From contig JAAOOA010000539.1 of NCBI GenBank assembly GCA_012861695.1, positions 225,766 to 289,765 on the forward strand: a DNA stretch of 64,000 nt, in the 5' to 3' direction. Positions 1-64,000 of this stretch are shown here, piece after piece. The stretch comes from Trematomus loennbergii (taxonomy: Eukaryota > Chordata > Actinopteri > Perciformes > Nototheniidae). Below the pieces are notes generated by a model. The model ran no database searches, was not told the origin of the DNA, and saw only the letters and a program-made list of their open reading frames with translations. How positions within the stretch are numbered: position 1 is the first letter of the stretch; each line of letters starts with the position of its first letter. Both the position numbers and the translations under genes were made by a program.

Positions 1-1730
1 ACCAGACGGCAGTCAAAGCAGCCAAAACAGAGCACATTTCTCTGTTAATCTCCAAAAACAGCCATAAACCTCAGGTTCTTTTTAATGTCCTCAACTCTAT
101 CATTAATCCCTGTGATGTTTCTTCTATTGTCCCATCGACTACTCTCTGTGATAAGTTTCTTACATTTTTTATTGAAAAGGTATCTGCTCTTAGGCTAGCC
201 CACACTAGTGCTACCCCAGATCCTGCTCCTTTTCTGTGCCCTGCTGTCCTCGACCACTTTGAGCCTGTATCCCTCTCTTCTCTCTCGGATGTAGTCAAGC
301 ACCTGCGGCCGACAAACTGCACCTCAGACAGCATTCCCTCTCGCCTTCTCAGAGATGTTTTTGATTCAGTTGGAGCAAGTATTTTATTACTTTTAAACAC
401 CTCTCTTAGCTCAGGATGTGTCCCAGCTGCCTTCAAACATGCCGTGGTTAAGCCACTACTTAAAAAGAAAAATCTCGACCCCTCCATTCTCGCAAATTTT
501 AGGCCCATCTCCCAGCTACCTTTTTTATCAAAAGCCCTGGAGCGAGTAGTCTACGCCCAGCTGCAGTCTTTTTTAACCATCGCATGGAATCCATGAAAAG
601 TTTCAGTCTGGCTTCAAACCCATGCACAGCACTGAAACAGCCCTTTTAAGAGTTTTTAATGATCTGCTCCTAGCCGCCGACTCAGGTAGCCCAGCTGTCT
701 TGGTGCTGTTAGACCTGACAGCTGCCTTTGACACTGTGGACCATAGCATCCTGCTGTCACGGCTTGAACAGTCCGCTGGCATCACAGGCTCTGCCCTTGC
801 ATGGTTCAGGTCCTACCTGACAGACCGTAGCTTCTCGGTACAGCTAGGTGCCTTCTCCTCTGCCAAAGCCCCTCTTACCTGTGGGGTTCCCCAAGGCTCG
901 ATTCTGGGCCCCATCCTTTTTCTACTGTACATACTGCCCCTAGGTTCAATTCTCACAAAACATAATATTCCCTTCCACTGCTACGCCGACGATGTACAGA
1001 TCTATCTGCCTCTCAAAGCAAATGTCAAACACTCACTACAGCAGTTGATGGACTGCTTAGAGATAAAATCCTGGCTGAGCAAAAACTTCTCAACCTCAAC
1101 GAGAGCAAGACTGAGGTCATCTTTTTTGGACCCAACCTCCAGCCTCTCCGGTTGATATTCTGGGCTCTCAAAAAAAACATCCTCCCCTCGGTCATGAACC
1201 TTGGAGTGACCTTCACTAGCACTTTTAAATTCGACAAGCAGGTCAGCACCGTAGTCAAATCCTGCTTTTTTAAATAAGACTATTGGCCAAAACCAAGTCG
1301 TATTTATCTTTTAATGACTTAGAAAGGGTTATTAACGCCTTTGTAACCTCGAGACTGGACTATTGCAACGCTCTGTATGTGGGTATGGACCAGGCCTCAA
1401 TTAAACGCAGCTAGTCCAAAACGCAGCTGCACGTTTGCTGACTGGCCACAAAAAGCGTGACCACATCACCCCTATTCTGGCCTCACTACACTGGCTTCCA
1501 GTTCGGTTTCCTTTTATTTGTTTTTAAAGCACTAAATGGGCTGGCTCCGGCCTATATAGCTGAACTCCTCCAGCGCTACACCCCAGCCAGAGCTTTAAGG
1601 TCTGCTGACCAGCTGCTGCTGGTAGTGCCCAAGACCAGGCTAAAACCCGAGGGCACCGAGCCTTCGCAGCAGCTGGCCCTAGGCTCTGGAACACTCTGCC
1701 CCTCCATGTGAGGTCGGCCCAGACCCTAGG
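1..1730 (+). pseudogene. LINE reverse transcriptase, frameshifted
   Basis: This is the reverse transcriptase that would copy LINE RNA at a nicked target. The first 590 bases read in frame 3 and include 'NFRPIS'. A shift near 590 moves to the frame reading 'EKFQSGF' and then, at 622-1155, 'LLDLTAAFDTVDH', 'GVPQGSILGP' and the catalytic box 'YADD' (about 980-995). The frame is lost again after 1155. Further downstream are fragments of the C-terminal region (about 1410-1710, such as 'HITPILASLHWLP'). The multiple shifts and stops make it non-functional. The order of blocks matches the RT palm and thumb of L2/CR1-like elements. Confidence 0.85.
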
Positions 1731-1962
1731 GGTTTTTAAATCTACACTAAAAACACACTTCTTCTCTCTGGCTTTCTAGTTAGAGCGGAGCACGACTCCT
1801 GACTTTTCCTTGTGTTTTTTTTTTTTTTTTTAAATATCTGTTGTAATTTATTGTCTTTATTGTGATTAGTAATGTGTTTTTATTACATGTACAGCACTTT
1901 GGCTCGACCAAAAATCGCTTTTAAATGTGCTTATAAATAAAACTGATTTGATTTGATTTGAT
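1..1962 (+). mobile_element. 5'-truncated L2-type LINE (non-LTR retrotransposon)
   Basis: The window opens inside a reverse-transcriptase open frame and the element runs to a 3' end made of GATTT-type repeats (about 1940-1962) after an AATAAA-containing tail. This tail form, with the preceding 'TACAGCACTTTGG' motif, is typical of fish L2-clade LINEs. The 5' part, with any ORF1 and endonuclease, lies outside the window or is missing. The clade is inferred from the tail and protein similarity. L2 versus a close relative such as Rex1 or CR1 is not settled. Confidence 0.85.
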
Positions 1963-2350
1963 GGGTGACAGCTGCAAAATACACGTAATAAAACATTGCA
2001 TACATAACAGAGCGTTCATACATGTGCGTAAAATACTTTCTTGATGGCAAGAGAGTGTATTTGAAAAGAAACAATATTATTTACTGTTTTAAATACCACA
2101 TTTATGTTGTAGTTTGATATAAATCCCTTTTGAGAAAGTGCTGTGAAATCGATGCAGTTTTTAAACATGATATGCGCGGTAAGAAATATATGTACACCAA
2201 ATAAAATAATAAGTAAACGTGAATTTCAACAATTTCAAGACCTAAAAATGACACGTATTATTGACACGTTAAGACTCATGTTGATTCATAAACAACATGT
2301 GGAAAACTTGATTATAGCGGAACTTATGACGATATAAACCCAGACTGAAA
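1963..2350. other. AT-rich spacer, nothing recognised
   Basis: This is AT-rich sequence after the LINE tail. It has a short 64-codon open frame with no family resemblance. I see no RNA gene, terminal repeats or conserved motif. Confidence 0.5.
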
Positions 2351-2636
2351 TGGCGACAAACTAAAGAAAAAAGCACATTTTAGACCTTATTTCAAATTTT
2401 AGGAGATGTCAATTAATTGCAATTTTCTCAATTTTAAAAGACGTTATTTTTGGGATTTATTTGTAATTATTTGATATTTCTCAGAAGAAAATTGGCGACA
2501 AACAGCAACAAAAAACACATTTTTTTGACCTTAATTCTAATTTTAGGAGCTGTCAATTCATTTCATTTTTCTCAATTTTAAAAGCTGTTATTTGTGGATT
2601 TATTTGTAATTATTTGATATTTTTCAGAAGATTTTG
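2351..2636. repeat. Imperfect tandem duplication, 142-bp unit, two copies
   Basis: 'TGGCGACAAAC' at 2351 recurs at 2493. The rest follows in parallel: a cACATTTT run, 'AATTTTAGGAG', 'TGTCAATT', 'CTCAATTTTAAAAG', then 'TTTATTTGTAATTATTTGAT'. The copies differ by scattered substitutions and small indels. No coding potential is apparent. Confidence 0.8.
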
Positions 2637-2856
2637 TCGTCATCTTACTTATTTTCTTTATTTTAAAGCCATTATTTTCAGTAAATAAAGCTTATTTTTC
2701 GCATATTTTTGACAAAGTTACAAAAAGTGAATTTTTTTTGTGTTGCAGATCATTTCTCTTAGTTTGGCTTAGTTTAAATGTCACTATTTGTACTTTTTTG
2801 TGTATTAAAAAGCTTTTTAAAATAAATAAAAAAGTAATCAGAAGTGTTTTTATTAA

Positions 2857-3236
2857 AGGTGGGGTAGGTACGTTTGAGAAACCGCTCGAGATACACTTTT
2901 TGTTATATTCCATGGAATGCTCTTAACATCCCGATAGCAATGAATATCTGAAGTGCTTTGACAAAAAATCCATAAAAAAATGTCATCTGTGGAAGCCGTA
3001 GTAGTGTAAAAAGTACGACCAATCATTTTAACGGGCCCGGCTAAAATAACTAGATGGCCTACCTGCCTGTCAGCCTTCCATCTGTGCACAAACTTATCTC
3101 GTGCCCTCATTGGTCATGTGCGTGTTCGTGTGTGTTGGAGGAGGGTCTCTGTAAGGAAGTGGCAGATTTTTTCCGGCTGTGTATTTTCAAATTCTAGCGA
3201 TCTCGAGCCGGTTTCTCAAACTTACCTACCCTACCT
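2857..3236. mobile_element. TTAA-target MITE, family K copy 1
   Basis: The ends are inverted: left AGGTGGGGTAGGTA, right TACCTACCCTACCT, extending to the GTTTGAGAAACCG region. TTAA flanks both sides (2853-2856 and 3237-3240), which fits a TTAA target-site duplication. A second copy lies at 56569-56941 in the opposite orientation. TTAA duplication is known for piggyBac and Kolobok superfamilies, and the AGG ends fit Kolobok better. That assignment is inference. There is no transposase. The interior includes a TTCCATGGAA palindrome. Confidence 0.85.
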
Positions 3237-3551
3237 TTAATGTGAAAAGTGGTGCAAACATATATTTGTACTAGGAATATTTTGGTGTAAATTTATAGTG
3301 TAAACTGTTAATGTGTACATTTAGTTAATATCATTTTTCCCCAATTGTATCAGTGTTTAAAGCCACTTTTATTAGATTTCTTCTGTCATTTAAACATCAC
3401 GAACACTGTCTTTATTCACTGGTTTATTCCTGTATTTTCAAAATAAAAGATTTTCAAATGAACAAAAAACTGGATATCTTTTATTGTGAAAAACCGACAG
3501 GAAGTGATGTTTTATTTAGGATAGCTACACATCAATCACATCACAAACTCT
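3237..3551. repeat. Duplicated block P1, left part
   Basis: From about 3400 this carries 'CACTGTCTTTATTCACTGG', a 'TTCCTGTATTTTCAAAATAA' stretch, 'GTGAAAAACCGACAGGAAG' and 'TTTAGGATAGCTACACATCA'. The same string of landmarks is found in pieces at 14101-14175, 18320-18356 and 19579-19775, where large elements interrupt it. The module is also tandemly repeated within P1, because the second half (3943 onward) repeats the first. It gives the uninterrupted target sequence for the insertions at 14176 and 18357. Confidence 0.75.
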
Positions 3552-3942
3552 GGGTGTTTCTCAATCGCGAGTACGCTTGCTTGGTAGCACATGTCTGCCG
3601 AGCATCTTGCTTCAGAAGCGAGTCAAGAATACTTCCTGGCATTCGGAAAACAAAGAGTGGAACAGGCTAGCAAGTGTGCAGGTGTGCGTCATATGAGAGG
3701 CCCCGCCTTACATTTTCCGTCACAGATTTGGGGAAATTGGTCCGTGCGCAAAGCATTGTGGGGATTTAAGACCGCGGAGTCTACTCGTGTGCAGCCTCGA
3801 TATTTCTCCAAACGGAGTACGCCGGGCTCGGTAGATTTCCAAGTATGCTGGAGATTGGAACAGTACTTCGGCGGCACTCGATGACGTAGTATGCTTGAAA
3901 TAGTGGCTCTGGAGCAGCTTTACTCGCGATTGAGAAACACCC
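3552..3942. mobile_element. MITE family H copy 1 (3-bp target duplication)
   Basis: Long terminal inverted repeats: left GGGTGTTTCTCAATCGCGAG, right CTCGCGATTGAGAAACACCC. Length is 391 bp. A second copy at 22186-22577 has the same internal sequence. The flanks are TCT (3549-3551) and ACT (3943-3945). The pre-insertion sequence inferred from the neighbouring repeat unit has ACT, so one base of the left copy has probably changed. Long TIRs with a 3-bp duplication resemble PIF/Harbinger MITEs. No transposase is encoded. Confidence 0.85.
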
Positions 3943-4160
3943 ACTGTCTTTATTCACTGGTTATTCCTGTATTTTCAAAATAAAAGACAAAATAAACTGG
4001 AGATATTTTATTGTGAAAAACCGACAGGAAGTGATGTTTTCTTTATGATACACATTAATCGGGGAACATGACAATACTATAAATGTGTATGAAATGTGTT
4101 TTTATACATAGTGGCTTTAGATAAATGAAGAAAATATGCGTGATAATTGCAATACTAATA
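3943..4160. repeat. Duplicated block P1, right part
   Basis: Repeats the 'CTGTCTTTATTCACTGG' module and continues with 'ATCGGGGAACATGACAATAC' and 'TACATAGTGGCTTTAGATAA'. The same order is seen at 19579-19775. It is non-coding and serves as the reference for the larger, transposon-filled copy P2. Confidence 0.7.
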
Positions 4161-4600
4161 TTTGGGGAAATACAGATAAATCTGTCTGTTTTCAACTTCT
4201 AACTTTCATATTAACAGAAAAAATAGGTATTTTCTCATAAAGGAAGGGAACACTACTCCATAAATATGTTATTTATATAATTGCAATAGATGACTCTTTC
4301 ATTTGGCATTTCTTTTATTATAAATACTCTTAATTTGAGATAAGAACTACTCGCTAAAACCGACTGATGATCCCAGATAGATACAAAATAAATATTCAGC
4401 TTTAAAAACAATAACAATGGCCTTATTCTAGAATAACAACAGGTGTATTACCGGATACAAAAACTGTGGATTTAACACACCTTTTGTGTACTCAGTGGCG
4501 ATTCTAGAGTCTGTGGGGGCCCAAGTAAAAATGAACTGGGGGCCCTCGAACCAGCCATCAGTGGCGCCCCAACACACTCTCCCCCCCCCTCCCAACATTA
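4161..4600. other. Spacer with short repeat fragment
   Basis: AT-rich. About 4490-4590 has a fragment 'GGGGGCCCTCGAACCAGCC' that recurs directly after the large minisatellite (14063 onward), which suggests a shared duplication boundary. No coding region is supported. Confidence 0.5.
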
Positions 4601-5575
4601 CAATGCCATGTCTTTTTATTCTGCTGCAACGCAAACATTTGCCAAATTAGTATCAATAAAGTCCTTCTTATCTTATCGTATCTTTATCTCTGAATATTCT
4701 GTTGTGCAAATAGTCTTCAAGTGAAAGTCTTTTGACATTAAAAGCACCGTCCAATTACAATCATTGCACCAGTTTATATGTTGACATACATACAGTGTAG
4801 GTAAGTGGATTGTGTTTATATTTAAAGGTCACCTATTATGCTCAAATGTCCCTGCATGATGAAAAGTGTGTGAAATGAAAGCAATGAGCTGTTTCACAGG
4901 TGACTGCCTCCCTCTAGTGGTACAGAACAATAAAGGGATGTTCTTACTCCAGCAAAACATCAGCTGATCATAAATCATGTCCACACAGGTTACAAAAATA
5001 CACATTTAAATACATTTCGAACAATATTTCACATTTATTCAACGCTCAATGCTCACTAAGGCTAATGGTGTTGCTTCTGTGTTAACCACCATGCACTCTG
5101 ACATTACTGTGCATACTTTTCTACATTATATGCAAACACCACCTGTTCATGTTTTATGAACCACACTCTGTGATTATGGAGCTGTTTATATTGAATATGC
5201 AGCTTTTGTTGTGATTGCATCATAGACTTTTATATGCAGTTCTGTACTTTTTTTTATTGCAAATTCGGTAAGGGATTTCTCCAGAAAAACTCTCATCTTG
5301 TATTCCTCTAATTCAGCAACTTGTGGGATAGATTAGGGGGGGGGGGGTTTATGTAAATTGTAGGGTTTATAAGAAGAGGCAAACCGTGCATAAAAAGGTG
5401 AAGTTTGTCGCAAAAGTAAAACATATCACTGATATAAAATAATCTCTTCATACTTAGGGTCAATTTGATACAAACTCATGCTTAGCAGCCACACATTAGT
5501 CATATTTACAAGATACTAAGGTGAAATGTGAACAATTTAAGATGTAATTTGGATTTAAATAAACCTGGACCCTGG

Positions 5576-6185
5576 TAACATCAGCAGGAGAGGACTCTTT
5601 AAAGTAGAGACACTACATACTGATATACACCTGAACATCAGCAGGAGAGGACTCTTTAAAGTAGAGACACTACATACTGATATACACCTGAACATCAGCA
5701 GGAGAGGACTCTTAAAGTAGAGACACTACATACTGATATACACCTGAACATCAGCAGGAGAGGACTCTTTAAAGTAGAGACACTACATACTGATAACCTG
5801 AACATCAGCAGGAGAGGACTCTTTAAAGTAGAGACACTACATACTGATATACACCTGAACATCAGCAGGAGAGGACTCTTTAAAGTAGAGACACTACATA
5901 CTGATATACACCTGAACATCAGCAGGAGAGGACTCTTTAAAGTAGAGACACTACATACTGATATACACCTGAACATCAGCAGGAGAGGACTCTTTAAAGT
6001 AGAGACACTAAATACTGATATACACCTGAACATCAGCAGAAGAGGACTCTTTAAAGTAGAGACACTACATACTGATATACACCTGAACATCAGCAGGAGA
6101 GGACTCTTTAAAGTAGAGCACTACATACTGATATACACCTGAACATCAGGAGAGGACTCTTTAAAGTAGAGACACTACATACTGA
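5576..6185 (-). repeat. 57-bp minisatellite, array 1 (about 10-11 units)
   Basis: The unit on this strand includes 'CATCAGCAGGAGAGGACTCT' followed by 'TTAAAGTAGAGACACTACAT', with few variants and small deletions. It is the reverse complement of the unit in 10553-14056 and the same orientation as 34650-35218. Because 57 is a multiple of three and the unit lacks stops in several frames, it gives long spurious open frames on both strands. It is not treated as coding. Confidence 0.95.
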
Positions 6186-6771
6186 TGTACACATTCATTT
6201 ATTATTATTCTTAATCCTAAAAATAAATAAAAAATGCAAATATCTTGTTTCAGAAAAATAATTTAAATATTTTTTAAATTAAAAAAACAAAAGACTGAGA
6301 TTTTGTCCTCTTAATCTTTTATTAACAAGAAAAACCTCAACATTTTATTTTGTACAGACATGTAAATGTGGCACTCATCTCACATCTTGAAAATAGAAAC
6401 ACAATTTATTACAAACTCAACCTGTTAGCTTTCCTTTTAATGTGTTTTATTTCCTTCTTCAAACTTTCCTTTATGCATTCAACACTTTGAGACTTAGTAA
6501 CACATTGAAGACATTTAGAATAAAATATCTACAATGAAAGAAGCTCTGTTGCTTTCTCTTCTCATGCTTTACAAGAGAAACAACAACATACAAATAAATC
6601 AATAACGATATTCAACAAAATTTAGAGCAAAGTTTACATTTCCATGCAGAGAAATATGAGTTGAGGTTAACAGAAATCCTCCTGAGCAGTGACAGCCTCC
6701 ATGGCTAAACAGACACAGGAAGGAGCGCCGCCTAAAGAAACTCCAACATCTACAGAACAACTCATGAGAAG

Positions 6772-7401
6772 AGGTTCAATTGTTACCATAGGTTCAGGAG
6801 CATGGCCACGCCTAAAACTCCGCCTCGAACCACGGCCACCACTATTTATATCCGGCAAAACTTCCGGCCACTGCTTGTCTCCATCCTTTCAACCCACCCT
6901 CCCTCTCCTTCTACCCATACAGTTCCCTTCCGACTCACACCGAGCGATACATCCATCCATCCCTTCTTCCCTCCCTCCCCTCAACATCCCTACATCCCTC
7001 ATCCCTACATCCTCATCCCTACATCCTCCATCCCTTCATCCCTCGCTCCCTCAACATCCCTCCATCCCTCCATCCCTCATCCCTTCATCCCTCATCCCTA
7101 CATCCCTCATCCCTACATCCCTCATCCCTACATCCCTCATCCCTTCATCCCAACATCCTCTGCCGACACACTTATATTTAAACATATTTATATACTGTGT
7201 ATACTAACATTCTAATTCCAGGTATCGTCTGGAGGCCCGTAATCAGCCCACGCAGATCATGCCGGAGACGGAACCCCCACTCTGAGTCTCCCACTGCACG
7301 GACCACAGCTCATCCTCCAGAACATCCCTTCACCCCCCTCATATCATTCACATGTTACTTCAATAAACTTACAAACATCACACTGTTTTGGTTCCTGCTA
7401 G
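6772..7401. mobile_element. 630-bp insertion with 7-bp direct repeats, unknown retroposon
   Basis: TGAGAAG flanks both ends (6765-6771 and 7402-7408). Copy B of the duplication has one TGAGAAG and no insert at 35774-35780, so this is an insertion after duplication. The interior has a GC-rich start, a CATCCCT-type tandem tract (about 6950-7150), an acceptor-like 'CTAATTCCAG' near 7220 and an AATAAA near 7362. I see no clear inverted ends. A processed or composite retroposon is the best guess. An 8-bp flank with one mismatch is also possible, so a degenerate hAT-type element is not excluded. Confidence 0.75.
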
Positions 7402-7544
7402 TGAGAAGATGTTAAAGCACATCCCATAATGTTTGATTGACAGCTGATCTCTGTGCAGTGAAGACATGAACAATCAGCTCTCAGCAACAATGATGGACAC
7501 ACAATGAGTTTAAGAAGTAGAAGAGTTCCTCAAATGACTTCAGG

Positions 7545-9195
7545 CTATTTCAGTTTACAAAACTCAGCTGTGGTTCCATACCAAAAGATAAACTCCAGCA
7601 TGTAGCGGCTGAGTGAATGTGGTCTGGACTCTGTGGAGGAGAGTCATGGTTTCAGAGACGCTGTAGAAGGACAGAATACCTGCTCTGTGATCCAGGTACA
7701 CTCCTACTCTGGAGGACTGAGGACCTGAGACGGGAGTGAGGATACTGTTGTAAAAAATGAATAACTGTTTTGCTGACAAATTAACGCCCAGGATTTGTCA
7801 TTGAATCCAAATAAACATTTATTCCCACTCCCTGTTCTGCTGATATTCTTGTATGCGACTACTACATAAACTCTCCCTCTCCACTCCACCTCCCAGTAAC
7901 AACGTCCAGTCAGACTCTCTCTACTCAGGACCTGCTGATATCCAGTGAATCTGTCTGGGTGACTAGATAAGACTGTGTTGTCCATGCGTGTTGCTTTTCT
8001 GCTCCCCTCAGATAATCCAGCTGTGTGTGTGCTGTGTTTGGATCCAGTGATCTCCTGTGAATATTGTAAGAACCCAGCTCTGGTGGTGGGCTCTGCTGCT
8101 GACAGTAAAACATCCACTTCAGTGGTGAGACGTTTGTCCATTCCTCTCTCAGGACGTCCTGTAGTTTGTCTCTGACTGCTGACAGGGCCGCCCATGTCCT
8201 CAAAGTAGCTCAGAGGACGGATGTTGATGCTGGATGAGTGTGTAGGTTCACTGAGGGCTGACAGTGAGGGGTAGCTGTGCAGAAACTGGTTGTGATCCTC
8301 TGTGTGAGACAGCAGCTTCAGCTCAGCGTCTCTCCTCTTCAGCTCAGAGATCTCCTGCTCCAGCTTCTCCTGAAGCTCTTTGACTCGACTCACTTCACTC
8401 TTCTGCTGGGATCTGACCTGCTGCTTCACATCAGAGCTTCTTTTCTCCATGAGACGGATCAGCTCAGTGAACATCTTCTCACTGTCCTCCACTGCTTTAT
8501 CAGCAGAGCCATTGACGGCCTCCACCTCCTGCTGAAGCAGCTTCACCTCCTTCTCTCTGTCCTGGATTCTCTGCTGGATGTTTAGTCGACTCCCCTCCAG
8601 CTCTCTCTGCCTCTCAGTCCTCTCTGCTGCAGCTGACACTGTGTCGTGGCCTTTGTGTTCGTCCACAGAGCAGAGATAACAGATACACTGCTGATCAGTG
8701 CGGCAGAACATCTTCATCACCTCGTCGTGACGAGAGCAGATGTTCTCCTGGAGCTTCTTGGAGGGCTCCACCAGCTTGTGTTTTTTAAATGGAGCTGCGT
8801 CATAATGAGGCTGGAGGTGTTTCTCACAATAAGAGGCCAGACACTGCAGACAGGACTTACAGGCTCTCAGTTTTCTCCCAGTGCAGAAATCACAGGCCAC
8901 ATCTTCAGCTCCAGCATAGCAGTGATCAGCAGGAGCAGCTTGGAGTCCAGTCTTCTTCAGCTCCTCCACTAAATCTGCTAACATGGTGTTTTTCAGCAGG
9001 ACAGGCCTCGGTGTGAAGCTCTTTCACACTGAGGGCAGCTGTAGACTTCCTTCTCATCCTCTTTATCCCAGTGGGTTTAATACACTTCATGCAGTAGCTG
9101 TGTCCACAGGAAGTAGCCACCGGATCCTTCAGTAGATCCAGACAGATCGAACAAGAGAAAGTTTCCCGGTCCAGCTGAACTCCTTTCTGCGCCAT
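7545..9195 (-). pseudogene. finTRIM/TRIM16-like E3 ligase gene, copy A, frameshifted
   Basis: The family consists of fish RING-type ubiquitin ligases linked to antiviral immunity. The start is chosen at 9195 ('[11 protein letters not shown]'), and the stop aligned with copy B is at 7545-7547, giving 550 codons, the usual length for this intronless type. Visible in order: RING start '[11 protein letters not shown]' and '[10 protein letters not shown]'; B-box cysteines in 'CDFCTGRKLRACKSC' and 'CSRHDEVMKMFC'; a long Glu/Gln-rich coiled coil; PRY/SPRY blocks 'GRCYWEVEW' and 'VGVYLDHRAGILSFY'. Breaks: a frame change within the RING, two compensating small deletions near 8000-8060 that scramble the PRY start, a shift near 7755 and another close to the stop. 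The middle frame (7704-8984) is open for 426 codons. It could be a pseudogene or a gene damaged by assembly indels. Confidence 0.85.
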
Positions 9196-9223
9196 TTCAC
9201 CTCTCAGTGACTGCGAGTGTCTG

Positions 9224-9235
9224 AGTTTCACTTCC
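9224..9235 (-). promoter_or_regulatory. Interferon-response-like element upstream of TRIM copy A
   Basis: On the gene strand it reads GGAAGTGAAACT, 11 of 12 positions of the ISRE core GAAANNGAAACT, about 30 bp before the ATG. Interferon induction is established for many finTRIM genes. Copy B has a one-base deletion here that changes the spacing. The role is inferred from sequence only. Confidence 0.4.
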
Positions 9236-9520
9236 TGAAACCTGAAACTAGTGTGAGTGTGATCTGATCATGTGAGTGTGCAGTGAATAGGGCCTGTCAG
9301 CTCATGCACTGGTTACACCCACCTCCAGCTACAGCTCTACAGGGGAGGGAACCAGGAAGTATGACGCAATTCATAAGGGGGAGCGTTGTTAAAGAGACAG
9401 TCCGCTCCAAAGTCCACTCTCACTGCTTCCTTCAGTAAATGTGAGAGTTTTCAGATCAACTGTGAAAACACAAGGTGCTTTGAGGCTCTCTCTCTGACTT
9501 AATGAGAGATTTCTGCGAGT

Positions 9521-10552
9521 AAATTGAGGAAATTGAAATGAACACAGCAGCAAGCACTTTGTCCAGTCATGCTTGGAAGATCTACTGCAACTGCAGCATA
9601 TAGGCTGATGTCTTAAAACATGCATTAGTATAGTGCATATGAACATCCTTTGTAGGAGACAGTGGAAAAAGCTATGTTTTATAAGTTTAAATATGCATGA
9701 GAGCAGGAAGAAGACGGATAGCTCATCAGGGTTTTATAGTGGCAACGTGGCAGAGGACTATTACCCTGTTCCAAAGTCCTTATAATAAGTTAGTGAGGCT
9801 ACAAGTCAATCCCACTGAGGGAAAACAAAGTGTTGGGGGCTGTTTTGCTGACTTCTTTAACCCTTTGTTAACCCTTTCCTGCACACTTCTTGCAAGTAAC
9901 ATTGTTGATGAAATAACACAGTTACCTGCACACAGCAGCAAGAACTTTGTCCAGTTCTTCATTCAGCGACTTTTTAATATACTAAAACACCATCTTTTAC
10001 ATTCATACAGCCATGAAAGTTGTTCTACATTACATATAATATAGCCTACTTGAATTCTTATCTGTGTTATCTGGGAGTGTGCAGGGTTTCTGTCAAGCAT
10101 TGTAAGTCGTAAAACAGAGCTACTCTACCTCTATTATCAGCCCAAACAGTACATTGTGCTATTGCATTTCTGTGTACTGTATTCTGTATTCCCTTACGGA
10201 TAAGTAGTCTGCAATACAAATATGCCAAGTTGTAATATGAAATGTAGTGGGCCTAAAAACATCAGTGTCTAAACATGGGTCTGGTGTAATGAGAGCAGAG
10301 TGTGATACTTAAGGTGAAATATGAACAATTTAAGATGTAATTTGGACTTTTAATGGTTAAAAAACAGGGACATTATTTAAAATAAATCTGAATTACCCTT
10401 AAATCTTTTTATGAACACAATTAAGATTGTGTCATGAATGCATTTTTGCTGTGAGAGCAACATAAGTGATGAAGTCTAGCTGCCAAAAAAAAAACACCTC
10501 AGAAATTAAATTGAGCATTTTTCTGATTTCTGAGATTTTATTTCAAAAGGCT
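9521..10552. other. Unassigned spacer beside array 2
   Basis: No gene recognised. 'ACAGCAGCAAG' followed by 'ACTTTGTCCAGT' occurs twice (about 9546 and 9929), a weak internal repeat. Around 10310 is 'GAACAATTTAAGATGTAATT', the sequence that also borders arrays 1 and 3, so this is the edge of a third partial copy of that flank. Confidence 0.5.
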
Positions 10553-13500
10553 ACTGATGTTCAGGTGCATATCAGTATGTACTGTAGTGTCTCTACTTTA
10601 AAGAGTCCTCTCCTGCTGATGTTCAGGTGTATATCAGTATGTAGTGTCTCTACTTTAAAGAGTCCTCTCCTGCTGATGTTCAGGTGTATATCAGTATGTA
10701 GTGTCTCTACTTTAAAGAGTCCTCTCCTGCTGATGTTCAGGTGTATATCAGTATGTAGTGTCTCTACTTTAAAGAGTCCTCTCCTGATGATGTTCAGGTG
10801 CATATCAGTATGTAGTGTCTCTACTTTAAAGAGTCCTCTCCTGCTGATGTTCAGGTGCATATCAGTATATAGTGTCTCTACTTTAAAGAGTCCTCTCCTG
10901 ATGATGTTCAGGTGCATATCAGTATGTAGTGTCTCTACTTTAAAGAGTCCTCTCCTGCTGATGTTCAGGTGTATATCAGTATGTAGTGTCTCTACTTTAA
11001 AGAGTCCTCTCCTGCTGATGTTCAGGTGTATATCAGTATGTAGTGTCTCTACTTTAAAGAGTCCTCTCCTGCTGATGTTCAGGTGTATATCAGTATGTAG
11101 TGTCTCTACTTTAAAGAGTCCTCTCCTGCTGATGTTCAGGTGTATATCAGTATGTAGTGTCTCTACTTTAAAGAGTCCTCTCCTGCTGATGTTCAGGTGT
11201 ACATCAGTATGTAGTGTCTCTACTTTAAAGAGTCCTCTCCTGCTGATGTTCAGGTGTATATCAGTATGTAGTGTCTCTACTTTAAAGAGTCCTCTCCTGC
11301 TGATGTTCAGGTGTATATCAGTATGTAGTGTCTCTACTTTAAAGAGTCCTCTCCTGCTGATGTTCAGGTGTATATCAGTATGTAGTGTCTCTACTTTAAA
11401 GAGTCCTCTCCTGCTGATGTTCAGGTGTATATCAGTAGTAGTGTCTCTACTTTAAAGAGTCCTCTCCTGCTGATGCTGATGTTTAGTGTAGTGTCTCTAC
11501 TTTAAAGAGTCCTCTCCTGCTGATGTTCAGGTGTATATCAGTATGTAGTGTCTCTACTTTAAAGAGTCCTCTCCTGCTGATGTTCAGGTGTATATCAGTA
11601 TGTAGTGTCTCTACTTTAAAGAGTCCTCTCCTGCTGATGTTCAGGTGTATATCAGTATGTAGTGTCTCTACTTTAAAGAGTCCTCTCCTGCTGATGTTCA
11701 GGTGTATATCAGTATGTAGTGTCTCTACTTTAAAGAGTCCTCTCTGCTGATGTTCAGGTGTATATCAGTATGTAGTGTCTCTACTTTAAAGAGTCCTCTC
11801 CTGATGATGTTCAGGTGCATATCAGTATGTAGTGTCTCTACTTTAAAGAGTCCTCTCCTGCTGATGTTCAGGTGCATATCAGTATGTAGTGTCTCTACTT
11901 TAAGAGTCCTCTCCTGATGATGTTCAGGTGCATATCAGAATGTAGTGTCTCTACTTTAAAGAGTCCTCTCCTGCTGATGTTCAGGTGCATATCAGTATGT
12001 AGTGTCTCTACTTTAAAGAGTCCTCTCCTGATGATGTTCAGGTGCATATCAGTATGTAGTGTCTCTACTTTAAAGAGTCCTCTCCTGCTGATGTTCAGGT
12101 GCATATCAGTATGTAGTGTCTCTACTTTAAAGAGTCCTCTCCTGATGATGTTCAGGTGCATATCAGTATGTAGTGTCTCTACTTTAAAGAGTCCTCTCCT
12201 GCTGATGTTCAGGTGTATATCAGTATGTAGTGTCTCTACTTTAAAGAGTCCTCTCCTGCTGATGTTCAGGTGTATATCAGTATGTAGTGTCTCTACTTTA
12301 AAGAGTCCTCTCCTGCTGATGTTCAGGTGTATATCAGTATGTAGTGTCTCTACTTTAAAGAGTCCTCTCCTGATGATGTTCAGGTGCATATCAGTATGTA
12401 GTGTCTCTACTTTAAAGAGTCCTCTCCTGCTGATGTTCAGTTGTATATCAGTATGTAGTGTCTCTACTTTAAAGAGTCCTCTCCTGCTGATGTTCAGGTG
12501 TATATCAGTATGTAGTGTCTCTACTTTAAAGAGTCCTCTCCTGCTGATGTTCAGGTGTACATCAGTATGTAGTGTCTCTACTTTAAAGAGTCCTCTCCTG
12601 CTGATGTTCAGGTGTATATCAGTATGTAGTGTCTCTACTTTAAATAGTCCTCTCCTGCTGATGTTTAGGTGTGTAGTGTTTTCTACTTTAAAGAGTCCTC
12701 TCCTGCTGATGTTCAGGTGTATCAGTATGTAGTGTCTCTACTTTAAAGAGTCCTCTCCTGCTGATGTTCAGGTGCATATCAGTATGTAGTGTCTCTACTT
12801 TAAAGAGTCCTCTCCTGCTGATGTTCAGGTGTATATCAGTATGTAGTGTCTCTACTTTAAAGAGTCCTCTCCTGCTGATGTTCAGGTGTATATCAGTATG
12901 TAGTGTCTCTACTTTAAAGAGTCCTCTCCTGCTGATGTTCAGGTGTATATCAGTATGTAGTGTCTCTACTTTAAAGAGTCCTCTCCTGATGATGTTCAGG
13001 TGCATATCAGTATGTAGTGTCTCTACTTTAAAGAGTCCTCTCCTGCTGATGTTCAGGTGCATATCAGTATGTAGTGTCTCTACTTTAAAGAGTCCTCTCC
13101 TGATGATGTTCAGGTGCATATCAGTATGTAGTGTCTCTACTTTAAAGAGTCCTCTCCTGCTGATGTTCAGGTGCATATCAGTATGTAGTGTCTCTACTTT
13201 AAAGAGTCCTCTCCTGATGATGTTCAGGTGCATATCAGTATGTAGTGTCTCTACTTTAAAGAGTCCTCTCCTGCTGATGTTCAGGTGCATATCAGTATGT
13301 AGTGTCTCTACTTTAAAGAGTCCTCTCCTGATGATGTTCAGGTGTATATCAGTATGTAGTGTCTCTACTTTAAAGAGTCCTCTCCTGCTGATGTTCAGGT
13401 GCATATCAGTATGTAGTGTCTCTACTTTAAAGAGTCCTCTCCTGCTGATGTTCAGGTGTATATCAGTATGTAGTGTCTCTACTTTAAAGAGTCCTCTCCT

Positions 13501-14056
13501 GCTGATGTTCAGGTGTATATTAGTATGTAGTGTCTCTACTTTAAAGAGTCCTCTCCTGCTGATGTTCAGGTGTATATCAGTATGTAGTGTCTCTACTTTA
13601 AAGAGTCCTCTCCTGCTGATGTTCAGTTGTATATCAGTATGTAGTGTCTCTACTTTAAAGAGTCCTCTCCTGCTGATGTTCAGGTGTATATCAGTATGTA
13701 GTGTCTCTACTTTAAAGAGTCCTCTCCTGCTGATGTTCAGGTTACATCAGTATGTAGTGTCTCTACTTTAAAGAGTCCTCTCCTGCTGATGTTCAGGTGT
13801 ATATCAGTATGTAGTGTCTCTACTTTAAAGAGTCCTCTCCTGCTGATGTTTAGGTGTGTAGTGTTTCTACTTTAAAGAGTCCTCTCCTGCTGATGTTCAG
13901 GTGTATATCAGTATGTAGTGTCTCTACTTTAAAGAGTCCTCTCCTGCTGATGTTCAGGTGTATATCAGTATGTAGTGTCTCACTTTAAATAGACCTCTCC
14001 TGCTGATGTTTAGGTGTGTAGTGTTTCTACTTTAAAGAGTCCTCTCCTGCTGATGT
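10553..14056 (+). repeat. 57-bp minisatellite, array 2 (about 61 units)
   Basis: The unit reads 'ATGTTCAGGTGTATATCAGT', then 'ATGTAGTGTCTCTACTTTAA', then 'AGAGTCCTCTCCTGCTG'. The main variants are GATGATG for GCTGATG and GTGCATATC for GTGTATATC. From about 11800-12200 and 12980-13400 the variants alternate, giving a 114-bp dimer. Truncated units occur near 11470, 12660, 13850 and 14010. The array is inverted relative to arrays 1 and 3. Long open frames on both strands (19-residue period) are a by-product of the unit length. Confidence 0.97.
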
Positions 14057-14175
14057 ACTGGGGGCCCCTCGAACCAGCCATCAGTGGTGCCCCAACACAC
14101 TAATAAAAGACAAAAAAACTGGATATCTTTTATTGTGAAAAACCGACTGGAAGTGATGTTGTCTTTAGGATAGCT
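14057..14175. repeat. Duplicated block P2, left piece
   Basis: Matches P1: 'CTGGATATCTTTTATTGTG', 'AAAAACCGACTGGAAGTGAT' and 'TTTAGGATAGCT'. It breaks at 14175 where the composite element begins and resumes at 18328 with 'ACACATCA'. The first 45 bases match the fragment at 4530-4580. Confidence 0.75.
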
Positions 14176-14461
14176 CTGCGCCATATAGAGAGAGAGTTAT
14201 GACAGCGGAAGTCCAAAATGCTTGATCGTCACGTGGTTCAGAGAGTCAATAGTTCCCCGGAAGTTCGTGGCGGGACATATGAATGCATGATTACCGGAGA
14301 TAGAACTACATTTTTGGTAATAAGTAGTGAATAAAGGTCTTGATTTGCTATATTTATACAACATACCGATATGTGTATGTATTTACATCAATATGTTTTA
14401 AAAAATAAATAGAATCTGCTAATATTTATGGATAATATTAGGAATAGTGTGAACAGCTAGT

Positions 14462-15195
14462 TTAATAATAATAATAATAATAATAATACATTCTATTTAT
14501 ATAGCGCTTTTCTAAGACCCAAAGCGCTTTACATTTGGGGAAGGGTAGACAGACAAGGACAGGCAACAAAACAACAACAAAACAAAAACAAAACAGAGAA
14601 AAAAAAACAAAGCAGTCAGGAGGAAGTGGGGGGTGGGGGGGGGGCTTATGGGTATACAGATTTGAAGAGATGGGTTTTGAGGCGGGACTGGAACAGGGTG
14701 AGGACTCGGACTCACGGAGGTCTTGGGGGAGGGAGTTCCAGAGCTTCGGGGCTGCCACAGAGAATGCTCTGTCCCCAAAGCTCCGGAGTTTGGCCTTGGG
14801 GATGGAAAGCAGACCGGCTGAGGTGGATCTGAGGGACCGGGGTGGTTGGTAGAGGATGAGGAGGTCAGTGAGGTAGGGGGGGGCCAGGTGGTGGAGGGCT
14901 TTGTAGGTGAGTACCAGGAGTTTGTGTTGGATGCGGTGTGAAACGGGGAGCCAGTGAAGTTCTTTGAGGACCGGGGTGATATGATGCCATGATTTGGTGT
15001 GGGTGAGGAGTCTGGCGGCTGCGTTCTGGACACGCTGAAGTCTATTGAGGGATTTAGTGCTGATGCCGTAGAGGAGTGCGTTGCAATAGTCCAGGCGGGA
15101 GGAGATGAAGGCGTGAATGAGTCGCTCAGCTGCAGGGCGGGTGAGAGAGGGACGGAGTTTGGCGATATTGCGGAGGTGGAAAATTAGGTTTTTAC
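14462..15195 (-). mobile_element. 5'-truncated LINE (L2/Rex1-like), minus strand
   Basis: The minus-strand frame from about 15195 to 14560 encodes the C-terminal part of a LINE reverse-transcriptase polyprotein: 'LRNIAKLRPSLT', 'SSRLDYCNALLYG', 'RVQNAAARLLT', 'LHWLPV', 'LWNSLPQDLR'. The 3' end has 'GCGCTATATAAATAGAATG' and an ATT microsatellite (14463-14490). The catalytic RT core is missing. It is nested inside the composite element, so it inserted later or was carried by it. The clade call rests on protein resemblance. Confidence 0.85.
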
Positions 15196-15665
15196 TTGTT
15201 AACATATACATGTTAGGCTGTTGCCTTGGTTAAAGAGCCTGTTGCTGTTGTGTATTGCTTTGAATTATTTAAAACAAATATTATCTTCTTAAACAGGTAT
15301 GGTAGTCAGGAGCATCACTTCCTAATGTTTATTGATATATTTAGAGGGAGGGGATGGCAAGGAATGCTTCAAAATTTAATTAGATTAATTTCTACATTTT
15401 TTTAATTCATGGTGGTTTCAGTAATCCCATGGTACTTGAGGACATAAGTAATCTAAATGACTAATGTCATCTTTATGACTTTCAGAAAGGACAGGAGACC
15501 AACAGGTGACTATCAATGGACTAGCAGCAACACGATTATGACGTTAAAAGTGTTGTTTTAGGAACATCCATTGTAAATACATGGAATTCAATAAACATTG
15601 AATAGCATGTCATGCAGTTTGTCTGTGCCTTTTCCTCCGTGTTGTCCTGGCATATCGTCTCCACC

Positions 15666-15829
15666 ATGGTTTGCTGTGCTGCCTGGGGATGCTCCAATCG
15701 CTCAGAGAAAGGAGTAAGAATCAGAATGTACGGCTTCCCCACTGACACAGAGAGGAGGGAAAATGGCTAGCTCAAGTCAGCAGGAGCAATTTAACAATCA
15801 AAACAGACAGCCGCAACAAAATATGTGAG
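15666..15829 (+). pseudogene. THAP-type zinc-finger exon, one-base frameshift
   Basis: A short frame starts at an ATG in good context (CACCATGG): 'MVCCAAWGCSNRSEKG' and 'MYGFPTDTERREN'. It stops at 15768-15770. In the next frame the domain continues, with 'WLAQVSRSNL' and 'DSRNKICE', up to a GT donor (GAG|GTAATC) at 15830. This is the N-terminal part of a C2CH THAP domain, a DNA-binding fold of P-type and other transposases and of host THAP proteins. The final Cys/His segment should be in a following exon, which I could not find. A one-base deletion near 15763 explains the break. Whether this is transposase remnant or captured host exon is open. Confidence 0.65.
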
Positions 15830-17225
15830 GTAATCATATTCAAACACTGCATTTGCACTTTTTCCACAAAACGAAGACCACACCATTGGGAAGCTTAATG
15901 TTTGGTTTAATACAAATAACAGGGAAAGGCTTGAAAAACTCTGAGAGTTGAGACTCAGGGTGCAGGGTGAGGGTCTCAGTGCAGGTATTCAGGCTCTATT
16001 GAATCCCCCTCTGGTTCTTGTGCTGAAAGAGGGAGAAAGACAGGAGAAAGGGTTATACACACCTATATAGCACACCTATTGGATGGGAAATTGCCTTGGG
16101 GAGATAGGTGTGGTCTTTGTTTCCAACTGAAGTTATGGAACTTTATTATTTGTGAGTTTAACAAAGTATGACAAATGGCATCAGTAATGGATGTGATATG
16201 AATTTGTATAAAGTTGTCTCACATTCTTGGTCGTATTTTACGTACAGTATGTAATGAGTGTATACATGTCCAGTAAGTCCTCCACCTGTAACATCACTGC
16301 CCCTCCACCTGCCATACAGTAGGTTACTAATATACACTAACAAGATTACTTATATACAGTGATAGAATACATGTTTAGTATGCTTACTTATATACAACAG
16401 TAGTATTACATTACCTTGTGTTTTCACTCTCACTTTGCCATCATTTCAAAATCAGCTGAGCTGCAACATAATACAGACAGGTAATAATCAACAGAATACA
16501 CTAAAAACACTCACCCATAAATTACGTTTTTGTTTACTGTTTGGAAGTCTCAAATATGCACTCTAAATTCATATCAATAGCGATGTATCACACAAATAGC
16601 TCTCTTCCTTATTATTGTGTAACGTTAACTTTATTATACTAGTTTGTAGGTCTACTCCAAAATGGATCGTAATTTCTCCACCTCCACTCATTACAATCAC
16701 ACGTGCCCCAATGTTATATTTAACTAATATTATATTCCTCCACCCCACAAAAAAATCACGTTTAGAAGCCCTTTTTCTCTAATTCCACAACGTTGGATGA
16801 AATAACATTAGGAGAACGGATTAATAGGCTGTTCATGGTTAACGTGTGTTGCTAACTTTATCCGGTATCCTAGCCTAATCTGTTATCTGTAAACGTTCCC
16901 TAAATCTACTGATTTAGGGATAATCCACTAACATCCTTTAATACACATGTTCATTTGACTCAGATGTGCTGATAATATCTGCAATATAAATCTTTAAACG
17001 TCTTCTTACCTTTAAAAGTCCATCACGAACGGTCTATTATGCTGCAACTCTACTGTGTTGCTGGTCGCAAAAATTCCCCGGAAGTCAGCGGCAAGCTAAC
17101 TTCCGGGGAACTATTGACGGCTCCACGATCCGCCATTGCTGTAAAAAAACTGGTCCATTGGAGTGAACGGAGATGTCGTAACTCTTCTATTATAGCGTGG
17201 CGAAGTCCCTCCCCTTCCGTGGACC

Positions 17226-17387
17226 TCCATGGGACCTTATTTCGGAAAAATTATGTATTGAAGTCAATGGAGAGAGAAAGATTATCTTTCGATCCCGTTT
17301 GAATTGTGCCACGAATTACACATATGATGTTTGTCAATTTAAAAGATAATTTTGCAAGTCAAAAAAAAAAATGTGTCGTAAAACTGT
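17226..17387. repeat. Left arm of internal inverted repeat (partner 18113-18280)
   Basis: 'CATGGGACCTTATTTCGGAA', 'TTGAAGTCAATGGAGAGAGA' and 'ATCGATCCCGTTTGAATTG'-like sequence here is repeated in reverse complement at 18113-18280. The two arms enclose about 725 bp. They look like the long inverted ends of a fold-back element that makes up the right part of the composite insertion. Confidence 0.75.
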
Positions 17388-17983
17388 GAAGTAACACATT
17401 TGTTTGTGTGAAATGCTCAATGAACTACATCTCTGGTCTCACAGAACAACACACGTCACCAAGATGGCCGTCACTACTGTCTTGTCAACAAAACGATTGA
17501 CTACCCTCACTATCACCACAATGAAACACGTCCTGAAGAATGTCATGCAAAGCTGCCTGCCTGCCTTCCTTTGATTCTCTCTGAACTGCCCGGTCGTTTT
17601 AATGTTTAATGTCAACCATTTGTGCAGATAGCATGAAGTAGAGAAGATCGCTAGCGTTAGCGTTAGCATTTCTCCCCGGGCTTAAATTGTGTATTATAGA
17701 ATGATCACACCGGTGACAGTACTCTTCAAAGGGTTCACGAAATATGACTACTACTCTTACTGTTTAACATTTTGGGTTACTTAATGTTACTTCATGTTAA
17801 GGCTAATACAAATGACAAGGCTGTAATGCTAACTAACGTGCTAGCTACTAGCTAGCATGATCCAGAGTACTCCTGGTCCTTTCATCAGACGGGAAGCGAA
17901 AGAACGAGTAAGACCCATTGCTGGTATAATAACAACCTGGTACTAAGCACACAGGCATCTTGTTAAAGTTATCTTATCTTAGC

Positions 17984-18020
17984 CAGCGCCATATAGATAG
18001 ATTATATCTATATGGCGCTG
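17984..18020. mobile_element. 37-bp hairpin micro-element with near-perfect 8-bp flank repeat
   Basis: CAGCGCCATATAGATA and its exact reverse complement surround a 5-base loop. The arms match the terminal sequence of the enclosing composite element (CAGAGCCGTATAGA). The flanks are ATCTTAGC (17976-17983) and ATCTTAGT (18021-18028), 7 of 8 identical. It looks like an element reduced to its two ends. Chance or a repair product is possible. Confidence 0.6.
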
Positions 18021-18699
18021 ATCTTAGTGGAGGAAAACAATTGTGACATCACTTACGCGACTCTGGGATTTGTAGTCTTTCTAGTTACGTATTTTTCATA
18101 GTCTTATATTTCAACAGTTTTACGACAAACTGTGACTTTTTTGACATGGAAATTATTTTTTTAAATTGACAAACATCATATGTGTAATTCATGGCACAAT
18201 TCAAACGGGATCGAAAGATAAGTTTCTCTCTCTCTCATTGACTTCAATACATTATTTTTCCGAAATAAGGTCCCATGGGGCGGAAGTATGGGCGTGACTT
18301 TGCCATCTATACGGCTCTGGGATAGCTACACATCACCATCAACAACATCACACACTAGGCTTGTTTGAGACAAGCGAGACCTGCGCAGACCTGCGCAATT
18401 GCGATCAACGTCTTGCTAGTGCGTTGCATGATGGTTAGTCATTTTGTCCGACTTGCTCTGGAGGCTCGCCTACATGAGACGTTGAAATCTCGCGGGACAA
18501 AGACGCCCGCAGACTTGAGAGCGAGGCGCGGCGAGGCGGCGCAGTTTCTCTCCACGGGCTGCGGAAGCGAAATGCTTGATGGGAAACGACTTGCTGGTAT
18601 CTCGAGCTGAGCGCTCATTAGTGGGTTTTACCCCATGCTGGGGATGAAACTCTCCATTGGCTCGGCAAAAGTTTGTTGTTGTTTTGCGTCAGTTTTACG

Positions 18700-19060
18700 T
18701 CGCCACTTCCATTCACATTTTTCATCATTGTTCCACAATGTTTATCATCATTAAATTAATATCTATATATTTGTATACTATACTTGCACTGCTTACCGTT
18801 GTCATACTTTATATATCTTAGCATATTCATACAACACACTGTTCATACTAGGCTAGGCTACTGTGTATATAGTGTATTCATACCCCTCACTGTTTATTCA
18901 TCATTCAATTCATTCTATATTTTATTCTGTAGATTGTGTACATTACTTTTCACTTTACTGCTTTATGCACTCCTGGTTAGAAGCTAAACTGCATTTCGTT
19001 GTCTCAGTACCTGTAATCTGTGCAATAACAATAAAGTTGAATCTAATCTTGAGCAGGAAC
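18700..19060 (+). mobile_element. Retroelement 3' tail (ACAATAAAGTTGAATCTAAT type)
   Basis: Ends with 'AAACTGCATTTCGTTGTCTC' and 'AATAAAGTTGAATCTAATC', a common 3' tail of fish non-LTR elements. A related tail is at 62340-62365. The 5' limit is uncertain and no coding part is present. Confidence 0.55.
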
Positions 19061-19118
19061 AAATATATTTACTTAGTACATATCTGACATTAACGATTAA
19101 ACACATTTGTCCATTCTT

Positions 19119-19410
19119 TATCAATCAATCAATCAATGTTTATTTATATAGCCCAATATCACAAATGTTACATTTGTCTCAGTGGACTTCACAGTTTGTA
19201 CAGAATATCAGTATGACAATACGACACCCTCTGTCCTTACGTTTCACATCATACAAGGAAACACTTCAGAGAAAAACCCACAGTTTAAAGGGGAAATGAG
19301 AGAAACCTCAGGAGAGCAACAGAGGGATCCCTCTCCCAGGACGGACAGACGTGCAATAGATGCCGTGTGCATTTATAAATGCAAACCGAGTCAAGCCGAC
19401 TCCGGAGGTG
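19119..19410 (-). mobile_element. Truncated fish LINE/SINE fragment, minus strand
   Basis: Starts with CAAT tandem repeats (19123-19138) and 'GTTTATTTATATAGCCCAAT', then 'GAGAGCAACAGAGGGATCCC' and 'TCTCCCAGGACGGACAGACG'. On the minus strand this is the 3' end of a widespread fish retroposon ending in ATTG repeats. It is nested in the 18357-19578 element. Confidence 0.65.
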
Positions 19411-19578
19411 GCAGTATGCACCTTAAAGTTGTTTGAAATCCGCCAAAAACCGAGAGAAGAAGAAGAAGCCGACTCCGAGCTGTCCGACTTCAGGCAAGCT
19501 TTTTGAGACCTTCCCCGGCTGCGATCGGCTATTCTCGTCTACTTTCGAGGCGAGCCGCAGCTCGTCTCAAACAAGCCT

Positions 19579-19775
19579 AGTGTCTTTATTCACTGGTATA
19601 TTCCTGTATTTTCAGAATAAAAGACAAACAACTGGAGATCTTTTATTGTGAAAAACCGACAGGAAGTGAAGTTTTCTTTAGGGTACACATCAATCGGGGA
19701 ACATGACAATACTATTAATGTGTATGAATGTGTTTTTATACATAGTGGCTTTAGATAAATGAGGAAAATATGGGT
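19579..19775. repeat. Duplicated block P2, right piece
   Basis: Resumes the P1 order after the inserted element: 'GTCTTTATTCACTGG', 'GTGAAAAACCGACAGGAAGT', 'ATCGGGGAACATGACAATAC', 'TACATAGTGGCTTTAGATAA'. With 14101-14175 and 18328-18356 it rebuilds an uninterrupted copy of P1. Confidence 0.75.
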
Positions 19776-20397
19776 AGCTGCCCCCCCACTGTAGAGCCTT
19801 GCCCCCCCAGCTGCCCCCCTAACTTTTGGTTCCCTAAAACTGTACTAAAACAAACCTACACTCTGTCCACAAGCTTCTCAAGCAACGAAACAAGCAGTTC
19901 ATTAATTAAAAGTGAATCATTTTAAATATCATCTTACTTAGGCCCATTAAAAACGCAGCTACGGCCCTGCATTAAACTGCGGAGCGGCGTTCACACAGAC
20001 CGCGGCTCACAGAGCTGCAGAGAGGGAGCGAGCTGTCCCAGCACCTAGGGTGGATCAGCTTCCCCTGGGAGCATTTCCCCTTCCACTAGTTTTGTTTTTA
20101 CAAAGGACGAGAGCTTGAAACTAAATATTAATAAAACGCAGCCGTTTGAATCGATAGCGTTTAACAGACGGTCGCTGTTTGGGGCGTTACGTTACAAAAT
20201 ACTACACAGACAGCGCTAGCTGGGAGATCGATCACTTTGCTAAACTATGCGGCACGGTAAAATCCACGTAAACTACACATCACAGCAATGAGGCCAGATC
20301 AATGAAACCAGGATACATCCTTTACCGTCAAACTGGGTCTGAACACAGCTGCCTGTGTGCGTTTGATAAATACTTTCTGATGTTATATTTATGATAT
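19776..20397. other. Unassigned spacer
   Basis: C-run rich at 19778-19830 ('GCTGCCCCCCCACTG'-like), then mixed sequence without coding signal. No terminal repeats identified. It borders the LTR element on its 3' side. Confidence 0.5.
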
Positions 20398-20639
20398 TGT
20401 AGTGCCGAGAGAAGGGAGTCGGAGGCGGTGCATCGAAGGTGCAAATCTGTACTTTAATGAGCAGCAGAAATGCACATGCTGACGGGTCGCAGCCCGAAAA
20501 GAAAAGAGAAAGTGAAAGGGAGACACACACAGTAGGTACCCCGAAGGTACCGTCAACATATATGTCCGTGGGGAATAATACCCCCAACCTGTAGTTCCTG
20601 GATTGAATTATGTAACCCCGTTAATTAGTGATCACTACA
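20398..20639 (-). repeat. 3' LTR of small LTR element (242 bp)
   Basis: Near identical to 22052-22185 plus 22581-22686. It carries 'AGTAGGTACC' uninterrupted at 20531-20540, the empty target of the MITE in the other LTR. Confidence 0.85.
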
Positions 20640-20665
20640 CAAGCCCCCCCAGAATTCAACCATGG
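20640..20665 (-). promoter_or_regulatory. Polypurine-tract candidate of the small LTR element
   Basis: On the minus strand 'GAATTCTGGGGGGGCTTG' directly precedes the LTR start TGTAGTGATCAC. A purine run next to the 3' LTR is where plus-strand DNA synthesis starts in LTR elements. The run is short and interrupted by CT. Confidence 0.5.
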
Positions 20666-20840
20666 ACACAATCCTCGCGTCCGGGAGGAAGCACCACAGG
20701 GGCCGAGGAGGGCGGGGCCGCCGGCCAGGGCCGGGCCATGGAACGGGCCGTCGGAAGCGGGCCGCAGGAGAGGGTAGGGGCCCCAACGAGGGCGAGGGCA
20801 TCCCACCGGAGGGTGGGGGACGGGCCGAAACGGGCCGTCG

Positions 20841-21389
20841 TCAGGGGGCCGCAGAAAGCAGGGTCGCCGTGTTGCGACGTGGGGACAGGCGTGAACATCC
20901 CGGTGGTCCCCAGCAGGGAGGAGCGCTGCCCGGCCGCAGGCGAAGGCACAGCGGCGGCGGGCACGAAGTCCTCGGGAGGAAGGAGCCGTGTCCCCGGGAG
21001 AAGGGAGCCGTGGACAGGGGAGAGGCCAGACGGGGCGCCGGCCGAAGCCGCCGTCGAGGCGAACCGTGAGCCGCGGTTAGAGGAGGGCCAGGCAGGGTCC
21101 GGGAGCGCACCACCCACGGGCCGAAGAAGGCGCGGGCGACGTCCGAAGCTGCTGCCGAGGCGAAGGAAGAGGCCAGACAGGGTCCCGAAGCGCGCCACCC
21201 ACGGGCCGATGAAGGCATGGGCAACGCCCGAAACCGTAGAGTCGAGGCGAGACGGGGTCCAGAAGCGCGCCACCCACGGGCCGAAGAAGGCGTGTGTGAC
21301 GTCCGAAGCCGCCGTCGAGGTGGTGAAAAAGCGAGAGGATCCACACGAGGCCGACCAGACTTGATCGAACCTCCTCTCAGGCACCACAA
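20841..21389 (-). CDS. GC-rich open frame of small LTR element, internal repeats
   Basis: Two minus-strand frames stay open across this region (182 and 243 codons). They owe this to GC-rich composition and an about 78-81-bp tandem unit marked by 'CACCCACGGGCCGA' at about 21110, 21195 and 21270. In one frame the repeat reads 'FFGPWVARF' and 'FIGPWVARF'. I do not recognise a domain. It may be a degenerate gag C-terminus or non-coding sequence. The evidence for translation is weak. Confidence 0.25.
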   Translation of the reverse strand: MWCLRGGSIKSGRPRVDPLAFSPPRRRLRTSHTPSSARGWRASGPRLASTLRFRALPMPSSARGWRASGPCLASSFASAAASDVARAFFGPWVVRSRTLPGPPLTAAHGSPRRRLRPAPRLASPLSTAPFSRGHGSFLPRTSCPPPLCLRLRPGSAPPCWGPPGCSRLSPRRNTATLLSAAP

Positions 21390-21419
21390 AAAAAAAACAG
21401 TCGGATGTCGACAGCCGCT

Positions 21420-21545
21420 GGTAGCTGCTAGTCGTTAACTGTTGCTAGCTGTCGTCGATAGCCGTCGGTAGCTGCTAGCCGCCAGCGTCGTGGCTAGCTG
21501 CCGTTAGCCGTTGGTAGCTGCTAGCTGTTAGCAGTTGTGGCTAGC
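21420..21545. repeat. Degenerate GCTAGC-rich tract
   Basis: Repeated 'GGTAGCTGCTAG' and 'TGGCTAGC' words at irregular spacing between the GC-rich frame and the gag-like frame. Probably a decayed short tandem repeat. Confidence 0.5.
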
Positions 21546-21902
21546 CGTTCTCGACGGCCGGTAGTCGCTGTCGTCGGCGGCGGCCCCGGAGCCTCTGCTA
21601 GGCGGCTTGCCCCCACCAGGGAAGGTGCTGCAGCGTGCAGTGGCAAGCACCTCAGGGGTAAATCGCCGGGCGGCCAGGAAGAACCGGCAAGCGTCTTCGG
21701 CCAAAGCGCGGGGCTCAACACTAGCCGTGTTAGCTAGCGCAGCCTGGACATGCAGCCGCATGTCCCGAAGAAACAGCCCCACGAGGTAGAAGTTGGGTTC
21801 CTCCACACCTAGCAGGTTGTGCATCGTCCCCTCGTAGCAGGAAGGCTTGCTGCCCTCCAGTGCCGAGACGAAGCGGGAATGGTGAGCGACGTCCTCAGCC
21901 AT
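21528..21902 (-). CDS. Gag-like open frame of small LTR element
   Basis: Starts 'MAEDVAHHSRF' at 21902 and runs 124 codons. It continues 'EEPNFYLVGLFLRDMRLHV' and then a Pro/Gly/Arg-rich tail. Its position just after the primer site and leader fits gag, and 'LFLRDMRLHVQAAL' has the helical look of a capsid segment. No zinc knuckle or major homology region can be seen, so the gag call is by position. The upstream frame stays open into the LTR, but the ATG at 21902 is the first sensible internal start. Confidence 0.4.
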   Translation of the reverse strand: MAEDVAHHSRFVSALEGSKPSCYEGTMHNLLGVEEPNFYLVGLFLRDMRLHVQAALANTASVEPRALAEDACRFFLAARRFTPEVLATARCSTFPGGGKPPSRGSGAAADDSDYRPSRTASHNC

Positions 21903-22033
21903 TCCGTGGGGCGCACCGAGCCTCAGTCTGTGCGCACGTGGCAGCCACGGACGTCTCCAAAAATCTCCGGCATTTCGAGAAAAACAGTAAGTTCTTTGCC
22001 GTGTTCGATTCAGTCTCGGAACCTTCGCAAGAC

Positions 22034-22051
22034 TTATGTCAGGGTCACCAA
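22034..22051 (-). promoter_or_regulatory. Primer binding site candidate, tRNA-Trp-like
   Basis: On the minus strand, one base after the 5' LTR, is TGGTGACCCTGACATAAG. The first nine bases, and 14 of 18 overall, match the complement of vertebrate tRNA-Trp 3' end as I know it. Use of this tRNA is inferred. Confidence 0.6.
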
Positions 22052-22686
22052 TGTAGTGCCGAGAGAAGGGAGTCGGAGGCGGTGCATCGAAGGTGCAAAT
22101 CTGTACTTTAATGAGCAGCAGAAATGCACATGCTGACGGGTCGCAGCCCGAGAAGAAAAGAAAGTGAAAGGGAGACACACACAGTGGGTGTTTCTCAATC
22201 GCGAGTACGCTTGCTTGGTAGCACATGTCTGCCGAGCATCTTGCTTCAGAAGCGAGTCAAGAATACTTCCTGGCATTCGGAAAACGAAGTGTGGAACACG
22301 CTAGCAAGTGTGCAGGTGTGCGTCATATGAGAGGCCCCGCCTTACATCTTCCGCCACAGATTTGGGGAAATTGGTCCGTGCGCAAAGCATTGTGGCGATT
22401 TTAAGACCGCGGAGTCTACTCATGTGCAGCCTCGATATTTCTCCAAACGGAGTACGCCGGGCTCGGTAGATTTCCAAGTATACTGGAGATTGGAACAGTA
22501 CTTCGGCGGCACTCGATGACGTAGTATGCTTGAAATAGTGGCTCTGAAGCAGCTTTACTTGCGATTGAGAAACACCCAGTAGGTACCCGGAGGTACCGTC
22601 AACATATATGTCCGTGCGGAAACAATATCCCCAATCTGTAGTTCCTGGATTGAATTATGTAACCCCGTTAATTAGTGATCACTACA
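22052..22686 (-). repeat. 5' LTR of small LTR element, split by a MITE
   Basis: Without the MITE and one AGT copy it is about 240 bp and matches the 3' LTR with few differences. Minus-strand order: U3 start at 22686, MITE at 22577-22186, end at 22052. Confidence 0.85.
22186..22577. mobile_element. MITE family H copy 2 inside an LTR
   Basis: Same inverted ends and interior as 3552-3942, 392 bp. AGT flanks both sides (22183-22185 and 22578-22580). The sister LTR at 20531 shows the uninterrupted site, so the 3-bp duplication is demonstrated within the window. It is highly similar to copy 1. Confidence 0.95.
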
Positions 22687-23563
22687 CAATGCTACTTATT
22701 AGCTACATGGCCCTAACGTGTAAAGTTATACAAGCATTTGTACCAGTGCTTTTCACAAGTAGACTCTTGCAGGCCGCAGGAGTAGCTGGAGTGATTCAAC
22801 AACAACAACAAGACAGACAACAATAAAGGTTTGAAATGAACATATCGGAGAAGTGATCAGGACGAACAGAAAGAGGAAAAGGAAAAGAGAGTTCACTGTA
22901 GAGACCAGGAGGGTCAGAGCAGGAGGAAGAGGAGGAGATGAAGACATTAGTGAAGAAGAAGACATGTATGTGAGGAATACAGATGAAGTGTCAGAAAGAG
23001 GGACAGAGGCAGGGATCAGGAGGCAGAGGAGACTCCAGCTGGACCACATGGTATGTTCTTATTCTCCTTACATATTCCATCACAGCAGCACAATCTAGCA
23101 GCTCTTAGTATTGACACATATTGAAATGTGTAGCTGCACAGGTCACCTTTAGCTCTCTAAGAAATGGGTGATGTCATTTGTGTACTTAATTATAACTAAG
23201 TACTTTTACTGTACTTACAGTAAGCAGAATTCTGAGTATTCTCTGAATCGGGTGCCTTTTGGGTCTTTACATCTTTGAAAAATGAAACCAAAATGTTTGG
23301 TCATAACATCTGGTAGTGGACTACTTACATTTTCCCACCTCAGGCACAACATATAAATAATTACTAGGAATTTCCTTGAAAAAATGTAACAGGGTTGAAG
23401 TTTTTGACAAACAGTAGCCATGAGACCTTGTTTAGCTAAGATATGGCACCACATGGAAGTCAAGGACATTACACAATTGTAATATTTTGCAAAACTATTG
23501 TTTATTTTGTAATAAACAATTATTTACTATTATTAATTCATATAACAGAGTTGAAATGTTGAG
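22687..23563. other. Spacer with one unrecognised possible exon
   Basis: An 81-codon plus-strand frame (22853-23098) is basic and then acidic ('RTNRKRKRKREF', 'GGDEDISEEEDMYV'). It has a donor-like GGTATGT at about 23049. I recognise no family and cannot find a matching exon. The remainder is AT-rich; 23190-23220 has a self-complementary 'AGTACTTTTACTGTACTTAC' stretch. Confidence 0.25.
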
Positions 23564-23567
23564 CTTG

Positions 23568-24117
23568 TATTAGAAGTATTCGATGTTCTCGCGTCCAGGA
23601 GAGGAGCTTAGAATGAAGAGACTAATGGAGTCTCCGAAAAGGTTCAAATTGGTGAGTTTAATTAAATGGCACGATGATACAACAAGCAGAGGGTAAGGGA
23701 AAAGACAAAGCCGGTGTCTTCAGGTAGCTGCAGCAAAGAAGGAGTCCTGAATTGTCCTCTGCCGTTCCCTTTTATCCTCTCCTCGTTCCCTCCCGCTGTG
23801 TCGATAGGGGGTACGTCCTCCTCGGTCTTCGATGTTTGACATCGCGTAAAACAGAGGACTTTGATATTCTGTATTCCCTGTCTACTTCCTTAAGCCTCTT
23901 CTCCTTCTTATCTCTTTCATGACTTTCTATTTAATACCTTGTAAACAGCTGTAAGTTAGTTTAAAACATTGTTCGCGACATGCTACGTACTGAAGGATTT
24001 TCAGAATAAAAGCTCGGCATTGAGAACTTCCGGGTTTTTTCACAATAAAACAGCTTTTAAAACTGACGATATATTTTAGACTAATTATGCTATTAACATT
24101 GATTTTAATTTCTAACA
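23568..24117 (-). repeat. 3' LTR of E1 (550 bp)
   Basis: On the minus strand it starts TGTTAGAAATTAAAATC and ends with CTTCTAATA. It contains a TATA-like GATAAAAGG on the minus strand near 23768-23776. It differs from 32147-32695 mainly by small indels near 23579, 23718, 23813 and 24033. Confidence 0.9.
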
Positions 24118-24148
24118 ATCCCTCCTTTCACACCATTTAAGGTGTGAA
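24118..24148 (-). promoter_or_regulatory. Polypurine tract of E1 with adjoining hairpin
   Basis: On the minus strand, AAAGGAGGGAT runs directly into the LTR start, as expected for the plus-strand primer. Immediately upstream is a perfect 8-bp hairpin (TTCACACC and GGTGTGAA with a 6-base loop). The same arrangement recurs elsewhere in E1 and E2. Confidence 0.7.
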
Positions 24149-24496
24149 CACAATACTGAAATTAATGAGTTCTTCATCTGAACTTTGCATAGTACATAAC
24201 TCATATCAAAAACATACAATCAGAATGGAATGGTTTAAATAACCGTCATCAAAATACAAAAAATACAACAAGTAAAAAAATACTTTGGCTGGTCTTCAAT
24301 CATAAAAGTTTTCTTTGTGCATAACTTCTAGTGTTAACCTTCAATATCATGAATAGCACCACTTAGCTTGGTATCAGAACATTTCTTACTCCCTCCTTTC
24401 ACAGAAATCCTTCTCATACTACATTCAGTGTTAAGGCACTTGTTTTTACAAAGTATAAAAGAAACAAACTTTTTTTTTTTTTTTTAGAATAGTACA

Positions 24497-24612
24497 AAGT
24501 AAATAAAAATACACCATCTTGGAATAGTATAAAGTAATAAAGAATACACCATCTTGGAATAGTATAAAGTAATAAAGAATACACCATCTTGGAATAGTAT
24601 AAAGTAAATGTC
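24497..24612. repeat. Short tandem repeat in E1 (35-36 bp, about 3 units)
   Basis: 'ACACCATCTTGGAATAGTAT' followed by 'AAAGTAA(T)AAAGAAT' repeats three times with small length changes. It is non-coding. Confidence 0.85.
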
Positions 24613-24824
24613 ACTGATTCCCTTCATATTAGCATTGTAGCTGGTTCTTCTTTCAAATGATTTCATCATTTGAAATATCACATCATTTGGACAATCTCAT
24701 CATTTATCATCCATATCATTTAACATCATTTACACACTGTTATCATTTTCATCAATCTCTGTATATGGGTTGGGTCTTCTTGTTCTGCTAGTAATTGAAA
24801 TGGTTCCCTTATGAGAAATTTACC

Positions 24825-24857
24825 CTCCCCCCTTTCATACTTTTTAAAGTATGAAAG
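24825..24857 (-). promoter_or_regulatory. Hairpin plus purine tract module in E1 interior
   Basis: A C/T-rich run (CCCTCCCCCCTTT on the plus strand) abuts an 11-bp-arm palindrome (CTTTCATACTT...AAGTATGAAAG). The architecture is the same as at the 3' purine tract, but the arm sequence differs. Function unknown. Confidence 0.6.
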
Positions 24858-25299
24858 TAATATGTTCTCTAGAAAAGGCCGTGGTGATCAATCGGTACGT
24901 TAGGGTGCGGGTACATGGAATGCAACTACAACCCCTAGCACTCCCCTATGCTATCCTTGTACACTGTGGAGCCTAAACTCCCTCCTTTGACTGGTCTCCT
25001 AGCCCTACTGGTTTTGGGGTGTTTCGCCATGTTGATTAACTGCCCCACTGTCATTGGTACTGCATATAAAACATCACTGGCTGTACAAGTGCACAGGTCC
25101 CGTCCAATCCTGTGGCAAGACTGCGTACAAGGTTTTAGTTCCATGATACCATCAAACATCTACTCTGGGATACGGCATTTCAGACAGTCATTTCTGGGAG
25201 AGGATTTTGGTCAGTTACAACAATTGGAGAATTTCATCACTTATGGTTCCTACTTCATTACCTTTTGTGGTCTGTTCTAATGCAGTGATGGTTCCTTAA

Positions 25300-27450
25300 A
25301 TGGTGTGAAAACCGGTGGAATATCAATAACTCATTATACTAATTTATCTTCAATTCTAGTCTACTTAAAGAACTATGCTAACCCCTTTAACAGTGTGTGG
25401 AACCTGGGTGTCCGAGCATGTAACAGTTACTCCCTCCTTTATCAAGGTTTTAAAAACAGAAGTTATTTCATCAATGGTTTGTAGTTCAATTTAGGAATTT
25501 TCACTTATGGCGGATATGTTTCTACTTTAAATAACATCTCTAAATTTCAGGTCATCCCTGATTAAATGGATGACCATCAGGAGGTGGTGGCGCTTGTCTT
25601 TTAAACTCATAATTTGGTGCCGTGCGCTCCCTGTGAAGCTACAAGTAAGATTTAAAACAACTGCTGGGTGGGTTGAGTGACCCCTTCTCTCTAAACGATA
25701 TGGGTTGTCAAAAATATGCATCATTGCAATGAGTGATCCAAGGCCCCGCATGTATTACTCCCAATTATATTGCTTTTTCCAAAATTAAATTTGCAATCGC
25801 TCTTTGCCCAGTGTCCTTTAAAACTCTACATCTTGGACAAACAAATGTTATTTCCACCTTAACAGTTCTCCTATGGTAATAACTATGCTACAATGGCGAA
25901 AACAATACTTTAGATTGGGATACTATATTTGGCTTGGTATTAGCTCTCCCTTTAACATTGTCCAACAAACACAGATTTGTCTGTTCTTATAGAGTGGTCA
26001 CTAAAACTATCCCTTTAGCTGTAGATCAATATTGTAACACATTAGATCTCTACCAAATTCACCCATGAATAAAATCTTTAGGGAATAATTCGTTTACATG
26101 ATGGAAAGATTGAAAAATATGTTCTACTCTGTACTCCTAAGTCCCACACTCACTGCTTAAAGTGTAAAGTGTGGTGAATATTTCCATCAGTCTACCCCTT
26201 TATCTCACAGTACCCTCAGTGTGTTTTAGGATTATTTCCTCATTTTACTTTAACAGTTTCCTCTTTATTACTATTTTAATTTACCAATTTATTAATTCAT
26301 GGCTAATAAATCTTTTTGTCTTTACGTATTTATCAAGTCAATTCAAGTTTGTTTGTGAATAAGTGTGTTTATGTATAAACTCACTCACGTTTTCCTTTTC
26401 TCCTCCTCTTGTTGTCTCAAGCCACGACCCCCTCACATTCTGTTAGACCATGCCAACTCCTCTGGTTCCGTCTTCTCCTCAGTCCATCAGCTCTTAAATC
26501 CTTTCGCTGGTACTCTTTTCAGTGGCCCAACTGCTTTGCATTTCATCTCCTTCTTTACAGTCTCTTCGCTGTTGTATGGAGGGCGTATTCTGCTTTCATG
26601 TCCCACACTCTGCTCTTGTGCCAAATCTCGTGGCTCAGCTTGGAACTTCATGTCCTGGGTTAGGGACTGATGAGAGTATGCCTCTTTATGTCAGCATGCT
26701 GTTCTGGTTCTGGATGCCGCAGGTGGAGAAGGTTCTGGATGCAGTCTTGTCGTTGTTGGTTCAGCTCTGGTTCCGTCTGTTCGATGGAGGAGGAGGAGGA
26801 GGAGTCTCCTGTAGTGAGGTCTTTTGTCTGATAGGGGTCGTAGCAGTCTGACAGGCAGAGAGAGAGAGTCCAGGTCTCGGGACGCATTACCTATAGAAAT
26901 TCTAACACACTGAGGTAAAGTAAATCTAACCTTCTCCACTCTATTTCTAATCATACTATCTGTTTTAAATGTTAAATGCCATCTAAACACATTAATGTCT
27001 ACTAATAAATGTACTATATCTCTAAACATTGTTTTTTCTCCCACTGTAACACATCTACTCCAAATAACTCTTTCAGGAAACCATTTTCTTCTATAAATTG
27101 AAATACTTACATGTTTCAAGCACCACATGTTTCACACACTATAAAAGGACGTCCATATATTCTCCAATATGTTAAATCTCACTATTACTTAGACAATAGT
27201 AACTTTTGTGACTAGATACATCTGTGCACAGTCGCCACAATCTGTTGGGGAATTTTGTTCATAGAGTTTGTACATACAGTTGTCCTCGTGGGTTAGTACC
27301 CTGTTTCTACTGTAATAACTTTTCAATAATTTTGCTCAGGTCACCAGTCCATAGTCTTAAGGGGGTGTTTCTGGTACAGACTAAAACATGGATCCAGTGT
27401 ATTTGGAGATTCCCCTAAATTGTAAATCCCCATCACTTAAATATTCCGAT
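25300..27450 (-). other. E1 interior: decayed 3' region shared with E2
   Basis: No intact gene. Segments match E2 in the same order, for example 'CAGTGTGTGGAACCT' (25393 and 41439), 'TTTAGATTGG' (about 25909 and 41580) and 'CCATCAGCTCTTAAATC' (26484, with E2 at 42190). A short minus frame at 26660-26887 ends in a Ser/Glu/Gln-rich stretch without recognised family. Some minus-strand fragments between 27130 and 27420 could be eroded envelope sequence, but stops interrupt every frame. Confidence 0.45.
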
Positions 27451-27453
27451 CAC

Positions 27454-27930
27454 TTAAACCCATCTCATCATTTGATACAAGAACTGCATATAGGGGGGGT
27501 GAATGATCTTGATTGTAACCTCCTCATCTTTGGGAACGAGTATTTCTAACTCCTCTTGTTGCTCAACTGATCTTTTGGCTCTGGGGATAAGTGAAAGTCT
27601 CTGAAACACAGCTGGTGTTTTGTTAGTGATGTGGGCATTTTCTACGAGTGAACTAATGGATCCATGTCTTTCATGATATTGTACTCCCCATCCAACCAGA
27701 AAGGTGCCAAGTGTAATGAGCACAATCAACAATGCTATTCTGACTCTTATCCTTAGGGGACCCCACAATTGCTTTGGCTTTGTTCTTGACATAATCTCTA
27801 TTTTATCCATGGTTTTGTCAGTTACAGAATGTAAATGATGAGTACAAAAATAACGTATACGAAAATAGAAACAAACGTTGGACTCTTTTTCAGGTGAAAA
27901 AACAAAATAGGTTTTCACTTTAGTGTACAA
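27454..27930 (-). pseudogene. Envelope-leader-like fragment of E1
   Basis: A 158-codon frame. A likely start is the internal Met at residue 41 ('MDKIEIMSR'). A basic stretch precedes one strong membrane segment (about residues 61-82, 'ALLIVLITLGTFLVGWG'), followed by an ectodomain start and a basic 'RAKR' at 117-120 that resembles a furin-type site. This layout fits the membrane-anchored leader of a retroviral envelope protein. The rest of an envelope is not open. The call is based on architecture and position 3' of gag; I recognise no specific envelope family. Confidence 0.4.
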
Positions 27931-28447
27931 TCTATAAAATCTAAAGACAATTCGTCTTTTGAGCTGTTTCTATCTTAATCGTATTTATATTTATTGTTTT
28001 GTTCCAGCTCTGCCAAATCAGTCCTAGCTTCCAATAATTTTCTGGAAGTTGCCAGTGAAGGGTGACAATGTGTGAGGTGGTGTCAATTTGCTCCTTTTTC
28101 TTTACCTTTAAACCGGAGCGCGTGTGAAGTTCATTACAACTTGTCACGGTTCCGACCACCGGGGATCAGCCCACTCTGTTTTGGGAACTTTCACCCTCAC
28201 CCAATCACCTGGCCGAACAGGAGTCTCTTCTGATGTCTCGTCTGGTATCTGTGCAGTTTTTCCTAGCCTGTGTAGACAAAACTTGGAAAATATTACTCAG
28301 AGCTCTGACATATTCATCCACTTCTATTTGTCTAATATCTAAAACTAAGCTTTGGTATACCTTTTGTTGTTATGAGACCCATTGTTGACAACATGTTATT
28401 TATTAACTACAACGTCACCGAAATCAATATATCTGTATAATCATGAC

Positions 28448-28476
28448 GCTCCCTCCTTTGAGCATAAAATGCTCAA
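28448..28476 (-). promoter_or_regulatory. Hairpin plus purine tract module in E1, mid-element
   Basis: CCCTCCTTT (plus strand) abuts a perfect palindrome with 8-bp arms (TTGAGCAT, AAA loop, ATGCTCAA). It lies between the gag and Env-like fragments, a position where a central purine tract would sit. The role is unproven. Confidence 0.6.
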
Positions 28477-29115
28477 TTAATATTGCAATGATTACTGAAT
28501 AGGACATGGAAAACCCATACGTTGTAGTAAATAAATATAAATTCTCCGTGTGCCCCACAAGGCGTACAAAGATGTTGTGTGATGTATCGTCTTCCTATGT
28601 TATAAATGCATATTCACTAACAATCTTCCATTAGCACAAAAATAGTTTACTTGTTAGTTCTATAATGGCTTTTGTCATGGTATTCTGTATCATTGTTGCG
28701 GAAAAAAAACAACACCCTTGGTTTTGCTAATGCGTCTCAATAGCTCTAGGATTAGAGGCTTGGCTGACACTGCTGAACAAAGATATCATGACAAAATAAT
28801 ATTTCTTTAAACTAGAGGGAAAGTACGGACTATTCCCACATAATTGTTTGGCTCCTAAAAAATAAATAAAAACTATACTTCAACTAACAATGAATGAAGT
28901 TCCCCCTTTAAACACAGCCCGCTCTTCTGACGGGGTCTATCTATGTTGTGCCAGTTTCTGTCGCCCTGTCACTGTTCTCCCGCCAACAGTCACTCTCTAG
29001 TTCTGCTGGGTTCTGGTTGACTTCTTCACTGGTTTGAGACAAGTGGTTCCTATCGAAACACCTCCCTTTGTAGCCAGACTTCACCACAGCAGAATCGGGT
29101 TTCTGTTTTCAGGTC

Positions 29116-30099
29116 TCAACAGCTCCACATCAGGTGTATCTTCGCCCCTTGAACTGCAGTCGGTGTAAAATAACATTCCACCTCTCCTCCCTGTGGTGAC
29201 AGATATGGCTCTATGTGGCTGGATTTCAAAATGTCCTTCTTCATATTTGGACATCCTGTTCCTCTTTGACATCCCTGGGACCCCCTGCCTCTGTTGTAGT
29301 CATGGAAACCTCCTCTGGGGTAACTGTGTGGAGGGCCATTGTTTGGGGCTTGTTGCTGTGTGGTGCAATGTTCCAGTAATTGTAGCATCTTGTGTTGCGG
29401 ACAATCTCTGGACCAATGGCCCATTTGGCTGCAACAGTAACATCCCTCAAACCGGAAACGTCTTCCACCTCTTCGTTGATTCTGCACCTGAATCTCAGGC
29501 ACTACCTGAGTTTGAACTGTTGGAGGTGTCTGGCCTGCCTTCTCTGGTTCTATGGTTATCTCTGAAAGCTTCTCCTCCCTTCTCCTTGTGTTGTTCCTAC
29601 AAGCCTCTGTGTCTTTCTCCGCTACCTGTATCTTCAAAGGTCTTAGTTGTAGCGCTTCCTGCTCTGTCTTTTGTGTTTCTCTTTCTCGTCGTCTTTCTTC
29701 TGCGAATTCTACTCTCACTGGCAGGTCTGCTATTCGGACCACATTTATGCTGTCTGTCAATAGGCTGGCATATTCCAGATCGAGTATCAGACTTGTAACT
29801 CTTGTAAACCTTTGTTCAGCTTCCCTCCATACATTTAGCTGTTGTAGGCATTGTTCATGTTCATAGTCTAGTACTGCTCTTCTATGGGCTTTTGTTGGTC
29901 CAGGTTGATTATCTGCTGGAATCAATCCTCTTGTTTGCCACTGTGTCAACAATTCCTGTTGTTGTTTCCAGCTCTTCTGTCTCTCATTTGGATGTGTTGT
30001 AGCATCTGATCTGATGTTTACCCTTTCCTTGATATCTGCAGTTGAGCCTGGAACTGCGAATGCTCTTAACTTAGTGTCTTTTGGTGACATGTTTCTCAA
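29116..30099 (-). pseudogene. Gag of E1, capsid missing, zinc knuckle kept
   Basis: Gag is the structural polyprotein of retroviral particles. This 327-codon frame starts 'MRNMSPKDTKLRAF', closely similar to residues 11-24 of E2 gag, and the resemblance continues for about 85 residues ('ADIKERVNIRSDA', 'QTRGLIPAD', 'GPTKAHR'). A charged helix-forming region follows (about 125-180). Then comes one CCHC zinc knuckle at residues 220-233 (C-x2-C-x4-H-x4-C, 'CYCCSQMGHWSRDC') and an Arg/Gly-rich tail with an RNA-binding look. The capsid and major homology region present in E2 are absent, so an internal deletion has joined matrix-side sequence to nucleocapsid. After the knuckle no protease follows. 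The start was chosen by alignment to E2. Confidence 0.7.
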
Positions 30100-30214
30100 A
30101 TACTAGGATGAAATTACTAAATTATCAAAGATGTATTACTAATCCTCTGAATAGTACCTTTGTATTCCTTTATAAAAGTATCCTATGTCTTCAGTAGTTA
30201 ACCTTAAAGCAGTT

Positions 30215-30420
30215 TTTTTTTTTTTTTTTTAATTATTAAAGTAAATTAATAATTAAAATTATAAAATAAAATGTGTGTGCATGAGATTATGCAAATGTTA
30301 TAAAATGTAGAAAGATAAAAAATGTGTGTGCATGAATTATGCAAATGTTATAAATGTAGAAAGATAAGAAGTGTGTGCATGAGATTATGCAAATGTTTAT
30401 ATATTATTAAATGTGTGTGA
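30215..30420. repeat. Poly-T run and about 60-bp tandem repeat upstream of E1 gag
   Basis: 'GTGTGTGCATGAGATTATGC' with 'AAATGTTATAAAATGTAGAA' repeats about three times at 30270-30400 with indels, after a T18 run. It is part of the E1 leader. Confidence 0.75.
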
Positions 30421-30639
30421 TGAAGTATGTGTTATCTATAACACGTGAGGAATAAACTTTGGCATATAATTGTAATTCTGCAACAATTCTGTACAACCAG
30501 TAGAGTGCGCTGTTGTAGTTTTCAGTTCTGCCAGCAGGGGTAGCTGTTCTGAAACTGACTTCTATGTAACAAGGTTATTTTTCTAAAAAATACCTTTGAA
30601 ATGGGAAGGAGAAACAATATTATTATTATTATTAAGCCA

Positions 30640-30785
30640 GCCAAAACACCTTTGCGAACACAAATATTTCAAAAAATCAGATTGGAAGGCAAAACACAAT
30701 ATGATTTGAACAGTAATGCATAAGCAAGCCAAAAACACATTTGCCAAACACAAATATTTCAAAAAATCAGATTGGAAAATTTAAC
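30640..30785. repeat. Direct repeat in E1 leader
   Basis: 'ACACAAATATTTCAAAAAAT' plus 'CAGATTGGAA' occurs at 30658 and 30748, each after a 'CCAAAACAC' motif. Two copies about 90 bp apart. Confidence 0.75.
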
Positions 30786-31299
30786 TCCACAATCTGTGAA
30801 AATACAATAATCTTTGTTTACAACCACCAAAGTCCAACAACAATATGTATAGATAACCTGATTTAGCAAAAGACTAAATCCAACTGAGACAAGAAGAATG
30901 GTTTTTTTCTTCACAAGATGGAGGTCAGATAAAGGGCTTGGCCTCATGGGTTACAGGGAGTCCTGAAATTTGCATTTCACGAAATGGCAACTGCCCTGCT
31001 TTTCCTTGAAATGAGGTCAAAACAAGATGGCTACTGATTATTTCAAACTCTGACCTCCAGAACAAAGAGATGTTGAAATTTCACCATGTGGTTCTCATGG
31101 ATGAGATTAAATAATGGCTAGTGATCTTTAAATGGACATAATGGAAAACTGGTTCAGTAGAGCAAAGTTTAAAAATACAACACAAAACTACACTTTATAT
31201 ACAAAATAACATTTCTATCTAGTTTACTATGAATATGGGCTTTATCCTAGAGATACCTTATTTTAACATGAGGGCCCTTACGTCATCGGCCAATGACGT

Positions 31300-31800
31300 A
31301 ATATTTGACTTTATAGTCCTGTGATTATTTTGCTGTTTAAACACGCAATAAATGGGACCAAAATGGGACGCTATTATTAATATCTAACGCACTTCCCTTC
31401 GTAAACCACCCGCAATGTCTTGGAAAAACACACAATAGTATAATCACCTTTATTGTCCTTTAAACAATTTTATGGTTGCCCCTAGCAACTGTATTGTCCT
31501 TTTAAACAATTTTATGGTTGCCCCTAGCAACTGTATTGTCCTTTTAAACAATTTTAGGTTGCCCCTAGCAACTGTATTGTCCTTTTAAACAATTTTATGG
31601 TTGCCCCTAGCAACTGTATTGTCCTTTAAACAATTTTATGGTTGCCCCTAGCAACTTTATTGCCTGGTGATTATCTGCTGGTTTAAACACGCACTTTAAT
31701 GGGACCAAATAGGACGCTATTAATACGCATTATAACGCACTTCCTTCGTAAACCACCCGCAATGTCTTGGAAAAACACAATAGTATAATCACTGCAACTT
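31300..31800. repeat. E1 leader: 42-bp array (5 units) between two 130-bp direct repeats
   Basis: Unit 'TTAAACAATTTTATGGTTGC' then 'CCCTAGCAACTGTATTGTCC' repeats from about 31450 to 31665. Each unit holds the self-complementary GTTGC...GCAAC. The array is bracketed by direct copies of 'TTTAAACACGC ... GGGACGCTATTA ... CCACCCGCAATGTCTTGG' (31315-31435 and 31675-31795). It lies about 350-850 bp downstream of the primer site on the minus strand, where packaging signals usually lie. Confidence 0.85.
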
Positions 31801-32126
31801 TAACACCTGTAGTGTTTTCAAATCTTTGTTAGAAGCATGCAGTGTTAGTGAACAATGAAAAGAAAAAATAGACTCACCCTGCTTGTCCTACAATAGCGCC
31901 ACGTGTTGTCTATGCTTCTTAATTTAGCTTGTTAACATTAAAATGCACAGTTATTCTCCGGATCCGCTGGCCGCCATCAAACACACAAACTTAAAGTTTC
32001 CTGCAAGCTAGTGAAGATTTGATTTAACCGGTTCTTCTTACCACTGTGTGTGAGCTCTTTGTTGTCTGATGGAAAGGCTGCGGGTCCGTTGAACAGCTGG
32101 CTTGGTTGGATCTCCCGGTTCGACGA

Positions 32127-32144
32127 GTCCCTGTGTGGTTGCCA
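32127..32144 (-). promoter_or_regulatory. Primer binding site candidate of E1
   Basis: On the minus strand, two bases after the LTR, is TGGCAACCACACAGGGAC. It begins TGG as primer sites do and lies at the same spacing as the E2 site. I could not match it to a particular tRNA. Confidence 0.6.
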
Positions 32145-32146
32145 AC

Positions 32147-32695
32147 TATTAGAAGTATCGATGTTCTCGCGTCCAGGAGAGGAGCTTAGAATGAAGAGAC
32201 TAATGGAGTCTCCGAAAAGGTTCAAATTGGTGAGTTTAATTAAATGGCACGATGATACAACAAGCAGAGGGTAAGGGAAAAGACAAAGCCGGTGTTGTCT
32301 CAGGTAGCTGCAGCAAAGTAGGAGTCCTGAATTGTCCTCTGCCGTTCCCTTTTATCCTCTCCTCGTTCCCTCCCGCTGTGTCGATAGGGGTACGTCCTCC
32401 TCGGTCTTCGATGTTTGACATCGCGTAAAACAGAGGACTTTGATATTCTGTATTCCCTGTCTACTTCCTTAAGCCTCTTCTCCTTCTTATCTCTTTCATG
32501 ACTTTCTATTTAATACCTTGTAAACAGCTGTAAGTTAGTTTAAAACATTGTTCGCGACATGCTACGTACTGAAGGATTTTCAGAATAAAAGCTCGGCATT
32601 GAGAACTTCCGGGTTTTTCACAATAAAACAGCTTTTAAAACTGACGATATATTTTAGACTAATTATGCTATTAACATTGATTTTAATTTCTAACA
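32147..32695 (-). repeat. 5' LTR of E1 (549 bp)
   Basis: Almost identical to 23568-24117. The minus-strand start is TGTTAGAAATTAAAATC at 32695. A TATA-like GATAAAAGG lies near 32348-32356 on the minus strand. Confidence 0.9.
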
Positions 32696-32699
32696 CTTG

Positions 32700-33652
32700 T
32701 CAATCTTAATCTGAAAATACAAAAACTGAAATATAGGTAAGAGAAGAAACTGACACTTGCCTTTCTTTGCCATCTTTTCTTCAGAAGACTTTTGTGATGT
32801 AATTCCCTCAATGCAGATCACACATGGACTGATCCATTATTTTAATTTAATAGGAGGGTAAATGGTATGGCGTGACGGGGTTGAAACAAACTGAGGGACG
32901 TGTGTCAATATTGCAATTTCATAGATAATTCAAGTATTTTTTCAGAATTTCTTTTTGATCAGTTAAAGTTGACAAGCATATGATTATATTAGCAGCAACA
33001 TTTTGGGATAATTGGCCATTTTGATTTGTTTAATATTAAATTAATATGTAATAATGCTTAGTGAGGAAATATGTCTGTCTTCTTCTAAGACAACCAATTT
33101 TTTAAAAACAACAAATATATATATATATATATTTAGTTTTACATTGTAATGCAAAACAACCTGTTCCATTAATTCATTGCCCTAAATACATTTTGTAGTT
33201 TCCTTTCATTTCAAATTGTTGAAGTAAGCTTGGGGGACTCAAAGGGCACCCGATTGTTTGTCTGAACACCTGGTTCTCTTGTGAATTAAGAACACTTGTG
33301 TTAGGGCATGAATTAACAATAAATAGGTTATATACAGTATAAAATACCACGTACTGTCCGCCCTCCCATGCCACCTTGGCATGACCTCTTGCCCCTCCTT
33401 TGAGGGAAATTTGGGTAAACTGGTCACAAAAATGTATAATATTTTTCTAGTTCTCTACCTGTGTTTTTAATTCTTGTTTTTATGCACCATGACACCAAGT
33501 CAAATTCCTCGTAGTGTAAACCTACCTGGTAAAAACCTGTTTCTGATTCTGATTCTGATTCTGATTAACTACACTAATGGTGAGCTGAAATATTGTACGT
33601 TTATCTAAACTAAAACTATTATTTAGAAATCAGATCATTAATTTCTCTAAGG
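32700..33652. other. Spacer with a retroelement tail
   Basis: About 33430-33568 ends in (GATTCT)n after 'CTACCTGGTAAAAACCTG', a tail type of fish non-LTR elements on the plus strand. The remainder is AT-rich with an AT microsatellite (33115-33132). No gene recognised. Confidence 0.5.
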
Positions 33653-34649
33653 TACAATGCCATGTTTTTTTATTCTGCTGCAACGCAAACATTTACCAAA
33701 ATTAGTATCAATAAAGTCCTTCTTATCTTATCTTATCTTTATCTCTGAATATTCTGTTGTGCAAATAGTCTTCAAGTGAAAGTCTTTTGACAATAAAAGC
33801 ACCGTCCAATTACAATCATTGCACCGGTTTTTACATATCTATGAATATGTTGACATACATACAGTGTAGGTAAGTGGATTGTGTTATATTTAAAGGTCAC
33901 CTATTATGCTCAAATGTCCCTGCATGATGAAAAGTGTGTGAAATGAAAGCAATGAGCTGTTTCACAGGTGACTGCCTCCCTCTAGTGGTACAGAACAATA
34001 AAGGGATGTTCTTACTCCAGCAAAACATCAGCTGATCATAAATCATGTCCACACAGGTTACAAAAATACACATTTAAATACATTTCGAACAATATTTCAC
34101 ATTTATTCAACGCTCAATGCTCACTAAGGCTAATGGTGTTGCTTCTGTGTTAACCACCATGCACTCTGACATTACTGTGCATACTTTTCTACATTATATG
34201 CAAACCACCACCTGTTCATGTTTTTATGAACCACACTCTGTGATTATGGAGCTGTTTATATTGAATATGCAGCTTTTGTTATGATTGCATCATAGACTTT
34301 TATATGCAGTCTCTGTACTTTTTTTTATTGCAAATTCGGTAAGGGATTTCTCCAGAAAAACTCTCATCTTGTATTCCTCTAATTCAGCAACTTGTGGGAT
34401 AGATTAGGGGGGGGGGGTTTATGTAAATTGTAGTGGTTTATAAGAAGAGGCAAACCGTGCATAAAAAGGTGAAGTTTGTCGCAAAAGTAAAACATATCAC
34501 TGATATAAAATAATCTCTTCATACTTAGGGTCAATTTGATACAAACTCATGCTTAGCAGCCACACATTAGTCATATTTACAAGATACTAAGGTGAAATGT
34601 GAACAATTTAAGATGTAATTTGGATTTTAAATAAACCTGGATTACCCTG

Positions 34650-35218
34650 GTAACATCAGCAGGAGAGGACTCTTTAAAGTAGAGACACTACATACTGATA
34701 TACACCTGAACATCAGCAGGAGAGGACTCTTTAAAGTAGAGACACTACATACTGATATACAACTGAACATCAGCAGGAGAGGACTCTTTAAAGTAGAGAC
34801 ACTACATACTGATATACACCTGAACATCAGCAGGAGAGGACTCTTTAAAGTAGAGACACTACATACTGATATACAACTGAACATCAGCAGGAGAGGACTC
34901 TTTAAAGTAGAGACACTACATACTGATATACACCTGAACATCAGCAGGAGAGGACTCTTTAAAGTAGAGACACTACATACTGATATACACCTGGACATCA
35001 GCAGGAGAGGACTCTTTAAAGTAGAGACACTACATACTGATATACACCTGAACATCAGCAGGAGAGGACTCTTTAAAGTAGAGACACTACATACTGATAT
35101 ACACCTGAACATCAGCAGGAGAGGACTCTTTAAAGTAGAGACACTACATACTGATATACACCTGAACATCAGCAGGAGAGGACTCTTTAAAGTAGAGACA
35201 CTACATACTGATATACAC
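34650..35218 (-). repeat. 57-bp minisatellite, array 3 (about 10 units)
   Basis: Same unit and orientation as array 1, in the equivalent place of copy B. Some units read 'ATACAACTGAACATC' instead of 'ATACACCTGAACATC', a variant also seen as its complement in array 2. Confidence 0.95.
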
Positions 35219-35917
35219 ATTCATTTATTATTTTTCTTAATCCTAAAAATAAATAAAAAATGCAAATTTTATCAAATATTTTTTTAATAAAAAAAACAAC
35301 ACTGAGATTTTGTCCTCTTAGCTTTTTTTATTAACAAGAAAAACCCCAACATTTTATTTTGTACAGACATGTAAATGTGGCACTCATATCACATCTTGAA
35401 AATAGAAACACAATTTATTACAAACTCAACCTGTTAGCTTTTCTTTTAATGTGTTTTATTTCCTCTTCAAACTTTCATTTATGCATTCACACATTGAGAC
35501 TTAGTAACACATTGAAGACATTTAGAATAAAATATCTACAATGAAAGAAGCTCTGGGTGCTTTCTCTCTCTCATGCTTTACAAGAGAAACAACAACATAC
35601 AAATAAATCAATATCGATATTCAACAAATATTTAGAGCAAAGTTTACATTTCCATGCAGAGAAATATGAGTTGAGGTTAACAGAAATCCTCCTGAGCAGT
35701 GACAGCCTCCATGGCTAAACAGACACAGGAAGGAGCGCCGCCTAAAGAAACTCCAACATCTACAGAACAACTCATGAGAAGATGTTAAAGCACATCCCAT
35801 AATGTTTGATTGACAGCTGATCTCTGTGCAGTGAAGACATGAACAATCAGCTCTCAGCAACAATGATGGACACACAATGAGTTTAAGAAGTAGAAGAGTT
35901 CCTCAAATGACTTCAGC

Positions 35918-37639
<1,722 letters not shown>

Positions 37640-37885
37640 CTAGTGTGAGTGTGATCTGATCATGTGAGTGTGCAGTGAATAGGGCCTGTCAGCTCATGCA
37701 CTGGTTACACCCATCAGGAAGTATGACGCAATTGATAAGGGGGGAGGTTGTTAAAGAGACAGTACGTTCCAAAGTCCACTCTCACTGCTTCCTTCAGTAA
37801 ATGTGAGAGTTTTCAGGCTGATCAAACTGTGAAAACACAAGGTGCTTTGAGGCTCTCTCGCTGACTTAATGAGAGATTTCTGCAA

Positions 37886-38055
37886 GTATACCGTTGTATA
37901 TTATCTTTCCAGTCAGGCTGTTGTGATATAAGCAGAGTTGGAAAGTACATTTACTCAAGTATTGTAGCTCGGTAGTTATCAATATAGTTATACTTTACTT
38001 GAGTATAGATAATACACACACACATACTCTAAATGTGTTTCCCCCCCTTATGTAC
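37886..38055. repeat. Fragment of a common fish repeat
   Basis: 'AGTTGGAAAGTACATTTACT' and 'CAAGTATTGTA', then later 'ATACTTTACTTGAGTAT', form a partly self-complementary pair typical of a widespread fish MITE. Ends are not defined. Confidence 0.45.
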
Positions 38056-38653
38056 TGTTAGTGATTCTTGAACCCCGAGAGCAGGAGAGACTGAAAAGAG
38101 TCAAGGCAAGCTTATACAAGTTAACAGCATTTAATTACACAAAAGATGCGGTGGTTTACAAAAGAAATGTGCTCGTTGGTGATTTCTCCCTGCCAGCTGT
38201 TTTGGCCCGCGTCCACGCTGGGTCAGCTGGGGGCAAAGAGAGAGAGAGATCCTTCTTGGGTCTCCCGGGTAAGACCTGTAGTCTTCTCCTATTGGCCGGC
38301 CGTCGACGGGGGCGTGTCCAATGCAAATCCTGTCGGTTTCTGCTGCTAAATTACATCACTCTGATGTCTGTGGTCATCTAAACATTCCCTAATAACCCTC
38401 ATTCCAGCGTCAATAAATGAGTGTTAAACTCAGGGTGTTTAGTGTACAACATCACGTTATTTCACCTTCAATTCACGGTTTGAAAACGTAGCATTTCGCC
38501 ACAAGCTAATGCTAACCGGAAATGACGAAATTCACCAGCGGAAAACCGGAAGTCACATGTGAAATCTTCGGTTTTCAGAATAAAACAGATTTAAATGAAA
38601 TAGTGTATTTCATTCAAATTACGCCACATCAACATTGATTTTAATATCTAACA
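38056..38653 (-). repeat. 3' LTR of E2 (598 bp)
   Basis: Matches 45291-45750 closely over its first 450 bases. It then has a segment (38517-38653, with 'AAAACCGGAAGTCACATGTG') that the other LTR lacks. Confidence 0.85.
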
Positions 38654-39070
38654 ATCCCTCCTTTCACACCTTTTAAGGTGTGAACACAACACTGGAATCA
38701 ATGAGTTCTTCATAAAACTGCTTTTAAACTGACGGTATGTTTTAGACTAAATTATGCCATAAAACATTGATTTTAATTTCTAACAATCCCTCCTTTCAAA
38801 GTGTGAACACAATACTGAAATCAATGAGTTCTTCATCTGAACTTTGCATAGTACATAACTCATATAAAAAACATACTATCAAAATGGAATGGTTCAAATA
38901 ACAGTCATCAAAAATACAAAAAATACTTCGGTTGGTCTTCAACATAAGTTTTCCTTTGTGCTTAAACTTCTAGTTTTAACATTCAATATCACTTTTCAAA
39001 ATAGCAGCAATTAGCTTGGTTTTTACAATCCCTCCTTTCATACCCTTTAAGGTATGAACATAATACTGAA
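38654..39070 (-). repeat. Repeated LTR-end and purine-tract segments of E2
   Basis: 'AATCCCTCCTTTCACACC' with 'TTTTAAGGTGTGAACAC' (38654), a second LTR-end piece ending TTTCTAACA (about 38785) followed by 'ATCCCTCCTTTCAAAGTGTG', and a third module at 39027 ('ATCCCTCCTTTCATACCC'). Each is followed by 'ATGAGTTCTTCATCTGAACT'-type sequence. The region is therefore a stepwise duplication of the 3' purine-tract neighbourhood. Confidence 0.75.
39028..39058 (-). promoter_or_regulatory. Hairpin plus purine tract module in E2
   Basis: CCCTCCTTT abuts TTCATACC...GGTATGAA (8-bp arms, 6-base loop). Compared with the 38654 module, two arm positions differ and remain paired. Confidence 0.65.
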
Positions 39071-42000
39071 ATCAATGAGTTCTTCATCTGAACTTTGCAT
39101 AGTACATAACTCATAAAGGGTAGAAAATACAAATAGTAACTATACATATTTATCATAAATGCGAAGTTTTTCATTTGTGCATAACTTCTAGCTTAAACCT
39201 TTAATATCACTTCGTAAAATAGCAGCAATTAGCTTGGTATGGAAAACGTCGAACTCCCTCCTTTCACATCATATATATCATCTTCATACTGTATCTGGTG
39301 TAAAGGCACTTGTTCTTTCACAAAATATAAGAAGGATAAAACTATCTGAAAATATTACTCTTTATTTAAACAATCCTATCCTCTTCAGTGTTGCACACTC
39401 CCTTTTCCAACTAATGTCTAGCGCTATTCTATCGGTCTGTTTTTATGTGACTGTTTGTGTCATCCTTTTACTGTGTCTCTGGTGTGATTTAGGAATCTCT
39501 GCTGGTTATATCAGATATAGTTCTCCCCATCCACATTCTTGTTGGTTGTGGGACAGAGGAATATCATTCAGAACCTGCTGATATCTGAATCTTAATACTC
39601 GGCATATGTTACAAACAAAATAAAACATCTTCATGGTGAACTAAATAACATATTTCAATAGCTCAAATGTCTGATGAGCATCTGTGTTGTTCCTAAATAA
39701 AATCCTTGTAATCTTTTTCAAATCTAAATATAACAATGAACTATTCCTGTTTGTGGTAAAGACACACTAACGTTATGTAATACAATTTCATTATGGATTT
39801 AAAAACAACTGAAGTCATAATGCTGTCAGAGTGTGGTTTCCTGAGTGTATCTGTCCTATAAAAAGGTACGTCATTCTCTGCTTGGCTCGTGTGCAGAAAT
39901 CCCATCAGTTGCACCTGGCAATACTGCTTCTACCTGTCTATTATCAAGCTGAAAAATGAATACAGAATTCCAACATACTGTCATCAAATGTCTTTCTATT
40001 ATAAATTCAATGTATATCCCCATAATGACCTAAACAGTAAAGTCCATGGCTTTTACTTCTATTTCTTTACCAGGCTAGTTACAAGATGTTGTCTAAATTA
40101 AATTCTGTGTCATTACATTACTATGTTTTAGCTTAACTGTAATATGTTCTTTCTATATGTCAAACCTCAGTTACTCTAATGTCTGTTAAAATATTACAAA
40201 ATTGTTTCATTATCACAAGTCAACTTCTTTGGTATTCCATTCTGGAATTACATCTCTCACAGTAGCCCCTTGGCCACTGCATCTGTGTTACCTGTTCAAA
40301 ATGCAATCAATATTTAGAAACATGTCAACATTCATCAAACAGTATCTTATCCCCAGATATGGAGCAGGTTCATTCTAAAACTATCATTCAATGCTCAGTT
40401 TGAACATCTAGGTTGGGGCAGAAGGTTTCTTTCAATCCCTAAAAGAAAAATTTAAATTGTGAATTTGACAGCCATGTTGACATTATACATTATACACTCT
40501 CCCCCCTTTTTACACATGAACTCATGTGTAATAAAATCCTGAAATGGGGAGGAAAGAAAACTTTCAGTTACATTTTGGTTAGAGACATAGCAATTTTACA
40601 TCCATTATTATTATTATCTTTCCACAGTAAACACCTCAGTGAAAATAAGTGTTTCTCTTCATCTTTCAGTCCTAAAAGAAACAGAATCTTCAAATTATAG
40701 TTTGAGTTTTTCATTTGCAAAACGCCAACTCCTGTGGGAGTAAAATATCATCAAGTAGATTAGAAACGGGTCCCATGTGCGGTTTCCCATTTTTTGGAAT
40801 TATAGGAAACCTCTCGTTTCCCTTGGAGCTCCAAAATAATATGTTAGTCCAAAACCATGCTTGGTTAGTTATTGTTTTAGAATCATGCAGTTACACTGAT
40901 CACATGCCGGCATTCATTCACACTCATACCGTCTGGTTGTCAAGTCAAGTGTGGTCAGGTACACCCCAGAGTCAGTCATTGACAGTGCTTTTGTCACACT
41001 GTCAGTCAGGGTCAAAGGTCATTTGGTCTCGGTCTTTTGGCCATGTCGTGCTCTGCAGAGTCTTTACAGAGGTAATTCAGCATAGGCGGGTACCCTTTAT
41101 CTACAAAAATATGTCATATGCGGAGCGCCATTCCTTATTCATTCACGATTTCAACTATGATTTTCAAGATGGTTCTAACTTTTCATTGGGACTTCTGCCT
41201 CCCACCTTTCTTGAAATTTGGTACAAAATTCACTTCCTTATAGTACTACTACTGCAGTTTATTTACACCTAATTAGTATTAAAATGTCTAAAATATCTTT
41301 TCAGAAACGTATGTACATGTGGCTATTATCTTGAGTCAAAACATTATTAGGATCTGTGTAGCTCTGCATTTCATAACTCCTTATAATGTCACTTAAACCC
41401 CTTTTCTGGTCTACTTAAAAAACAATGTTAATCCCCTTAGCAGTGTGTGGAACCTTGGGTGTTCGAACATGCAGCAATTACTCCCTCCTTCATCAAGGAT
41501 TTAAAACAGAAGTCATTTCATATTTCCATCTTAAAGCCCTCCTATGGTGATAACTATGCCACAATGGTGAAATCAATACTTTAGATTGGAATACTATATT
41601 TGGCTTGGTCCTAGCTCTCCCTTTAACATTATCCATACAAATAAAGATGTGTCTGAATTTATACAGTGGTTCCTAAAACTATCCCTTTAATCTGTAATCA
41701 ATATTGTAACAAATTAAATCACCACTTTATTCACACATGAATAAGAATCTCTTAACGAACAATTTGTTAACATGATGGAAAGATTGAAGAATATAGTTCT
41801 ACTCTGTACTCAAACACCCACTGCTTAAAGTGTAGTGAATGTTTCCATCATGTCTCCCCCTTTATCCCTCAGTGTGTTTTAGAATGATTCTCATTTTACT
41901 TTAATAGTTTCCTTTTTACTGCTATTTTAATTTACCAATTGATTAATTCATGGTTAATACATCTTTTTGTCTTTGGTTAATACATCTTTTTGTCTTTACG

Positions 42001-42194
42001 TATTTATTAAGTCAATTCAAGTTCTTTAAATGTGGTCACTTTTATGTGCGTTTTGTGAATAAGTGTGTTTATGTGTAAACTCACTCATTCCCGTTTTCCT
42101 GTTCTCCTCCCCTGGTTTTCTCAAGCCGTGACCCCGGCCTCCTCACTTCCAATCGACCATGCCAATCCTCTGATTCTGTCTTCTCTTCAGTCCA
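39071..42194 (-). other. E2 interior 3' region, no intact gene
   Basis: Non-coding on the sense strand. It contains another hairpin/purine module (40499-40532) and blocks shared with E1 (from about 41395). A 185-codon frame on the plus strand at 40715-41272 is antisense to the element and shows no recognised domain, so I do not call it a gene. Confidence 0.45.
40499..40532 (-). promoter_or_regulatory. Hairpin plus purine tract module in E2, strong stem
   Basis: CTCCCCCCTTT (plus strand) abuts a 10-bp-arm palindrome, TTACACATGA and TCATGTGTAA with a 2-base loop. It is an unrelated arm sequence with the same layout as the other modules. Confidence 0.65.
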
Positions 42195-44042
42195 TCAGCT
42201 CTTGAATCCATCGGCTGTAACTTCCTCCTTTAATTCCTGATGTTTAGTGTCATGGTGAATGAGATGTAGTCTCCATTCTTCTGGGGGTTTCACTTCTAGT
42301 CCCACCACGTCTCTTAGGCGTTCCTGGACTGATTTAGGAAGGGCGTTAATGACCGCATTCTTCCACAACATTATGACAGCCGGAGAAGCGTCATGTCGTT
42401 CTCCAGTGCTGTCCTCCCACACTCCTTCACATCTCTTCAGGAAAGCATGCATGTCTTCCTCCGTTCCTTTTCTCAGGCTGTTGAGGGCTTGTAAACTGCG
42501 TGTTGTTGGGTAGATGCTACGAATAGCAGCCCAATACCTCGACCTGATTTGGTTGAACGAAATGTCATCTGGAGAGTTGGTGCATTTGGCCTTGGAATCT
42601 ACTGCTCTTGCCTCTAGTCTTCCTTCTATCCGTCCAAGCAGTGCCCTTATGTCTCCCAGGCACAGGTGGTCTTGGACAGTATATTTCTCCAGATCATTCA
42701 CCCACTTCTGTCCTCCTTGGGTGAGTGGCGGTAGCTTTGCCACTAATGATTCCATGTCCCTGTGAGCCCATGGTTGGTAGTCAAATCCTCCTCTCTCAGC
42801 CGCTATCAATGGCATGAAGGTATGTGCACTGGTCTTGGTTCTTCCAGCTTTGGGGCATGTCCCAGGGTATTCGTCCCTACTATTGTTCTCTGAGGGAGAT
42901 GCAAATCTGCGTCGTTGCTGTGACTGTTCTTGGTAGGGGGAGTATCTACTGGTTACAAACTGTGCACTGCCGTCGTCGTCATCTTCATCTCCTTTGGAAT
43001 AGTCTTTGTCAGGAGAGTAATTTGTTCGGCGTTTTGTTTGAGATTCTCCCCATTTTTGAGTTATTTGTCGTTTTCTTTCTTCCTTTATTTCTTGGAATCT
43101 TTCATCTGCAGAATGTGTTGGTTCAGGAGAGCAACCAGTTCGGTAATTTTTCTCTTCTTGCTCTTTTTCCCATCTTTTCCTTTCTTCTTGTTCTTGTCTT
43201 TGTCTTTCTTCCATTCTTTTGATGAGTTCTGCTTCCATTCTTTTGATGAGTTCTGCTTCCATTCTGATGAGTTCTGCTTCCATTCTTCTGTTGAACTCTT
43301 CCTCTCTGATGTGTTCTGCTTCCATTCTTCTTTTGAACTCTTCCTCTCTGATGAGTTCTGCTTCCATTCTGATGAGTTCTGCTTCCTTCAGCTGGTTGAC
43401 ACTGGATAGGATTCTTACCTCAAACGCCAATTCTTTCACATTTGGGGCTTGAATTGATGCTTGGTGAGAAGGGTTGTTCTCTGATATGTCGGGAGGAGGC
43501 ACTTCGGTCAGGCTTGGAAACTGCTTTGGAGTTTGGATAACTGGAGCCTCTTCTGTTATTTCTGCTGTGTCTTCATTTACTGGCAGATCTGCTGCTTCTA
43601 CCAAATGTAAGCTTGTTGTCAATCCCTTGCTGGCATATTTTAGATGGAGTATCAGACTTGTAACTCTAGCTTTTCTTTCTTCAGCTTTGTTCATAGCGCT
43701 TTTTTCAGGTCCATACCACGAGGGTCGTCCAGCTTTGATCCATGCCTCTTGCTGTTGTAGGTATTCTCCATTCTCATATTCAACTACTGCTTTTCTATGG
43801 GCTTTCGTTGGTCCAGGTTTATCATCTGCTGGAATCAATCCTCTCGTTTGCCACTGCTTGAACAGTTTCTCTATTCTGTTCCATGTCTTCTGTCTATCTT
43901 TTGGCGCTGTCATAGCATCTGACCTGATGTTTACCCTCTCCTTAATATCTGCAGTTGAGCCTGGCATTGAGAATGCTCTTAACTTAGTGTCATTTAGTGA
44001 CATATTTCTTAAGTAGTTGGATATAGTTATTAAATGTATCAA
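42195..44042 (-). CDS. Gag of E2: matrix side, coiled coil, capsid
   Basis: A 615-codon open frame, the longest intact retroviral frame in the window. The reading start at 44042 gives 'MIHLITISN'. A better start may be the Met at residue 14 ('MSLNDTKLRAF'), which aligns with E1. Residues 14-100 are conserved with E1 gag. Residues 215-298 are a Glu/Arg-rich coiled coil built of 'MEAELIR'-type repeats, encoded by a DNA tandem repeat (about 43200-43390). Residues 406-600 look like a retroviral capsid: 'YQPWAHRDMESLVAKLPPL', and a major-homology-like block G526-x2-E529-x4-F534-x2-R537. No CCHC knuckle follows: the frame ends and non-coding 3' sequence begins, so the nucleocapsid and pol have been deleted. 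The product could still be made if the LTR is active. Confidence 0.75.
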   Translation of the reverse strand: MIHLITISNYLRNMSLNDTKLRAFSMPGSTADIKERVNIRSDAMTAPKDRQKTWNRIEKLFKQWQTRGLIPADDKPGPTKAHRKAVVEYENGEYLQQQEAWIKAGRPSWYGPEKSAMNKAEERKARVTSLILHLKYASKGLTTSLHLVEAADLPVNEDTAEITEEAPVIQTPKQFPSLTEVPPPDISENNPSHQASIQAPNVKELAFEVRILSSVNQLKEAELIRMEAELIREEEFKRRMEAEHIREEEFNRRMEAELIRMEAELIKRMEAELIKRMEERQRQEQEERKRWEKEQEEKNYRTGCSPEPTHSADERFQEIKEERKRQITQKWGESQTKRRTNYSPDKDYSKGDEDDDDGSAQFVTSRYSPYQEQSQQRRRFASPSENNSRDEYPGTCPKAGRTKTSAHTFMPLIAAERGGFDYQPWAHRDMESLVAKLPPLTQGGQKWVNDLEKYTVQDHLCLGDIRALLGRIEGRLEARAVDSKAKCTNSPDDISFNQIRSRYWAAIRSIYPTTRSLQALNSLRKGTEEDMHAFLKRCEGVWEDSTGERHDASPAVIMLWKNAVINALPKSVQERLRDVVGLEVKPPEEWRLHLIHHDTKHQELKEEVTADGFKS

Positions 44043-44129
44043 AGATGAATCACTAATCTACTGAATAGTACCTTCTGTCCTGATAAAAAATATCCTATGT
44101 CGTCCGAACTTAACTTCAATATCTGGGAT

Positions 44130-44300
44130 TCTTTTTTAGTTTTTTTTTTTTTTTTTTTAATAAAAAATTAATAAAGTAAATTAGAAATTATGCAAATTTT
44201 AAAATCAGAAATAAAAAAAATAAAAAATGTACAGTGTATGGTTTTGACCTTTAAAATATGAAAATTCAAATAAACTGTGTACAGTGTATTCTGAAGTTTA
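44130..44300. other. Poly-T and AT-rich stretch upstream of E2 gag
   Basis: A T20-type run at 44138-44158 and A-rich sequence lie at the same place relative to gag as the poly-T run in E1 (30215). This supports collinearity of the leaders. Confidence 0.6.
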
Positions 44301-45270
44301 TGAAATTATGCAAATGTCATAACTACAATACTTCAATTCAGAGAAATCACATGTAATCTTTATCTGTGTGTGGTGAAGAATGTATTGACTGTAACACTTA
44401 TGTCCGCTAGGGGAGCTGTTCTATTTTTAACTCCTTTCAAATGTATCAACTAATACTTCCGGTTCATAAACCTAATTCCGGTTTATTTACCCAAATAAAG
44501 TTCAAATTACTTTCTTTGAAAAGCATGAAAAACAAAAACAACTTAATCTACTCTCAATGTTCATCTACACCATCCCTGTGTATCCACCATCCCAGTAGTT
44601 ACCAGTTGTATCACCTAGTAATGCCAACTGGCTAGCTAACTAGCTTAGCATTAACCTCATGTGACTGGGGGAAGGGGAGGGGAACAATGGGAACATTTGG
44701 TGCAATTGAAAACCACACTGCTTGAAACACTCCAATACAAACTTCATTTATCTTAGCTCTAAATTCTATAGATGCTGACCTTAAAAGCTGATCTTATACC
44801 AATCTTGTACACAATCTTTCCGGCTTAGAACATCACACAAAAATATACTTTTCGGCTTAAGAACTCCACACAATATACTTTATTAAACGAGACTACGCCG
44901 GTTTAACACATCAAACATATAAACTAACATGAACGGACCCAGTCCAGTGCTAAACAGAGCATGGCTCGTACCTCCCCAGAGATCTTAACACTATTTGGAG
45001 CCAGTCCAATGTAAACCAGATAATCTCTAGTGCCTTCCCAAAGGTCTTTAATATTCACATTAATCGGGCGGCGCCGAAGAAACACTATAAACAAAACCGC
45101 ACCACCAACGCTTGCACCTAATGTAAGTTATTTAACTATACAGTTTTTTAATTAAACAGGTAACTGTCTCACCTGTGATTTCGGCCCAGCCAAAAAATCC
45201 TCTATCTGCCGCCTGTTGTGATGCTAGTTAGCTGCAGCTTTCCTCTCTTCCAGTGGTGTCCAGTCTCAGA
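44301..45270 (-). other. E2 leader, non-coding
   Basis: No open frame of note. Two 'AGCCAGTCCAATG'/'CCCAGTCCAGTG' blocks near 44940 and 45003 with 'CTCCCCAGAGATCTT' and 'CTTCCCAAAGGTCTT' form an imperfect 65-bp direct repeat. It may include packaging signals by position. Confidence 0.5.
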
Positions 45271-45288
45271 GTCCACCCAGGGACGCCA
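45271..45288 (-). promoter_or_regulatory. Primer binding site of E2, tRNA-Asn type
   Basis: The minus strand, two bases after the LTR, reads TGGCGTCCCTGGGTGGAC. It matches the complement of the 3' end of vertebrate tRNA-Asn(GTT) at 17 of 18 positions, as I know that tRNA. Confidence 0.75.
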
Positions 45289-45290
45289 AA

Positions 45291-45886
45291 TGTTAGTTAT
45301 TCTTGAACCCCGAGAGCAGGAGAGACTGAAAAGAGTCAAGGCAAGCTTATACAAGTTAACAGCATTTAATTACACAAAAGATGCGGTGGTTTACAAAAGA
45401 AATGTGCTCGTTGGTGATTTCTCCCTGCCAGCTGTTTTGGCCCGCGTCCACGCTGGGTCAGCTGGGGGCAAAGAGAGCGAGAGATCCTTCTTGGGTCTCC
45501 CGGGTAAGACCTGTAGTCTTCTCCTATTGGCCGGCGTCGACGGGGGCGTGTCCAATGCAAATCCTGTCGGTTTCTGCTGCTAAATTACATCACTCTGATG
45601 TCTGTGGTCATCTAAACATTCCCTAATAAACCTCATTCCAGCGTCAATAAATGAGTGTTAAACTCAGGGTGTTTAGTGTACAACATCACGTTATTTCACC
45701 TTCAATTCACGGTTTGAAAACGTAGCATTTCGCCACAAGCTAATGCTAACAACAATCCCTCCTTTCACACCTTTTAAGGTGTGAACACAATACTGGAATC
45801 AATGAGTTCTTCATAAAACTGCTTTTAAACTGACGGTATGTTTTAGACTAAATTATGCCATAAAACATTGATTTTAATTTCTAACA
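45291..45886 (-). repeat. 5' LTR of E2, mosaic
   Basis: The first 460 bases match the 3' LTR. Then, instead of the same U3, it contains 'CCCTCCTTTCACACC...GGTGTG' (45756-45784), a purine-tract neighbourhood normally outside the LTR, followed by an LTR-end piece. The same arrangement is found at 38654-38785. Recombination across duplicated purine-tract segments explains it. Confidence 0.8.
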
Positions 45887-46819
45887 GAGGTTATGTGTAT
45901 TTTGTCATTAACTATTTTCGGACCACTTATTTATTTATTTTGGTGACGATCCGACCTTCATGCTGCTACTCTGGTTCAAACTGCATCCACCAAACAATAT
46001 GATTTATCTCGACCTCCCCAAAATAACCAAAATCTGACACGGTGTGATCTTCTTCATGCAGTCAGTCAAAATGAATGAATGAAGGGCATTTCTTTGACTA
46101 TTTATAGGCAAATATGGGCGTTACGAGTCGATCGTGATTTATAAAAGGGAAACCGGCGTAGGACATGCCGCATGCAAGTCCTACGCCGGTACGCAGTGTT
46201 TTATGAATCGGAAAATGTCTGTGCGTATTTATTTGCTTTGTCCTACGTAAGCAACCTTCCCACGTGAATCCTACGCAAGGCTTTATAAATGAGGCCCTTG
46301 GTCCTTTACAACAAACACTATATGCTCTTTCAAATTTTGAGTAACATTGTAATCCTGCTAGTAATCCCTGTTTCGAATTAATTCCGTCTTTATTTAATTA
46401 ACTGTAAGAGAATACAGTTTTGTTTTTTTATCCTGATTACGTAATCTGTTACTAACTAAACCTGCAAATGACCCCTTCAAGTTTGCGTTATCAAATTCTC
46501 AAACTAATACGAAAATGTGTCCGTCACGTTCAAAGTGCTTTTAATGTTTATCAGCAAAACTTAAACCAATGAACCTCATCTGTGTTACAATCCCCCCAAA
46601 TATGTTTTGCAGGTGCAAAAGATATGATAACAATTTGATCTGTTATAGCTTACATATGTTGCCTTACAGATCAATAAAAGCGTTTTCTTTGCATTTAGGC
46701 TGTAATGCATTTTGACACTCGCCTTTCACGTTCAATCTTATCTCCTAGTTTTTGAGTATATCTGTGTGTCCTGTTGAAGGCTGATCCAAAGATTTGGTTA
46801 AAAGGTTATGATTTACTGC
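45887..46819. other. Spacer with a GC-rich hairpin
   Basis: A 13-bp perfect inverted repeat, ACCGGCGTAGGAC and GTCCTACGCCGGT, lies at 46152-46164 and 46178-46190. 'TTTATAAATGAGGCCC' at about 46281 resembles the end of a DNA-transposon derivative. The rest is AT-rich without genes. Confidence 0.5.
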
Positions 46820-47004
46820 TTTTTTTAAATATATATATTTTTGGGCCAGAGCACCTTTATTGGAGATGTTAGAGTTGAAAGGGGGATACAGAGGGGAGGA
46901 CATTGTGTGAAATGTTCGGCCGGCTGGGGATTCAAACCAGCCTACCCAGCAGCAGTCACTGCATATGGGCCTTCGGCTCTAACCACTGAGCCTTCCAGCG
47001 GCCG
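46820..47004 (-). mobile_element. tRNA-derived SINE
   Basis: On the minus strand, GGCTCAGTGGTTAGAGC (46976-46992) resembles an RNA polymerase III A box region and GGTTTGAATCC (46928-46938) a B box. The head can fold with GGCCGCTGG pairing to CCAGCCGGCC, like an acceptor stem. The tail includes AATAAAGG and ends in an AT/T-rich run. The family name is unknown to me. Confidence 0.7.
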
Positions 47005-47433
47005 AATTTGCTGCTTTTTCTGCTTTATTCAGTTTTGTTGAGTTTTTGACTTTGGCCTTTATGAAGACACTTAAAGTCCTGAGTCCTAAATCCTGGAAAT
47101 TAGTTTGCATTGACCACTTCCTGTTTCCTTGTCTCGAATAAAACGTTTTTTTTAACTTGTTTGTGGTTAGATGCCTGAAATATGATCAGTGTTTAACACA
47201 AGCCTACCAGATTTTCACATTTTGTTCCATGACATAAAAACAAAACATCAGGTAGTACCCCACTGGTGAATGTCTGAAGCTTCTATGTGTCTATGAAAAT
47301 GGTGACTACACTCCTGGGGATTTTTTTGGGGATAAATAAGCTCTATTTTGATGCTTGTTCATGGGTTCTGGCCTCATTGGTTCTGTTGGACCCCCTCGAA
47401 AAGGAGTTGCTTCATCTCAAGGTGCTATCCTTA
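47005..47433. other. Unassigned spacer
   Basis: Mixed sequence without open frames of note. 'CATTTTGTTCCATGACATAA' and neighbouring text vaguely resemble 63780-63860 ('GGATTTCACATTTTGTTTCA'). I see nothing firm. Confidence 0.4.
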
Positions 47434-48660
47434 TGTGACGCCCCTGTGGGTTCATCTTGAGAGGGTGTGGCTGTGCTGCATCCAGCCGCCTTGATTGTAG
47501 TAACTCAGGGCACCTGGGTCTGGTGCCCTGCAGCTATTTAAAGCCTCTCTGCGCCTCTCTGTTTTCCCTCTGCTTTTTCCTGCAGGCACCCGGCTCTGTT
47601 GAGTATGCTATCAGTTATTTCAGTTGCTTCACGTTGTGCACCTCAACACCCTCACACATACATGTCCATGCAACCCTCACCCTGCATTTACACTACTGAT
47701 ACCACTGACGTCCACACCTCATACTTTACTTACTTTGCACTTAATTCATTTGGTTGATTTGAATTGTTTGTTTAAATAAAGATCTTTTGCTAACCGTTTC
47801 AGCGTCCTCCTCTTGCCTCTCCATTGACACCCTTGATGGCGTTTCTGTTGAGTTTGTTGATACCTACAAATATCTGGGCTTTTGGTTGGACAGTAATCTG
47901 AACTTTAAACACCATATTGAAGTTTTAACAAAGAAATTTAAATTCACTCTTGGCTTCCTTTTTAGACTTAAATGTTGTTTTTCAATTTCATCCCGTAAAA
48001 GGTTGGTCTCTGGCTTATTCCTGTCCCAGCTGGACTACGGTGATACAATCTATAGATTTGCCTGTCCCACTGTTATAGCCTAACTGGATGGTCCTCACTT
48101 ACTATGCGTAGGATGCAGCACTGGTTTTTATTAATGTATAAAGCTATTTTAGGTAAGCTTCCACTGTACATATGTGTCAGATTTGCCCCAGTTTGCGACT
48201 ATTACAACCTCAGATCCAGTGCCTGGATACGGTTCCAGGTTCCTACTGTACGGACTGAGGCTGGAAAAAGGAGTCTTTCTTATTATGGTCCTTGGTCTTG
48301 GAATGACCTTCAATCACGCCTAAAACTGATGGCACTTGTCTCTATATCATGTTTTAAATTGAAGTTGTCTGAAGTCCTCACCACCAGCTGCTCTTGCAGT
48401 AACAAGTAGTGTACTTTTTTTTACTGTCCTAATGTGCACAATGTAGTGACTGCTTTTTCGTCTTTTGTTTTCTTAGTTATGTTCTCTGTCATTTATATGT
48501 TTGTGTTATGTGTTATGTGTAACGTTGCTGCCTTCTTGGCCAGGTCAGCATTGAAAATGAGATTTTATCTCAATGTTTTGATCTGGTTAAATAAAGGTTA
48601 AATAAAAATAAATATGGTGTGTCTCCTCTTTGTTGTGGCCTTTTGAGCCAGGTCATAACA
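47434..48660 (+). repeat. 5' LTR of gypsy-like element, split by a LINE
   Basis: LTR parts at 47434-47797 and about 48613-48660. A TATA-like CTATTTAAAG lies near 47531 and an AATAAA near 47775. Without the LINE it would be about 410 bp. Confidence 0.7.
47798..48614 (+). mobile_element. 5'-truncated LINE nested in the LTR
   Basis: Encodes the end of a LINE polyprotein in two frames: 47787-48083 ('YKYLGFWLDSNLNF', 'SQLDYGDTIY') and 48104-48409 ('YNLRSSAWIRF', 'WSWNDLQSRLK'). One frame change and a stop near 48080 separate them. The tail is TAAATAAA-rich (48586-48614). Imperfect flanks (GTCCTCCTCTTG and GTCTCCTCTTTG) may be the target duplication. It resembles L2/Rex1-type elements. Confidence 0.75.
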
Positions 48661-48662
48661 AA

Positions 48663-48680
48663 TGGGGGCTCGTCCTATGG
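48663..48680 (+). promoter_or_regulatory. Primer binding site, tRNA-Pro type
   Basis: TGGGGGCTCGTCC is identical over 13 bases to the well-known tRNA-Pro primer site of gammaretroviruses and many vertebrate elements. It begins two bases after the LTR. Confidence 0.85.
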
Positions 48681-49201
48681 GTTATTTGTAGAACGTTTGG
48701 TTAAAAGTTTGTGTAGTGCTCAGAGCACATGGTGTCATTGAGCAGCTGATTAGTTGATGTGGTCCAGCTGTGTGCTGGCTTGGTGCTGCTATTGGGGGAC
48801 ACATCATGTATTTAGTGTTTGACAGGGCGTCAGGTTTTGTGTGCCAATCATAAGGTAAGATGTTTGAAACGCTGTTGTAAATAGTTTTCCCCGCTAGGCT
48901 TAAGTGGCGTTTCCCCTTGGGTTGCATCTGTTTGTTCTTTTCATAGTGTTGTGGCGACGTGGTTAGTGTCAGCTGTTTTTGGACAGCTGTCTCGGGGGCA
49001 CGTCCGCGTGAGTTTGTGGTATTGCCTGCGTGCAGGTCGCTCCACAACTCCGCTGGGTTCCAGTGTGTAATTACCCGTCGCAAGCCACATGAAGACTAGG
49101 TGAGATTAGTAAGATTTTGTTTAGGCAGTTAGGGGAAATTCTCTGTTGGGTTTGTCTTTTGCCCATGCGTGTTGGCAGTTTAACACTTTGTTTTCTGATT
49201 G
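48681..49201 (+). other. Leader of the gypsy-like element
   Basis: Non-coding leader between the primer site and the hAT insertion. It continues at 52252 just before the gag ATG. Confidence 0.6.
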
Positions 49202-49295
49202 GTTCTAGGCAAGGGTGCACATAACTTTTTATGGGAGTTACTCAGATGAGTACCAGGAGACAGGGTTTGGTACTCACCCCACAGGAAGCGTGGTT

Positions 49296-52089
49296 TCAAT
49301 AAGTGTATTCCTCCTCACTGTCCTCCTCAGTGTCTTCCTCACTGTCCTCTATTTCCACTTCTTGTATGGTAGAGGATGATGCTGCAGATGCACCTCCCTG
49401 TCCCTGTTTATGCCTCCGATTTGCCGTCTCCATCCACAGGTCAACAGCTGGCTTTGGGTCAAATGTCTCTGTGGTCTTCTTTGACAGGTGAATGTGCATC
49501 AGGGCTGACAGACGAGCATGTGACAGACAAGATCTGTACTTGGTCTTTATTATGTTTAGATGTGAGAATCCCCTCTCACAAGCTGCACTGCTCAATGGCA
49601 GTGTAAGAGACAGTTTAACTAATGTGTTGATGCTGGAGTAAGCATCTGGATTACAATTTATTATTTGGAGCAAGTCATACACAGAGGAGGCAGCCAAGCG
49701 TTTTCCTGCTTGCTTTAAACACATCCATTCTCTCAGAATAGTGTCTCTGTCAAGTTGCAAGGTGGCCTCATATTTCTGAAGAATGTTGCAAACGGTTGTG
49801 TTGCCAAAACTGTGAATTCCTTGCATTTCCTGAGGCCAAGTTGAAGGATCAAACACTAAGAAGTGATCAGATGACTTGAGGGACTCATATCTGATTTCAA
49901 ACTCTTCAATTAACCCCCTGAGTATGTTTGTCTTGTTCCTGTCAGCATCATCATTAGAAACAGTGTGTGTCCTCCTGTAGTGGCCTTCAGCACCGAACTG
50001 TCCAATGGCCACCATGAGTTCATCCTTACATTCCCCAATGGTCAGTTTTTCCTTCTGAAACCTAATGGATGTGATCTTCAAAATGTTGCCAATGTCAAGC
50101 ATGTTGGCCAGAAAACAGTGAAAACGCTCAGAGCATATATGCTTTAAGTCATTGTTATCACTTGTAGCCAGTTGCATTTTAATGGCTGGCAATAGTCTTG
50201 ATATTTTTAACAGTGTTTCATGCCTCCACGCAGACCATCTGATATTGTGAAACTTACCCAGTTTCACAAAGGGGATCCTATTTTCATGACACAATTTCTT
50301 TAGCACAGCAGTGTGTTTTGCTCCACCTTTCTGTAAATAAAACTGGAGCAGCTTGACCACAGATTGATTAAAAGTCTCACAGTAAGGAACGTTGCGATCA
50401 GCTGATTTGGCGCAGTTCTCCAGTGTGGGCGCGGTGCACAGGATGTGCACAAGCGAGTCTCCCACCGCAGCCAGTCGGCGTAGTTTTGGCACAACTCCGT
50501 TGTACACACCAACGTTAACAGCAGCCCCATCTGTGCACACAGAGACCAACTTTTTCTTCCAGTTATCCAAGCCTGTCTCCTGGAAAAGCTTCACCAGTCC
50601 GTCTGTTATGGCCTGCGCGGTTCGGTCAGCACCCAGTTCAATTAGTCCAAGAAAGTCCGAAGTAAACTCTCCGTTGCTGGACACGGACACGATGTAAACG
50701 ATCTCCTGCTCGGTTTTTGTGATGTCCTCAGATCCATCAAAAAGTAGCCCCCAAAATTCAGCAGACTTCAACTTTAGTCTCAACTCCCCACTGATAGTTT
50801 GCGCAATGGTCTGCATCAGGGGCGTCGCCTGGACCTGAAAACATTCGGGGCTTAGCCCACAGTGGTGGCGGCACTACAGTGGCATTTTTCACTGCAACAC
50901 TCCCCACACGCACACACACAATACACCCGCGACTGTTACAATGAAGGCTCGATAATCAGCTCACGGCATATAGGCAGGGGTAAAGTGGTATTTTTTATGA
51001 GTGGGGGTCTCACCTCCTCTAGGGGGGTCCGGGGGGATGCTCCCCCGGGAAGATTTTTTTTTAAATATTGAAGTTAAATGCATCAATCTGGTGCACTTTG
51101 AGAGCAAAATGAAGAGATCTATGGATACCTCTCTCAACACCCATATGAAGCAGAACTGTAAACAGATGTACTTTTTCTTTATGGATATTTTACTAATCAC
51201 TCCCCTTTTAAACTCTATTCTTGTTTTACTGCCATATAGTATTTCATAACTGTTTTTCCTTTATTCTCTTATTTTTTTTATAACTATAAATAATCTTTTG
51301 AATAATTTGCCACACACACACAGGAGCTTGAATGACACAAGCACACGTTTATTTCCATGCAACTCTCTGATTGGTCTGGTGTCATGCCTCTGTTGCATTC
51401 ACTGAACACGGGAAATTACAGTGCTGCCGTCCTCTCTTGTGTCATGATGAGGTTCACGTAAAGCACGGTTAATGTATTATATTATTGAGGGAGAATTGTC
51501 CGGGGCTACAGAAAAAACATTCGGGGCTAAAGCCCCGGATGCCCAGGCCAGGCGACGCCACTGGTCTGCATTATTCGTGTCCCCCCTTCACGTGAGTGAT
51601 ATGCGCCTCCGATTTTTAATCCTAGCCGCTTCAGTAAAGGAATATCCTCAACATAGGAAGACATAGGACGTGCATGTTTAGCTTTATGAAAGGCGAGGAG
51701 AAAAATATTACACAGGGCTTGCCGTTGCTCTTCATTCAGCTTGTCTTGCCATCTAGCAAGTGGGTGGTTGGATAGTTCTTCTGTAGTAGCTTGTTTATTA
51801 GCAATAACTTGTGCCACATTAACATGCTCCTTGCTCTTTTCATGTTTTTCAAACAAAGGGTGGTTGACATTTTTCGAGCCTGTATAAAACGTACCCGTTT
51901 TGTCCGCTAGATGTGGATGCGAGTGGCATATTTTGCACCACATTTCAGTGCGCTCATCATCGGCATCCAGCCACGGCACGTCTTGGAGCCACTTAACAGA
52001 AAATAATCATTTCTTCGGCTCTGGCTCGGTTTGTTGTTTCTTTGCAGGTGGCGAAACGCCAAAGTAGTTGCTCAGTGTTTTTTCGACAT
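49296..52089 (-). pseudogene. hAT transposase (ZNF862-like type), split by MITE
   Basis: Cut-and-paste transposase. The N-terminal part (51979-51572) has a BED/TTF-type zinc-finger look ('WCKICHSHPHLADKTGTF', 'HEKSKEHV'). The main part (50816-49296, about 500 codons) has the RNase H-like core ('GLLFDGSEDIT', 'SVCTDGAAVNVG') and ends with the hAT dimerisation block ('LPLSSAACERGFSHLNIIKT'), then an acidic Glu/Asp tail. The MITE at 50817-51563 separates the two parts, duplicating GTCTGCAT. A probable true start lies near 52089 ('MSKK'), with a small frameshift and stops before 51980. The C-terminal part is intact, so decay is recent. Similar proteins include the host-domesticated ZNF862/KIAA0543 type. 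Confidence 0.85.
50817..51563. mobile_element. 747-bp hAT-type MITE inside the hAT transposase gene
   Basis: Ends CAGGGGCGTCGCCTGG and (from the right) CAGTGGCGTCGCCTGG. GTCTGCAT flanks both sides perfectly (50809-50816 and 51564-51571). Sub-terminal 'CATTCGGGGCTTAGCCC' is matched in reverse near 51520. No coding region. It belongs to a different family from its host hAT. Confidence 0.95.
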
Positions 52090-52261
52090 GTCTACTCCAT
52101 TGAATTTTTACATGAAACACGTGTACACCAAATATGTTTTGATTTGACCAGGTACGCAAAGGCGCGCAATGACTCACGGGACGTTACGCATTCCACATTT
52201 TGGCCGCGCATGCGTACCTGCGTACCAGTTATGTGCACCCCTGGTTATAGGTCATATATTA

Positions 52262-53100
52262 TGGCTTCTTTGTCAGCGTTTGTGGATGTGCCCTCAGTGT
52301 CTTTCTTAGATGATTGCAAGAAGACGCAGTCGGTCGAAATAGCAGAGCATTATAAAATTGCTGTTGTAGGGAGCAAGCGGAAAGATAGGATTAAAGCTGT
52401 CATCTTTGTTTGAGCAGGGGGTGTTGCAGAAGAGTGAGTCTGGTGCAGCAGGGGTCGGGCCGGTAGTGGTTCAGACAGCTGGTTTGACGTTCGAGCAGCA
52501 AAAAGAGCTTTTGGCCATGCAGTTTGAGCAGGAGAAGTTGCAGTTGAGGTTTCGGCAGCAGGAGGTGGAAAATATGAAATGTGAGGTGGAACATGCTAGA
52601 TTACGGCTGATTGGAGAGGGCAAGCTTTCTTCTGATGGTTCGGCATCGGGTAGTGGCGATGTTACTTCTAACTTGCGGTTGGTGCCAAGGTTTAATGAGT
52701 GTGACCCTGACATTTTTTCACCCTATTTGAACGCGTAGCTGCGGTAGAAACTGGTCAGATTCGGACAGAGTGCTGTTACTTCAGTGTGTACTCACTGGGC
52801 AAGCACAGGAGGCCTATTCAGCTATTTGTGGCGAAAATGCTTTGGACTATGCTAGAGTAGAATCAGCAGTGTTAAAATCATACAAACTGGTTCCTGAAGC
52901 GTATCGTCAAAAGTTCAGAAGTTGGGTCAAGGGGGATAAGCAGACAAATGTGGAGTTTATCCGTGATTTGGCAGCAAAGGTTGCCAGTTTTGACAGTCTT
53001 TGTGAGCTGATTGTATTGGAACAGTTTAAAGATGTTATCCCTCAGCGTGTGGCCACTTATGTAAATGAGCAGCCTTAGAGATGATTTGTGTTGACGCATA
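52262..53100 (+). pseudogene. Gag of the gypsy-like element, frameshifted
   Basis: The ATG at 52262 gives 'MASLSAFVDVPSVSFLDDC'. The frame shifts near 52405 to 'LFEQGVLQ'-side sequence with a Gln/Glu-rich helix ('LTFEQQKELLAMQFEQEKL'). It shifts again near 52735 to a capsid/SCAN-like part ('VLTGQAQEAYSAI', 'EAYRQKFRSW', 'EFIRDLAAKVASF'). A stop at 53076 interrupts the way to the nucleocapsid. Three or more small lesions make it non-functional. The SCAN-like fold is related to gypsy capsids, which supports the Ty3 assignment. Confidence 0.75.
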
Positions 53101-53837
53101 AGGGCAGTTTTACAGAGAAGTGTTCTAGGGGTGATTGGAGACGTGGAGAAGATGGTGGCTATTCCCGCGGTGGTGCAAAGTTTTCACCAGGCTCCTCCCG
53201 TAGATTTGCAGGTCCGGGGCGACCCGAGGGCGCCAGAGTGGGCCAATGTAATTATTGCCGAGGAGAGGGTCATTGGAAGGATCAGTGTCCGTTGCTGGAA
53301 CCTGAGGGGAAGCCTCGTTTTTCATCACATGCTCCAGCCATGGAGCTTGTTGCCATTTTGGTTAAAAAGCCGTTGGGTGTAGGATCGGGCATGGTGCCTG
53401 ATAAGAAGCCGGTTTGTGCCGACCCGGATGTGGGTTCTGGTTTTGAGCCGTTCATCACAGAAGCCGTTGTATCAGTAGTCGGTAGTGACAAGTATGTTCC
53501 GATTAAGGTGTTGCGTGACACAGCAGCTAGATACTCATTTATTGTTGAGTCAGTGTTGCCTTTTTCGTCAGAGACAGAGACGGGGGATTTTGTACTGATG
53601 AGTGGCATGGAGATGGGCTTGATTCCTGTGTCACGTCATACAATAGTGCTGGATTGTGAGCTGGTGCGGGGAGTTGTGTCTATCGGCGTGCGTCCCGCAT
53701 TGCCACTTGATGGGGTACATATGATTTTGGGCAACGATCTCGCTGGTAGTGCTGTGTGGGCTCGTGTGCCACCGCCTGTGGTTGTTTCCAGGCCGTTGGA
53801 ATCTGGGAGCAAGATGAGAGCGGTTTGCAGTTTCTGA
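53088..53837 (+). pseudogene. Nucleocapsid and protease-like part of gypsy-like element
   Basis: This 249-codon frame holds an Arg/Gly-rich stretch, then a CCHC zinc knuckle 'CNYCRGEGHWKDQC' (about 53245-53287). Next is a retropepsin-like domain with 'VLRDTAA' at about 53508-53528, followed by 'GVHMILGNDLAG', the usual second landmark. The active-site triad is expected as DTG or DSG; here it is DTA, so activity is doubtful. The frame ends at 53837 and no reverse transcriptase follows. The element is truncated or rearranged from about 53900. Confidence 0.7.
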
Positions 53838-53900
53838 GCATTTTTCCAGTTTGTGCTGTGACACGTAAAATGTCTGCTGACCCGCCTGTTTCGGAGTGTA

Positions 53901-54263
53901 GTAAAAAAAAATGTAAATGTATAGCGTTACCTCAACCATACCTTGTTTATTTTAAATATGAAATATGAATTGTGGTGTCAAAATATTTACACTCTGCTAT
54001 ATCTCCTTATCTGTGTGTGGCACACAGAGCTGACCACCAGAATCTCACACACACACACACACACACAGTTATTAGTTCATAGTCCTTTGTTTATTTTGAC
54101 AACATTTGACATTAATGTTATGTGACGACTATTTCACAGTTCAAACGTCATACACATGCTGTTTATTGTGAGAAGTTAAAAGTGCTTTTTAATAGCTTTT
54201 TAAAAGCTGCAGCTTCAACACTGACAAAGAGCAGACCACCAGGACTCCCACGCACCTCATCTG

Positions 54264-54326
<63 letters not shown>

Positions 54327-54391
54327 GGGATGTAGAATATTCACTATGTTTGCCTACCTTGCAACTAAATCTATCCAAAGTGTTATTTTAA
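53901..54391. repeat. Spacer with CA microsatellites
   Basis: CA repeats at 54045-54067 and 54266-54324 (about 29 units). 'CACAGAGCTGACCACCAGAA' (54024) and 'AAGAGCAGACCACCAGGACT' (54226) precede the two runs, a sign that the CA region was locally duplicated. Confidence 0.8.
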
Positions 54392-55297
54392 AGTGGACCT
54401 ATCATGCTATATTTAAATGATATATTGTAGGGCCATACCTATATAAGGTATATTTATACGTTTCTGTTTTCAAAATACCAAACAGATCATGCATTTTAGC
54501 CATGCCTCATTTCGCTCTATGTGTTGTTTGCTGTCTACGGGGCTGATTCTGTGAGACCACGCCCCCCTGCAGGAGAGGGTAGCCGTGCTCTGATCAAGTC
54601 AAGAGGGGGAGAAAAAAAGATCTCCGTCCTCCGTGTTTTATTTATATATACACAGTCTATGGTTTTATTATATTATTATAGGCCTATAGAGTCGTTATTC
54701 ATTTGTTTTAAAGCTCAATAAATAACAAAGAAGACCTTTGACCGGCACTTTTCTAATTTTGTCCGGAAGATTTAAACTTTAACGGACAGCTTGACCGGCG
54801 AAAGAAACTGAAACTGAAACTCTGCCGCGCGGTCCTCTCGTTCCTTGGAAGAGGCAGAAAGGTGGGTGTTTGTCATCTGCTGGTGGACTAACCGGAGAGA
54901 ATTACAGTGCTTGCCTCAACGGGGAGGGATTGCATTGAATTAAAGCAGCGGGAGCAAACGCTTGCCTCGGGGAGGGAGAAAAAAAGCCACAGCGGAGAAT
55001 AAACAGAAGGGTAACCATGGTTACCATATGAGCGGGAAGTCTTCTTCGCTGCACATTCCCCTGATAGGTGGAGAGTTGGCCCAATAGCCGTAGCGCCACT
55101 TCTGTGACGTCATAGAAGTGTTCAAATCTGGATCAGTCTGTATCAGATCCGTTGCAGCCCCATTTTTAGAGATTTGGGTATGGAGGAAAATAGAGAGGGT
55201 TGTGTTTTCTGACACTTGGTGAGTTCCCTGGAACACCGGGAACACATATTCATGTATAAAAGACGTACAAAAGTGCATTTTGCATGATAGGTCCCCT
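54392..55297. mobile_element. TTAA-target MITE, 906 bp, different family from K
   Basis: Ends AGTGGACCTATCATGC and (from the right) AGGGGACCTATCATGC. TTAA at 54388-54391 and 55298-55301. No transposase. The interior has tandem interferon-response motifs (54804-54821). The Kolobok or piggyBac assignment is inferred from TTAA. Confidence 0.8.
54804..54821 (+). promoter_or_regulatory. Tandem ISRE-like motif GAAACTGAAACTGAAACT
   Basis: Two overlapping perfect matches to the ISRE core GAAANNGAAACT (54804-54815 and 54810-54821), within a MITE. Interferon regulatory factors bind such direct GAAA repeats. No gene is beside it here, so a function at this site is unknown. Confidence 0.45.
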
Positions 55298-55301
55298 TTA
55301 A

Positions 55302-56499
55302 GAAATGCTTTAACCTGTTAAGCCCTGAGCCTGTTTTTCAGGCCTCAGGCTCGAAAATGACATTCCCAGAACAAATGACCATATCTTCTCTTCTAAAAGG
55401 GTTAAATTAATAATCTTTTCTCTCAAAGTAATGATAAACCTGTGAGTTGGATGTAGAAAAGTCAGAATCAATATAGATGTTTTTTATTTGAAAGAAAATT
55501 CAGATTTTACATAGTAAAAAACTGTAAATTATAGTGTCCGTCCAAAAATTCTTTTTTACTTATAGTGAAAACTACCCTTGGAAACTCCAAAGTACAACAT
55601 ATAATAAGTACCCTGTATCAAGATTGATGCAAAACAAGTGAAATTTGACCTTTTTAGAGAGATTTAGCTAAAAACCCCCACTTCTGGGGTCATTTGGGTG
55701 GATTTGACCTATCTCTGGCCCCCCTTGCTCGATTTTGATGAATGAAATCTCTTTATAACCGCTAGAGCCAATGGAATCAAGGGAAAGTTATATACACACC
55801 AAAACGTTAACAAATAAGGAGTGAGAGTGACGCGTTACCAAAACCCGGAAGCTGCTTTTTTTTCTTTCGTTTTAATGCCATTGAACACGTCTTTCGACCT
55901 AATTGACAGCTACGGTGAGACGATCTGCCTTAAAAGCTCCGTAAAGGTACATGTTGTGATGTCTGTGTTTGCTTCCCCTGTCGCAAGTTCGGATCGCTCA
56001 GTGATGATATTATACCTAAATAATCAGTGGAGTCTCAGCTTTAATCGGCTATATTGTATGTGCAGCTACGATAAGTAATAAGGGTATTTTTATCTTGAAT
56101 TGTGTGCCGCAGTGAGTTAGAATCTTTTCGCTCAGGGGTCATTTAGACGTTTCTTATGAGACTTGTGTTTTGTTTTGGTAAAAATGGTTCATATCTTCAG
56201 TTAGCTGAGATTCTTCCCGTTAATCTGGTGCTACACATTAATAGTTTCATAAATGTTAAGAAGCCCTGAGACATTATCTCGAAAAAAAAAAACGGTGGAA
56301 GGGGTCCAATGGGGGGACCGCCGTGCTTAAGAGGTTAACCTTTACTTTTTATCCAAGTCTTAAACCTCAAGAGGTCCTTTGAAGTTGATACATATTTTTA
56401 ATGTAAAACAATATTATATGTAACATTTCCGCACTATTGTGTAAAAATTACTTGGCATTGTTGAGTTGTTATTTCCATAAACGTTTTCCAGAATCATGT
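55302..56499. other. Unassigned repeat-like spacer
   Basis: Begins 'TTAACCTGTTAAGCCCTGAG' and ends '...CTTAAGAGGTTAACC', a weak inverted pair about 1 kb apart that may mark an old DNA transposon. The interior repeats 'AAGCCCTGAG' (55320 and 56262). No gene or target duplication confirmed. Confidence 0.35.
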
Positions 56500-56568
56500 G
56501 TAATTTTTAGGGCTGTCAGTCGATTAAAATATTTAATCGCGATTAATCGCATGATTGTCCATAGTTAA

Positions 56569-56941
56569 AGGTGGGGAAGGTAAGTTTGAGAAACTGGCTC
56601 GAGATTGCTAGAATTTGAAAATACACAACCGGAGAAAATCTGCCACTTCCTTACAGAGCCCCTCCTCCAACACACACGAACGCGCACATAACCAATGAGG
56701 GCACGAGATAAGTTTGTGCACAGATGGAAGGCTGACAGGCAGGTAGGCCATCCAGTTATTTTAGCCGGGCCGGCTAAAATGATTGGTCGTACTTTTTACA
56801 GTATTACGGCTTCCACAGATGACATTTTTTTATGGATTTTTTGTCAAAGCACTTCATTGCTATCGGGATGTTAAGAGCATTCCATGGAATATAACAAAAA
56901 GTGTATCTCGAGCCGGTTTCTCAAACTTACCTACCCCACCT
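56569..56941. mobile_element. TTAA-target MITE, family K copy 2, nested
   Basis: 373 bp, reverse orientation of 2857-3236. TTAA at 56565-56568 and 56942-56945. Removing it and one TTAA restores the ATAGTTAATCGCG of the host hAT, which dates it after that hAT family arose. Confidence 0.95.
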
Positions 56942-57136
56942 TTAATCGCGATTAATCGCAAATTAATCGCACATTTTTATCTGTTCTAAATGTACCTTAG
57001 AGGGATATTTTTCAAGTTTTTAATACTCTTATCAACATATGAGTGGACAAATATGCTTTATATGTTTGTTTATTATCATTTGAACATTACAAATATTCGC
57101 CTCAATTCAACCTGGAACCTCTCTCATACATGAATA

Positions 57137-57402
<266 letters not shown>

Positions 57403-57943
57403 ACAGACACTGTGATGGATCGTTGGAGCTATGTGCAGCTCAAGGCATATATGCTCGAACGGGAGCTGCCTGGACGCTGCAATCATGTTGCGCGCACTAT
57501 CCGTGCTGAGTGTGCTGACTTTTCGTACAATGTCCCACTGTCTGGCTCCCTGCATAAAGTCAAGTGCTCGGCGCAGTTGTCGGCGAAATGTCGCTCCTCT
57601 GTTTTCATTGAAACAGCTCCTTATATCCGTTAGCGCAGCTAGCTAGCACCAGATGCTAACAACAACAACACGTAAGGTGTGCCTCGCTCGAGTCGCTCCA
57701 CACATACACACACCCTCCCGGTCCTCCCGATGGCCAGTCCAGGCCTGCCGGTGAGCGTGGAAGTGTGGTCTGCCACAAGCGGGCGGCAGGAGCGGGGCTG
57801 TCAGCATCAGCTTGTAGATGGTATGTTAAACTCGATGCGCTCTGAAACTACGGGGCGGCTGAGGACAAAAATACACATGCATTAATCGCGTTAAAATAAT
57901 TAGTGGCGTTCATTTTTTTTTGCGTTAACGCCCTAGTAATTTT

Positions 57944-58486
57944 TGATTTAAGTAACGGAACATTTCATCTGGTCTCCTGTAATAGAGTTGTGTTCCTTTT
58001 GAGCATGCCTTAGCTACTATTTAACCATGAATTTGTTAGATCTTCGTTGTTATATATAGGTTTATACCAGATAATTGATTCAGAAAAACTGGCTGAGCAT
58101 TTGTTAGCCTTAAGCTTGTAGCCGCTAACCCCGCTTGGGAAACACTGATTTAAAGAGGATTTACTATATTGAGTGTTTTTCCAGGGGCGCATCAGAGCCG
58201 CTTTCAAACTTTTTTTGGAGTGCTGTCACTGTTGTATAACTAAACACTGTGACCATGAACGAGAGGAGATAAACAGCTGATATTCATAAAGTACGACAGT
58301 TTGTTATATTCAAACTTTTTGAGAAAAGCTATTTGCAAAGCACAGTGTATCGATATATTAGCTAGGTGTCAGACAGAGTGTAGTTTAATAGACATGACAA
58401 AAACATGGACAAGACGACGTGACAACGTTTCCTTTCATTGCTTCCGGACTGTTTGGGCTGACTAAGATTTATTCGAGAGCTACACG
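57944..58486. other. Unassigned spacer
   Basis: No coding region or terminal repeats seen. 'TAGCCGCTAACCCCGCTTGGG' (split near 58120) is slightly GC-rich. It leads into the next minisatellite. Confidence 0.4.
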
Positions 58487-61400
58487 ATGTCTTCACCATG
58501 AGCCTGAGCCTTCATCATGTCTTCACCATGAGCCTGAGTCTCCATCATGTCTTCATCATAAGCCTGAGTCTTCATCATGTCTTCACCATGAGCCTGAGTC
58601 TTCATCATAACTCTGGGTCTTCATCATGTCTTCACCATGAGCCTGAGTCTCCATCATGTCTTCATCATAAGCCTGAGTCTTCATCATGTCTTCACCATGA
58701 GCCTGAGTCTCCATCATGTCTTCATCATAAGCCTGAGTCTTCATCATGTCTTCACCATGAGCCTGAGTCTTCATCATAACTCTGGGTCTTCATCATGTCT
58801 TCACCATGAGCCTGAGTCTCCATCATGTCTTCATCATAAGCCTGAGTCTTCATCATGTCTTCACCATGAGCCTGAGTCTCCATCATGTCTTCATCATAAC
58901 TCTGGGTCTTCATCATGTCTTCATCATGAGTCTGAGTCTTCATCATGTCTTCATCATGTCTTCATCATGAGCCCGAGTCTTCATCGAGTCTTCATCATGT
59001 CTTCCTCATGAGCCTGAGTCTTCTTCATATCTTCACCATGAGTCTGAGTCTTTATCATGAGTCTGAGCCTTCATCATAACTCTGGGTCTTCATCATGTCT
59101 TCACCATGAGCCTGAGTCTCCATCATGTCTTCATCATAAGCCTGAGTCTTCATCATGTCTTCACCATGAGCCTGAGTCTCCATCATGTCTTCATCATAAC
59201 TCTGGGTCTTCATCATGTCTTCATCATGAGTCTGAGTCTTCATCATGTCTTCATCATGTCTTCATCATGAGCCCGAGTCTTCATCGAGTCTTCATCATGT
59301 CTTCCTCATGAGCCTGAGTCTTCTTCATGTCTTCATCATGAGTCTGAGTCTTCATCATGTCTTCATCATGTCTTCATGAGCCCAAGTCTTCATCGAGTCT
59401 TCATCATGTCTTTATCATGAGTCTGAGTCTTCATCATGTCTTCCTCATGAGCCTGAGTCTTCTTCATATCTTCACCATGAGTCTGAGTCTTCAACATGAG
59501 TCTGAGCCTTCATCATGTCTTCACCATGAGCCTGAGTCTTCATCATGTCTTCACCATGAGCCTGAGTCTCCATCATGTCTTCATCATAAGCCTGAGTCTT
59601 CATCATGTCTTCACCATGAGCCTGAGTCTTCATCATGAGTCTGAGCCTTCATCATGTCTTCACCATGAGCCTGAGTCTTCATCATGTCTTCATCATGAGT
59701 CTGAGTCTTCATCATGTCTTCACCATGAGTCTGAGTCTTCATCATGAGCCTGAGTCTTCATCATGTCTTCACCATGAGTCTGAGTCATGTCTTCACCATG
59801 AGTCTGAGTCTATATCATGTCTTCATCATAAGCCTGAGTCTTCATCATGTCTTCACCATGAGCCTGAGTCTTCATCATAACTCTGGGTCTTCATCATGTC
59901 TTCATCATGAGTCTGAGTCTTCATCATGTCTTCATCATGTCTTCATCATGAGCCCGAGTCTTCATCGAGTCTTCATCATGTCTTTATCATGAGTCTGAGT
60001 CTTCATCATGTCTTCCTCATGAGCCTGAGTCTTCACCATGAGTCTGAGTCTTCTTCATATCTTCACCATGAGTCTGAGTCTTTATCATGAGTCTGAGCCT
60101 TCATCATGTCTTCATCATGAGTCTGAGTCTTCATCATGTCTTCATCATGAGCCCAAGTCTTCATCGAGTCTTCATCATGTCTTTATCATGAGTCTGAGTC
60201 TTCATCATGTCTTCACCATGAGTCTGAGTCTTCATCATGTCTTCATCATGAGTCTGAGTCTTCATCATGTCTTCACCATGAGTCTGAGTCTTCATCATGA
60301 GCCTGAGTCTTCATCATGTCTTCACCATGAGTCTGAGTCATGTCTTCACCATGAGTCTGAGTCTATATCATGTCTTCATCTTAAGCTGAGTCTTCATCAT
60401 GTCTTCACCATGAGCCTGAGTCTTCATCATAACTCTGGGTCTTCATCATGTCTTCATCATGAGTCTGAGTCTTCATCATGTCTTCATCATGAGCCCGAGT
60501 CTTCATCGAGTCTTCATCATGTCTTTATCATGAGTCTGAGTCTTCATCATGTCTTCACCATGAGTCTGAGTCTTCATCATGTCTTCATCATGAGTCTGAG
60601 CCTTCATCATGTCTTCATCATGAGTCTGAGTCTTCATCATGTCTTCATCATGTCTTCATCATGAGCCCGAGTCTTCATCATGTCTTTATCATGAGTCTGA
60701 GTCTTCATCATGTCTTCACCATGAGTCTGAGTCTTCATCATGTCTTCATCATGAGTCTGAGTCTTCATCATGTCTTCACCATGAGTCTGAGTCTATATCA
60801 TGTCTTCATCATAAGCCTGAGTCTTCATCATGTCTTCACCATGAGCCTGAGTCTTCATCATAACTCTGGGTCTTCATCATGTCTTCATCATGAGTCTGAG
60901 TCTTCATCATGTCTTCATCATGTCTTCATCATGAGCCAGAGTCTTCATCGAGTCTTCATCATGTCTTTATCATGAGTCTGAGTCTTCATCATGTCTTCCT
61001 CATGAGCCTGAGTCTTCACCATGAGTCTGAGTCTTCTTCATATCTTCACCATGAGTCTGAGTCTTTATCATGAGTCTGAGCCTTCATCATGTCTTCATCA
61101 TGAGCCCGAGTCTTCATCGAGTCTTCATCATGTCTTTATCATGAGTCTGAGTCTTCATCATGTCTTCCTCATGAGCCTGAGTCTTCACCATGAGTCTGAG
61201 TCTTCTTCATATCTTCACCATGAGTCTGAGTCTTTATCATGAGTCTGAGCCTTCATCATGTCTTCATCATGAGTCTGAGTCTTCATCATGTCTTCATCAT
61301 GTCTTCATCATGAGCCCAAGTCTTCATCGAGTCTTCATCATGTCTTTATCATGAGTCTGAGTCTTCATCATGTCTTCCTCATGAGCCTGAGTCTTCATCA

Positions 61401-61706
61401 TGTCTTCACCATGAGTCTGAGTCTTCTTCATATCTTCACCCTGAGTCTGAGTCCTCACCATGAGCCTGAGTCTCCATCATGTCTTCATCATAAGTCTGAG
61501 TCTTCATCATGTCTTCACCATGAGCCTGAGTCTTCATCATGTCTTCACCATGAGTGTGAGTCTTCATCATGTCTTCACCATGAGTCTGAATCATGTCTTC
61601 ACCATGAGTCTGAGTCTTCATCATGTCTTCACCATGAGCCTGAGTCTTCATCATGTCTTCACCATGAGCCTGAGTCTTCATCATGTCTTCACCATGAGTC
61701 TGAGTC
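58487..61706. repeat. 30-bp-unit minisatellite, 3.2 kb, higher-order structure
   Basis: Basic unit 'CATCATGTCTTCACCATGAG' then 'YCTGAGTCTT' (30 bp), with variants CATAACTCTGGG, CATCGAGTC and TCTTCATAT. 58741-59040 and 59041-59340 are nearly identical 300-bp blocks (2 differences seen in the last 60 bases). A longer copy relation of about 983 bp links 59881-60120 to 60864-61100. Unit length divisible by three leaves open frames on both strands (Ser-Leu-His or Met-Lys-Thr-Gln types). I do not treat these as genes. Confidence 0.95.
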
Positions 61707-64000
61707 CACTTTAACACAAATAAATGGAGGTTTAATGTTCACAAGAGATTAAAGTTTATGCAGACATTTGTTTATACTCTAATGAAAAATATGAAAGCCA
61801 ACAGCTGCAATGCAAGAAAGAAATAACATATGGCAATATATCCTTTATGTAGGAGCACTGTTACGGTTAAATGGTCGTCGTACGTGGGCTAAAAGGTTGA
61901 TAAATGTTGTTCAATTGTTAGAGGGAACGGGCAAACCATTATTGCTGGAAACCTTTAATGGGTGAGTTTCAGTGCAGCTGAAGGCTCTTATGGAAGCCAG
62001 AGTCAGGCCTGCTATGTGTGGGTAAACATATCCATATGTCAGGGGTCTTGTGCCTCTCTCCACTGCACTTCAGTTGCCTTGGTTGTTTTCATTCCCCCTT
62101 TGCTCTCACAGCAAGGTACAACCCCTGTATGATTGCCTGCTCGGTAAAGATGAAAGGAACATGGCATCATGGGTATCTGTCTCCTGGAACACAGAATATA
62201 TCTTGTCTATGACGCCATTCCATGAACATGACTCCTTAAAATGTCCTACTGCCTCCCTGTTGAATGTATTCAACATTCATATTACTGTTCATACTGTATA
62301 TGCTTAAGCTTTTCACATCTTTTATATTAGTTTTTGTTTGACAATAAAGTTAAATCTAATCTTATAGAAGCCATTAAAGGGAATATTTTACCACCAATGT
62401 CCCTATTGCTACTTCTACTACTTAGTAATTAAGGGGGAATACTTCAAATGTTCAGGTTCTTGCTTTTCAAAAACATACATGTATAACATTTGACATTTTC
62501 TATCTTTGGATTTTAGACTCACTGAACAAACTGTTAAATAAAATGTTAAATAGTTACAATTATTTAGATTTTTGTTGCTCTCTATTTATTTTTGATAAAT
62601 TACAATGTATAAGAAAAATCATAGTTTAAATCTGAATTAAACGTAATTCTTTAACGATAAAAATAATGATATATCTTTTGGCCTTCTTTATGCCAGATGT
62701 TTCTACCTCGACCATTACTCTACATTCTTGACTGTAGCGAAACTCCACTGACATCCCATTTCCCCCATGCCTATGGCACACATCAAACGCACCACAAAGT
62801 TAGGAAATAGATAAGTCAACATGATCAAATGACTGCCTTCCTGTCCACATGCCATCATTGTTTAAGTGGAGGAGCTGTGCTAACCCCTCCACACAAAGAG
62901 GTGCTGTAGATTTGTATTTGTCACCAAATCTCCCTGCAGGAAATTACTCATCAGGCTCTTTAACTGTCAACAGAAAAGAAGTTTCCTTCAGTTTAAAATG
63001 CACTGATGAAACACACACACGAAGAAAAGAACAGACACAGCAACATCAGCATATACAGTAATCCAATAGAACTAATGTCATCCAACAAAAACTATACTCT
63101 ACATATTTTTATGTGAAACCTAAGTAAAATGCTTTCTCTTCAACTCTGAACATATGAAACTTCCTCTCCCTTGAACACACTAATACCAAAGCCAAATAGT
63201 TAGACACGTGATGATGTCACAATTAAACCATGTATTGTCCACACTCGTTTTATAATTCAAAATGATGGTTATCTTTTTTGTCCTGAGGCTTTATTTTGCA
63301 ACCTTTCAGTATGTGTGCCCCTTGAGAGTATTCATAGTAATTCAATCAGGAAGACTTCATTTGGTTTAAAGAACATTTATTGACACATGTCGTATGATAA
63401 ATGTTAAGTCTTTGGCGATTAGACCCCGATCCTGAAATCGTATATCTAAAGGGGGAAATGCAGCCGTGAGCATATAGGGAACCCCCCCAGGTCTAGACAC
63501 TGGTGATGATGCTGAAGATCTGGATTTGATGAGGAGATGGGATGAAGAGAGGTGTGATGAGGTCTTTGGATTAGCTCTCCTGGCACTGGATATGATGAAA
63601 GGAGGTGGATGGGGAGGAGGCGGGCGGCAGCATGACTGAAGGGAGAGTTTGCTAATCAGAGCTTATTTCAGAGAGGGCGATTCATTATGGTGCTGCAAGA
63701 AACTTGCCCCTTCCTTTGTCTCGAAGTTAGTTTGTCCTGTAAATAGATTTTTGTTATGAAAATAGGGTATTTGGTTTTTACAAGCTCATTAGGATTTCAC
63801 ATTTTGTTTCAAACAATACTTGAGTATATAGCCCACTGGTGACTGCCTTGAGGGTGCTTGCAGGTGGCTAAATGAGACTTCTGAAGTTGTTGGAACAACA
63901 CAACATGTTATCACGCCGAAACCAAGGAAAATCCTCTACAAACCGTTTTATATTTTTGCAAATCCAATATCAAATGCAAAATAAGTGTGGCTTTTTGTCG
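61707..64000. other. Mostly unique sequence, no gene identified
   Basis: 62250-62365 ends 'ACAATAAAGTTAAATCTAAT', a retroelement tail like the one at 19030-19060. Near 63376 a minus-strand AATAAA precedes about 250 bp of GA-rich sequence (63490-63640) that could be the 3' untranslated end of a gene lying beyond the window; I cannot support a coding exon. All other open frames are short and unrecognised. Confidence 0.4.

Follow-up and report, generated by a model that had tools for sequence, protein, structure and literature searches.

Hairpins adjoin purine tracts at seven places in two LTR elements of Trematomus loennbergii

As described in the available portion of PMC2829016, the Sireviruses, Ty1/copia elements of plants, carry on average four identical polypurine tracts (PPTs) before the 3' LTR, and in 20 elements the terminal PPT is followed by AT and then TG. 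The same portion describes an inverted repeat with its left arm next to the terminal PPT and its right arm in the LTR, and states that the upstream PPTs lack this repeat; recombination and assistance to primer formation are the roles that its authors suggest (PMC2829016). For foamy viruses, the accessible parts of PMC5035957 and PMC6669543 place purine-rich motifs A-D in the 3' part of pol, one of which is the central PPT while two make up an RNA motif that activates Pol, and describe no hairpin directly before each tract. Retroviral and Ty1 PPTs have a U-box or T-box upstream, as cited in the part of PMC10085805 available to us. This box resembles the arrangement reported here in that it stands immediately upstream of the PPT and promotes plus-strand priming, a role that is presumed for our hairpins, but it is a T-rich stretch rather than a paired stem.

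Self-comparison of the window, which is the whole 64 kb stretch of DNA analysed here, identifies two LTR elements on the minus strand, E1 (23568-32695) and E2 (38056-45886), both of which are young and minus-sense (Table 1). One substitution and seven gapped columns separate the two LTRs of E1, and the element is flanked by a 4 bp target duplication, CAAG, at 32696-32699 and 23564-23567. Between the E2 LTRs there are four substitutions and, owing almost entirely to the block missing in the 5' copy, 134 gapped columns. No target duplication is present at E2, and because its flanks (CCTC and GTAC) are mismatched the element may be a recombinant.

Table 1. Coordinates of E1 and E2 features in the window, with purine tracts and their hairpins.
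Feature	Coordinates	Strand	Remarks
E1 3' LTR	23568..24117	-	Sense TGTTAG...CTAATA; 98.7% to 32147-32695
E1 5' LTR	32147..32695	-	Partner of 23568-24117
E1 terminal module	24118..24148	-	Hairpin 24148-24127 (TTCACACC/GGTGTGAA), tract 24128-24120, AT, LTR TG at 24117
E1 tract at start of 3' array unit	24391..24399	-	No good hairpin (4 bp)
E1 internal module	24827..24857	-	12-bp hairpin 24857-24832, tract AAAGGGGGG then AG
E1 tract	24980..24988	-	Without hairpin
E1 tract	25432..25440	-	Without hairpin
E1 possible retroviral integrase C-terminal domain remnant	28147..28369	-	Two frames; weak profile match
E1 internal module, near mid-element	28451..28476	-	8-bp hairpin TTGAGCAT/ATGCTCAA, tract AAAGGAGGG then AG
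E1 gag-like ORF	29116..30102	-	CCHC knuckle
E2 3' LTR	38056..38785	-	730 bp; lengthened: U3a, module, U3b, rest
E2 module in 3' LTR	38656..38684	-	10-bp hairpin
E2 terminal tract	38786..38807	-	Tract 38796-38788 and AT, then LTR TG at 38785; only 4 bp of the hairpin left
E2 array module	39030..39058	-	Hairpin TTCATACC/GGTATGAA; compensatory change relative to 24128/38664
E2 tract at array start	39256..39264	-	Without hairpin; homologous to E1 24399
E2 internal module	40501..40531	-	10-bp hairpin TTACACATGA/TCATGTGTAA, tract AAAGGGGGG then AG
E2 gag ORF	42195..44057	-	620 codons, stop to stop
E2 5' LTR	45291..45886	-	596 bp; U3a first; without ~133-bp block after module
E2 module in 5' LTR	45757..45785	-	10-bp hairpin; LTR partner of 38664

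The closest match to the E2 Gag is a protein of Gymnodraco acuticeps (67% over 95%, among the best 7992 candidates scored). Querying with the single sequence gave at least 11 matches among the best 7992 candidates scored, nine of the eleven from fish and two environmental, and querying with an alignment gave at least 20 among the best 7991, 17 of them from fish and the last one weak. Viral contigs yielded no Gag relatives (nine pattern matches with the sequence and 13 with the alignment, none confirmed) and no match to two 18-base patterns, and 74 pattern matches in bacterial and archaeal contigs likewise yielded no relative. A Pfam scan of selected frames, covering 14 proteins or pieces with one frame entered twice and a Gag relative (P0001) included, gave no match to reverse transcriptase. 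The segment 28147-28296 matches MLVIN_C weakly, at an E-value of 0.046 that does not reach the curated cut-off, and 28208-28369 has no Pfam match; P0001 matches the retroviral integrase C-terminal domain with an E-value of 6.6e-5, also below cut-off. An env-like piece at 27454-27969, with no meaningful Pfam match of its own, has close relatives in environmental contigs only (four matches among 33 candidates).

This layout recalls BHIKHARI/crestin and the lokiretroviruses, which in the available parts of PMC10996621 and PMC9040795 are likewise fish LTR elements with a Gag of ~600 residues, as in E2, and with pol missing or mostly missing. Neither paper uses the word 'polypurine' in its main text, and no zebrafish protein is among the Gag matches listed (11 and 20, from the best 7992 and 7991 candidates). 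Kinship with either group is a lead from layout, not from sequence.

All seven places listed in the first-pass annotation have the structure it described, with a hairpin on the minus (element sense) strand running directly into the purine tract AAAGGAGGG or AAAGGGGGG. The perfect stems are 8-12 bp long, and the final AA of the stem forms the start of the tract in five modules, while stem and tract share four bases at 24835 and none at 40509. RNA folding predicts the hairpin in all six modules folded (45765 was left out) with z-scores of -1.6 to -3.3 relative to shuffles, a moderate departure. For the five tracts whose hairpin is poor or absent, the predicted folds are not more stable than those of shuffled sequence (z +0.3 to +2.3). 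The hairpin is also predicted in minus-strand DNA for the same 6/6 modules, pieces of 60-62 nt giving -5.4 to -11.3 kcal/mol.

The minus strand of the window contains 13 copies of the tract motif AAAGG[AG]GGG and the plus strand none, and 12 of the 13 copies are within E1 or E2, where the count is thus 12 sense to 0 antisense. Three hundred dinucleotide shuffles of E1 and E2 contain a mean of 0.20 tracts and a maximum of two. The list of seven was incomplete as a list of tracts: its sites all stand, but it missed five that are poor in hairpins (39264, 38796, 25440, 24988 and 24399), of which 24399 and 39264 are a homologous pair that both lack a good hairpin. Tracts are clustered near the 3' end, with 5/6 in E1 and 3/4 of the non-LTR tracts in E2 lying within ~1.4 kb of the 3' LTR (8/10 of all those outside LTRs). 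Seven of the eight internal tracts that are neither in an LTR nor at its edge are followed by AG, and only 39038 is followed by ATTG.

A scan of E1 and E2 that ignored the tract and asked for perfect hairpins with a stem of 8 or more and a loop of 8 or fewer recovered 11, seven of which stand directly before a tract and four of which do not. When both strands of the 64 kb window were searched for hairpins of this kind leading straight into a run of eight or more purines that includes five or more G, the seven modules were the only hits. Of the 13 tracts in the window, seven have a perfect stem of 8 bp or longer ending at them; taken over all positions, the rate of such endings is 0.0023 for both strands of the whole window and 0.0031 for the minus strand of 23568-45886. 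When homologous copies are collapsed by our own grouping, 4/7 loci carry the stem, or 3/6 should 24835 be counted as an old array-unit copy, and at the rate of 0.0031 these correspond to P ~3e-9 and ~6e-7, respectively. Short palindromes are frequent in AT-rich sequence, and the 4/11 strong hairpins without a tract could be taken to point the same way, but the probability of ~3e-9 after collapsing and the 12 to 0 strand bias of the tracts led us to reject chance or composition bias, which has a practically negligible likelihood.

The modules are not independent of each other. Those at 24128, 39038, 38664 and 45765 are homologous copies of one unit, to which 38796 with its 4-bp hairpin also belongs, and 38664 and 45765 are a single site in the two LTRs of E2. 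Because four of the seven modules are copies of one unit, there are at most four independent arm sets. Within the unit, 39038 differs from 24128 and 38664 by a compensatory (paired) change. The module at 24835 may be an old relative of the array unit, and if it is homologous it adds two further compensatory changes. Because their arms differ, the short modules were not aligned correctly by MAFFT, and pairing was judged instead by a table of arm swaps: arms exchanged among 28459, 40509 and the other five form 2-5 of 8 pairs, against 8/8 for each arm with its own partner. As far as so few copies can tell, this favours conserved pairing.

These data also bear on whether the hairpin is under selection. 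A single module could have been duplicated, its palindrome kept perfect by arm-to-arm correction during copying, as the four copies of one unit and the similarity of 24835 to them would suggest. However, the arms of 28459 and 40509 are unlike the rest, and tracts without hairpins exist at 24399, 39264, 24988 and 25440, so that spread alone poorly explains the repeated pairing beside the tract, and we regard a hairpin without selection as unlikely. Origin of the modules by duplication of one sequence thus holds for four of the seven and is less likely for 28459 and 40509. Similarly, the earlier observation that arms differ while pairing is kept is borne out by the compensatory change at 39038 and by the arm swaps. 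The stronger claim that structure is conserved goes too far: four of the seven are duplicates of one unit, 5/12 tracts have no good hairpin and that of the tract setting the E2 LTR has collapsed, so the hairpin may not be needed.

In reverse transcription, the primer used determines the start of both LTRs. Each element has a tract in 3' PPT position, directly upstream of the 3' LTR (24128 in E1 and 38796 in E2), followed by AT and the TG of the LTR, and the 3' end of this tract marks both LTR starts, the E1 LTRs both beginning with TGTTAG after AT and the E2 LTRs both beginning with U3a. From its position at the LTR edge, the tract is the probable plus-strand primer. The view that one of the seven copies is the true 3' PPT is correct for E1 at 24128 but not for E2, where the LTR-adjacent PPT is the unlisted 38796, and the copies at 38654 and 45755 are inside LTRs.

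Because the primer sets the LTR start and both E2 LTRs begin with U3a, the tract before U3a is read as having primed the copy that became E2. The order downstream of 38796 in the 3' LTR is U3a, the full module 38664 and U3b. The E2 LTR start is set by 38796, 132 bp upstream of the complete module 38664, and as a result the LTR is longer and has a second module inside it. U3a aligns to the E1 U3 start with 68 matches, five mismatches and four gapped columns, and to U3b of E2 itself with 57 matches, 12 mismatches and 12 gapped columns; since it is nearer to E1, it was probably acquired when copying switched over from an E1-like RNA template.

Each of the three joins examined is next to a module. 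The array join follows tract 39038 by no more than 10 nt, the deletion join follows tract 45765 by 6 nt, and the U3a join precedes hairpin 38684 by 26 nt. The proposal that modules act as recombination hot spots agrees with these three by position only, and other breaks in E1-E2 homology are not obviously associated with modules.

A rival reading concerns the palindrome TTCACACC..GGTGTGAA, which we take to fit the T-box half-site AGGTGTGA, and which could be a T-box (Brachyury-type) site acting as an LTR enhancer, with adjacency to the PPT being secondary. The U3 of E2 did acquire the palindrome through LTR lengthening, and GGTGTGA/TCACACC occurs eight times in E1 and E2, six of them in three modules. 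But the remaining two half-sites (25308 and 39487) are outside modules, and 39038, 24835, 28459 and 40509 are palindromic without a half-site, so that the inverted pair, by the consensus assumed here, is present in 3/7 modules and absent from 4/7. The open-access literature gave no paper on T-box sites with bhikhari or with the palindrome, and we consider this reading very unlikely.

Another rival is that the module RNA is a putative binding or packaging site for Gag or Pol, in favour of which copies are spread through both elements with one near mid-element, the frames scanned with Pfam gave no reverse transcriptase, and purine-rich RNA motifs in foamy virus pol serve Pol binding, in the accessible text of PMC5035957 and PMC6669543. 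The internal tract 28459 is shortly upstream of the weak integrase-like remnant, no further pol being recognised in the scanned frames. However, the best-placed copy is exactly at the PPT position and the non-LTR tracts crowd towards the 3' LTR as described above, and a binding or packaging site seems to us rather unlikely.

The reading that we prefer, and to which we give an even chance, is that the module is a PPT with a hairpin on its 5' edge, several copies of which are kept per element. The internal tracts would be additional or spare sites at which plus strands start, extra plus-strand initiation being a sensible proposal of the first-pass annotation, and the hairpin would help define or hold the short primer. 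It could form in minus-strand DNA directly beside the primer's template, where it may stack on the RNA-DNA hybrid and block plus strands coming from upstream. Close-set and partly identical modules might be the places where template switches land, and this would account for both the tandem units and the LTR lengthening. More tentatively, and we suspect with less than an even prospect of being right, E1 and E2 may represent a family of structured PPTs, in which an adjacent hairpin marks plus-strand primers, pairing rather than sequence is selected, the hairpin in minus-strand DNA caps the primer and stops upstream plus strands, plus strands begin at several defined starts, and LTR length changes by PPT switching.

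The evidence base for this explanation is the two elements, E1 and E2, and several findings run counter to it. The tract that set the E2 LTR start, 38796, now has only the 4-bp remnant of a hairpin, whose collapse may have come before or after insertion, and it set that start although the full-hairpin module 38664 stood 132 bp away. A good hairpin is absent from five of the twelve tracts, the AG after 7/8 internal tracts is unlike the AT-TG of the LTR edge, and the RNA of the six modules folds only moderately better than shuffles.

Compared with the Sireviruses, as presented in the available portion of PMC2829016, E1 and E2 are similar in having tracts clustered before the 3' LTR and AT/TG after the terminal tract. 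They differ in that the Sirevirus PPT lies in the loop of the repeat whereas E1 and E2 have a complete hairpin upstream of the tract, that internal tracts (24835, 28459, 39038 and 40509) come with hairpins of their own, and that the tract, as given in that portion, is AGGGGGAG there and AAAGG[AG]GGG here. Furthermore, the named Gag relatives are fish proteins and not Ty1/copia gag-pol. An outer repeat of the Sirevirus type, with 8-9 bp arms, is found at the three tracts that stand before an undeleted U3 start, with borderline shuffle p values of 0.068, 0.014 and 0.051, and at the other 9/12 tracts p is 0.17-1.0.

The first-pass annotation knew of no described element with this arrangement, a claim that must be narrowed given the Sirevirus (PMC2829016) and foamy virus (PMC5035957) features in the accessible parts of those papers. 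Multiple PPTs and an inverted repeat are already described for plant Sireviruses; within the open-access literature as available to us, what is new relative to these is the complete upstream hairpin and the hairpins at internal tracts.

To our knowledge, how reverse transcriptase selects the plus-strand primer from a long RNA-DNA hybrid is not fully explained, and an element with both hairpin-bearing and hairpin-less tracts offers natural paired comparisons of primer choice. E2 illustrates that shifted PPT use can lengthen an LTR and carry new sequence into the promoter region. If the preferred reading is true, the multi-PPT layout of plant Sireviruses would extend to a vertebrate retrovirus-like element.

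Approximately 133 bp of the 3' LTR of E2, a minus-sense LTR element, are missing from its 5' LTR, and no matching target duplication was found at the E2 flanks, together suggesting either recombination between proviruses or a later deletion in the history of this element.

A 57-bp minisatellite is present at three places in the window and in both orientations, with two of the three arrays contained within a larger repeat whose copies share ~95-97% identity. There is also a duplication at 96% identity, within which the ORFs look TRIM-like, the family being judged by eye. Further ORFs, also judged by eye, have the look of a transposase-like protein and of a Gypsy-like gag-protease.

Window coordinates of the features described
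Feature	Positions	Basis
E2 3' LTR	38056-38785	
E2 5' LTR	45291-45886	
57-bp minisatellite arrays	5577-6192, 10554-14056, 34652-35218	
Larger repeat	4599-6776, 33653-35786	
Duplication with TRIM-like ORFs	7402-9321, 35775-37713	ORFs by eye
Transposase-like and Gypsy-like ORFs	49296-50873, 52370-53837	inspection by eye
Short ORF in E1	27454-27969	

The minus-sense LTR element E1 contains a short ORF, located between an integrase-like remnant and the 3' region, that matches proteins of four environmental contigs with 77-96% identity across 57-69% of its length and is possibly an envelope leader. One of the Gag relatives, protein P0001 of Gymnodraco acuticeps, has at its end a stretch resembling an integrase C-terminus (a Pfam match below the cut-off); it looks as though a deletion had removed most of the intervening pol.
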